Positions 1 to 64,000 of a DNA stretch of 64,000 bases are shown one piece after another. The first letter of the stretch is position 1; every line of letters begins with the position of its first letter. The position numbers were made by a program, and so were the translations under genes. The DNA is from Owenia fusiformis. Taxonomy: Eukaryota > Annelida > Polychaeta > Sabellida > Oweniidae. Location of the stretch: the NCBI GenBank assembly GCA_903813345.2, contig CAIIXF020000002.1, forward strand, positions 11,244,150 to 11,308,149, read 5' to 3'. The notes beneath the pieces were generated by a model that saw only the letters and a list, made by a program, of their open reading frames with translations, was not told the origin of the DNA and did not search any database.

Positions 1-3000
1 TATTTACTTAGGTCTATGTACGGAATGTCAATTTTCGGACCAGCTGTACATCGCACTGGTAGCAGCGACTAGTTTGATATATTGTGTGACGTTTATGTAT
101 ATATTTTTACGTTTGCCAACGGAGGAATGCATCGATTAACTTCCATGTTAGGGGGATATATAATATCCAATTCGTCTTAAATCGCTTATGCAACTTGCGC
201 TCTTGATGAAATGTGAATTTTCCGACCAGTCGTACGTCACACTGGTACATGTCAGTCTTTTGCAATTTTGTGAGACGTTAAAGTATATATTTTGGAGTAT
301 GCTCTTGGATGGATTTAATGAATGATGTTCCCGTTCGTGATATATTTTATATCTAAATCGTCTTAAATCTATGATGCAGTTTGTGCTCTGGGGAGAAATG
401 TCAATTTTCGGACCAGTCGTACATAACGCTGGTAGCAGCATGATATTTGTTATTTAGTGAAATGTTTCAAGATACATTTTTACATTTGCCCTACCGAGAA
501 CTTGTTGATTGGTCATTCTATTCGTGAGATATTGAGTATCTAATTTTTCATAAAAGTCTGATTTCCTTTGGGCTATATACGGAATGTCAATTTTCGGACC
601 AGCTGTACATCGCACTGGTAGCAGCGACTAGTTTGATATATTGTGAGACGTTTATGTAAATATTTTTACGTTTGCCAAAGGAGGGATGTATCGATTGACT
701 TCTCTGTTAGGGAGATATTTAATATCCAATTTGTCTTAAATCGCTTATGCAATTTGCGCTCTTGACAAATGCCAATTTTCCGACCAGTCGTACATCACAC
801 TGGTACATGCCAGTCCATTGCAATTTTGTGAGACGTTTAAGTATATATTTTGGAGTATGTTCTTGAATGGATTTAATGAATGATGTTCCCGTTCGTGATA
901 TATTTTATATCTAAATCGTCTTAAATCTATGATGCAGTTTGTGCTCTGGGGGGAAATGTCAATTTTCGGACCAGTCGTACGTAACGCTGGTAGCAGCATG
1001 ATATTTGTTATTTAGTGAGATGTTTCAAGATACATTTTTACATTTGCCCTACCGAGAACTTGTTGATTGGTCATTCTATTCGTGAGATATTGAGTATCTA
1101 AGTTGTTATACAAGTCTGATTTACTTTGGGCTATATACGGAATGTCAATTTTCGGACCAGCTGTACATCGCACTGGTAGCAGCGACTAGTTTGATATATT
1201 GTGAGACGTTCATGTTTATATTTTTACGTTTGCCAAAGGAGGGATGTATCGATTGACTTCTCTGTTAGGGAGATATATAATATCCAATTTGTCTTAAATC
1301 GCTTATGCAATTTGCGCTCTTGACGAAATGTCAATTTTCCAACCAGTCGTACGTCACACTGGTACATGCCAGTCCCTTGCAATTTTGTGAGACGTTTAAG
1401 TATATATTTTGGAGTATGCTCTTGAATGGATTTAATGAATGATGTTCCCGTTCGTGATATATTTTATATCTTATTCGTCTTAAATCTATGATGCAGTTTG
1501 TGCTCAGGAAGAAATGTCAATTTTCGGACCAGTCGTACGTCACTCTGGTACATGCCAGTCCTTTGCAATTTTATGAGACGTTTAAGTATATTTTTTGGAG
1601 TATGCTCTTGAATGGATTTAATGAATGATGTTCCCGTTCGTGATATATTTTATATCTTATTCGTCTTAAATCTATGATGCCGTTTGTGCTCAGGAAGAAA
1701 TGTCAATTTTCGGACCAGTCGTACGTAACGCTGGTGGCAGCATGATATTTGTTATTTAATGAGATGTTTCAGGAGACATTTTTACATTTGCCCTACCGCG
1801 GACTTGTTGATTGGTCATTCTATCCGTGAGATATTGAGTATCTAATTTGTCATAAAAGTCTGATTTACTTTGGTCTATGTACGGAATGTCAATTTTCGGA
1901 CCAGCTGTACATCGCACTGGTAGCAGCGACTAGTTTGATATATTGTGAGACGTTTATGTATATATTTTTACGTTTGCCAACGGAGGAATGCATCGATTAA
2001 CTTCTCTGTTAGGGGGATATATAATATCCAATTCGTCTTAAATCGCTTATGCAATTTGCGCTCTTGATGAAATGTGAATTTTCCGACCAGTCGTACGTCA
2101 CACTGGTACATGTCAGTCTTTTGCAATTTTGTGAGACGTTAAAGTATATATTTTGGAGTATGCTCTTGGATGGATTTAATGAATGATGTTCCCGTTCGTG
2201 ATATATTTTATATATAAATCGTCTTAAATCTATGATGCAGTTTGTGCTCTGGGGGGAAATGTCAATTTTCGGACCAGTCGTACGTAACGCTGGTAGCAGC
2301 ATGATATTTGTTATTTAGTGAAATGTTTCAAGATACATTTTTACATTTGCCCTGCCGAGAACTTGTTGATTGGTCATTCTATTCGTGAGATATTGAGTAT
2401 CTAATTTGTCATAAAAGTCTGATTTACTTTGGGCTATATACGGAATGTCAATTTTCGGACCAGCTGTACATCGCACTGGTAGCAGCGACTAGTTTGATTT
2501 ATTGTGAGACGTTTATGTAAATATTTTTACGTTTGCCAAAGGAGGGATGTATCGATTGACTTCTCTGTTAGGGAGATATATAATATCCAATTTGTCTTAA
2601 ATCGCTTATGCAATTTGCGCTCTTGACAAATGTCAATTTTCCGACCAGTCGTACATCACACTGGTACATGCCAGTCCATTCAATTTTGTGAGACGTTTAA
2701 GTATATATTTTGGAGTATGTTCTTGAATGGATTTAATGAATGATGTTCCCGTTCGTGATATATTTTATATCTAAATCGTCTTAAATCTATGATGCAGTTT
2801 GTGCTCTGGGGGGAAATGTCAATTTTCGGACCAGTCGTACGTAACGCTGGTAGCAGCATGATATTTGTTATTTAGTGAGATGTTTCAAGATACATTTTTA
2901 CATTTGCCCTACCAAGAACTTGTTGGTGGTCTTTCTATTCGTGAGATATTGAGTATCTAATTTGTCTTACAAGTCTGAGTTACTTTTGGCTATGTATGGA

Positions 3001-6000
3001 ATGTCAATTTTCGGACCAGCTGTACATCGCATTGGTAGCAGCGACTAGTTAGATATATTGTGAGACGTTTATGTATATATTTTCACGTTTGCCAAAAGAG
3101 GGATGTATCGATTGACTTCTCTGTTAGGGGGATATATAATATCCAATTCGTCTCAAATCGCTTATGCAATTTGAGCTCTTGACGAAATGTCAATCTTTCG
3201 ACCAGTCGTACGTCACACTGGTACATGTCAGTCTTTTGCAATTTTGTGAGACGTTTAAATATATATTTGGAGTATGCTCTTGAATGGATTTAATGAATGA
3301 TGTTCCCGTTCGTGATATATTTTATATCTTATTCGTCTTAAATCTATGATGCAGTTTGTGCTCAGGAAGAAATGTCAATTTTCGGACCAGTCGTACGTAA
3401 CGCTGGTGGCAGCATGATATTTGTTATTTAATGAGATGTTTCAGGAGACATTTTTACATTTGCCCTACCGCGGACTTGTTGATTGGTCATTCTAATCGTG
3501 AGATATTGAGTATCTAATTTGTCATAAAAGTCTGATTTACTTTGGGCTATGTACGGAATGTCAATTTTCGGACCAGCTGTACATTGCACTGGTAGCAGCG
3601 ACTAGTTTGATATATTGTGAGACGTTTATGTATATTTTTTTACGTTTGCCAAAGGAGGGATGCATCGATTGACTTCTCTGTTAGGGGGATATATAATATC
3701 CAATTCGTCTTAAATCGCTTACGCATTTGAGCTCTTGACGAAATGTCAATTTTCCGACCAGTCGTACGTCACACTGGTACATGCCAGTCCTTTGCAATTT
3801 TGTGAGGCGTTTAGGTATATATTTTGGAGTATGCTCTTGAATGGATTGAATGAATGATGTTCCCGTTCGTAATATATTTTATATCTAAATCGTCTTAAAT
3901 CTATGATGCAGTTTGTGCTCTGGGGGAAATGTCAATTTTCGGACCAGTCGTACGTAACGCTGGTGGCAGCATGATATTTGTTAATTAGTGAGATGTTTCA
4001 TGGTACATTTTTAGATTTGCCCTACCGAGGACTTGTTGATTGGTCGTTCTATTCGTGATATATTGAGTATCTTATTTGTCATACAAGTCTGATTTACTTT
4101 GGGCTATGTACGGAATGTTAATTTTCGGACCAGCTGTACATCGCACTGGTAGCAGCGACTAGTTTGATATATTGTGAGACGTTTATGTATATATTTTTAC
4201 GTTTGCCAAAGGAGGGATGTATCGATTGACTTCTCTGTTAGGGGGATATATAATATCCAATTCGTCTTAAATCGCTTACGCAATTTGAGCTCTTGACGAA
4301 ATTTCAATTTTCCGACCAGTCGTACGTCACACTGATACATGCCAGTCCTTTGCAATTTTGTGAGGCGTTTGAGTATATATTTTGGAGTGTGCTCTTGAAT
4401 GGATTGAATGAATGATGTTCCCGTTCGTGATATATTTTATATCTAAATCGTCTTAAATCTATGATGCAGTTTGTGCTCTGGGGGGAAATGTCAATTTTCG
4501 GACCAGTCGTACGTAACGCTGGTAGCAGCATGATATTTGTTATTTAGTGAGATGTTTCAAGATACATTTTTACATTTGCCCTACCGAGAACTTGTTGATT
4601 GGTCATTCTATTCGTGAGATATTGAGTATCTAAGTTGTTATACAAGTCTGATTTACTTTGGGCTATATACGGAATGTCAATTTTCGGACCAGCTGTACAT
4701 CGCACTGGTAGCAGCGACTAGTTTGATATATTGTGAGACGTTCATGTATATATTTTTACGTTTGCCAAAGGAGGGATGTATCGATTGACTTCTCTGTTAG
4801 GGAGATATATAATATCCAATTTGTCTTAAATCGCTTATGCAATTTGCGCTCTTGACGAAATGTCAATTTTCCGACCAGTCGTACGTCACACTGGTACATG
4901 CCAGTCCCTTGCAATTTTGTGAGACGTTTAAGTATATATTTTGGAGTATGCTCTTGAATGGATTTAATGAATGATGTTCCCGTTCGTGATATATTTTATA
5001 TCTTATTCGTCTTAAATCTATGATGCAGTTTGTGCTCAGGAAGAAATGTCAATTTTCGGACCAGTCGTACGTCACTCTGGTACATGCCAGTCCTTTGCAA
5101 TTTTGTGAGACGTTTAAGTATATATTTTGGAGTATGCTCTTGAATGGATTTAATGAATGATGTTCCCGTTCGTGATATATTTTATATCTTATTCGTCTTA
5201 AATCTATGATGCAGTTTGTGCTAAGGAAGAAATGTCAATTTTCGGACCAGTCGTACGTAACGCTGGTGGCAGCATGATATTTGTTATAAAGTGAGATGTT
5301 TAAGGATACATTTTTACATTTGCCCTACCGAGGACTTGTTGATTGGTCATTCTATTCGTGAGATATTGAGTATCTAATTTGTCATGCAAGTCTGATTTAC
5401 TTTGATCTATGTACGGAATGTCAATTTCCGGACCAGCTGTACATCGCACTGGTAGCAGCGACTAGTTTGATATATTGTGAGACCTTTATGTATATATTTT
5501 TACGTTTGCCAACGGAGGGATGCATCGATTAACTTCTCTGTTAGGGGGATATATAATATCCAATTCGTCTTAAATCGCTTATGCAATTTGCGCTCTTGAT
5601 GAAATGTGAATTTTCCGACCAGTCGTACGTCACACTGGTACATGCCAGTCCTTTGCAATTTTGTGACACGTTTAAATATATATTTTGGAGTATGCTCTTG
5701 GATTGATTTAATGAATGATGTTCCCGTTCGTGATATATTTTATATCTTATTCGTCTTAAATCTATGATGCAATTTGCGCTCTTGACGAAATGTCAATTTT
5801 CCGACCAGTCGTACGTCACACTGGTACATGCCAGTCCTTTGCAATTTTGTGAGACGCTTAAGTATATATTTGGAGTATGCTCTTGAATGGATTTAATGAA
5901 TGATGTTCCCGTTCGTGATATATTTTATATCTTATTCGTCTTAAATCTATGATACAGTTTGTGCTCAGGAAGAAATGTCAATTTTCGGACCAGTCGTACG

Positions 6001-9000
6001 TAACGCTGGTGGCAGCATGATATTTGTTATTTAATTAAATGTTTCAGGAGACATTTTTACATTTGCCCTACCGCGGACTTGTTGATTGGTCATTCTATCC
6101 GTGAGATATTGAGTATCTAATTTGTCATAAAAGTCTGATTTACTTTGGTCTATGTACGGAATGTCAATTTTCGGACCAGCTGTACATTGCACTGGTAGCA
6201 GCGACTAGTTTGATATATTGTGAGACGTTTATGTATATATTTTTACGTTTGCCAACGGAGGAATGCATCGATTAACTTCTCTGTTAGGGGGATATATAAT
6301 ATCCAATTCGTCTTAAATCGCTTATGCAATTTGCGCTCTTGATGAAATGTGAATTTTCCGACCAGTCGTACGTCACACTGGTACATGTCAGTCTTTTGCA
6401 ATTTTGTGAGACGTTTAAGTATATATTTGGAGTATGCTCTTGAATGGATTTAATGAATGATGTTCCCGTTCGTGATATATTTTATATCTTATTCGTCTTA
6501 AATCTATGATGCAGTTTGTGCTCAGGAAGAAATGTCAATTTTCGGACCAGTCGTACGTAACGCTGGTGGCAGCATGATATTTGTTATTTAATGAGATGTT
6601 TCAGGAGACATTTTTACATTTGCCCTACCGCGGACTTGTTGATTGGTCATTCTATTCGTGAGATATTGAGTATCTAATTTGTCATAAAAGTCTGATTTAC
6701 TTTGGGCTATGTACGGAATGTCAATTTTCGGACCAGCTGTACATCGCACTGGTAGCAGCGACTAGTTTGATATATTGTGAGACGTTTATGTATATATTTT
6801 TACGTTTGCCAAAGGAGGGATGCATCGATTGACTTCTCTGTTAGGGGGATATATAATATCCAATTCGTCTTAAATCGCTTACGCATTTGAGCTCTTGACG
6901 AAATGTCAATTTTCCGACCAGTCGTACGTCACACTGGTACATGCCAGTCCTTTGCAATTTTATGAGGCGTTTAGGTATATATTTTGGAGTATGCTCTTGA
7001 ATGGATTGAATGAATGATGTTCCCGTTCGTAATATATTTTATATCTAAATCGTCTTAAATCTATGATGCAGTTTGTGCTCTGGGGGAAATGTCAATTTTC
7101 GGACCAGTCGTACGTAACGCTGGTGGCAGCATGATATTTGTTAATTAGTGAAATGTTTCAGGATACATTTTTAGATTTGCCCTACCGAGGACTTGTTGAT
7201 TGGTCATTCTATTCGTGATATATTGAGTATCTTATGTGTCATACAAGTCTGATTTACTTTGGGCTATGTACGGAATGTTAATTTTCGGACCAGCTGTACA
7301 TCGCACTGGTAGCAGCGACTAGTTTGATATATTGTGAGACGTTTATGTATATATTTTTACGTTTGCCAAAGGAGGGATGTATCGATTGACTTCTCTGTTA
7401 GGGGGATATATAATATCCAATTCGTCTTAAATCGCTTACTCAATTTGAGCTCTTGACGAAATTTCAATTTTCCGACCAGTCGTACGTCACACTGGTACAT
7501 GCCAGTCCTTTGCAATTTTGTGAGGCGTTTAAGTATATATTTTGGAGTATGCTCTTGAATGGATTGAATGAATGATGTTCCCGTTCGTGATATATTTTAT
7601 ATCTAAATCGTCTTAAATCTATGATGCAGTTTGTGCTCTGGGGGAAATGTCAATTTTCTGACCAGTCGTACGTAACGCTGGTGGCAGCATGATATTTGTT
7701 AATTAGTGAGATGTTTCAGGATACATTTTTACATTTGCCCTACCAAGGACTTGTTGATTGGTCATTCTATACGTGAGATATTGAGTATCTTATTTGTCAT
7801 ACAAGTCTGATTTACTTTGGGCTATGTACGGAATGTCAATTTTCGGACCAGCTGTACATCGCACTGGTAGCAGCGACTAGTTTGATATATTGTGAGACGT
7901 TTATGTATATATTTGGAGTATGCTCTTGAATGGTTTTAATGAATGATGTTCCCGTTCGTGATATATTTTATATCTTATTTGTCTTAAATCTACGATGCAG
8001 TTTGTGCTCAGAGAGAAATGTCAATTTTCGCACCAGTCGTACGTAACGCTGGTGGCAGCATGATATTTGTTATTTAATGAGATGTTTCAGGAGACATTTC
8101 TACATTTGCCCTACCGAGGACTTGTTGATTGGTCATTCTATTCGTGAGATATTGAGTATCTAATTTGTCATAGAAGTCTGATTTACTTTGGGCTATGTAC
8201 GGAATGTCAATTTTCGGACCAGCTGTACATCGCACTGGTAGCAGCGACTAGTTTGATATATTGTGAGACGTTTATGTATATATTTTTACGTTTGCCAACG
8301 GAGGGATGCATCGATTAACTTCTCTGTTAGGGGGATATATAATATCCAATTCGTCTTAAATCGCTTATGCAATTTGCGCTCTTGATGAAATGTGAATTTT
8401 CTGACCAGTCGTACGTCACACTGGTACAAGCCAGTCCTTTGCAATTTTGTTACACGTTTAAATATATATTTTGGAGTATGCTCTTGGATGGATTTAATGA
8501 ATGATGTTCCCGTTCGTGATATATTTTATATCTTATTCGTCTTAAATCTGTGATGCAATTTGCGCTCTTGACGAAATGTCAATTTTCCGACCAGTCGTAC
8601 GTCACACTGGTACATGCCAGTCCTTTGCAATTTTGTGAGACGTTTAAGTATATATTTGGAGTATGCTCTTGAATGGATTTAATGAATGATGTTCCCGTTC
8701 GTGATATATTTTATATCTTATTCGTCTTAAATCTATGATGCAGTTTGTGCTCAGGAAGAAATGTCAATTTTCGGACCAGTCGTACGTAACGCTGGTGGCA
8801 GCATGATATTTGTTATTTAATGAGATGTTTCAGGAGACATTTTTACATTTGCCCTACCGAGGACTTGTTGATTGGTCATTCTATTCGTGAGGTATTGAGT
8901 ATCTAATTTGTCATACAAGTCTGATTTACTTTGATCTATGTACGGAATGTCAATTTCCGGACCAGCTGTACATCGCACTGGTAGCAGCGACTAGTTTGAT

Positions 9001-9846
9001 ATATTGTGAAACCTTTATGTATATATTTTTACGTTTGCCAACGGAGGGATGCATCGATTAACTTCTCTGTTAGGGGGATATATAATATCCAATTCGTCTT
9101 AAATCGCTTATGCAATTTGCGCTCTTGATGAAATGTGAATTTTCCGACCAGTCGTACGTCACACTGGTACATGCCAGTCCTTTGCAATTTTGTGACACGT
9201 TTAAATATATATTTTGGAGTATGCTCTTGGATTGATTTAATGAATGATGTTCCCGTTCGTGATATATTTTATATCTTATTCGTCTTAAATCTATGATGCA
9301 GTTTGTGCTCAGGAAGAAATGTCAATTTTCGGACCAGTCGTACGTAACGCTGGTGGCAGCATGATATTTGTTATAAAGTGAGATGTTTCAGGAGACATTT
9401 TTACATTTGCCCTACCGAGGACTTGTTGATTGGTCATTCTATTCGTGAGGTATTGAGTATATAATTTGTCATACAAGTCTGATTTACTTTGATCTATGTA
9501 CGGAATGTCAATTTCCGGACCAGCTGTACATCGCACTGGTAGCAGCGACTAGTTTGATATATTGTGAAACCTTTATGTATATATTTTTACGTTTGCCAAC
9601 GGAGGGATGCATCGATTAACTTCTCTGTTAGGGGGATATATAATATCCAATTCGTCTTAAATCGCTTATGCAATTTGCGCTCTTGATGAAATGTGAATTT
9701 TCCGACCAGTCGTACGTCACACTGGTACATGCCAGTCCTTTGCAATTTTGTGACACGTTTAAATATATATTTTGGAGTATGCTCTTTGATTGATTTAATG
9801 AATGATGTTCCTGTTCGTGATATATTTTATATCTTATTCGTCTTAA
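1..9846 (+). repeat. Satellite A array, block 1 (186-bp monomer, trimeric higher-order repeat)
   Basis: Continuous tandem array of about 186-bp monomers of three types in the order M1-M2-M3, with a repeat period near 558 bp. All monomers share a core reading AATGTCAATTTTC followed by GGACCAG or CGACCAG. M1 continues CTGTACATCGCACTGG, M2 TCGTACGTCACACTGG, M3 TCGTACGTAACGCTGG. Order is disturbed locally by chimeric monomers (for example M3/M2 hybrids near 1510-1560 and 5045-5095, and an M1/M2 fusion near 7907). Variants are shared over about 3.16 kb (3280-4560 resembles 6440-7700), showing repeated unequal exchange. The last 4 bases (TTAA) are the duplicated target of the next element. Open frames of 75-100 codons here are satellite phases, not genes. 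No known satellite family was recognised; a centromeric or heterochromatic role is inference. Confidence 0.95.
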
Positions 9847-10389
9847 AGGGTTCCGATAAGCTTCCCGTATAAAAACAATATGGCGGCTCCTGGATCAGTC
9901 CATTTTTAAGAAATAAGGGGAGTTCTGTAAAATCCAGTTTAAATTGTCTTTGAGATAAAGTAATCCGTTTATAATGATTTTGAAAACATTATCCATAGAG
10001 TGATAGAGTTCGAAGAATATGTACAACAGCCAATATAAATCCTTGTATTAGAACTGCTTTGTTTCATTTGTAGAATATTTCATATGCCAAGCTGTGTGCT
10101 ATTACGTTATGGGGAAATTTAGATGTCAATTTTTCCTTATTATACACAAATATAAGATCCTGAAACTCCACCCATAAATGTGGAATTGATTTGTCAAAAT
10201 AAAAATCACCCTTTTATAAATGCGTGACGATCTATAATATACTTATGCTATATAACAGTTAGAGGTGTTGACACAACGACCTCGAGCCTGTGAACCCTTG
10301 AGTATTATTCCGGGATCGGGCCTTTTATACTAAACGGTGAGCAACACCAGAAACGAGCGTTCGATTTGCTAAACGATATGCGTCACCCT
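9847..10389. mobile_element. 543-bp non-autonomous element with TTAA target duplication
   Basis: The satellite phrase GTCTTAAATCTATG is split here. Left flank is GTC-TTAA, right flank TTAA-ATCTATG, and removing the insert restores the satellite exactly. The insert starts AGGGTTCC and ends GTCACCCT, so the terminal inverted repeat is only AGGGT/ACCCT. TTAA target duplication is characteristic of piggyBac-type and Kolobok-type DNA transposons. No transposase frame is present, so it would be a deletion derivative moved in trans. The body is non-satellite sequence with no recognised gene. Family assignment is uncertain because the inverted repeat is so short. Confidence 0.8.
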
Positions 10390-11891
10390 TTAAATCTATG
10401 ATGCAATTTGCGCTCTTGACGAAATGTCAATTTTCCGACCAGTCGTACGTCACACTGGTACATGCCAGTCCTTTGCAATTTTGTGAGACGCTTAAGTATA
10501 TATTTGGAGTATGCTCTTGAATGGATTTAATGAATGATGTTCCCGTTCGTGATATATTTTATATCTTATTCGTCTTAAATCTATGATGCAGTTTGTGCTC
10601 AGGAAGAAATGTCAATTTTCGGACCAGTCGTACGTAACGCTGGTGGCAGCATGATATTTGTTATTTAATGAGATGTTTCAGGAGACATTTTTACATTTGC
10701 CCTACCGCGGACTTGTTGATTGGTCATTCTATCCGTGAGATATGAGTATTTAATTTGTCATAAAAGTCTGATTTACTTTGGTCTATGTACGGAATGTCAA
10801 TTTTCGGACCAGCTGTACATCGCACTGGTAGCAGCGACTAGTTTGATATATTGTGAGACGTTTATGTATATATTTTTACGTTTGCCAACGGAGGAATGCA
10901 TCGATTAACTTCTCTGTTAGGGGGAATATCCAATTCGTCTTAAATCGCTTATGCAATTTGCGCTCTTGATGAAATGTGAATTTTCCGACCAGTCGTACGT
11001 CACACTGGTACATGTCAGTCTTTTGCAATTTTGTGAGACGTTAAAGTATATATTTTGGAGTATGCTCTTGGATGGATTTAATGAATGATGTTCCCGTTCG
11101 TGATATATTTTATATCTAAATCGTCTTAAATCTATGATGCAGTTTGTGCTCTGGGGGGAAATGTCAATTTTCGGACCAGTCGTACGTAACGCTGGTAGCA
11201 GCATGATATTTGTTATTTAGTGAAATGTTTCAAGATACATTTTTACATTTGCCCTACCGAGAACTTGTTGATTGGTCATTCTGTTCGTGAGATATTGAGT
11301 ATCTAATTTGTCATAATAGTCTGATTTACTTTGGGCTATATACGGAATGTCAATTTTCGGACCAGCTGTACATCGCACTGGCAGCAGCGACTAGTTTGAT
11401 TTATTGTGAGACGTTTATGTAAATATTTTTACGTTTGCCAAAGGAGGGATGTATCGATTGACTTCTCTGTTAGGGAGATATATAATATCCAATTTGTCTT
11501 AAATCGCTTATGCAATTTGCGCTCTTGACAAATGTCAATTTTCCGACCAGTCGTACATCACACTGGTACATGCCAGTCCATTGCAATTTTGTGAGACGTT
11601 TATGTATATATTTTGGAGTATGTTCTTGAATGGATTTAATGAATGATGTTCCCGTTCGTGATATATTTTATATCTAAATCGTCTTAAATCTATGATGCAG
11701 TTTGTGCTCTGGGGGGAAATGTCAATTTTCGGACCAGTCGTACGTAACGCTGGTAGCAGCATGATATTTGTTATTTTGTGAGATGTTTCAAGATACATTT
11801 TTACATTTGCCCTACCGAGAACTTGTTGATTGGTCATTCTATTCGTGAGATATTGAGTATCTTATTTGTTATACAAGTCTGATTTACTTTG
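10390..11891 (+). repeat. Satellite A array, block 1 continued
   Basis: Same M1-M2-M3 trimeric satellite in the same orientation, resuming in phase immediately after the TTAA element. Variants match earlier parts of the block: the segment around 10917-11204 is nearly the same as 2009-2302 and 148-441. It ends at the TTTG duplicated by the large 13.1-kb element. Confidence 0.95.
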
Positions 11892-12884
11892 AACAGGATC
11901 TTAAGAGGTTCTGGACAAATCATTTGATTCTGGACTTGTCATATATTTTTTTCAACGAAATCACATCCAAGGGTTGAATTTTTATTAGCTATTTAGAGAG
12001 TGAGTCCTGCCTAGTATTAATTTCAATAAAAAAAGTTAAAATAGAACCCTATTTGAGAGTCAATCTAATACTTACATTACATTGATAAATTAAGGCAAAT
12101 CCTGAAATATTTTTAAAGTGCATTTTTTTATGAAATATTATCCAGCAAGTATTTAAATGAAACGGTCTTATTTAAATACAAATCATAACATGATGATATT
12201 TTTCATGAAACATTTTTCAATGAAACTCAATTGAAGGGTCAAGATAAAACGAGCTAATTTAGGTGAAAACCCTTACATGATGATGTGTTTTCATAACTTC
12301 TTTCATAAAATTCCATCAAGGGGTGAAGATAAAATGATCGAATTTAAGTGATTTAAGGATCACGAGAATATGTTTTCTTTGATATTTTCTATGAAATCCC
12401 ATCCAATGGTCAAGGTAAAATTTTGATTTTGATTTTGATTTGGTCACGTGTTCGAAAGATCCATATAAGGCCCATAGAACCATATAGGAACGTCATTTTG
12501 AATGTCATGTGATAGATCCATATAAGGCTTTTAGAACCATTTATGGAAAGATGAGGGGAAGCCCCTGACACCTGTTTCACGATTTTTATGCACTTCATTA
12601 TTGTACCGAAGTTTGCCGATTCGATTCGTCGTATTTCGGAATCCTGGTGACAATTTTATACTCCATTGGAGTATTTTTGACCTACTTCTTATGACGGAAA
12701 TTCCCGAACCTTGTTCGGATTAATCCGGATTTTCTGACCTACTTTATCTACCGAGATTTCACGAGTTAACATTCGTCTCATTCCGGAATCCTGGTGACAA
12801 TTTTATACTCCATTGGAGTATTTTTGATCTACTTTTTCTGGATTTTGCCCTACTTATTATATCTTGACAACAAGCAAATCAAAA

Positions 12885-12980
12885 AGTTCGACATGAACGG
12901 GTCTCGATCAACTAACCTAGACAATGGAAGCCAGGCACGCTAACCATGAGGCCAACGAGCTATCGATATGAAAGAACAAA
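12885..12980 (-). other. tRNA-like (SINE-head-like) module in the left arm
   Basis: Minus strand reads GCTCGTTGGCCTCATGGTTAG, an A-box-like start, and about 45 bases later GATCGAGACCCG, a B-box-like element. Spacing suits a tRNA-derived Pol III promoter as in a SINE head. The acceptor ends do not pair clearly, so this is not a functional tRNA. The same module lies in the other arm. Confidence 0.4.
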
Positions 12981-13074
12981 AGTATTATATATTTATACCG
13001 AGCGCCAATTTAAAATGATCCTCACTTTTGTCTCCACTTAAATACGACTCGTCAGTTGTATCCAGAATAGTAGA

Positions 13075-13131
13075 ACGCCTATGGCGCTAGTGAATAACCA
13101 AGTCCCAGGTGAGTGGTTCGTATCCCTCCGT
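13075..13131 (+). other. Second tRNA-like module in the left arm
   Basis: Plus strand reads TGGCGCTAGTG (A-box-like), then about 30 bases later GTGGTTCGTATCCC, a good match to a tRNA B box. It lies in opposite orientation to the module at 12885-12980, about 95 bp away. The neighbouring text AAATACGACTCGTCAG recurs as AAATACAACTCGTCAG near 20505 in the element interior, so it may be the end of another dispersed family. Confidence 0.35.
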
Positions 13132-13261
13132 GATATACTATTTTTGTTTTATTAAATACGACAGAAAGGAGCAAGGTGTAGGTTGAAAACAAGACGTTAG
13201 TTTGTTTCAAAACAGTTTGGAAACATTAATCTCTGATAATTTAAGGTTTTCCACTCCTGAA

Positions 13262-13651
13262 GGGCCTCTAGATCTATGAAATCCAATAATCCACTCAGTA
13301 AAAATACGATTTCTCTGCAACCTGATGTCCAATCAAGATCATTCAAATATATATGTGTTCCTGACACGTTTGGGCGTCCGGGAATAAAATTGCTTGTGAA
13401 AACTATTTACAAAAGTGTTCCAGAGACCCTTATCTACTTGGCTAAGGTTTTATTTGAAGATACATTGCCTTATTAAGCAGGTAGAGGGGCATACAGAACA
13501 CAGAAGCAAATGCTATGTTGAAAATTTTCTATATTTCAATTTGAACCTGTGTTTACATGTCACGTAGGCCAGTGTTTTATATGGGGATTATATGTACTTT
13601 CCTTGTTTACATGAACGTAAATCATTACATGAAATCTGCATTCTTCTGGGT
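13262..13651. repeat. Left half of a second, diverged inverted repeat inside the 13.1-kb element
   Basis: CCACTCAGTAAAAATACGAT at 13291 and following text, including TTCCTGACACGTT and AACTATTTACAAAA, match the reverse complement of about 20180-20485 with many substitutions and indels. The match resumes beyond the foldback at 14085-14112 (TAGAGATTTTACATTTTGGC, pairing with about 20175-20205). These inner arms are clearly older than the near-identical outer arms. No gene is seen; a 66-codon open frame at 13276-13476 is unlikely to be coding because it lies wholly in this repeat. Confidence 0.65.
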
Positions 13652-14063
13652 TTAAGGTACAGCTGGAATGTAACATTTTGGTAAAAAATTGCTATACCTG
13701 CACATGTTCTTTTCTGGTACAAAATAAAGTATGAAGCCATGTGTCAATTTCCTTGCTTTTTTCAGGAAAGTATCATTATATTGTCTTCTTTTAAAATATC
13801 TGGTAGGCGTTCAATGGGAACTCCAGGAAATTCTGATATTTCACACTTTCTATTTTTCCAAATTTTCTTTCAAAGTTTCCAGACAACACAGGAGCTACCA
13901 TTGACCTGTTTCCAGATATTCTAAAAGAAGATAGTGTAATGATACTTTCCTGAAAAAAGCAAGGAAATACACATATGCCTTCATACTTAATTTTGTACCA
14001 GAAAATAACATGTGCAGCTATAGCAATTTTTTACCAAAATGTTACTTTCCAGTTGAACCTTAA
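13652..14063. mobile_element. 412-bp foldback (palindromic) element
   Basis: The two halves are inverted copies: 13652 onward reads TTAAGGTACAGCTGGAA, and the end reads TTCCAGTTGAACCTTAA. Inner parts match too (TTTTTCAGGAAAGTATCATT against AATGATACTTTCCTGAAAAA). Flanks carry a likely 7-bp target duplication TCTGGGT (13645-13651 and 14064-14070); it could be read as 9 bp, TCTGGGTTT, if the element starts AAGG. No open frame of note. This resembles a non-autonomous foldback or MULE/hAT-type MITE. Confidence 0.75.
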
Positions 14064-14277
14064 TCTGGGTTTGTATTGTCTTATTAGAGATTTTACATTT
14101 TGGCATGCCAACCTAAGGTCCTTGCGATGGCATGGGTGCACTAAGGTCCTATCACTTTTGGAAGAGTTTATTTTCATTCATAAGGTAGTATAGGAGTCTA
14201 CATTTTATAAGCACAACATTTGAATACACACTCAGTGGAGCCAGTTCCTTGAATAAAACCTAGACATTGCAAATCTG

Positions 14278-15341
14278 CCCTTAGGAAAAATGTTATGGGT
14301 AACCCTTAGGTTTCACATAACTACCCATATTGTTACCCATAGCCCCCAAGTACCCATAACGTAAGGGTAATTGATGCCGTATCCAACCTAAGTTTTTTGG
14401 TAATGACTTATAATGGGTAATAATGGGTAAATAATGGTTTTACGTTATGCCATTATGTGCAGGTTATTTGGAATTTATGTGTATGTTATGTGGACACATA
14501 ATTTGCCCATAACCTACACATGACTTGCACATTTCTAATACATAATGCACCATTACACCCCCATTATCTACAAATAACATGCACATAACCTGTACATAAT
14601 GTACACATATTTTACCAGTCAGGGACATAGCCAAGGTCAATCTAGTCAAAAAATATTTCTAAATTATTGAAAGGTGATTTTGTGCAAACACTGCCAAATT
14701 TAAAAAGTAAAGATTCTAATGTATAAGAAAGACATGAATTGTTAATATTCATAAAACATGTACTGCTTGTTTCAATGAAATTATACTGAAAGAAAGGTTA
14801 TTGGTATCCAATCATCAGAAACACAACAGTTCAATAGTTTAATGAGATTTTTGGAAATTATCTGAAATATATTCTATATCTCAATACACACCATTAAGTA
14901 TTTAGGGACTTTTTTAGTTTACAATGCAAAACATGCACATATAATTTAGTTTGTTATCCTGGTCCTAACAATATAGAAATATATTGAACTGGTATAAATG
15001 ATATGAAAATATTTGTCATATTGTTGAGCATTCTATTAAGAATAGTGTCTCCCCCTTCAGAAAAAGTATATAAACAAAGCTGAAAATGTAGAGTACCCAT
15101 ACTTTATGGGTAACACATAATTAACACATTGTCACTAACCATGCTTAGCCCATAACATCTACTTGTGTTAAATTATGAGTATATCATTGTTTTAACATGT
15201 AAGTTTTAACCATAACTATTGGTTATGGGTAACATTATGGGTAACACTATGGGTTATGTACATATCAACCATAAATGACCTAATGAATTACCATTATTAT
15301 GGATAACACTATGGGTAATACCCATAACATTTTTCCTAAGG
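14278..15341. mobile_element. 1.06-kb inverted-repeat element with GTTATGGGTA-rich ends
   Basis: The left end reads CCCTTAGGAAAAATGTTATG and the right end CATAACATTTTTCCTAAGGG, a perfect 20-bp terminal inverted repeat. Inside, both ends are rich in ATGGGTAA and TTACCCAT-type words in both orientations (14290-14430 and 15095-15330), so much of the element can fold on itself. I see no clear target duplication, and the true ends could lie a few bases in or out. No transposase frame is visible. Confidence 0.7.
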
Positions 15342-15599
15342 GTATGTAGTAAATATACTAGTATATAACTTATCACTATGCAAAAGACCCCATGCAGAAC
15401 AGTTCTAGTGATAAAGACAATCTTCCCATTACAAACCAAAGGCTTTACCAATAAATCACAATGAATTTTTCTATTATTACAGACAATTATAGTTCGTTTA
15501 TTGACTAAAGTACACAAACAGACACATATCTAAAAAGATATTACTTGGAAATACGGTACTTATAATTAACCATTGGGTTCCATATACAAATTAAAATAT

Positions 15600-15960
15600 G
15601 TTGGTTCATGCATGCACATTGATGAATAAACAAAATATTTGTTCATACAAACTAGAGAACGTAATGAAAACATCTGCGTTCATACACACTGGAGAAAGTA
15701 CATATTATTTGTTGATACAAAATGTGTGTTCATAAACAATGGAGTACATGTACATGATATTTGTTCATACACACTGGAGAAAGTATATACACAGGCGTGT
15801 TGGTTCATATACATGTTCATACTGGAGATATAACGTAATGTCTCTTCATACAATATATTGATTCTGAAACATTGGTGAATAAAAATATAAAATATTGGTT
15901 TAGGCACATGGGAAATGAGCCTAGTTTCGGATCATACATACTGGAGAAAGTATATACACA
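15600..15960. repeat. Degenerate minisatellite with TTCATACACACTGGAGAAAG core
   Basis: The core recurs with variation at about 15644, 15681, 15731, 15766, 15818 and 15933, at irregular spacings of 35 to 115 bases. A related copy is split by the 2.8-kb element: CACACTGGAGAAAGTA at 16480-16495, and ACACCCTGAAGAATGGAGAA at 19304. Although CACACTGGAGAA also occurs in zinc-finger linkers, the spacing is not 84 bp and frames are broken, so it is not a zinc-finger gene. Confidence 0.6.
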
Positions 15961-17114
15961 GGAGTGTGACTCAGAAAATGTGACTAAAACAGTTAAAAGT
16001 TGAACTTTTGGAAAGGTCACCCAACAGAATCTATTGCATTTTTCAGAAAGTGTGCCAAATATATTATTTGAAATGATAGGAGCTTTGAAAATTTGAATTC
16101 ATTCCTAGAAATAGAAAAAGATGAGAAAACTGATTTAGAAAGCAATCCATTTTCTTTTTGTGATCACATTTTTTGTTTCATCAACTTTTCAAAATTTCGA
16201 AGCTCGTATGAAGCAATATATATGGCACATATTTTGACAAATTCAGACCATTCTGTATGGCGACATTTTTAAAGGTCACAACTTCAGTCACAACAAAGTC
16301 TCACATGATGTTTAGAGTCATTCTGAGCATGTTCATTGTGATCCTGGTCATGTAAATGAGTAGTAGTAAAACTGATTGATGGGCAAGACAGAACTCTATT
16401 CAGTTTAAAAAAAATCGAATATCCACGTGTTTTTTCATTTCCTGTTTTGTGTAAATTTCTGATAACTACTTCCTTAACCCACACTGGAGAAAGTACAAAC
16501 TGTTAGTTTATACTACGGAAAGCGAAAGGGGATATACCGCAGAATTTAAAATTCAATGGAGTTTTAACATGGGAGTGATATCACACACCGCGGCCCAGTC
16601 AGATATATTTCTGCGCACTTTATTTATTTAATTCACTTTGCACAACGCGCCCCCTGTAATTCATTCAGTGCGCAATTAAAAATTGTTTATGAGTGATATC
16701 GCACAACGCGGCCCAGTAAGATCGATTTCTGCGCACTTTATTTATTAACACACTCAAAATATCGCGCTGAAGCTTGTATATGCTGGCGCGATGTAAATAT
16801 AGTTTTCTGTTAATTAATGCCCAACAAGAAAGGGTAGCACAACGAATTCAACTTTTTTCGAAAGACTGCAGACTTGACCTGCGAAATTGTAATTTTGGAT
16901 CACAGTGATGCCTCTAGAGAGGATATCTATGAGAATTACAGATTATAGTGCGCAGAATTATAAAGTCAAACTGACCTCAAAATGGTAGTACACAGTGTAC
17001 ACTGCCATCTTTCAATAAAGTAACTACAGACCTTCGTATACAAAATACCAGAATGATTGATGATATACCTGTATACCATTTCTTCTGGGAGAAGGAAAGT
17101 TCCTATATGTATTC

Positions 17115-17301
17115 CATGGCCGTAGCCAGGGGGCCTCACCCCCTCCCCCTTGCCAAATATTCGTTCAAAATCATGCAGTTTTTCATCATTCTTAGCACTT
17201 TTCGCATGATTTTTTGCCATAACTGTCAAAAAGCTCCCCCCTCTTGGGAAAATCTCCCCCTTGGTAAAACCAATCCCCCAGATTAATCCAGGATACGGGC
17301 C
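17115..17301. mobile_element. 187-bp hAT-like MITE
   Basis: The left end reads CATGGCCGTAGCCAGGGGGC, and the right end is the reverse complement of GGCCCGTATCCTGG, an imperfect inverted repeat. It is flanked by TGTATTC on both sides (17108-17114 and 17302-17308), a 7- to 8-bp duplication as in hAT elements. The interior is rich in CCCCC/GGGGG runs. Similar CATGGCCGTAGCCAGG termini are, from memory, widespread in invertebrate genomes. Confidence 0.65.
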
Positions 17302-17518
17302 TGTATTCTTAGACGAGATTGTTTAAGAACGTAAGGTAGACATAAGTGTCACCTGTTAAAAGCTAGGAGATCTTTTCTAAGTTATTAAGTCATCAATCAG
17401 CAGACTGGTAATTGTATCCCCCACCCACTTCAAACTCCATACACTAACATACTATTACAATTTAAAATCAATTATATCTGTGTTTATTTGACTGTAGAAG
17501 GTGTACATTCATAGCACT

Positions 17519-18691
17519 GAATTGTATTACATTGCATTGTATTGTATTGTATATCACATCATTGTATTGTATTGTACTGCATTTTATTGTATTGCACTGC
17601 ATTGTATTGTATTGCACTGCATTGTATTGTATTGCACTGCATTGTATTTTATTGCCGTATATTGTACTGTATTGCATTGTATTATATTATATTGCACTGC
17701 ATTGTACTTTATTGCACTGCATTGTATTGTACTGCAGTGTACTACATTGTATTGCGCTGCATTGTATTGTATTGCACTGCATTGCATTGTATTGCATTGA
17801 AATATATTGCACTGCACCATATTATATTGCACTGCATTGCAGTGTACTGCATTGTATTGTATTGCACTGTATTGAACTGCGATATATTGTATTGCACTGC
17901 ATTGTATTGCACTGTACCACATTGTGTTGCACTGCATTGTATTGTATTGCACTGCAATATATTGCACTGCACCATATTGTATTGCACTGCATTGCAGTGC
18001 ACTGCATTGCAGTGCACTGCATTGTATTATATTACACTGTATTGTATTGCACAGTATTGTATTGCATTGTCTTGAATTTCACTGCATTTTATTACACTGC
18101 ATTGTATTTTATTGCACTGCATTGTATTGTACTGCAGTGTACTGTATTGTATTGTACAGCATTGTATTGTATTGCACTGTATTGTATTGCATTGTATTGG
18201 ATTGCACTGTATTTTATTTTATTGCACTGTATTGCACTACATTGTTTTGCACTGTATTGAACGGCGATGTATTGTATTGCACTGCATCGTATTGCATTGT
18301 ATTGCACTGTACCACATTGTATTGTACTGCATTGTATTGAAATGAACTACATTGTATTGCACCGCATGACATTGTATTGCATTGCACTGCATTGTATTGC
18401 ATTATATTGCACTGCATTTTATTGTATTATATTGCACTACATTTTATTGCATCATATTGCACTGCATTTTTTGCATCATATTACACTGCTTTGTATTGCA
18501 TCATATTACACTACATTGTATTGCATCATATTGCACTGCATTGTATTGCATCATATTGCTCTGCATTGTATTGCATCATACTGCACCGCATTGTATTACA
18601 TCATATTGCACCACATTGTATTGCACCATATTGCACTGCATTGTATTACATCATATTGCACTGCATTGTATTGCATCATATTCCGTATTTA
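17519..18691. repeat. Pentanucleotide-type tandem repeat (ATTGT/ATTGC/ACTGC)
   Basis: About 1.17 kb built almost entirely from 5-bp words ATTGT, ATTGC and ACTGC. Up to about 18400 it forms irregular 10- to 20-bp strings such as ATTGTATTGCACTGC. Beyond that it shifts to a longer unit, TTGTATTGCATCATATTGCA and variants. Because the 5-bp unit avoids stops, it yields up to 242 codons of open frame on both strands (Cys, Ile, Val, Leu, His, Tyr, Ala only), which are not genes. Confidence 0.95.
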
Positions 18692-19841
18692 CCATTTCAG
18701 TTACAGTTTAATTACATATTTAAGTTTACATAAGATAATAATTTTCAAACATTGAAAATGTTTTATACAATATCACTTAAAAGATATGAAATGGCCCAAA
18801 ATAATATATTTTCAATGGAACCCTTTGCAAGGGTCACTTCAACATAACGCCATGTGTAATCTGTATGCATACGCCCTCTTTTAATGATCATTATCTTTGA
18901 AACTATATTAGAATCGAATCTGATAAAAGTGCGCATCATGGTCCTTGATGTGCTGCGCGCTAGAATCAGGAAATCTCTAAGTTCTCCTCGTTAGAGCCAT
19001 CAATATTATCCAAAATTGTCATTTCGCTGGTTCACTCCGCAGTCTTTCGAAAAAAATCAAATTCGTGGTGCCACGCATTTTAATTCGTTATTTATTCACA
19101 GATAATCATTTTTTCATCGCGCACTGAATGCCGGAATTTCTGCGCACTTTATTTTAATTAACTTTGCACAACGCGGCCCCTGTAATTCATTCAGTGCGCG
19201 ATGAAATCTATCTGACTGGGCCGCGGTGTGTGATATCACTCCCATGTTAAAACTCCATTCGATTTTGAATTATGCGCAGGTCCCCTATAGCTTTCCGTAT
19301 TTATACACCCTGAAGAATGGAGAAAATATGACGTTTGAGATGTTTAAGATGTTTGATTTATACTGAACAATCATACAAACAAGAGAGACCATGAGCATAT
19401 TGATTAATCCAATCTGAGTAATATGATGAATAGTTGGTTCTTCAAAATAAGAGGTTTACTTAGATTTTGAATATCAATATAGATTTGTATCAAGTGTCAT
19501 AAAGAATCTGATCTTCGTAACTTACTTAACTTTAAGCATACGGATTAATATTCAATGGATTCACATTTAATGCAGAGTTCCTGTGACAGTGGCATTTATT
19601 TTTAGTGATCAAGAAAGTACTTTGAACGCTCCCGCCAAGTTATATAGGAAGACGTCAGAGCATTTTCAAAAAAAAATCAGAATTCTGATAAACATCGCAT
19701 CTAAAATCATGTCTGTGTCTATGATGCAAGAATAGAGGGTCATGGTATTCCATGATGAAGTATTTTGGAAACCCTTCTTTATAAAATGTATAAACCATTC
19801 TTAGAAATTGCAATACTGAAAATGAGCTATTGGTATGCACT

Positions 19842-19958
19842 GTGTACAAGTAATACCGATTGCTCCGATTTTCACTACGGCGCCCTGCCGATTGAGTATT
19901 TTGTTCAAAATTGAATACAATTTTGAACAAACGGAGCAAATGTGACGCAGGCATCAGT
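19842..19958. mobile_element. Short MITE-like repeat, copy 1
   Basis: Shares TTGCTCCGATTTTCACTACG, GATTGAGTATT and ATACAATTTTGAACAAA with 20909-21017 in the same orientation. The right end GAGCAAATGTGACGCAGGCAT parallels the other copy. The left terminus beyond TTGCTCCG is diverged or truncated here. Confidence 0.6.
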
Positions 19959-20129
19959 GTAGTATGAATTCATTTTGTCAGGATACCAGTACTAAGTTTG
20001 CAAACATGCATGTCAACTATGGCCAATCAGAAGAGTACACCCCTTCTATATGATAATATAAACCCTTCCTACACCTTGGTTTAGCTTTGGATCACTATGC
20101 TATCACTATGTGGCAGAAATGCATTCTGA

Positions 20130-20535
20130 TTGGATATAAATGATCACATGACCTTAGTTCACCTTAGTTCAGGAGATGGCATGCCAAAATGTAAAATCTC
20201 TATTGGGGCTTTTCGACTTTAAAACAAACCCTACCTAAATGGATTGTGTCTCGGGAACGTTTTTGTAAATAGTTATTATAAACAATTCTGAAAGAATATC
20301 ACATATTTTTGTCTTCCCGATTTCAGTCATGAATTACGTCAATTTCTCGTGCAAACATTGGGTAGACGTTGTCATAACCGGATGCCCGCGAACGTGTCAG
20401 GAACATATAGATACTCGAATGATGTTGATTGAACATCAGGGTGCAGAGAAATCGTAATTTTACTGAGTGGCTTCACGAAAAAATAAGCAGCACTTTAGGC
20501 CACCTAAATACAACTCGTCAGTTTTATCCAGTTGG
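20130..20535. repeat. Right half of the diverged inner inverted repeat
   Basis: Reverse complement aligns to 13262-13500 and 14085-14190: CACTCAGTAAAATTACGAT, TTCCTGACACGTT, AACTATTTACAAAA and TAGAGATTTTACATTTTGGC are shared. The 412-bp foldback present in the left half is absent here, so the foldback arrived after the two halves diverged, or was lost. The end holds AAATACAACTCGTCAG, similar to text in the outer arms. Confidence 0.65.
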
Positions 20536-20908
20536 AATCCCAGCGTAATGTTTTTAATTATATGGTTGTGCTTTGATTTTACGCTGAAAACATTTATAAC
20601 TACGTCAACTTTATATTAAAACATTTATTATCTTTTCAGTTGTATTAAAATGTAAAATATGATATATTATGTCAGCTTATTGCTTTCTGGAGAACAATCA
20701 AGGTTTAAATTTGGTACAATGAATCGGACACTCATGTAAATCGACATGGTTATAACATTGAACTCAATGCAGTAAATTAGTTATTTCTATGAATCACAGC
20801 GGGATTGGTTTCATTTTATATGATTGCCAACTCTGGCGTTTTTTTTGTAAATGCTTTTGACCGCTGTAAATGTGAAACTGATACAGTATTATTCAATTGT
20901 TTTATGTC
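20536..20908. other. Interior of the 13.1-kb element, no feature recognised
   Basis: AT-rich sequence with no long open frame, tandem repeat or inverted repeat that I can support. Confidence 0.5.
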
Positions 20909-21017
20909 TTGGTCACATTTGCTCCGATTTTCACTACGGCGCCCGGCCGATTGAGTATTGTGTTCAGAAATGTATTCAATTTTGAACAAAATACTCGCAG
21001 CAAATGTGATCCAGGCA
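20909..21017. mobile_element. Short MITE-like repeat, copy 2
   Basis: Imperfect terminal inverted repeat: the left end is CTTGGTCACATTTGCTCCGA, the right end the reverse complement of CCTGGATCACATTTGCTGCG. The centre carries GCGCCCGGCCG and a TTCAATTTTGAA hairpin. This is the more complete of two copies lying about 1.06 kb apart. Confidence 0.6.
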
Positions 21018-22056
21018 TTACGCAGCGGTATTTCGAACATACTATTGTTGCTTAACCACGACCTAGCCAATTTTAAAATCATACTCCTTATTTAAATCCA
21101 AGTAAACGATCAATGTCTAGGTATTTGGCGTTTGATGATACTATGGCCCTTGGCGAATTATGATTAGATGAACCGAGGTCAACATTAATGTTTCTTGTAC
21201 AAGGTCATCCCAAGGTCAAAGATAAATATTTAGGTATTTTACGTTTCAAGACCTTTGGACAAATTCGATTCAACGATGTATTAAAGTTAAAATGTATACA
21301 GAGATAAAATAGGTTATCTCCTATCGTTTCCTTGTGTATACGTTTATGTCGCTGCGTAATAACGCAGATGCGAGCAGGTAGTTACCAATCTCACCAGAAG
21401 CTGCTCGTTCGGGTCAGATAGCATGGCGGGTATGGTAGAAAGTTCCCTTTAACTTAAAGTACATCTGTTTTCGTGGTTCAATTTTCATATCACCCTTAAA
21501 ATGTATCTAATAGCAATGCAAATTAAAATATGTCCAGTGAACGAAAATGCAATACAAGAATAGATATTTCACTTTTTGTGATTTTGTAACAATGGGGTTA
21601 TTTTTTGTATATGTAACATGGTCATTTTCACATTTTATATTATTTCTGTTCATATTAATCAATCCCTATTCATCTCAATATAACAGGTCCCTAAGTAGGT
21701 TGTTTGCAGTTTTACTCTTTTAATACCATGTTCACTTTTCACCTTTTATTGAAACCAGTTATTCAACTATGCAAAATGTGTCAGTTTTATATATCTATTG
21801 TTCCCCTATATGGTCTTTCTCACTCACATGTAGCTGAGTTTGCATTGGGTGTTGGCTTGTCAGTAGTTGTTGTAAGAGTTCATGTTGTACATTACAGAGC
21901 ATTGTATTTTAAACATTGAAGTTTGAAATATACTATTTTATATATATTTTAATTTGAAGTTCGAGTTATTTTATTGCCACCCACGGGCCTTCCACACGCC
22001 CATTTACATATAACGCTTTGAAACAACTTTAAAAAGTGAGCAATGTCAGTGTTGTG
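21018..22056. other. Interior of the 13.1-kb element, no feature recognised
   Basis: About 1 kb without a supported gene. A 71-codon open frame at 21704-21919 shows no recognisable domain and no flanking signals, and is treated as chance. Confidence 0.5.
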
Positions 22057-22859
22057 ATAATAGAGAATTTTCGTTATAAGTTGTTTCAAAAACTTATACG
22101 TATACTTATAGTTTAAAGGGTCTTGTCGAACTAAAATCAATTCAAATTGATTTTCATAATCTGTACCAAGTGGGGCATAACTATTCCCGATATAGTCAAG
22201 CTCCATCATCAACTAGGGCCGGAATACAATGTCCTTTGCTAGTGTCAATTATGAACACGATAAACTAAATGCTAGTTGACGGGTCCTTGTAGTGTACGAT
22301 AAACAAGACCCTTTAAAGTGAATCACTACACGAACGAGTCGATCATTTCAAAGTTCTCATGAAATTATAAGGTCAATTTTTAAGTTTTTACGTATAAAAG
22401 GGCCTTTATACGCAGATTATAAACTTACAGAGTTGGATCTCCGCATAGTATATGTGTGGACCTACTGACCAGAATGGCTAATTAAAAATAATCGGCTGAA
22501 TAGGCATAGTATCCAATCAAATAGCTCGACTCATTCATTAGCTGAACTAATTCTCCCTTCGTTATTTCCACAAGGTGATTCAAAACGATCATCTACAAAA
22601 AATATATTTGAGAGTAGATAAATCTGTAAAACCCGTGTGCTATATCAGCCTATTTGATTCTAGAAAACACATATGACACAACTAAACATGCTTTACATCA
22701 AGGGGGTACGGATGGTATGCCATTGGCCCTTTTTATTACCGTCCTAGGAGATATTTCCCGACGAATTAGGAAATTATGAAACACCTTGTTTATTGGGTTT
22801 ATAAGTATAAGTATACGTATAAGTTTTTAAAAAACTTATAACGAAAATTCTCTAATAAC
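22057..22859. mobile_element. 0.8-kb MITE-like element with TAGAGAATTTTCG ends
   Basis: The left end reads TAGAGAATTTTCGTTATAAG (from 22061) and the right end CTTATAACGAAAATTCTCTA (to 22855). Both are flanked by ATAA, a possible 4-bp duplication, or TA if the element is read slightly longer. The arms continue as AACTTATACGTATACTTAT against ATAAGTATACGTATAAGTTT, giving about 48 paired bases. The interior contains GGGTCTTGT words in both orientations near 22118 and 22306. No transposase. Confidence 0.7.
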
Positions 22860-22940
22860 GCCCCTCATACCTATTTATTACAGGTCGTGTAGACCATTGT
22901 TGCCTGATTTATAGCAAAAACATTGACTTTTGCACGTTGA

Positions 22941-22957
22941 TGATGATGATGATGATG
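22941..22957. repeat. GAT trinucleotide microsatellite
   Basis: Short run of GAT/ATG units in otherwise non-repetitive DNA. Confidence 0.8.
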
Positions 22958-23130
22958 CGCCTTTTATAATAGATCTCATATCTTAGAAGCGTATCAGTTC
23001 AAAAAATACTAGAAGACCTTACATATTTTGCCATGCACTGCGCCTATTCATTTGGCAATTCAGTTGTAAATTTTATCTTGAAAAAAATAAATCTTCCAAA
23101 TTTGTTGAATTTTCTTGCAGAAATCGCCTA

Positions 23131-23151
23131 CCCCCCCCCCCCCCCCCCCCC
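23131..23151. repeat. Poly-C run of 21
   Basis: Uninterrupted C homopolymer of 21 as given, in AT-rich surroundings. Exact length in such runs is prone to sequencing error. Confidence 0.85.
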
Positions 23152-23499
23152 TCCATCCATTTTGTATGATCACAAGGCATGATTTAAGCTGCTGATATTC
23201 TTCTTTAAACGAGTCGGATTTTCAAAATCTAGAAGCTTTGAACTGAATTTGCACTGCTTAATGCTGACATTTTATTGTTTATCCATACATTTTTAAAAAA
23301 ATGTATAAAAAAAGATGTTAAAGCCAAATGTTGCCCTAAAAATTCAGAAAATGTAAAAAATTTCGAATTTTCTATGTACAGGCCTTGTTGCCCCTTTAAG
23401 AAGCTTAATATGTAAATTATCTAATCAAACACTTCGTCCACCATTTTGAAACACTAATCAATCCAATCTGTGCTAGCGATTCATAGGGCGAGCCAGTGG

Positions 23500-23660
23500 G
23501 ATATTTCCAGGGTTCGTACACACCTGGAAATGTCAGGGAAATTGACTTGATTTTCCAAGTGCTGGAAATGTCAGGTAATTTTAAAATTAGGTCAAAAGGG
23601 CCAAAGATGACCGGGAATTTTGAAACGGTAGACATGTCAGGGAAATGTCAGGGAAATTTG
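23500..23660. repeat. Dispersed repeat with TGTCAGGGAAAT motifs
   Basis: Contains AAATGTCAGGGAAAT several times, plus TTCCAGGGTTCGTACACACC at the left. Similar TCAGGGAAATGTCAGGGAA text recurs in many animal genomes as a dispersed repeat, from general knowledge. The 72-codon minus-strand frame over it is the usual by-product. Confidence 0.5.
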
Positions 23661-23788
23661 TATCAGTGTTGAAAAAATAATGTTCCAGAGATTAATGTTT
23701 CCAAACTGTTTTGAAACAAACTAACGTCTTGTTTTCAACCTACACCTTGCTCCTTTCTGTCGTATTTAATAAAACAAAAATAGTATAT

Positions 23789-23848
23789 CACGGAGGGATA
23801 CGAACCACTCACCTGGGACTTGGTTATTCACTAGCGCCATAGGCGTTC
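23789..23848 (-). other. tRNA-like module in the right arm (B-box side GGTTCGTATCC)
   Basis: Inverted counterpart of the module at 13075-13131. It carries the same A-box-like and B-box-like words on the minus strand. Confidence 0.35.
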
Positions 23849-23960
23849 TACTATTCTGGATACAACTGACGAGTCGTATTTAAGTGGAGACAAAAGTGAG
23901 GATCATTTTAAATTGGCGCTCGGTATAAATATATAATACTTTTGTTCTTTCATATCGATA

Positions 23961-24035
23961 GCTCGTTGGCCTCATGGTTAGCGTGCCTGGCTTCCATTGT
24001 CTAGGTTAATTGATCGAGACCCGTTCATGTCGAAC
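23961..24035 (+). other. tRNA-like (SINE-head-like) module in the right arm
   Basis: Plus-strand counterpart of 12885-12980: GCTCGTTGGCCTCATGGTTA, then GATCGAGACCC. It differs from the left copy at one position near TTAATTGATC. The order of A-like and B-like boxes is correct for Pol III, but the acceptor stem is not evident. Confidence 0.4.
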
Positions 24036-25021
24036 TTTTTGATTTGCTTGTTGTCAAGATATAATAAGTAGGGCAAAATCCAGAAAAAGTAGATCAAAAA
24101 TACTCCAATGGAGTATAAAATTGTCACCCGGAATGAGACGAATGTTAACTCGTGAAATCTCGGTAGATAAAGTAGGTCAGAAAATCCGGATTAATCCGAA
24201 CAAGGTTCGGGAATTTCCGTCATAAGAAGTAGGTCAAAAATACTCCAATGGAGTATAAAATTGTCACCAGGATTCCGAAATACGACGAATCGAATCGGCA
24301 AACTTCGGTACAATAATGAAGTGCATAAAAATCGTGAAACAGGTGTCAGGGGCTTCCCCTCATCTTTCCATAAATGGTTCTAAAAGCCTTATATGGATCT
24401 ATCACATGACATTCAAAATGACGTTCCTATATGGTTCTATGGGCCTTATATGGATCTTTCGAACACGTGACCAAATCAAAATCAAAATCAAAATTTTACC
24501 TTGACCATTGGATGGGATTTCATAGAAAATATCAAAGAAAACATATTCTCGTGATCCTTAAATCACTTAAATTCGATCATTTTATCTTCACCCCTTGATG
24601 GAATTTTATGAAAGAAGTTATGAAAACACATCATCATGTAAGGGTTTTCACCTAAATTAGCTCGTTTTATCTTGACCCTTCAATTGAATTTCATTGAAAA
24701 ATGTTTCATGAAAAATATCATCATGTTATGATTTGTATTTAAATAAGACCGTTTCATTTAAATACTTGCTGGATAATATTTCATAAAAAAATGCACTTTA
24801 AAAATATTTCAGGATTTGCCTTAATTTATCAATGTAATGTAAGTGTTAGATTGACTCTCAAATAGGGTTCTATTTTAACTTTTTTATTGAAATTAATACT
24901 AGGCAGGACTCACTCTCTAAATAGCTAATAAAAATTCAACCCTTGGATGTGATTTCGTTGAAAAAAAAATATGACAAGTCCAGAATCAAATGATTTGTCC
25001 AGAACCTCTTAAGATCCTGTT

Positions 25022-28000
25022 TTTGGGCTATATACGGAATGTCAATTTTCGGACCAGCTGTACATCGCACTGGTAGCAGCGACTAGTTTGATATATTGTG
25101 AGACGTTCATGTATATATTTTTACGTTTGCCAAAGGAGGGATGTATCGATTCACTTCTCTGTTAGGGAGATATATAATATCCAATTTGTCTTAAATCGCT
25201 TATGCAATTTGCGCTCTTGACGAAATGTCAATTTTCCGACCAGTCGTACGTCACACTGGTATATGCCAGTCCTTTGCAATTTTGTGAGACGTTTAAGTAT
25301 ATATTTTGGAGTGTGCTATTGAATGGATTTAATGAATGATGTTCCCGTTCGTGATATATTTTATATCTTATTCGTCTTAAATCTATGATGCAGTTTGTGC
25401 TCTGGAGGAAAGGTCAATTTTCGGACCAGTCGTACGTAACGCTGGTGGCAGCATGATATTTGTTATTTAGTGAGATGTTTCAGGAGACATTTTTACATTT
25501 ACCCTACCGAGGACTTGTTGATTGGTCATTCTATTCGTGAGATATTGAGTATCTTATTTGTCATACAAGTCTGATTTACTTTGGGCTATATACGGAATGT
25601 CAATTTTCGGACCAGCTGTACATCGCTCTGGTAGCAGCGACTAGTTTGATATATTGTGAGACGTTTATGTATATATTTTTACGTTTGCCAAAGGAGGTGT
25701 GTATCGATTGACTTCTCTGTTAGGAGGATATATAATATCCAATTCGTCTAAAATCGCTTATGCAATTTGCGCTCTTGACGAAATGTCAATTTTCCGACCA
25801 GTTGTACGTCACACTGGTACATGCCAGTCCTTTGCAATTTTGTGAGACGTTTTAGTATATATTTTGGAGTATGCTCTTGAATGGATTTAATGAATGATGT
25901 TCCCGTTCGTGATATATTTTATATCTAATTCGTCTTAAATCTAAGATGAAGTTTGTGCTCTGGAGGAAATGTCGATTTTCGGACCAGTTGTACGTAACGC
26001 TGGTTGTAGCATGATATTTGTTATTTAGTGAGATGTTTCAGGATACATTTTTACATATGCCTCATTGAGGACTTGTTGATTGGTCATTCTATTCGTGAGA
26101 TATTGAGTATCTAATTTGTCTTACACGTCTAATTACTTTGGGCTATGTACGGAATGTCAATTTTCGGACCAGCTGTACATCGCACTAGTAGCAACGACTA
26201 GTTTGATATATTGTGAGACGTTTATTTATATATTTTTACGTTTGCCAAAGGAGGGATGTATCGATTAACTTCTCTGTTAGGGGGGTATATAATATCCAAT
26301 CCATCTTAAATCGCTTATTCAATTTGCGCTCTTGACGAAATGTCAATTTCCGACCAGTCGTACGTCACATTGGTACATGCCAGTCCTTTGCAATTTTATG
26401 AGACGTTCAAGTATATATTTTGGAATATGCTCTTGAATGGATTTAATGAATGCTGTTCCCATTCATGATATATTTTATATCTAATTCGTCTTAAATCTAT
26501 GATGCAGTTTGTGCTCTGGAGGAAATGTCAATTTTCGGACCAGTCGTACGTAACGCTGGTGGCATCATGATATTTGTTATTTAGTGAGATGTTTCAGGAT
26601 ACATTTTTACATTTGCCCTACCGAGGACTTATTGATTGGTCATTCTATTCGTGAGATATTGAGAATCTAATTTGTCATACAAGTCTGATTTACTTTGGGC
26701 TATGTACGGAATGTCAATTTTCGGACCACCTGTACATCGCACTGGTAGCAGCGACTAGTTTGATATATTGTGAGACGTTTATGTATATGTTTTTACGTTT
26801 GCCAAAGGAGGGATGTATCGATTGACTTCTCTGTTAGGGGGATATATAATATCCAATTCGTCATAAATCGCTTATGCAATTTGCGCTCTTGACGAAATTT
26901 CAATTTTCCGACCAGTTGTTCGTCAAACTGGTACATACCAGTCCTTTGCAATTTTGTGAGAGGTTTAAGTATATATTTTGGAGTATGCTATTGAATGGAT
27001 TTACTGAATGATGTTCCCGTTCGAGATATATTTTTTGTCTAATTCGTCTTAAATCTATGATGCAGTTTGTGCTCTGGAGGAAATGTCAATTTTCGGACCA
27101 GTCGTACGTAACGCTGGTGGCAGCATGATATTTGTTATTTGGTGCATCGCACTGGTAGCAGCGACTAGTTTGATATATTGGGAGACGTTTATGTATATGT
27201 TTTTACGTTTGCCAAAGGAGGGATGTATCGATTGACTTCTCTGTTAGGGGGATATATAATATCCAATTCGTCATAAATCGCTTATGCAATTTGCGCTCTT
27301 GACGAAATTTCAATTTTCCGACCAGTCGTACGTCACACTGGTACATACCAGTCCTTTGCAATTTTTTGAGACGTTTAAGTATATATCTTGGAGTATGCTC
27401 TTGAATGGATTTAATGAATGATGTTTCCGTTCGTGATATAGTTTATATCTAATTCGTCTTAAATCTATGATGCAGTTTGTGCTCTTGAGGAAATGTCAAT
27501 TTTCGGACCAGTCGTAGGTAACGCTGGTCGCCGCATGACATTTGTTATTTAGAGAGATGTTTCAAGATACATTTTTACATTTGCCCTACCAAGTACTTGT
27601 TGATTGGTCATTCTATTCGTGAGATATTGAGTATCTTATTTGTCATACAAGTCTGATTTACTTTGGGCTATATACGGAATGTCAATTTTCGGACGAGCTG
27701 TACATCGCACTAGTAGCAGCGACTAGTTTGATATATTGTGAGACGTTTATGTATATATTTTTACGTTTGCCAAAGGAGGGATGTATCGATTGACTTCTCT
27801 GTTAGGGGGATATATAATATCCAATTCGTCTTAAATCGCTTATGCAATTTGCGCTCTTGACGAAATGTCAATTTTCCGACCAGTCGTACGTCACACTGGT
27901 ACATACCAGTCCTTTGCAATTTTTTGAGACGTTTAAGTATATATCTTCGAGTATGCTCTTGAATGGATTTAATGAATGATGTTTCCGTTCGTGATATAGT

Positions 28001-31000
28001 TTATATCTAATTCGTCTTAAATCTATGATGCAGTTTGTGCTCTTGAGGAAATGTCAATTTTCGGACCAGTCGTAGGTAACGCTGGTCGCCGCATGACATT
28101 TGTTATTTAGAGAGATGTTTCAAGATACATTTTTAAATTTGCCCTACCAAGTACTTGTTGATTGGTCATTCTATTCGTGAGATATTGAGTATCTTATTTG
28201 TCATACAAGTCTGATTTACTTTGGGCTATATACGGAATGTCAATTTTCGGACCAGCTGTACATCGCACTAGTAGCAGCGACTAGTTTGATATATTGTGAG
28301 ACGTTCATGTATATATTTTTACGTTTGCCAAAGGAGGGATGTATCGATTGACTTCTCTGTTAGGGGGATATATAATATCCAATTCGTCTTAAATCGCTTA
28401 TGCAATTTGCGCTCTTGACGAAATGTCAATTTTCCGACCAGTCGTACGTCACACTGGTACATTCCAGTCCTTTGCAATTTTGTGAGACGTTTAAATATAT
28501 ATTTTGGAGTATGCTATTGAATGGATTTAATGAATGATGTTCCCGTTCGTGATATATTTTATATCTAATTCGTCTTAAATCTAAGATGCAGTTTGTGCTC
28601 TGGAGAAAATGTCAATTTTCGGACCAGTTGTACGTAACGCTGGTGGCAGCATGATATTTATTATTTAGTGAGATGTTTCAGCATACATTTTTACATTTGC
28701 CCTACCGAGGACTTATTGATTGGTCATTCTATTCGTGAGATATTGAGTATCTAATTTGTCATACAAGTCTGATTTACTTTGGGCTATGTACGGACTGTCA
28801 ATTTTCGGACCAGCTGTACATCGCACTGGTAGCAGTGACTAGTTAGATATATTGTGAGACGTTTATGTATATATTTTTACGTTTACCAAAGGAGGGATGT
28901 GTCGATTGACTTCTCTGTTAGGGGGATATATAATATCCTATTCGTCTTAAATCGCTTATGCAATTTGCGCTCTTTACGAAATGTCAAATTTCCGACCAGT
29001 CGTACGTCACACTGGTACATGCCAGTCCTTTGCAATTTTGTGAGACGTCTAAGTATATATTTTGGAGTATGCTCTTGAATGGATTTAATGAATGATGTTC
29101 CCGTTTGTGATATATTTTATATCTAATTCGTCTTAAATCTATGATGCAGTTTGTGCTCTGGAGGAAATGTCAATTTTCGGACCAGTCGTACGTAACGCTG
29201 GTGGTAGCATGATATTTGTTATTAAGTGAGATGTTTCAGGATTCATTTTTACACTTGCCCTACCAAGGACTTGTTGATTGGTCATTCTATTCGTGAGATA
29301 TTGAGTATCTAATTTGTCATACAAGTCTGATTTACTTTGGGATATGTACGGAATGTCAATTTTCGGACCATCTGTACATCGCACTGGTAGCAGTGACTAG
29401 TTTGATATATTGTGAGACGTTTATGTATATATTTTTACGATTGCCAAAGGAGGGATGTATCGATTGACGTCTCTGTTAGGGGGATATATAATATCCAATT
29501 CGTCTCAAATCGCTTATAATTATGCAATTTGCGCTCTTGACAAAATGTCAATTTTCCGACCAGTCGCACGTCACACTGGTACATGCCAGTCCTTTGCAAT
29601 TTTGTGAGACGTTTAAGTATATATTTTGGAGTATGCACTTGAATGGATTTAATGAATGATGTTCCCGTTCGTGATATATTTTATATCTAATTCGTCTTAA
29701 ATCTATGATGCAGTTTGTGCTCTGGAGGAAATTTCAATTTTCGGACCAGTCGTACGTAACGCTGGTGGCAGCATGATAATTGTTATTTAATGAGATGTTT
29801 CAGGATACATTTTTACATTTGCCCTACCGAGGACTTGTTGGTGGTCTTTCTATTCGTGAGATATTGAGTATCTAATTTGTCATACAAGTCTGATTTACTT
29901 TGGGCTATGTACGGACTGTCAATTTTCGGACCAGCTGTACATCGCACTGGTAGCAGTGACTAGTTAGATATATTGTGAGACGTTTATTTATATATTTCTA
30001 CGTTTGCCAAAGGAGGGATGTATCGATTGACTTCTCTGTTAGGGGGATATATAATATCCTATTCGTCTTAAATCGCTTATGCAATTTGCGCTCTTTACGA
30101 AATGTCAAATTTCCGACCAGTCGTACGTCACACTGGTACATGCCAGTCCTTTGCAATTTTGTGAGACGTTTAAGTATATATTTTGGAGTATGCTCTTGAA
30201 TTGATTTAATGAATGATGTTCCCGTTCGTGATATATTTTATATCTAATTCGTCTTAAATCTATGATGCAGTTTGTGCTCTGGAGGAAATGTCAATTTTCG
30301 GACCAGTCGTACGTAACGCTGGTGGTAGCATGATATTTGTTATTAAGTGAGATGTTTCAGAATTCATTTTTACACTTGCCCTACCGAGGACTTGTTGATT
30401 GGTCATTCTATTCGTGAGATATTGAGTATCTAATTTGTCATACAAGTCTGATTTACTTTGGGATATGTAAGGAATGTCAATTTTCGGACCAGCTGTACAT
30501 CGCACTGGTAGCAGTGACTAGTTTGATATATTGTGAGATGTTTATGTATATATTTTTACGATTGCCAAAGGAGGGATGTATCGATTGACGTCTCTGTTAG
30601 GGGGATATATAATATCCAATTCGTCTCAAATCGCTTATGCAATTTGCGCTCTTGTCAAAATGTCAATTTTCCGACCAATCGCACATCACACTGGTACATG
30701 CCAGTCCTTTGCAATTTTGTGAGACGTTTAAGTATATATTTTGGAGTATACTCTTGAATGGATTTAATGAATGATGTTCCCGTTCGTGATATATTTTATA
30801 TCTAATTCGTCTTAAATCTATGATGCAGTTTGTGCTTTGGAGGAAATGTCAATTTTCGGACCAGTCGTACGTAACGCTGGTGGCAGCATGATAATTGTTA
30901 TTTAATGAGATGTTTCAGGATACATTTTTACATTTGCCCTACCGAGGACTTGTTGGTGGTCTTTCTATTCGTGAGATATTGAGTATCTAATTTGTCATAC

Positions 31001-32063
31001 AAGTCTGATTTACTTTGGGCTATGTACGGACTGTCAATTTTCGGACCAGCTGTACATCGCACTGGTAGCAGTGACTAGTTTGATATATTGTGAGACGTTT
31101 ATTTATATATTTCTACGTTTGCCAAAGGAGGGATGTATCGATTGACTTCTCTGTTAGGGAGATATATAATATCCTATTCGTCTTAAATCGCTTATGCAAT
31201 TTGCGCTCTTGACGAATGATGTTCCTGTTCGTGATATATTTTATATCTAATTCGTCTTAAATCTATGATGCAGTTTGTGCTCAGGAGGAAATGTCAATTT
31301 TCGGACCAGTTGCTGGTAGCAGTGAATAGTTTGATATTTTTGAGACGTTTATGTATATTTTTTAAGATTACCATAGGATGGATGTGTTCATTGACTTTTA
31401 TCTTAGGGAGATATGTAATATCCAATTCGTCTTATGTGTTCATTGACTTTTCTGTTAGGGAGATATAGAATAACCAATTCGTCTTAAATCGCTAATGCAG
31501 TTTGCGCTATACACGAAATGTCAATTGTCAATTTTCCGACCAGTCGTACGTCACAATGCTACTAGCCAGTCCTTTGCTATTTTGTGAGACGTTTCAGTAT
31601 ATATTTTGCATGCTCTTGAATGGATTTAATGAATGATGTTCCCAATCGTGATATATTCTATATCTTATTCGTCTTAAATCTCTGATGCAGTTTGTGCTAT
31701 GTACGTAATATCAATTTTCGGACCAGCTGTACATCGCACTGGTAGCACCGACTAGTTTTATATTTTGTGAGACGTTTATGTATATATGTTTACGTTTGCC
31801 AAAGGAGGGATGTATCGATTGACTTCTCTGTTAGGGGGATATATAATATCCAATTCGTCATAAATCGCTTATGCAATTTTCGCTCTTCACATAATGTCAA
31901 TTTTCCGACCAGCCGTACGTCACACTGGTAAATGCCAGTCCTTTGCAATTTTGTGAGACGTTTAAGTATATATTTTCGAGTACGCTCTTGAATGGATTTA
32001 ATGAATGATGTTCCCGTTCGTGATATATTTTATATCTAATTTTTCTTAAATCTCCGATGCAGT
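25022..32063 (+). repeat. Satellite A array, block 2
   Basis: Resumes with the duplicated TTTG and continues in phase as M1-M2-M3 trimers. This block is a little more diverged than block 1, and an M3-to-M1 chimera near 27140-27147 removes most of one M3. The last 0.85 kb (31210-32063) is strongly decayed: truncated monomers, partial M1/M2 mixtures and internal deletions. It ends at CCGATGCAGTTTTA, where satellite B begins in mid-unit. Confidence 0.95.
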
Positions 32064-32921
32064 TTTAACCAGCTGCAGGACAAGCGAACATACTGACACT
32101 GAACCAGCAATCCTTTCGGGTTAAACCAAATTATGATTCATGAATATTGTCATTCATCTTATATCAGTTTTTAAATTTAAAAAAAGCATAGCACTGACCA
32201 GGAATTGAATCATAGCTATTTGCATGACAGGCGGGGATACAACTACTGAACCATCATTCCCTTCAGGTTAAGCTATATTTTAATTCATAAATATTGTAAT
32301 TCATCTTATGTCCGTTTTTGAATTTAAAAAAACATTGCACTTGCCAGGAATCGAATCATAGCCAGCTGCATGACAAGCGAGCACACAACCACTGAACCAT
32401 CAGTGCCTTCAGGTAAAATTAAATTATGATTCATGAATATTGTAATTCATCTCATATCAGTTTTGAAATTTAAAAAAAAACATTACACTTGCCAGGAATC
32501 GAATCATAGTCAGCTGCATGACAGGCGAGCATACTACCACTGAAGCACCAGTGCTTTCAGGTTAAACTCAATTATGATTCATGAATATTCTAATTCATCT
32601 TGTGGTAGCTCTTAAATTTAAAAAAACACATTGCACTGGCCAGGAATCGTATCATAGCCAGCTGCATGATAGGCGAACATACTTCCACTGAAGCAACAGT
32701 GCCTTCAGGTCAAACTAGATTATGATTCATGATTATTGTAATTCATCTTATGTCAGTTTTCAATTTAAAAAAACATTGCACTGGCAAGGAATCGGATCAT
32801 AGCCAGCTGCATGACAGGCGATCATACTACCACTGAACCACCAGTGCTTTCTCTTCAAACAAAATAATGATTCATGAATATTGAAATTCATCTTTTGACA
32901 GTTTTTGAATTTAAAAATATT

Positions 32922-32991
32922 GCACTGGCCAGGAATCGAATCATAGCCAGCTGCATGACTGGCGAGCATAGAATCACTGAACCACCAGTGC
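32922..32991 (-). ncRNA. tRNA-Gly-like unit of satellite B (GCACTGG type)
   Basis: Representative 70-bp unit with a fully complementary 7-bp acceptor stem (GCACTGG with CCAGTGC) and discriminator A at 32921, followed by an ATATTTTTAAA stretch. The anticodon loop here reads CAGTCAT, with A where invariant U33 should be. The D loop is altered (AGTGATTC). Best called a tRNA-derived pseudogene unit with Pol III promoter-like elements. Confidence 0.6.
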
Positions 32992-34075
32992 CTTCTGGCT
33001 AAACTAAAGTTTGATTCATGAATATTGTAATTCATCTCATGTCAGTTTTTAAATTTAAAAAACATTGCACTGTTCAGGAATCGAATCATAGCCAGCTGCA
33101 TGACAGGTGAGCATACTACCACTGAACCAGCAGTGCCTTCAGGTTAAACTAAATTATGATTCATGAATTTTTAATTCATCTTATGTCAGTTTTAAATTTT
33201 AAAAAAAACATTGCATTGTCCAGGAATCGAATCATAGCCAGCTACATGACAGGCCTACAATGAACCATCAATGCCTTCTGGTTAACACTAAATTATAATT
33301 CCTTAATATTGTAATTCATCTTATATCCGTTTTTGGATTAAAAAACATTGCACTGGCCAGGAATCGAATCATAAAGAGCTGCATGACAAGCGAGCATACT
33401 GACACTGAACCACAAATCCTTTCGGGTTAAACCAAAATATTATTCATCAATGTTGTAATTCATCTTATATCAGTTTTTAAATCGAAAAAACATAGTACTG
33501 CCCTGGAATCGAATCATAGCCAGCTGCATGACAGGCGAGCATAGAACCACTGAACCACAAGTGCCTTCAGGTAAAACTAAATTATGATTCATGAATATTC
33601 TAATTCATCTTATGTCAGTTTTTAAATTTGAAAAAAATTGCACTGGCCAGGAATAGAATCATAACCAGCTGCAGGACAAGCGAACATACTGACACTGAAC
33701 CACCAATCCTTTCGGGTTAAACCAAATTATGATTCATGAATATTGTCATTCATCTTATATCAGTTTTTAAATTTAAAAAAAGCATAGCACTGACCAGGAA
33801 ACGAATCATAGCTAGTTGCATGACAGGCGGGGATCCAACTACTGAACCACCATTCCCTTCAGGTTAAGCTATATTTTAATTCATAAATATTGTAATTAAT
33901 CTTATGTCAGTTTTAAATTTAAAAAAACATTGCTCTGGCCAGGAATCGAATCATAGCCAGCTGCATGACAGGTGAGCATACTACCACTGAACCAGCAGTG
34001 CATTTAGGTTAAACTAAATTATGATTCAATAATTTTTAATTCATCTTATGTCAGTTTTAAATTAAAAAAAACATT

Positions 34076-34145
34076 GCATTGTCCAGGAATCGAATCATAG
34101 CCAGCTGCATGACAGGCGCCGATACTACCAATGAACCATCAATGC
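34076..34145 (-). ncRNA. tRNA-Gly-like unit of satellite B (GCATTGA type)
   Basis: Representative of the second main subfamily. Its acceptor 5' strand is GCATTGA and its 3' strand ACAATGC, with six of seven positions paired. Relative to the GCACTGG type, C4 has become T and the partner G has become A, so pairing is kept. Minus strand continues AATGTTTTTTTT after the discriminator, a strong Pol III terminator-like run. Confidence 0.6.
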
Positions 34146-35804
34146 CTTCTGCTTAACACTAAATTATAATTCCTTAATATTGTAATTCATCTAATGTCCG
34201 TTTTTGGATTAAAAAAACATTGCACTGGCCAGGAATTGAATCATAACCAGCTGCATGACAAGCGAGCATACTGACACTGAACCACAAATCCTTTAGGGTT
34301 AAACCAAAATATTATTCATCAATGTTTTAATTCATCTTATATCAGTTTTTAAATTTTAAAAAAGCATAGCACTGGCCAGGAATCGAATCATAGCCAGCTG
34401 CATGACAGGCGAGCATACTACCCCTTTACCATGAGTGCCTTCCGGTTAAACTAAATTATGATTCAGGAATATTCTAATTCATCTTATGGTAGATCCTAAA
34501 TTTAAAAAAAAGACATTGCACTGGCCAGGAATCGAATCATAGCCAGCTGGATGACAGGAGCGAATTCTACCAATGAACCATCAGTGTCTTCTGATTCACA
34601 CTAAATTATGATTCCTGAATATTGTAATTCATCTTATGTCCTTTTTTGAATTAAAAAAAATACATTGCACTGGCCCGGAATCGAATCATAGCCAGCTGCA
34701 TGACAGGCCAGCACACTTCCACTGAACCATCAGTGTCTTCAGGTTAAATTAAATTATGATTCATGAACATTGTAATTCATCTCATATCAGTTTTAAAATT
34801 TAAAATAAACATTACACTGGCCAGGAATCGAATCATAGTCAGCTGCATGACAGGCGAGCATACTACCACTGAAGCACCAGTGCCTTCAGGTTAAACTCAA
34901 TTATGATTCATGAATATTGTAATTCATCTTGTGGTAGTTCTTGAATTAAAAAAAACACATTGCACTGACCAGGAATCGAATCATAGCCAGCTGCATGATA
35001 GACGAACATACTTGTTATATTGTAATTCATCTCATATCAGTTTTAAAATTTAAAAAAACAACATTACACTGGCCAGTAATCGAATCATAGTAAGCTGCAT
35101 GACAGAAGAGCATACTACCACTGAAGCACCAGTGCTTTCAGGTTAAATTAAATAATGATTCATGAATATTGAAATTCATCTTTTGACAGTTTTTAAATTT
35201 AAAAAATATTGCACTGGCCAGTAATCAAATCATAGCCAGCTGCATGACAGTTGGGCATACTACCATTGAAGCACCAGTGCCTTCAGGTTAAACTCAATTA
35301 TGATTCATGAATATTGTTATTCATCTTGTGGTAGTTCTTAAATTTAAAAAAAACACATTGCACTGACCAGGAATCGAATCATAGCCATCTGCATGACAGG
35401 TGAGAATACTACCACTGAACCACCAATGCTTTCGGGTTAAACTAAATTATGATTCATGAATATTGTCATTCATCTTATATATTCAGTTTTTAAATTTAAA
35501 AAAAGCATAGCACTGACCAGGAATCGAATCATAGCTAGTTGCATGACAGGTGGGGATACAGCTACTGAACCACCATTCCCTTTAGGTTAAACTATATTTT
35601 AATTCATAAATATTGTAATTAATCTCATGTCAGTTTTAAATTTTTAAAAAAACATTGCTCTGGCCAGGAATCGAATCATAGCCAGCTGCATGACAGGCGC
35701 GCAATCTACCGATTAACTATCAGTGCCTTCTGGATAACACTAAATTATGATTCCTGAATATTGTAATTCATCTTATGTCCGTTTTTGAATTTAAAAAAAA
35801 CATT

Positions 35805-35874
35805 GCACTTGCCAGGAATCGAATCATAGCCAGCTGCATGACAAGCGAGCACACTACCACTGAACCATCAGTGC
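35805..35874 (-). ncRNA. tRNA-Gly-like unit of satellite B with CTTGTCAT anticodon region
   Basis: 70-bp unit with anticodon triplet GTC in the standard position and a GCTTGTCATGC stem-loop. Acceptor strands are GCACTGA and CAAGTGC, so only the outer five positions pair. This shows acceptor pairing is not kept in every unit. A T run (AATGTTTTTTTT) follows. Confidence 0.55.
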
Positions 35875-37883
35875 CTTCAGGTTAAATTAAATTATGATTC
35901 ATGAATATTGTAATTCATCTCATATCAGTTTTAAAATTTTAAAAAAACATTACCCTGGCCAGGAATCGAATCATAGTCAGCTGCATGACAGGCGAGCATA
36001 CTACCACTGAAGCAACAGTGCCTTCAGGTCAAACTAAATTATGATTCATGAATATTGTAATTCATCTTATGTCAGTTTTCAATTTAAAAAAACATTTTAC
36101 TGGCAAGGAATCGAATCATAGCCAGCTGCATGACAGGCGATCATACTACCACTGAACCACCAGTGCCTTTAGGTCAAACTAAATAATGATTCATGAATAT
36201 TGAAATTCATCTTTTGACAGTTTTTGAATTTAAAAAATATTGCACTGGCCAGGAATCGAATCATAGCCAGCTGCATGACTGGCGAGCATAGAATCACTGA
36301 ACCACCAGTGCCTTCTGGCTAAACTAAAGTTTGATTCATGAATATTGTAATTCAATTATGATTCATGATTATTCTAATTCATCTTGTGGTAGTTCTTAAA
36401 TTTAAAAAACACATTGCACTGGCCAGGAATCGAATCATAGCAAGCTGCATGATAGGCGAACATACTTCCACTGAAGCAACAGTGCCTTCAGGTCAAACTA
36501 AATTATGATTCATGAATATTGTAATTCATCTTATGTCAGTTTTCAATTTAAAAAAACATTGTACTGGCAAGGAATCGAATCATAGCCAGCTGCATAACAG
36601 GCGATCATACTACCACTGAACCACCAGTGCCTTCAGGTCAAACTAAATAATGATTCATGAATATTGAAATTCATCTTTTGACAGTTTTTGAATTTAAAAA
36701 ATATTGCACTGGCCAGGAATCGAATCATAGCCAGCTGCATGACTGGCGAGCATAGAATCACTGAACCACCAGTGCCTTCTGGCTAAACTAAAGTTTGATT
36801 CATGAATATTGTAATTCATCTTATGTCAGATTTTAAATTTAAAAAAGATATTGCACTGTTCAGGAATCGAATCATAGCCAGCTGCATGACAGGTGAGCAT
36901 ACTACCACTGAACCAGCAGTGCTTCCAGGTTAAACTAAATTATGATTCATGAATTTTTAATTCATCTTATGTCAGTTTTAAATTTAAAAAAACATTGCAT
37001 TGTCCAGGAATCGAATCATAGCCAGCTGCATGACAGGCGCACATACTACCAATGGACCATCAATGCCTTCTGGTTAACACTAAATTATAATTCCTTAATA
37101 TTGTAATTCATCTAATGTCCGTTTTTGGATTAAAAAACATTGCACTGGCCAGGAATCGAATCATAACCAGCTGCATGACAAGCGAGCGTACTGACACTAA
37201 ACCACAAATCCTTTCGGGTTAAACCAAAATATTATTCATCAATGTTGTAATTCATCTTATATCAGTTTTTAAATTTTAAAAAAAAAGCATAGCACTGGCC
37301 AGGAATCGAATCATAGCCAGCTGCATGATAGGCGAGCATACTACCCCTTAACCATCAGTGCCTTCCGGTTAAACTAAATTATGATTCAGGAATATTCTAA
37401 TTCATCTTATGGTAGATCTTAAATTTTAAAAAAAGACATTGCATAGCCAGGAATCGAATCATAGCCAGCTGGATGACAGGAGTGCATTCTACCGATGAAC
37501 CACCAGTGTCTTCTGATTAACACTAAATTATGATTCCTGAATATTGTAATTAATCTAATGTCCGTTTTTGGATTAAAAAAAACATTGCACTGGCCAGGAA
37601 TCGAATCATAGCCAGCTGCATGACAGGCGCACATACTACCAATGAAGCATCAATGCCTTCTGGTTAACACTAAATTATTTTCCTGAATATTGTAATTCAT
37701 CTTATGTCCTTTTTTTAATTAAAAAAACAATGCACTGGCCAGGAATCGAATCATAGCCAGCTGCATGATAGGCGAACATACTTCAACTGAAGCAACAGTG
37801 CCTTCAGGTCAAACTAAATTATGATTCATGAATATTGTAATTCATCTAATGTCACTTTTCAATTTTAAAAAAAACATTGCACT

Positions 37884-38441
37884 CATTCTGATTTATCAGA
37901 GTCCCTCTTTACCTAACGCTTTTGAGAGACTCTGATATATCATGAGGCAGAACATGTTCCTAGCCAGTGCATTCTCCAAGTAAATCAGTGTATATGGAGG
38001 AATAAATTAGTGCCTAAGAATGCACCGTTCTGTTTTCCCCTTTGTAAACTTTAATTCAATGAATTCATTATGTGGAAAACTTTTATTTATCTTGATGGTT
38101 CTTGTTTTTATATTGAAAATTAATAACTATGATAATGTTGACATACTTCTTTTTTCTTATTATTTTCAAATTTAGAAATTTAAACAAGAATTATCATGCA
38201 AATGTCAACACTTGGATTATTTGGGAGGGAATTGTGTTTGGTCACATTCATTAGGCTTTGTCTGATTATTTAATCATGCAACTGCAGGTAATGCCTTCCC
38301 ATGATACTCATGGTCAATAGAACTCTGTAAATAATTTGATTGGTCCGTACATTTTAGAGTTAAAGGAAACATTTATTACAGTCAGTATCCCACAGTCTGA
38401 ACTATTCCAAAAGGATAGTAAAGGCTGTGGATCCCACAATG
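37884..38441. mobile_element. 558-bp insertion in satellite B with 8- to 9-bp target duplication
   Basis: The satellite word CATTGCACT lies on both sides (37875-37883 and 38442-38450). Removing the insert with one copy restores ACATTGCACTGG. Ends are CATTCTG and CACAATG, a short imperfect inverted repeat (CATTCTG/CATTGTG). The left part carries a hairpin, ATCAGAGTC..CTC with GAGAGACTCTGAT (37899-37937). No open frame of note. A duplication of 8 or 9 bp suggests a hAT-like or Mutator-like non-autonomous element. Confidence 0.75.
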
Positions 38442-39487
38442 CATTGCACTGGCAATGAATCGAATCATAGCCAGCTGCATGACAGGCGATCATACTACCA
38501 CTGAACCACCAGTGCCTTCAGATCAAACTAAATAATGATTCATGAATATTGAAATTCATCTTTTGACAGTTTTTGAATTTAAAAAGTATTGCACTGGCCA
38601 GGAATCGAATCGTAGCCAGCTGCATGACAGGCGAGCATAGAATTACTGAGCCACCAGTGCCTTCTGGCTAAACTAAAGTTTGATTAATGAATATTGTAAT
38701 TCATCTTATGTCAGTTTTTAAATTTAAAAAACATTGCACTGTTCAGGAATCGAATCATAGCCAGCTGCATGACAGGTGAGCATACTACCACTGAACCAGC
38801 AGTGCCTTCAGGTTAAACTAAATTATGATTCATGAATTTTTAATTCATCTTATGTCAGTTTTAAATTTAAAAAAACATTGCATTGTCCAGGAATCGAATC
38901 ATAGCCAGCTGCATGACAGGCCCACATACTACCAATGAACCATCAATGCCTTCTGGTTAACACTAAATTATAATTCCTTAATATTGTAATTCATCTAATA
39001 TCCGTTTTTGGATTAAAAAACATTGCACTGGCCAGGAATCAAATCATAGCCAGCTGCATGACAGGCCAGCACACTTCCACTGAACCATCAGTGCCTTCAG
39101 GTTAAATTAAATTATGATTCATGAATATTGTAATTCATCTCATATCAGTTTTAAATTTAAAAAAAAAACATTACACTGGCCAGGAATCGAATCATAGTCA
39201 GCTGCATGACAGGCGAGCATACTACCACTGAAGCAACAGTGCCTTCAGGTCAAACTAGATTATGATTCATGAATATTGTAATTCATCTTATGTCAGTTTT
39301 TAAATTTAAAAAACATTGCACTGTTCAGGAATCGAATCATAGCCAGCTGCGTGACAGGTAAGCATACTACCACTGAACCAGCAGTGGCTTCAGTTTAAAG
39401 TAAATTATGACTCATGAATTTTTAATTCATCTTATTTCAGTTTTAAATTTAAAAAAACATTGCATTGTCCAGGAATCGAATCATAGC

Positions 39488-41820
39488 CAGCTGCATGATA
39501 GGCGAACATACTTCCACTGAAGCAACAGTGCCTTCAGGTCAAACTAAATTATGATTCATGAATATTGTAATTCATCTTATGTCAGTTTTCAATTTTAAAA
39601 AAAACATTGTACTGGCAAGGAATCGAATCATAGCCAGCTGCATGACAGGCGATCATACTACCACTGAACCACCAGTGCCTTCAGGTCAAACTAAATAATG
39701 ATTCATGAATATTGAAATTCATCTTTTGACAGTTTTTGAATTTAAAAAATATTGCACTGGCCAGGAATCGAATCATAGCCAGCTGCATGACTGGCGAGCA
39801 TAGAATCACTGAACCACCAGTGCCTTCTGGCTAAACTAAAGTTTGATTCATGAATATTGTAATTCATCTTATGTCAGATTTTAAATTAAAAAAATATTGC
39901 ACTGTTCAGGAATCGAATCATAGCCAGCTGCATGACAGGTGAGCATACTACCACTGAACCAGCAGTGCTTCCAGGTTAAACTAAATTATGATTCATGAAT
40001 TTTTAATTCATCTTATGTCAGTTTTAAATTTAAAAAAACATTGCATTGTCCAGGAATCGAATCATAGCCAGCTGCATGACAGGCGCACATACTACCAATG
40101 GACCATCAATGCCTTCTGGTTAACACTAAATTATAATTCCTTAATATTGTAATTCATCTAATGTCCGTTTTTGGATTAAAAAACATTGCACTGGCCAGGA
40201 ATCGAATCATAACCAGCTGCATGACAAGCGAGCGTACTGACACTAAACCACAAATCCTTTCGTGTTAAACCAAAATATTATTCATCAATGTTGTAATTCA
40301 TCTTATATCAGTTTTTAAATTTTAAAAAAGCATAGCACTGGCCAGGAATCGAATCATAGCCAGCTGCATGATAGGCGAGCATACTACCCCTTAACCATCA
40401 GTGCCTTCCGGTTAAACTAAATTATGATTCAGGAATATTCTAATTCATCTTATGGTAGATCTTAAATTTAAAAAAAAGACATTGCATGGCCAGGAATCGA
40501 ATCATAGCCAGCTGGATGACAGGAGCGCATTCTACCGATGAACCACCAGTGTCTTCTGATTAACACTAAATTATGATTCCTGAATATTGTAATTAATCTA
40601 ATGTCCGTTTTTGGATTAAAAAAAACATTGCACTGGCCAGGAATCGAATCATAGCCAGCTGCATGACAGGCGCACATACTACCAATGAAGCATCAATGCC
40701 TTCTGGTTAACACTAAATTATTTTCCTGAATATTGTAATTCATCTTATGTCCTTTTTTAATTAAAAAAAACAATGCACTGGCCAGGAATCGAATCATAGC
40801 CAGCTGCATGATAGGCGAACATACTTCCACTGAAGCAACAGTGCCTTCAGGTCAAACTAAATAATTATGATTCATGAATATTGAAATTCATCTTTTGACA
40901 GTTTTTGAATTTAAAAAATATTGCACTGGCCAGGAATCGAATCATAGCCAGCTGCATGACAGGCGAGCATAGAATTACTGAGCCACCAGTGCCTTCTGGC
41001 TAAACTAAAGTTTGATTAATGAATATTGTAATTCATCTTATGTCAGTTTTTAAATTTAAAAAACATTGCACTGTTCAGGAATCGAATCATAGCCAGCTGC
41101 ATGACAGGTGAGCATACTACCACTGAACCAGCAGTGCCTTCAGGTTAAACTAAATTATGATTCATGAATTTTTAATTCATCTTATGTCAGTTTTAAATTT
41201 AAAAAAACATTGCATTGTCCAGGAATCGAATCATAGCCAGCTGCATGACAGGCCCACATACTACCAATGAACCATCAATGTCTTCTGGTTAACACTAAAT
41301 TATAATTCCTTAATATTGTAATTCATCTAATATCCGTTTTTGGATTAAAAAACATTGCACTGGCCAGGAATCGAATCATAGCCAGCTGCATGACAGGCCA
41401 GCACACTTCCACTGAACCATCAGTGCCTTCAGGTTAAACTAAATTATGATTCATGAATATTGTAATTCATCTCATATCAGTTTTAAATTTTAAAAAAACA
41501 TTACACTGGCCAGGAATCGAATCATAGTCAGCTGCATGACAGGCGAGCATACTACCACTGAAGCAACAGTGCCTTCAGGTCAAACTAAATTATGATTCAT
41601 GAATATTGTAATTCATCTTATGTCAGTTTTTAAATTTAAAAAACATTGCACTGTTCAGGAATCGAATCATAGCCAGCTGCGTGACAGGTAAGCATACTAC
41701 CACTGAACCAGCAGTGGCTTCAGTTTAAAGTAAATTTTGATTCATGAATTTTTAATTCATCTTATTTCAGTTTTAGATTTAAAAAAACATTGCATTGTCC
41801 AGGAATCGAATCATAGCCAG
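39488..41820. repeat. Segmental tandem duplicate of 36440-39487 within satellite B
   Basis: Unit-by-unit variants repeat at an offset of about 3045 up to 37820/40863, and at about 2330-2335 for 38520-39490 against 40865-41820. The offset change equals the 558-bp insertion plus one satellite unit. The second copy therefore lacks both the transposon and the single unit that carries it. Confidence 0.75.
39754..39823 (-). ncRNA. tRNA-Gly-like unit of satellite B (GCACTGG type, later copy)
   Basis: 70-bp unit nearly the same as 32922-32991, 6.8 kb away. It has a perfect 7-bp acceptor stem and the same altered D loop and CAGTCAT loop, illustrating that subfamilies are interspersed through the array. 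It is followed by AATATTTTTTAAA on the minus strand. Confidence 0.55.
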
Positions 41821-44800
41821 CTGCATGACAGGCCCACATACTACCAATGAACCATCAATGCCTTCTGCCTGACACTAGATTATAATTCCTTAATATTGTA
41901 ATTCATCTAATGGCCGTTTTGGGATTAAAAAAACATTGCATTGGCCAGGAATCGAATCATAACCAGCTGCATGACAAGCGAGCATACTGACACTGAACCA
42001 CAAATCCTTTCTGGTTAAACTAAAATATTATTCATCGATGTTATAATTCATCTTATATCAGTTTTTTAAATTTAGAAAAAAGCATAGCACTGGCCAGGAA
42101 TCGAATCATAGCCAGCTGCATGACAGACCAGCACACTTCCACTGAACCATCAGTGCCTTCAGGTTAAATTAAATTATGATTCATGAATATTGTAATTCAT
42201 CTCATATCAGTTTTGAAATTTAAAAAAAACATTACACTGGCCAGGAAACGAATCATAGCCAGCTGCATGACAGGCGAGCATACTACCACTTAAGCACCAG
42301 CGCCTTCAGGTTAAACTCAATTATGATTCATGAATATTGTAATTCATCTTGTGGTAGTTCTTAAATTTAAAAACACATTGCACTGACCAGGAATCGAATC
42401 ATAGCCAGCTGCATGATAGACGAACATACTTGTTATATTGTAATTTATCTCATATCAGTTTTGAAATTTAAAAAAAACATTACACTGGCCAGTAATCGAA
42501 TCATAGCCAGCTGCATGACAGGCGAGCATACTAACCCTTAACCATCAGAGCCTTCTGGTTAAACTAAATTATGATTCAGGAATATTCTAATTCATCTTAT
42601 GGTAGATCTTAAATTTAAAAAAAAGACATTGCACTGGCCAGGAATCGAATCATAGCCAGCTGGATGACAGGTGCGCATTCCACCGATGAACCACCAGTGC
42701 CTTCAGGTTAAATTAAATTATGATTCCTGAACATTGTAATTCATCTTATGTCCGTTTTTGAATTTAAAAAAGACATTGCACTGGCCAGGAATCGAATCAT
42801 AGCCAGCTGCATGACAGGCCAGCACACTTCCAGTGAACCATCAGTGCCTTCAGGTTAAATTAAATTATGATTCATGAATATTGTAATTCATCTCATATCA
42901 GTTTTGAAATTTAAAAAAAACATTACACTGGCCAGGAATCGAATCATAGTCAGCTGCATGACAAGCGAGCATACTACCACTCAAGCACCAGTGCTTTCAG
43001 GTTAAACTCAATTATGATTCATAAATATTCTAATTCATCTTGTGGTAGTTCTTAAATTTAAAAAAAAAACATTGCACTGGCCAGGAATCGAATCATAGCC
43101 AGCTGCATGATAGGCGAACATACTTCCACTGAAGCAACGGTGCCTTCAGGTCAAACTAAATTATGATTCATGATTATTGTAATTCATCTTATGTCAGTTT
43201 TCAATTTTAAAAAAAACATTGCACTGGCAAGGAATCGAATCATAGCCAGCTGCATGACAGGCGATCATACTACCACTGAACCACCAGTGCCTTCATGTCA
43301 AACTAAATAATGATTCATGAATATTGAAATTCATCTTTTGACAGTTTTTGAATTTAAAAAATATTGCACTGGCCAGGAATCGAATCATAGCCAGCTGCAT
43401 GACTGGCGAGCATAGAATCACTGAGCCACCAGTGCCTTCTGGCTAAACTAAAGTTTGATTCATGAATATTGTAATTCATCTTATGTCAGTTTTTAAATTT
43501 AAAAAACATTGCACTGTTCAGGAATCGAATCATAGCCAGCTACATGACAGGTAAGCATACTACCACTGAACCAGCAGTGCCTTCAGGTTAAACTAAATTA
43601 TGATTCATGAATTCTTAATTCATCTTATGTCAGTTTTAAATTTAAAAAAACATTGCATTGTCCAGGAATCGAATCATAGCCAGCTGCATGACAGGCGCAC
43701 ATACTACCAATGAACCATCAATGCCTTCTGGTTAACACTAAATTATAATTCCTTAACATTCATCTAATGTCCGTTTTTGGATTAAAAAAACATTGCACTG
43801 GCCAGGAATCGAATCATAAACAGCTGCATGACAAGCGAGCATACTGACACTGAACCACAAATCCTTTCGGGTTAAACCAAAATATTATTCATCAATGTTG
43901 TAATTCATCTTATATCAGTTTTTAAATCGAAAAAACATAGTACTGCCCTGGAATCGAATCATAGCCAGCTGCATGACAGGCGAGCATAGAACCACTGAAC
44001 CATAAGTGCCTTCAGGTAAAACTAAATTATGATTCATGAATATTCTAATTCATCTTATGTCAGTTTTTAAATTTAAAAAAAATTGCACTGGCCAGGAATC
44101 GAATCATAACCAGCTGCAGGACAAGCGAGCATACTGACAATGAACCACCAATCCTTTCAAGTTAAACCAAATTATGATTCATGAATATTGTCATTCATCT
44201 TATATCAGTTTTTAAATTTAAAAAAGCATAGCACTGACCAGGAATCGAATCATAGCTAGTTGCATGACAGGCGGGGATACAACTACTGAACCACCATTCC
44301 CTCCAGGTTAAGCTATATTTTAATTCATAAATATTGTAATTAATCTTATGTCAGTTTTAAATTTAAAAAAACATTGCTCTGGCCAGGAATCGAATCATAG
44401 CCAGTAGCATGACAGGCGTGCATTCTACCGATGAACTGTGCCTTCTGGTTAACACTAAATTATGATTCCTGAATATTGTAATTCATCTTATGTCCGTTTT
44501 TGAATTTAAAAAAACATTGCACTTGCCAGGAATCGAATCATAGCCAGCTGCATGACAAGCGAGCACACTACCACTGAACCATCAGTGCCTTCAGGTTAAA
44601 TTAAATTATGATTCATGAATATTGTAATTCATCTCATATCAGTTTTGAAATTTAAAAAAACATTACACTGGCCAGGAGTCGAATCATAGTCAGCTGCATG
44701 ACAGGCGAGCATACTACCACTAAAGCACCAGTGCTTTCAGGTTAAACTAAATTATGATTCATGATTATTATAATTCATCTTATGTCAGTTTTCAATTTTA

Positions 44801-45148
44801 AAAAAAACATTGCACTGGCAAGGAATCGAATCATAGCCAGCTGCATGACAGGCGATCATACTACCACTGAACCACCAGTGCCTTCATGTCAAACTAAATA
44901 ATGATTCATGAATATTGAAATTCATCTTTTGACAGTTTTTGAATTTAAAAAATATTGCACTGGCCAGGAATCGAATCATAGCCAGCTGCATGACTGGCGA
45001 GCATAGAATCACTGAACCACCAGTGCCTTCTGGCTAAACTAAAGTTTGATTCATGAATATTGTAATTCATCTTATGTCAGCTTTTTAATTTAAAAAAAAT
45101 ATTGGACTGTTCAGGAATCGAATCATAGTCAGCTGCATGACAGACAGG

Positions 45149-45940
45149 TATGTAGTTTCTCTGGCCTCTCAAAAGGTGACAGGCTTTACTGAATAATACC
45201 ATCCCTGGGAAGTCTAAATCGATTGATGGAACTCATTTCATATTGTTTTATTCAAGTACATCAAGTAATCTTTTGTAATATTGGATAAATATCTGATCAA
45301 ATAACTCAATCGCCCAGTTTCTGGTGACAATACACAATGTATCTAAATTACTCTGATGGATGATTGTCCCACACATGATTTGCAAATCGTTCAGTGAGTG
45401 TTGGAAATTCAACCAATGGATGGCAATGGCAGTGATAACAGGCAAACATCACAATTCTAGGTTAATTTCGGTTTAATCCAAAATTAAACAATAGCATTTG
45501 GAATAAAAAAATAACATAGCATGCCCCTCTCTTTGGATTTGGAAACCAGAGTTTCTAAATTACCATGTTCAAGTAATACAACACATTGGAAAGAAGCAGA
45601 TATATTCAAAAAACATGAAAACACGAGGACTACTTTCCAAGTAGTGTTTTTTAAAATCTGTACAATCACCATCATGCAGAATTTAAGAGTTGTTAAGACA
45701 CCATCATTCTTCGAAATAAAAACCAGTGATATCTCCAAAATATGCGTCCTCTGCTTGTGAATTTAGGTTCATTTGAGAGACTAACATAGTATGCACAAGT
45801 GGGGTGGGATTTGAAGCATTTAACAAAGTATAAATATGAAAATTATTCGTTTTTCTTGCTAAATCGAGAAAATCTTACGCCTTGTTCAGACACCATCAGT
45901 TGCGAAGGACACGTGATGACTATCCATACCGTGTACTAAC
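45149..45940. other. Non-satellite island between satellites B and A
   Basis: Starts in the middle of a satellite B unit after CTGCATGACAG, and ends where satellite A resumes in mid-M2 at GGTCCTTTGCAATTTTG. It contains a 65-codon minus-strand frame (45248-45445) whose stop is overlapped by AATAAA, and overlapping frames of 84 and 79 codons on opposite strands (45484-45760). None matches a family I know, and no terminal inverted repeat or target duplication is evident. It could be a decayed gene fragment or a retroelement piece. Confidence 0.5.
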
Positions 45941-48900
45941 AGGTCCTTTGCAATTTTGTGAGACGTTTGAATATATATATTGTAGTACGCAATTGAATGA
46001 ATTTAATGAATGATGGCCGCGTTCATGATATATTTTATATCTAATTCGTCTTAAATCTCTGATGCAGTTTGTGCTCTGGACGGAATGTCAATTTTAGACC
46101 AGTCGCACGTCACACTGCGACTAGCCAGTCTTTTGCAATTTTGTGAGACGTTTGAGTATATATTTTGGAGTATGTTCCTGAATGGATTTAATGAATGATG
46201 TTCCCGTTCGTGATATATATTATATCTAATTCGTCTTAAATCTCTGATGCAGTTTGTGTTCTGGCATGGACGAAATGTCAATTTTCGGACCAGTCGTACG
46301 ATGCGCTGGTAGCAGCATGATATTTGCTAACTATTGAGATGTTTAAGGATGCATTTTTACATTTGCCCTACCGTGGACTTGTTGATTGGTCATTCTATTC
46401 GTGAGATATTGAGTATATTATTTGTCATAAAAGTCTGATTTACCTTAGGCTATGTACGGAATGTCAATTTTCGGACCAGCTGTACATCGCACTGGTAGCA
46501 GCGACTAGTTTTATATATTTTTACATTTGCCATGGGATGGATGTGTCGATTGACTTTTCCGTTAGGGAGATATTTAATATCCAATTCGCCTTAAATCGCT
46601 TATGCAGTTTGCGCTATAGACGAGATGTCAATTTCCCGACCAGTCGTACGTCACACTGCTACTAGCCAGCCCTTTGCAATTTTTTGAGACATTTGAATTA
46701 ATATTTTGAAGTATGCTCTCGACTGGATTTAATGAATGATGTTCCCGTTCGTGATATATTTTATATCTAATTTGTCTTAAATCCCTGATGCAGTTTGTGC
46801 TCTGGACGAAATGTCAATTTTCGAACCAGACGTACGTAGCGCTGGTAGCAGCATGATATTTACTAATTATTGAGATGTTTCAGGATACATTTTTACATTT
46901 GCCCTACCGAGGACTTGTTGATTGATCATTCTATTCGTGAGATATTGAGTATCTAATTTGTCATACAAGTCTGATTTACGTAGGGCTATGTAGGGAATGT
47001 CAATTTTCGGACCAGCTGTACATCGCACTGGGAGCAGTGACAAGTTTGATACATTGTGAGCCGTTTATGTATATATTTTTACGTTTGCCAAATGAGGGAT
47101 GTATCGATTGACTTCTCTGTTAGGGGGATATATAATATCCAATTCGTCTTAAATCGCTTATGCAATTTGCGCTCTTGACGAAATGTCAATTTTCCGACCA
47201 GTCGTATGTCACACTGGTACATGCCAGTCCTTTGCAATTTTGTGAGACGTTTAAGTTTATATTTTTGCGTATGCTCTTGAATGGATTTAATGAATGATGT
47301 TCCCGTTCGTGATATATTTTATACCTAATTCGTCTTAAATCTATGATGCAGTTTGTGCTCTGGATAAAATGTCAATTTCGGACCAGTCGTAAGTATTGCT
47401 GGTGGCAGCATGATATTTGTTATTTAGTGAGATATTTCAGGATACATTGTTACATTTGCCTTACCGAGGACTTGTTGATTGGTCATTCTATTCGTGAGAT
47501 ATTGAGTATCTAATTTGTCATACAAGTCTGATTTACTTTGGGCTATGTACGGAATTTCAATTTTCGGACCAGCTGTACATCGCACTGGAAGCAGGGACTA
47601 GTTTGATATATTGTGAGACGTTTATGTATATATTTTTACGTTTGCCAAAGGAGGGATGTATCTATTGACTTCTCTATTAGGGGGATATATAATATCCAAT
47701 TCGTCTTAAATCGCTTATGCAATTTGCGCTCTTCACAAAATGTCAATTTTCCGACCAGTCGTACGTCATACTGGTACATGCCAGTCCTTTGCAATTTTGT
47801 GAGACGTTTAAGTATATATTTTGGAGTATGCTCTTAAATGAATTTAATGAACGATGTTCCCGTTCGTGATATATTTTATATCTAATTCGTCTTAAATCTA
47901 TAATGCAGTTTGTGCTCTGGAGGAAATGTCAATTTTGGACCAGTCGTACGTAACGCTGGTGGCAGCATGATATTTGTTATTTAGTGAGATGTTTCAGGAT
48001 ACATTTTTACATTTGCCCTACCGAGGACTTGTTGATTGGTCATTCTATTCGTGAGATATTGAGTATCTAATTTGTCATACAAATCTGATTTACTTTGGGC
48101 TATGTGCGGAATGTCAATTTTCGGACCTGCTGTACATCGCACTGGTAGCAGCGACTGGTTTCATATATTGTGAGACGTTTATGTATATATTTTTACATTT
48201 GCCAAAGGAGGGGTGTATCTATTGACTTCTCTGTTAGGGAAATATATAATATCCAATTCGTCTTAAATCGCATATGCAATATGCGCTCTTGACGAAATGT
48301 CAATTTTCCGACCAGCCGTACGTCACACTGGTACATGCCAGTCCTTTGCAATTTTGTGAGACGTTTAAGTATATATTTTGGAGTATGCTCCTGAATGGAT
48401 TGAATGAATGATGTTCTCGTTCGTGATATATTTTATATCTAATTCGTCTTAAATCTATGATGCAGTTTGTGCTCTGGAGGAAATGTCAATTTTCGGACAA
48501 GTCGTACGTAACGCTGGTGGCAGCATGATACTTGTTATTTGGTGAGATGTTTCAGGATACATTTTAACATATGCCCTAACAAGGACTTGTTGATTGGTCA
48601 TTCTATTCGTGAGATATTGAGTATCTAATTTGTCATACTAGTCTGATTTACTTTGGGCTATGTACGAAATGTCAATTTTCGGATCAGCTGTACATCGCAT
48701 TGGTAGCAGCGACTAGTTTGATATATTGTGAGACGTTTATGTATATATTTTTACATTTGTCAAAGGAGGGATGTGTCTATTGACTTCTCTGTTAGGGGGA
48801 TATATAATATCCATTTCGTCTTAAATCGCTTATGCAATTTGCACTCTTGACGAAATGTCAATTTTCCGACCAGTCGTACGTCACACTGGTACATGCCAGT

Positions 48901-51900
48901 CCTTTGCAATTTTGTGAGACGTTTAAGTATATATTTGGAGTATGCTCTTAAATGGATTTAATGAATGCTGTTCCCGTTCGTGATATATTTTATGTCTAAT
49001 TCGTCTTAAATCTATGATGCAGTTTGTGCTCTAGATAAAATGTCAATTTTCGGACCAGTCGTATGTATTGCTGGTGGCAGCATGATATTTTTTATTTAGT
49101 GAGATGTTTCAGGATACATTGTTACATATGCCTTACCGAGGACTTGTTGATTGGTCATTCTATTCGTGAGATATTGAGTATCTAATTTGTCATACAAGTC
49201 TGATTTATTTTGGGCTATGTACGTGATGTCAATTTTCGGACCAGCTGTACATCGCAGCACTGGTAGCAGCGACTAGTTTGATATATTGTGAGACGTTTAT
49301 GTATATATTTTTACGTTTGCCAAAGGAGGGATGTATCGATTGACTTCTCTATTAGGGGGATATATAATATCCAATTCGTCTAAATCGCTTATGCAATTTG
49401 CGCTCTTGACAAAATGTCAATTTTCCGACCAGACGTACGTCTTACTGGTACGTGCCAGTCCTTTGCAATTTTGTGAGACGTTTAAGTATATATTTTGGAG
49501 TATGCTCTGGAATGGATTTAATGAATGATGTTCCTGTTCGTGATATATTTTATATCTAATTCGTCTTAAATCTATGATGCAGTTTGTGCTCTGGAGGAAA
49601 TGTCAATTTTCGGACCAGTCGTACGTAACGCTGGTGGCAGCATGATATTTGTTATTTAGTGAGATGTTTTAGGATACATTTTTACATTTGCCCTACTGAG
49701 GACTTGTTGATTGGTCATTCTATTCGTGAGATATTGAGTATCTAATTTGTCATACAAGTCGGATTTACTTTGGGCTATATGCGGAATGTCAATTTTCGGA
49801 CCAGCTGTACATTGCACTAGTAGCAGCGACTAGTTTGATATATTGTGAGACGTTTATGTATATATTTATACGTTTGCCAAAGGAGGGATCTATCGATTGA
49901 CTTCTCTGTTAGGGGGATATATAATATCCAATTCGTCTTAAATCGCTTATGCAATTTGCGCTCTTGATGAAATGTGAATTTTCCGACCAGTCGTACGTCA
50001 CACTGGTACATGTCAGTCTTTTGCAATTTTGTGAGACGTTTAAGTATATATTTGGAGTATGCTCTTGAATGGATTTAATGAATGATGTTCCCGTTCGTGA
50101 TATATTTTATATCTTATTCGTCTTAAATCTATGATGCAGTTTGTGCTCAGGAAGAAATGTCAATTTTCGGACCAGTCGTACGTAACGCTGGTGGCAGCAT
50201 GATATTTGTTATTCAATGAGATGTTTCAGGAGACATTTTTACATTTGCCCTACCGCGGACTTGTTGATTGGTCATTCTATCCGTGAGATATTGAGTATCT
50301 AATTTGTCATAAAAGTCTGATTTACTTTGGTCTATGTACGGAATGTCAATTTTCGGACCAGCTGTACATCGCACTGGTAGCAGCGACTAGTTTGATATAT
50401 TGTGAGACGTTTATGTATATATTTTTACGTTTGCCAACGGAGGAATGCATCGATTAACTTCTCTGTTAGGGGGATATATAATATCCAATTCGTCTTAAAT
50501 CGCTTGTGCAATTTGCGCTCTTGACGAAATGTCAATTTTCCGACCAGTCGTACGTCAAACTGGTACATGCCAGTCCTTTGCAATTTTGTGAGACGTTTAA
50601 GTATATATTTTGGAGTATGCTATTGAATGGATTTAATGAATGATGTTCCCGTTCGTGATATATTTTATATCTAATTCGGCTTAAATCTATGATGCTGTTT
50701 GTGCTCTGGAGGAAATGTCAATTTTCGGACCAGTCGTACGTAACGCTGGTGGCAGCATGATATTTGTTATTTAGTGAGATGTTTCAGGATACATTTTAAC
50801 ATTTGCCCTACCGAGGACTTGTTGATTGGTCATTCTATTCGTGAGATATTGAGTATCTAATTTGTCATACAAGTCTGATTTACTTTGGGCTATGTACGGA
50901 ATGTTAATTTTCGTACCAGCTGTACATCGCACTTGTAGCAGCGACTACTTTGATATTTTGTGAGAAGTTTATGCATATATTTTTACGTTTGCCAAAGGAG
51001 GGATGTATCGATTGACTTCTCTGTTAGGGGGATATATAACATCCAATTCGTCTTAAATTGCTTATGCAATTTGCGCTCTTGACGAAATGTCAATTTTCCG
51101 ACCAGTCGTACGTCACACTGGTACATGCCAGTCCTTTGCAATTTTGTGAGACGTTTAAGTATATATTTTGGAGTATCCTCTTGAATGTTTTTAATGAATG
51201 ATGTTCCCGTTCGTGATATATTTTATACCTAATTCGTCTTAAATCTAGGATGCAGTTTGTGCTCTGGAGGAAATGTCAATTTTCGGACCTGTCGTACGTA
51301 ACGCTGGTGGCAGCATGATATTTGTTATTTAGTGAGATGTTTCAGGATAAATTTTACATTTGCCCTACCGAGGACTTGTTGATTGGTCATTCTATTCGTA
51401 AGATATTGAGTATCTAATTTGTCATACAAGTCTGATTTACTTTGGGCTATGTACGGAATGTCAATTTTCGGACCAGCTGTACATCGCACTGGTAGCAGCG
51501 ACTAGTTTGATAAATTGTGAGACGTTTATGTATATATTTTTACGTTTGCCAAAGGAGGGATGTATCGATTGACTTCCCTGTTAGGGGGATATATAATATC
51601 CAATTCGTCTTCGCTTATGCAATTTGCGCTCTTGACGAAATGTCAAATTTCCGACCAGTCGTACGTCACACTGGTACATGCCAGTCCTTTGCAATTTTGT
51701 GAGACGTTTAAGTATATATTTTGAAGTATGCTATTGAATGGATTTAATGAATGATGTTCCCGTTCGTGATATATTTTATATCTAATTCGTCTTAAATCTA
51801 TGATGCAGTTTGTGCTCTGGAGGAAATGTCAATTTTCGGACCAGTCGTACGTAACGCTGGTGGCAGCATGATATTTGTTATTTAGTGAGATGTTTCAGGA

Positions 51901-54900
51901 TACATTTTTACATTTGCTCTATCGAGGACTTGTTGATTGGTCATTCTATTCGTGAGATATTGTATGTTATTTGTCATACAAGTCTGATTTACTTTGGGCT
52001 TTGTACGGAATGTCAATTTTCGGACCAGCTGTACATCGCACTGGTAGCAGTGACTAGTTTCATATATTGTGAGACGTTTATGTATATATTTTACCGTTTG
52101 CCAAAGGAGGGATGTATCGATTGACTTCTCTATTAGGGGGATATATAATATCCAATTCGTCTTTAATCGCTTATGCAATTTGCGCTCTTGACGAAATGTC
52201 AATTTTCCGACCAGTCGTACGTCATACTGGTACATGCCAGTCCTTTGCAATTTTGTGAGACGTTTAAGTATATATTTTGGAGTATGCTCTTGAATGGAGT
52301 TAATGAATTATGTTCCTGTTCGTGATATATTTTATATCTAATTCGTCTTAAATCTATGATGCAGTTTGTGCTCTGGAGGAAATGTCAATTTTCGGACCAG
52401 TCGTACGTAACGCTGGTGGCAGCATGATATTTGATATTAAGTGAGATGTTTCAAGATACATTTTTACATTTGCCCTACCGAGGACTTTTTGATTGGTCAT
52501 TCTATTCGTGAGATATTGAGTATCTATTTTGTCTTACAAGTCTGATTTACTTTGGGCTATGTACGGAATGTCAATTTTCGGACCAGCTGTACATCGCACT
52601 GGTAGCAGCGACTAGTTTGATATATTGTGAGACGTTTATGTATATATTTTTACGTTTGCCAAAAGAGGGATGTATCGATTGACTTCTCTGTGAGGGGGAT
52701 ATATAATATCCAATTCGTCTTAAATCGCTTATGCAATTTGCGCTCTTGACGAAATGTCAATTTTCCGACCAGATGTACGTCACACTGGTACATGCCAGTC
52801 CTTTGCAATTTTGTGAGACGTTTGAGTATATATTCTGGAGTATGCTCTTGAATGGATTTAATGAATGATGTTCCTTTTCGTGATATATTTTATGTTTAAT
52901 TCGTATTATATCTATGATGCAGTTTGTGCTCTGGAGGAAATGTCAATTTTCGGACCAGTCGTACGTAACGCTGGTGGCAGCATGATATTTGTTATTTAGT
53001 GACATGTTTCAGGATTCATTTTAAGATTTGCCCTACCGAGGACTTGTTGATTGGTCATTCTATTCGTGAGATATTGAGTATCTAATTTGTCATACAAGTC
53101 TGATTTACGTTGGGCTATGTACGGAATGTCAATTTTCGGACAAGCTGTACATCGCACTGGTAGCAGCGACTAATTTGATATATTCTGAGATGATTATGTA
53201 TATATTTTTACGTTTGCCAAAGGAGGGATGTGTCTATTGACTTCTCTGTTAGGGGGATATATAATATCCATTTCGTCTTAAATCGCTTGTGCAATTTGCG
53301 CTCTTGACGAAATGTCAATTTTCCGACCAGTCGTACGTCAAACTGGTACATGCCAGTCCTTTGCAATTTTGTGAGACGTTTAAGTATATATTTTGGAGTA
53401 TGCTCTTGAATGGATTTAATGAATGATGTTCCCGTTCGTGATATATTTTATATCTAATTCGTCTTAAATCTATGATGCAGTTTGTGCTCTGGAGGAAATG
53501 TCAATTTTCGGACCAGTCGTACGTAACGCTGGTGGCAGCATGATATTTGTTATTTAGTGAGATGTTTCAGGATACATTTTAACATTTGCCCTACCGAGGA
53601 CTTGTTGATTGGTCATTCTATTCGTGAGATATTGAGTATCTAATTTGTCATACTAGTCTGATTTACTTTGGGCTATGTACGAAATGTCAATTTTCGGACC
53701 AGCTGTACATCGCACTGGTAGCAGTGACTAGTTTGATATATTGTGAGACGTTTATGTATATATTTTCACGTTTGTCAAAGGAGGGATGTATCTATAAACT
53801 TCTCTGTTAGGGGGATATATAATATCCAATTCGTCTTAAATCGCTTATGCAATTTGCTCTCTTGACGAAATGTCAATTTTCCGACCAGTCGTACGTCACA
53901 CTGGTACATGCCAGTCCTTTGCAATTTTGTGAGACGTTTAAGTATATATTTTGGAGTATGCTCTTGAATGGATTTAATGAATGATGTTCCCGTTCGTGAT
54001 ATATTTTATATCTAATTCGTCTTAAATCTATGATGCAGTTTGTGCTCTGGAGGAAATGTCAATTTTCGGACCAGTCGTACGTAACGCTGGTGGCAGCATG
54101 ATATTTGTTATCTAGTGAGATGTTTTAGGATACATTTTTACATTTGCCCTACCGAGGACTTGTTGATTGGTCATTCTATTCGTGAGATATTGAGTATCTA
54201 ATTTGTCATACAAGTCTGATTTACTTTGGGCTATGTACGGAATGTCAATTTTCGGACCAGCTGTACATCGCACTGGTAGCAGCGACTAGTTTCATATATT
54301 GTGAGACGTTTATGTATATATTTTTACGTTTGCCAAAGGAGGGATGTATCGATTGACTTCTCTGTTAGGGGGATATATAATATCCAATTCGTCTTAAATC
54401 GCTTATGCAATTTGCGCTCTTGACGAAATGTCAATTTTCCGACCAGTCGTACGTCACACTGGTACATGCCAGTCCTTTGCAATTTTGTGAGACGTTTAAG
54501 TATATATTTTGGAGTATGCTCTTGAATGGATTTAATGAATGATGTTCCCGTTCGTGATATATTTTATATCTAATTCGTCTTAAATCTATGATGCAGTTTG
54601 TGCTCTGGAGGAAATGTCAATTTTCGGACCAGTCGTACGTAACGCTGGTGGCAGCGTGATATTTGTTATCTAGTGAGATATTTTAGGATACATTTTTACA
54701 TTTGCCCTACCGAGGACTTGTTGATTGGTCATTCTATTCATGAGATATTGAGTATCTAATTTGTCATACAAGTCTGATTTACTTTGGGCTATGTACGGAA
54801 TGTCAATTTTCGGACCAGCTGTACATCGCACTGGTAGCAGCGACTAGTTTGATATATTATGAGACGTTTATGTATATATTTTTACGTTTGCCAAAGGAGG

Positions 54901-57900
54901 GATGTATCGATTGACTTCTCAGTTAGGGGGATATACAATATCCAATTCGTCTTAAATCACTTATGCAATTTGCGCTCTTGACGAAATGTCAATTTTCCGA
55001 CCAGTCGTACGTCACACTGGTACATGTCAGTCCTTTGCAATTTTGTGAGACGTTTAAGTATATATTTTGAAGTATGCTCTTGAATGAATTTAATGAATGA
55101 TGTTCCCGTTCGTGATATATTTTATATCTAATTCGTCTTAAATCTATGATGCAGTTTGTGCTCTGGAGGAAATGTCAATTTTCGGACCAGTCGTACGTAA
55201 CGCTGGTGGTAGCATGATATTTGTTATTTAGTGAGATGTTTCAGGATATATTTTTATGTTTGCCCTACCGTGGACGTGTTGATTGGTCATTCTATTCGTG
55301 AGATATTGAGTATCTTATTTGTCATAAAGTCTGATTTACTTTGGGCTATGTACGAAATGTCAATTTTCGGACCAGCTGTACATCGCACTGGTAGCAGCAA
55401 CTAGTTTCATATTTTGTGAGACGTTTATGTATATATTTTTTACGTTTGCGATTGGATGGATATGTCGATTGACTTTTCTGTTAGGGAGATTTATAGTATC
55501 CAATTCGTTTTAAATCGTTTATGCAGTTTGCGCTCTTGACGAAATCTCAATTTTCCGACCAGTTGTTCGTCACACTGCTACTAGCCAGTCATTTGCAATT
55601 TTATGACACGTTTAAGTATATATTTTGGAGTATGCCCTTGAATGGATTTAATGAACGATGTTTCCGTTCGTGATATATTTTATATCTAATTTGTCTTAAA
55701 TCTCTGATGTAGTTTCTGCTCTGGAGGAAATGTCAATATTCGGATCAGTCGTACGTAACGCTTGGGGCAGCAAGATATTTGCTAATTATTGAGATGTTTC
55801 AGGATACAATTTTACATTTGCCCTACCGAGGACTTGTTGATTGGTAATTCAATTCCTCAGATATATAGTATCTTATTTGAAGGATTTGTCGTAAAGCTCT
55901 GATATAAATTTCATTCTAGACGAAATGTCAATTTTCGTACTGGTGTAACGCCACGCTTGTAGCAACATGTTGGTTGTTAATTCAAGGAACGTCAACGAAT
56001 ATATTTTTGCATTTGGTCTACCAAGGAGTTGTTGAGTGGTAGTTCTATTCGTGAGATATTGAGTATCTAATTTGTCATAAAGCTCTGATTTAATTTGCGC
56101 TCTGTACGGAGTGTCAATTTTCGGAACAGTTGTACATCGCGCTGGTAGCAGTGACTAGTTTGATATTTTGTGAGACGTTTATGAATATTTTTTTACGCTT
56201 GCCATAGAATGGATGTGCTCATTGACTTTTCTGTTAGGGAGATATATAATATCCAATTTGTCTTATTTCGCTAATGCAGTTTTCGCTCTAGACGAAGCGT
56301 CAATTTCCGTCCAGTCGTACGTCACACTGCTAGTAGTCAGTCTTTTGCAATTTTGTGAGACATTTACATATATATTTTGGAGTATGCTCCTGAATGGATT
56401 TAACGAATGATGTTCCCGTTCGTGATATAATTTATATCTAATTCGTCTTCAATCTCTGATGCAGATTGTGCTCTGGACGAAATGTCAATTTTCTGACCAA
56501 TCGTACGTAGCGCTGGTAGCAGCATGATATTTGCTAATTATTGAGATGTTTAAGGATACATTTTTACGTTTGCCCTACCGTGGACTTGTTAATTCGTCAT
56601 TCTATTCGTGAGATATTGAGTATCTTATTTGTCATAAAAGTCTGATTTACTTTGGGCTATGCTCGGAATGTCAATTTTCGGACCAGCTGTACATCGCACT
56701 GGTAGCTGTGACTAGTTTTATATCTTGTGAGACGTTTATGAATATATTTTACGTTTGCCATTGGATGGATTTGTCGATTGTCTGTTCTGTTAGGGAGATA
56801 TATAATATCAAATTCGTCTTAAATCGATTATGCACTTTGCGCTCTTGACGAAATGTCAATTTTCCGACCAGTCGTACGTCACACTGCTACTAGCCAGTCC
56901 TTTACAATTTTGGGAGACGTTTGAGTATATATTTTGGAGTGTACTCTTGAATGGATTTAATGAATGATGTTCCCGTTCGTGATATATTTTATATCTAATT
57001 CGTCTTAAATCTATGATGCAGTTTGTGCTCTGTAGGAAATGTCAATTTTCGGACCAGTCGTTCGTAACGCTGGTGGCAGCATGATATTTGCTAATTAATG
57101 AGAAGTTTTAGGATACATTTTTACATTTGCCCTATCGAGGACTTATTGATTGGTTATTCTATTCGTCAGATATAGAGTATCTAATTTGAAGGATTTGTCA
57201 TAAAGCTCTGATTTAAATTGCGCTCTAGACGAAATGTCAATTTTCGGACTGGTGTAACGCCACGCGTGTAGCAGCATATTGGTTGCTCATTTGAGGGACT
57301 TCAAAATATATTTTTTGCACTTGGTCTACTAAGGAGTTGTTGAGTGGTAATTAAATTCGTGAGATATTGAGTATCTAATATGTCATAAAGCTCTGATTTA
57401 CATTTCACTCTAGAAGAAATGTCAATTGTCTGAGCAGTCGTACGCCACGCTGGTACTAGCTAGTCCTTTGCTGATTTGTAAGACGTTTCAGTAAATACGT
57501 CTACGTTTTCCTTAAGAACGTTTTAATGACTGATGTTTCTGGTCGTGAAATATTCTATATCTAATTTGTCTGAAATCGCTGATACCGTTTGTGCTCTAGA
57601 CTAAATGTCAATTTTCGGACCGGTACTACGTTACGCTGGTAGCAGCATGCTGGTTGTTAATTTGAGAGACGTTAAAGGATATATTTTTGAATTTGCCCTA
57701 CCAAGGTCTTGTTGAATGGTATCTATTTTCGTAAGATATTTGGTATCTTATTTGTCACAAAAGCTCTGATTTACTTTGCGCTCTGTACGGAATGTCAATT
57801 TTCGGATCAGTTGTACATCGCGCTGGTAGCAGTGACTATTTTGATATTTTTATGAGACATTTATGTATATATTTTTACGTTTGCCATAGGATGGATGGAT

Positions 57901-58221
57901 GTCGTCATTGACGTTTCTGTTAGGGAGATATATATTATCCAATTCGTCTTAAATCGCTAATGCAATTTGCGCTCTTGACGAAATGTCAATTTTCCGACCA
58001 GTCGTACGTCACACTGCTACTAGCCAGTCTTTTGCAATTTTGTGAGAGATTTAAATATATATTTTAGAGTATGCTCTTGAATGAATTAATGAATGATGTT
58101 CCCGTTCGTGATATATTTTATATCTTGTTCGTTTTAAATCTCCGGTGCAGTTTGTGCTCTGAACGAAAGGTCAATTTTCCGACCAGTCGTACGTAGCGCT
58201 GGAAGCAGCATGATATTTGCT
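45941..58221 (+). repeat. Satellite A array, block 3
   Basis: Same M1-M2-M3 trimeric satellite and same orientation as blocks 1 and 2. The central part (about 47000-55300) is homogeneous with a strict 558-bp period. The outer parts (45941-46900 and 55350-58221) are strongly diverged, with truncated and rearranged monomers. A patch at about 49960-50500 carries block-1 diagnostic variants. It ends by running into minisatellite C within the M3 word ATGATATTTGCT. Confidence 0.95.
54237..54794 (+). repeat. Reference higher-order unit of satellite A (558 bp = 3 x 186)
   Basis: A clean trimer: M1 54237-54422, M2 54423-54608, M3 54609-54794, each exactly 186 bp by line counting. The neighbouring units give the same 558-bp spacing (starts at 53121, 53679, 54237 and 54795). 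Because 186 and 558 are multiples of three, chance open frames recur in phase from unit to unit. No CENP-B-box-like motif was seen. Confidence 0.9.
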
Positions 58222-58904
58222 TTAACAACCGGTTATCTTGGTATAACAATTGTTGCTTTAGAACCGGTTGTCTTGGTATAACAATTGTTGCTTTAAGAAC
58301 CGGTTGTCCTGGTATAACAATTGTTGCTTTAGGAACCGGTTGCCTTGGTATAACAATTGTTGCTTTAGTAACCGGTTGCTTTGGTATAACAATTGTTGCT
58401 TTAGGAACTGGTTGCCTTGGAATAACAATTGTTGCTTTAGGAACCAGTTGCCTTGGTTTAACAATTGTTGCTTTAATAACCGGTTGTCCTGGTATAACAA
58501 TTGTTGCTTTAGGAACCGGTTGTCCTGGTATAACAATTGTTGCTTTAGGAACCGGTTGCCTTGGTATAACAATTGTTGCTTTAGGAACCGGTTCCCTTGG
58601 TATAACAATTGTTGCTTTAGAAACCGATTGCCTTGGTATAATAATTGTTGCTTTAGGAACTGGTTGCCTTGGTATAACAATTGTTGCTTTAAGAATCGCT
58701 TGTCCTGGTATAACAATCGTTGCTTTAGGAACCGGTTGTCTTGGTATAACAATTGTTGCTTTAAGAACCGGTTATCCTGGTATAACAATTGTTGCTATAG
58801 GAACCGGTTGCCTTGGTATAACAATTGTTGCTTTAGGAACTGGTTGCCGTGGTATAACAATTGTTGCTTTAGGAATCGGTTGTCTTGGTATTACAATTGA
58901 TGCT
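58216..58904. repeat. Minisatellite C (36-bp unit, about 19 copies)
   Basis: The unit is 36 bp: GTATAACAATTGTTGCTTTA followed by GGAACCGGTTGCCTTG. Each unit holds two perfect palindromes, AACAATTGTT and AACCGGTT. As 36 is a multiple of three, both strands stay open: plus 58268-58900 repeats a 12-residue word like WYNNCCFRNRLP, and minus 58258-58788 repeats QLLYQGNRFLKQ. Substitutions among copies hit all codon positions as far as I can see, so protein coding is not supported. It directly abuts satellite A. Confidence 0.93.
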
Positions 58905-60397
58905 TATATGACTTGCACAGACCTTGGGACAATTTGGGAAATGTGGGGTAATCTCAGCTTTAAGCGTTGATATCTGCCATATTTAAAAAGCTAACTATGT
59001 GTTTTATATATCATTTTGAAGTATGTTTTATTTGCATTTGAGTGAAATTATTTTTCCTTGAAAAGTTTGATGGAATCTACCACATTTCTAAAGTTAAATA
59101 TACTCAGACATCGTTAAATAAGTTGTAAGACGTAACATTACGGTTACACGGTTCGTTGAAATTGAGATGATTTTTTTTTAATAATGATCAGAATCTCAGA
59201 AAAATTTCAAATTTTATTCAATGGAATATGTTCATTTATGACGACACAACTGCGTAACGGCTTCAGTTCGAATTATCCCATATGAACGCTTTTAAAATTT
59301 TCAAAATTGTGTAAGGTTGAGAAGGCGAAGCGGACGAGCAATAAGTGTACCTTGATTTAACCTTCTAACTTAGGTCGGATTGAAAATAATTAACTGCACA
59401 ATATTGTCAGGGCGAAATTGACGAAACAATAACCGGTTTGTTTATTTCGGAAATAATTTTAAAAAATAACAGCTGATTCTCCAAAATGTGACGCATCGAT
59501 TTTTATCACAAATTCCATACATTTCAATTTTTACTAACGCCCCAAATAGATTTCCTGACCGTTTTTCAAAATATAAAAACATTTTAAAGATATTGTACTC
59601 GAGATCTTGCTACCCTGTGAATTTTATCATAAGATAAGGACAAAGTATTTTCTTAATGGGTTAACTAGACTTGAAAAAAATGTGACGCTTGTCATTTTTG
59701 ACGTTAGACTTGGCTATTTGCGCTCTTTACTGCTCATTGTTATGTTTTGGTATTTTGGCGTCATAATGTTACGCTTATTGTCCCCAGTTTCGCGCGACGT
59801 GAATTTACAATTATGTAAACCATTGGGACCTTAACATATTATGATTATTGTAGTTTTTCTTATTTCGAATTTTATATTTCAGGCCTGGGGGTAATGTTTA
59901 TATCCACAAATTCCTATAAACGCCTGTTGCATTCACAAATGTATGCGAGCTTGCACACAGCAAACAAAATGCTAATGCAATACGCAAGGTGGGATTGTGA
60001 AGGACTGTGGATGAAATGTGTGAAGATTATCATGAAATGACGCATCTAAACATTGTTTCTCTGAATGTTAAAATTCAATGCTTCGACTTCGCACATACGA
60101 TCAGGTTTCAATGGAGTTAAGTCACCAAAGGCAATTACTAAAATAAAGATAACATTACTTCCTGTTATAAGTTGCCAAATGGTTGTATGGGCACGTCATC
60201 ACAATTTTCTTTATTTATTCCTATTTTCTCACTCAGTTTTTGGGGTGGTCTTTTCTGGGCCCAAATATTTTAGGAGCCCGATAAATTGGCCTTATTGGGC
60301 ATAATAAATGGGTCTTTTATTTTCAAAATTTGGGCTTACTATTTGGCAATAGGGGTCCACATTTTTTCCGACTTCAAATATGTCCCACTTTGTTGGT
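58905..60397. other. Non-satellite AT-rich DNA, no gene recognised
   Basis: No tandem structure and no convincing open frame; the 75- and 79-codon frames at 59607-59834 and 60065-60304 have no recognisable domain. Short words GTAACATTA occur in opposite orientations near 59134 and 59766, too short to define an element. Confidence 0.5.
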
Positions 60398-61191
60398 TCC
60401 CGATGTAAAAGGGTGAGTGGTCCTATGAAATTTTGGTCCTCTTCTCTATTGATTTATATGGTGACCTAACCTAACAATTATTTTCCTTATTATTTATACA
60501 CAGTAAGGACCAGTAAGGGTCGTAAGGAAATGAGACCATTATCCCCGGGGACCATAATTTCTTTTACACCGGTAATTCCTGTGATTTTTAGGCCATCCGT
60601 TTACGTAACCTAAAGGGGCAACGAGGTCTGTAGAGAAAATCCGAACATATTTAGCTATCAGGCCAACATTTGCCTAAACAAAGATTTTTAAGATCCATCA
60701 TGTTTCAAGAGGAATATCAGCTGAAATAATGTTCATCTTGGGGGTTTATTTGGAGATTACGAAGAAAGGAAATACGTATTCGTTTTCGTAACTCACTTTA
60801 TGAGTTCCTCCACAGTGCTAATGCGCACGCAATCAGGTCTTAAAATAACTCGAAAAGCTAAAGGTGTTTGGCTTGTGAACGTGTAGTATTATGACCCCAG
60901 AGATTGTTGCCCTCAATTGGTTTTCCAGACCCGGATTTCCAGAGATCTAATTACGACTATATTTTCTTATACATTTATGCTAAAGGGGCCAAGTACACGC
61001 TAGGCGAAGTGGGTAAGCTAAAATCAAGCAGAATTGAGAACTAATTCTCGAAGAACCATTATTCGAGATCTTCACGTAGAAGCTATAAAAATGCGAAGCT
61101 GAACTCCAGGGCGGATCGAGGTTACCATATAAATCAATGGAAAGTAGGACCATAAGTTGATAGGACCTATCATTTTACACCGGATTTCCAC
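60398..61191. mobile_element. About 0.8-kb element with imperfect inverted ends
   Basis: The left end (CCGATGTAAAAGGG, GGTCCTATGAAATTTTGGTCC, ATTGATTTATATGGTGACCT) matches the reverse complement of 61105-61191. That right end carries AGGTTACCATATAAATCAAT, GGACCATAAG and TTTTACACCGG. The arms are about 75 bp and moderately diverged. A further TTTTACACCGG occurs inside near 60560. No clear target duplication, so exact ends are uncertain. No transposase frame. Confidence 0.55.
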
Positions 61192-62022
61192 TGTATAATT
61201 GACGTTTGGAACAAGGGATTTGATTGGTTTCTGCAAACCGCCGCTTTCAACTTGCCAAAGAAATACAGATGTCTACAGCAACTGTTTTTACGCAGTATTG
61301 TCGAAATTATCGGGTAAAGATTTGAAATAATCAACGATCTACGTTTCAGAAACACATATTGGAGAAAATTCTGGAGAGATTTGTTGATAAAATTCGGTAC
61401 CATTAAGAGAACTCCGAGACGTACCGAGACGGAAAGGTTTTGAAAAAAATTCAGTTGGGGATGTCACCCGGTTTCTTTTAGATTACGTATCCCTCGGCCA
61501 ACGGTGATCAGTTTAAATGTCCAGGATAAACAGAAACACATGGTCAGCTACAAGTGAGATACAGTCTAATGCTATGTTTGTTAATCTAGGAGACCGATAA
61601 GAGATGGCTGAAATTTTCAGAATTTGATTTGAAATTAGTGGTCAATATGGATTCATGAACCACTGTAAGAGAAATAATTTGTAATTCATAATAATCCTTT
61701 TATGGAAGAAAGTTTGAAATGTTTCTCATTTTGTTTGAACTTTGTTGGTTTGCCCAACAGCTTTTATTGCGTCAAAGTGAGAAGGATGACCTCGGCAATA
61801 TGTCAGATATAGTTACGAAAACCTCTTCACCATTATCCTTGCCCCTTTATTTTCTTCACTTCTAACCCTATCCATGAATTGGTCAAATTCACTACCATAT
61901 GCATATGCTGTCAACTTGAGCCTTTTTGACTTTTCTGATTCTTAAAATCCTGCCAAACACCCTAATTTCCCATGTTTCTAGGTCTTCATGTATGGTCACC
62001 TTAATTGAAATATATAGAGATT
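61192..62022. other. Non-satellite AT-rich DNA, no gene recognised
   Basis: No repeat, RNA gene or coding region supported by eye. Confidence 0.45.
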
Positions 62023-62157
62023 ATCCTATATGAGGTTCGGGATATTGGGATTATCCCGAGGCCAATATAATATATCTGCCCGAGGGCCATAGGTCCCGAG
62101 GGTAGATATATTATATTGGCCAAGGGATAATCAAAATATCCTGAACCGACTATAGGA
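62023..62157. repeat. 135-bp imperfect palindrome
   Basis: The outer arms are TCCTATA and TATAGGA. Inner arms pair GGTTCGGGATATT with a loose copy near 62135, GGCCAATATAATATATCT with AGATATATTATATTGGCC, and meet at GAGGGCC-ATAGGTCCCGAG. It could extrude a long hairpin. Confidence 0.8.
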
Positions 62158-62419
62158 TGATCTGTTTATCCCATACCAATCACATTTTCCAATTGGCCAC
62201 AGTTCAGAAACTTTGCAACCAACCGTGGAATTATTTTAAAATATTCATGTCCAGTTTTGTATTCTTGTCCGGATTTTTGATATTAACGGGGCATACAGCT
62301 CCTTCCCTTCTTTAAAGCATCAAACAGATCGCGATATTTTTCTACGTTTTTCTCCATTGTCGTTTACAGTATGCGAACGTTACAAAAACGAACCAATATG
62401 GGAACAGCGATTATGACGT

Positions 62420-62448
62420 AGCGGGCAGATATACTATATCTGCCCGCT
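62420..62448. repeat. 29-bp near-perfect palindrome
   Basis: AGCGGGCAGATATA, one central base, then TATATCTGCCCGCT. A further CTATATCTGCCCGCT follows at 62466-62480, making three related half-sites. Confidence 0.85.
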
Positions 62449-62549
62449 CGGAGCGGGACGTAAAGCTATATCTGCCCGCTGATGAAAATATAAGTTTTTA
62501 CAAACCGGCTTTATGTACCTGTAACACGTCCAAGTATGGGATAAATATA

Positions 62550-62812
62550 TTTATCCTATGCCAAGTAGAGATTTAGGGAGATAAGTTGGTAAGATATATC
62601 CCGTATCCTGATTTTGAGGTTTCCATATCCAGAACCTCCATATCTCCCGCTTCGGTGTATATCTTCCCGCTTCGGTGCATATCTTCCCGCTTCCGGTAAG
62701 TAGTGGAAATGCAATAAAAATGACTTTGCATATGAATGATTTGTTTATTTTTACACCTTGTACTATTGAAATGACCATATGCCCCTGAAAACTCTACTTG
62801 GTATAGGATAAA
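62550..62812. repeat. Inverted-repeat module with internal 20-bp tandem repeats
   Basis: TTATCCTATGCCAAGTAGAG at the left pairs with CTCTACTTGGTATAGGATAA at the right (one mismatch). Between them, ATATCTTCCCGCTTCGGTG and variants occur three times in tandem (about 62639-62695). Confidence 0.7.
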
Positions 62813-62840
62813 GCAGTTATGTACGGTCGGTTTGAATATT

Positions 62841-62928
62841 GGGTTCATCCCTCGTGAGATATGCACATCTACCTTCGGTTCCTACGGTCCCTCAGGTAGA
62901 TATGCATATCTCCCTATGGATAAACCCC
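62841..62928. repeat. 88-bp imperfect palindrome
   Basis: GGGTTCATCC and GAGATATGCACATCTACCT pair with AGGTAGATATGCATATCTC and GGATAAACCC around a short CGGTTCCTACGG centre. It shares the AGATAT words of the palindromes at 62023 and 62420. Confidence 0.75.
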
Positions 62929-64000
62929 ATATCCAAAACCTCCCAGTTCATAACCCTTTTTTATATATAATGTGATTTATTTATACTGATGCCCTTTTAA
63001 GGCCAATCGTTCTTCCAACAATTGCAATCTTCAATTGCAGTAAAAGTACATGTAGCCTAGTTATTAAGTAAAGAAAAAATAAAACTACATTCTTTAATTG
63101 ACATATTTGTTATTTGTTATAAGGATCTTATTTCTACCGATCATTAGATTATGTATCATGTCAGCCGTTTCTTTGATATTTTCCCTCACTCGTCAACTAG
63201 TCAATAGAAAAATTGTATTTTGGTTAAACATTCTCTCCAGGTTTTTCAAGTTGTTTCTCTATTTGTTTACATTTGAATAAAAAATGTGTGTCATCTTCTA
63301 AAACCGAGGCCTTACATATTTTACAAATCGACTATTTAGATCAATAATGGGTCTTGCATATAGACCTCTCTCTATTTCAAGAAAGTGGGCGCTTATAAAT
63401 ACGTAGTCTAGCTATAGAGGTATTTTGAATTAGAAAAGGTCGTGTCTGAAAGATATTGTTCAAATCGAAAGCGTGTTTTAGTTGTTTAAATCTAAGCTTC
63501 CCCTCATTCCCACTCACTAATAAAATTTTCTCGGCAACTGTGTGATGAATCTATCGTTACGAAGGTACAAAAATATAAAAAAGATCAAGTAAATGTTATC
63601 CGAATGCTAAGCAATTCAAGGTAGCATGTCAAAAGATCCTATACCGGAGCAACGCAATGAGAACTTCAAAACGTTTTTAAGAAAAATGAGGAGCAATTTG
63701 ACTAGTTATTTTTCAGCAATAGATGATCCAAATTATTCGAAAAGTTTACTTGAGGCACTTTAGGGTAACTGAATATGTAGGAGATTGGTCTCATACTATG
63801 TGTATATTTTTGAATTAAGGACAAAAAACAATATCAATGTAAAAGTCACTTATTTATCCATTTCCAAGCAAAAATACTTTTCCGTATTTATTCTAACAAT
63901 ATCACCTCCAATGAATGGATTTTCAATATTTGGGAAGCATGAAATTAACAAATTAATTAGACACATAGAGCTACTTCGATTGCAATCACCTGTATACTAT
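62929..64000. other. Non-satellite AT-rich DNA to the window end, no gene recognised
   Basis: No gene, RNA or repeat that I can support. A 60-codon frame at 63098-63280 is Leu/Phe/Ile-rich and could encode a chance hydrophobic stretch; it has no other support. Confidence 0.45.

Follow-up and report, generated by a model that had tools for sequence, protein, structure and literature searches.

Most satellite DNAs, to our knowledge, have no traceable origin. A tandem array of tRNA-like units in the genome of the polychaete Owenia fusiformis raises the question of where such a satellite comes from, and whether the RNA polymerase III (Pol III) signals in its units have a role of their own or were inherited by descent from a gene. 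The array lies in a window of 64,000 nucleotides, the whole stretch of DNA that was analysed (contig CAIIXF020000002.1, here C2, positions 11244150-11308149), within an assembly of 498 Mb and 525 contigs.

The array in the window

A first-pass annotation, made from the letters alone, had described an array of tRNA-Gly-derived units of about 145 bp on the minus strand. The array was recovered as such, and TRF gives it a period of 145 in four pieces of 20.2, 19.3, 27.4 and 18.6 copies. The features of the window are as follows.

25034..31976, plus strand: 186-bp satellite, left flank (TRF, in two rows; read by eye, it extends to about 32064)
32060..45151, minus strand: tRNA-Gly-derived satellite array, family A (87 nhmmer matches to a 71-nt tRNA-like segment, spacing about 145 bp; TRF)
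32777..32847, minus strand: third segment above the Rfam tRNA gathering score (30.5 bits, cmscan)
37884..38441, no strand: insertion of 558 bp that splits the array, with a 9-bp direct repeat of unit sequence on either side (37875-37883 and 38442-38450)
43220..43290 and 44811..44881, minus strand: the two top-scoring tRNA-like segments (34.7 bits, RF00005, cmscan)
45152..45930, no strand: non-satellite DNA, about 780 bp, that separates the array from the 186-bp satellite on its right
46512..58221, plus strand: 186-bp satellite, right flank (TRF; by eye it starts at about 45930)

The 186-bp satellite adjoins the arrays in the window and at two further loci, L025 and L024. No second copy of the 558-bp insertion was found among the loci read, and a phage search gave no match.

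When the whole window was searched with the Rfam tRNA model RF00005, exactly three segments exceeded the gathering score, all of them inside the array, on the minus strand and at full length (positions 1-71), in line with the annotation; weaker full-length matches are also present in the array. The tRNA likeness is not due to chance, because the matches lie in the array, on the expected strand and over positions 1-71. ARAGORN called no tRNA in the whole window, and the window units do not have the intact cloverleaf and GCC anticodon of a functional tRNA-Gly gene. The anticodon of the window consensus is GTC, and its anticodon and T stems are broken. The two acceptor strands pair at 7/7 positions in the consensus, as had been stated, and the T run described near the 3' end is found in every measured unit (at least four Ts within 19 nt of the end in 83/83). 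The statements on the promoter boxes hold for the consensus, where the A box is intact and the B box is one base off (G51A), but less well for single units. Of the 78 distinct window units, only 24 have a strict A box (TGGTTCAGTGG), and 44 fit a loose A-box consensus. The B-box consensus GWTCRANNC is matched by 0/78, and no unit in the window carries A box, B box and T run all to consensus.

Two families on two contigs

A genome search with the window unit yielded at least 478 matches, and a search with an intermediate (B-type) query, which revealed a second family, at least 575. The satellite has two sister families: A, which counts the window array among its blocks, and B, with arrays on C11 and C2. 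Among the matches listed, family A forms blocks at 11.23, 11.276-11.289 (the window array) and 14.03-14.10 Mb of C2, and it is also found at 8.27-8.29 Mb of C11. Family B, again among the matches listed, lies at 9.92-9.97, 10.07-10.08, 11.86, 12.90-12.92, 12.99-13.00, 13.39, 13.51-13.52 and 15.28-15.29 Mb of C11 and at 9.98-10.00 Mb of C2. The matches listed for the unit, for the B-type query and for an exact motif (at least 168 for the motif) are on C2 and C11 only. With a non-coding unit in long head-to-tail arrays at several places, the repeat is a satellite DNA.

Units were read from the window and 14 loci. For family A, 328 matches gave 303 units (spacing 120-175 bp), 281 of them distinct; for family B, 315 matches gave 301 units, 247 of them distinct. 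A 70% identity filter removed no row in either family, and five matches in B loci that scored best with the A query were left in place. One block, C2:11.2325-11.2401 Mb, nearly duplicates that of the window: 49 of its 50 units match a window unit at 95-100% and one at 86%, and the order of the units is broadly that of the window, with some exceptions. The first 429 bases of the non-satellite DNA at 45152..45930 also follow this upstream block and are identical at 429/429 positions, the locus having been read that far.

Relation to intact tRNA-Gly gene arrays

Intact tRNA-Gly-GCC genes occur in tandem arrays in this genome, with a period about that of the satellite. The array at C2:29.323-29.328 Mb has 16 of 19 units of 149-153 bp and 18 genes called by ARAGORN among 22 matches; the array at C7:34.704-34.707 Mb has 15 units of 133-147 bp and 11 called genes among 18 matches. 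Looser tRNA-Gly copies are found on C6 and single genes elsewhere.

The spacers distinguish between these arrays. Aligned to the spacers of family A, family B and a further array termed L005, the C7 spacer gave z scores of 5.7, 5.9 and 6.4, with 0/500 shuffles reaching the score in each case, and after trimming of the promoter-near ends 4.5, 2.7 and 3.5 (0, 2 and 0 of 500 shuffles). The array at C2:29.3 Mb was rejected as the source of family A, its spacer reaching a z of 0.3 with 203/500 shuffles attaining the score; against the family B spacer the values were 1.6 and 36/500, and the two are not homologous. The C7 and C2:29.3 spacers are weakly alike (z 3.3, 1/500 shuffles). In a profile search over 25,317 bases of 17 loci with the tRNA parts masked, the spacer profiles of A and B both matched C7 best, over nearly their full length and with E values of 0.015 and 0.00023, and the best match outside C7 had an E of 2.7. 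A genome search with the C7 spacer (one candidate scored) returned at least 21 matches, of which all those listed are on C7. Both the tRNA part and the spacer of the satellite are thus homologous to an intact gene array. The homology between the C7 and satellite spacers is of moderate strength, the best match of the A profile having an E of only 0.015. The C7 array is likely a relative of the founding gene array that survives on another chromosome-sized contig. The origin from tRNA-Gly given in the first-pass annotation was right and can be sharpened to a tandem tRNA-Gly gene array including its spacer.

A tRNA-headed SINE that became a satellite by tandem duplication, as in squamate reptiles, would be a different starting point. 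SINE-derived satellites exist, as passages of PMC10702118 describe, and a dispersed tRNA-like family is present in the O. fusiformis genome. This dispersed family, however, has a different head and different flanks (10 loci read), and outside the tRNA head the satellite was not homologous to any dispersed SINE found. The spacer sequence to the left and to the right of the tRNA part matches that of the C7 gene array, no solo copies of the unit are among the matches listed, and the places among those matches are confined to C2 and C11. Given the homology between the spacers of C7 and the satellite, the founding unit was a gene with its spacer and not a SINE. We reject the SINE origin, which we consider extremely improbable, on the head and flanks of the dispersed family and the match of the spacer to C7.

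Changes shared by the two families

Measured against the tRNA-Gly-GCC gene of the same genome, the consensus of A and that of B both carry 11 changes in 71 sites (60/71 same). Eight of the 11 changes are common to both families (sites 34, 37, 40, 42, 43, 48, 49 and 61), and six of these eight are in CpG dinucleotides of the gene. The eight shared changes therefore point to one decayed founder for A and B. The first-pass annotation had argued that promoter signals were kept in many copies while the stems decayed. In that form the argument does not hold: most of the stem-breaking changes are among the eight that A and B have in common and therefore do not reflect independent decay of each unit. 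Within the 22 box sites fall 1/11 founder changes in A (P 0.08) and 0/11 in B (P 0.011), two tests that are not independent because eight changes are shared. In family A, 9 of the 11 founder changes are clustered within 18 nt (P 0.00065).

A tree was built from 122 units (45 random units each of A and B, 8 of the 19 units from C2:29.3, and all units of C7 and L005). Family A forms one clade (45/45, support 0.96), and B groups with L005 (54 units, support 0.74). A, B, L005 and C7 make up a joint group (114 units, 0.85) that excludes the C2:29.3 array. The grouping of A, B and L005 without C7 is weak (0.39), and the C7 units do not form one clade, their largest group having 5 of 15 units. L005, the array at C11:11.86 Mb, keeps the GCC anticodon in two units and an intact B box in 6 of 8 distinct units, and ARAGORN calls eight tRNAs with mixed anticodons among its 12 matches. 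By its sequence, it looks intermediate between gene array and satellite.

Substitution rates and Pol III signals

Rates were taken as parsimony changes per site on trees of the 281 distinct A and 247 distinct B units and were set against GC/AT-matched draws from the spacer, with sliding windows and permutations in addition. Relative to the spacer, the tRNA part changes at 0.98 in A and 0.90 in B, the acceptor stem at 1.19 and 1.21, sites 19-30 at 1.61 and 0.77, the anticodon loop at 0.50 and 0.69, and sites 38-49 at 0.72 and 1.14. The first-pass annotation had named equal rates in boxes and spacer as a mark of a passive satellite, and the outcome is divided. The A box changes at the spacer rate (family A 1.06, family B 0.92). 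For the B box, the rate is clearly reduced in A (0.51, P 0.0003) and not clearly so in B (0.68, P 0.06), these values coming from site draws that treat neighbouring sites and repeat units as independent, though they are not. The T run is slower in both families, with marginal support (0.59, P 0.057 in A; 0.62, P 0.062 in B). A single-window permutation for the family A B box gave P 0.0026, and the coldest 11-nt window across the whole unit was not significant (P 0.098). In family A, the anticodon loop, which plays no part in the promoter, changes as slowly as the B box does.

Between the families, the consensus sequences differ at 6 of 71 sites of the tRNA part and at 14 of 72 aligned spacer sites, and within the families 1164 changes fall in the tRNA part and 996 in the spacer. 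The resulting MK-like contrast (P 0.04) hints at an older constraint on the tRNA part, and only hints at it because events in related repeats are not independent.

The slow B box of family A, the T run at about 0.6 of the spacer rate and the greater likeness of the tRNA part between families would be expected if the array were a bank of extra-TFIIIC sites that bound or organise satellite heterochromatin, with B box and T run under weak selection. In C. elegans, extra-TFIIIC sites have both boxes and a large fraction of them are putative tRNA pseudogene repeats, according to the sections of PMC6950938 consulted. The B boxes of the satellite argue against such a bank: GWTCRANNC, absent from the window units, is matched by 1 of 281 distinct units in family A and by 94 of 247 in family B. 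The common B-box forms of family B are GGGTCGATTCC (89 units), GGTTCAATTCC (61), GGTTCCATTCC (28) and the form of the gene (23); the 89- and 28-unit forms break the consensus and the 61-unit form fits it. The A box at the spacer rate, the cold window that loses significance over the whole unit and the equally slow anticodon loop tell against it as well, and we consider a role of the array as a TFIIIC bank unlikely. Constraint on the promoter was rejected as the main account because the A box is not slower and the B box is slower in A only.

It can also be considered that Pol III transcribes the units, in some tissue or at some stage, and yields tRNA-like RNAs or fragments. A box, B box (G or A at site 51) and at least four Ts are combined in 23 of the 83 window units and 128 of the 303 units of family A; in the intact gene arrays, 22 of 34 units have the combination. 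A silent Arabidopsis tRNA cluster (SYY) that meets heterochromatin is expressed in root tips, as an excerpt of PMC12308677 states. The secondary structure speaks against such transcripts. In the family A consensus, 1/4 pairs of the D stem, 2/5 of the anticodon stem and 3/5 of the T stem are broken, and single acceptor pairs form in 57-95% of the 281 distinct units. In family A, acceptor double changes that keep the pair are no commoner than shuffling would produce (19 of 1967 cells; 35/300 shuffles reach this), and in B they are slightly commoner (11 of 1729; 10/300). Paired acceptor cells number 1650 of 1967 in A (shuffle mean 1636; 2/300 shuffles reach the count) and 1553 of 1729 in B (1548; 39/300), and there is no clear constraint on the acceptor stem because related units inflate these counts. 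Of the single pairs, 7-64 is G-C in the A consensus and A-T in that of B, with GC three times, GT three times and AT twice in L005, and T-A at pair 4-67 occurs in 10 family A units, 8 of the window and 2 of the near copy L025. We regard transcription into tRNA-like RNAs as very unlikely.

Discussion

The array is probably a passive satellite that arose from a decayed and re-amplified tRNA-Gly gene array and whose Pol III relics were inherited by descent. The satellite unit would correspond to a whole tRNA-Gly(GCC) gene together with its intergenic spacer, and the founder to a tandem gene array of the C7 kind with a period near 147 bp. One copy may have taken about eight changes in the anticodon, the anticodon stem, the variable region and the T stem, largely at CpG sites. 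This changed copy would then have been amplified, presumably by unequal exchange and block duplication. The amplified satellite would have given rise to the two families and come to occupy satellite-rich parts of C2 and C11. From the gene would stem the A box, the relic of the B box and the T run, and most units now presumably drift. The homology, the shared changes, the arrays, one block duplication and the rates are observed, whereas how the unit was amplified and that it has no function are what we infer. The units may have weak Pol III or TFIIIC activity, which the account does not require.

Several observations run against a passive satellite, namely the family A B box at half the spacer rate, the slow T run in both families, the MK-like contrast and the G-C/A-T exchange at pair 7-64. 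Another reading is that B-box and terminator relics were selected as TFIIIC-linked chromatin elements in the satellite blocks of C2 and C11, an older second role kept after coding was lost. The tRNA part would hence have diverged less than the spacer between A and B, and single units would now be freer to drift. We give this reading little credence. Against a founder of the C7 kind stand the moderate spacer homology, the likeness of the C7 and C2:29.3 spacers, the scattered position of the C7 units in the tree and the support of 0.39 for A, B and L005 without C7.

Satellites derived from 5S rDNA are one parallel. In Hoplias, in Physalaemus and on a Plantago B chromosome, a tandem array of a Pol III-transcribed gene has likewise turned into a satellite, going by the titles of works cited in PMC12692304; in O. 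fusiformis the founder is a tRNA-Gly array, and the genome still contains arrays that resemble the founder or are intermediate. OAX/satellite I of Xenopus and Hy/polIII of Hydromantes are also tandem repeats with a tRNA- or Pol III-related part. In the text excerpted from PMC10702118, the OAX unit is long and has its tRNA-derived part in the centre, and a tRNA origin of Hy/polIII is doubted, whereas the unit here consists of a single gene and a short spacer and can be traced to a gene array. The squamate SINE-derived satellites, in the same excerpts, contain a portion of a tRNA head that includes box B; here the unit spans the full tRNA and has flanks like those of a gene, and no SINE body or tail was found. 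A SINE derived from tRNA-Gln is described for Schistosoma in PMC2770079. The tRNA-derived satellite DNAs of Harttia fish likewise contain tRNA-derived parts but mix them with SINE and LINE parts in complex units, according to extracts of PMC11955569. Tandem tRNA clusters, such as Arabidopsis SYY (PMC12308677) and the human 7.3-kb tRNA repeat (PMC4041453), share the head-to-tail order of tRNA genes, and the Arabidopsis cluster is partly heterochromatic, as far as the quoted parts of these papers go; the window units, in contrast, are no longer intact tRNA genes. Among the open PMC papers listed by our searches, none was seen to describe this repeat or to trace a satellite to tRNA gene arrays of the same genome; judged by title and opening of the abstract, the two papers listed for O. 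fusiformis and satellites deal with other matters.

In O. fusiformis, intact arrays, an intermediate array and two satellite families coexist in one genome and are connected by a shared list of changes. The path from a tRNA gene cluster to a satellite can be ordered here because these stages lie side by side with shared changes. The system is thereby also a natural test of whether relics of Pol III promoters matter in satellite blocks.

Structure and surroundings of the tRNA-derived array

The tRNA-derived array (window 32060-45151) is surrounded by a 186-bp satellite, and two further tandem repeats lie in the window.

20-9847, 10390-11866, 25034-31976 and 46512-58221: 186-bp satellite
17506-18676: CATTG-type pentamer array, about 1.2 kb
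58217-58905: 36-bp minisatellite, about 19 copies

The 186-bp satellite likewise borders, in the same relative orientation as in the window, both the array of the sister family B in locus L024 and the upstream block L025, a near copy of the window array; the genome matches listed for it are on C2, C11 and C12.

Within the array a weak higher-order pattern is seen, units 16 apart being 88.3% identical as against 84.0% on average. The array is split by a 558-bp insertion, and the 9 bp of unit sequence next to it, CATTGCACT, are present in duplicate, once on either side (window 37875-38450 including the duplications). Its longest stretch without a stop is 54 codons, and its first 8 bases agree with the inverted last 8 at 6 of 8 positions. 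As a guess, it may be a Mutator-like non-autonomous element.

tRNA-like repeats and tRNA genes outside the satellite

A dispersed repeat on many contigs (loci L010-L019) has a tRNA-like part unlike that of the satellite and flanks that are similar among copies; it may be a SINE or an element that carries a tRNA.

The C7 tRNA-Gly gene array (L002 470-3177) already contains shortened pseudogene units, at L002 1493, 2354 and 3177, which have a 133-bp spacing and a deletion in the anticodon arm. Therefore, decay and amplification seem to be ongoing in this gene array too.
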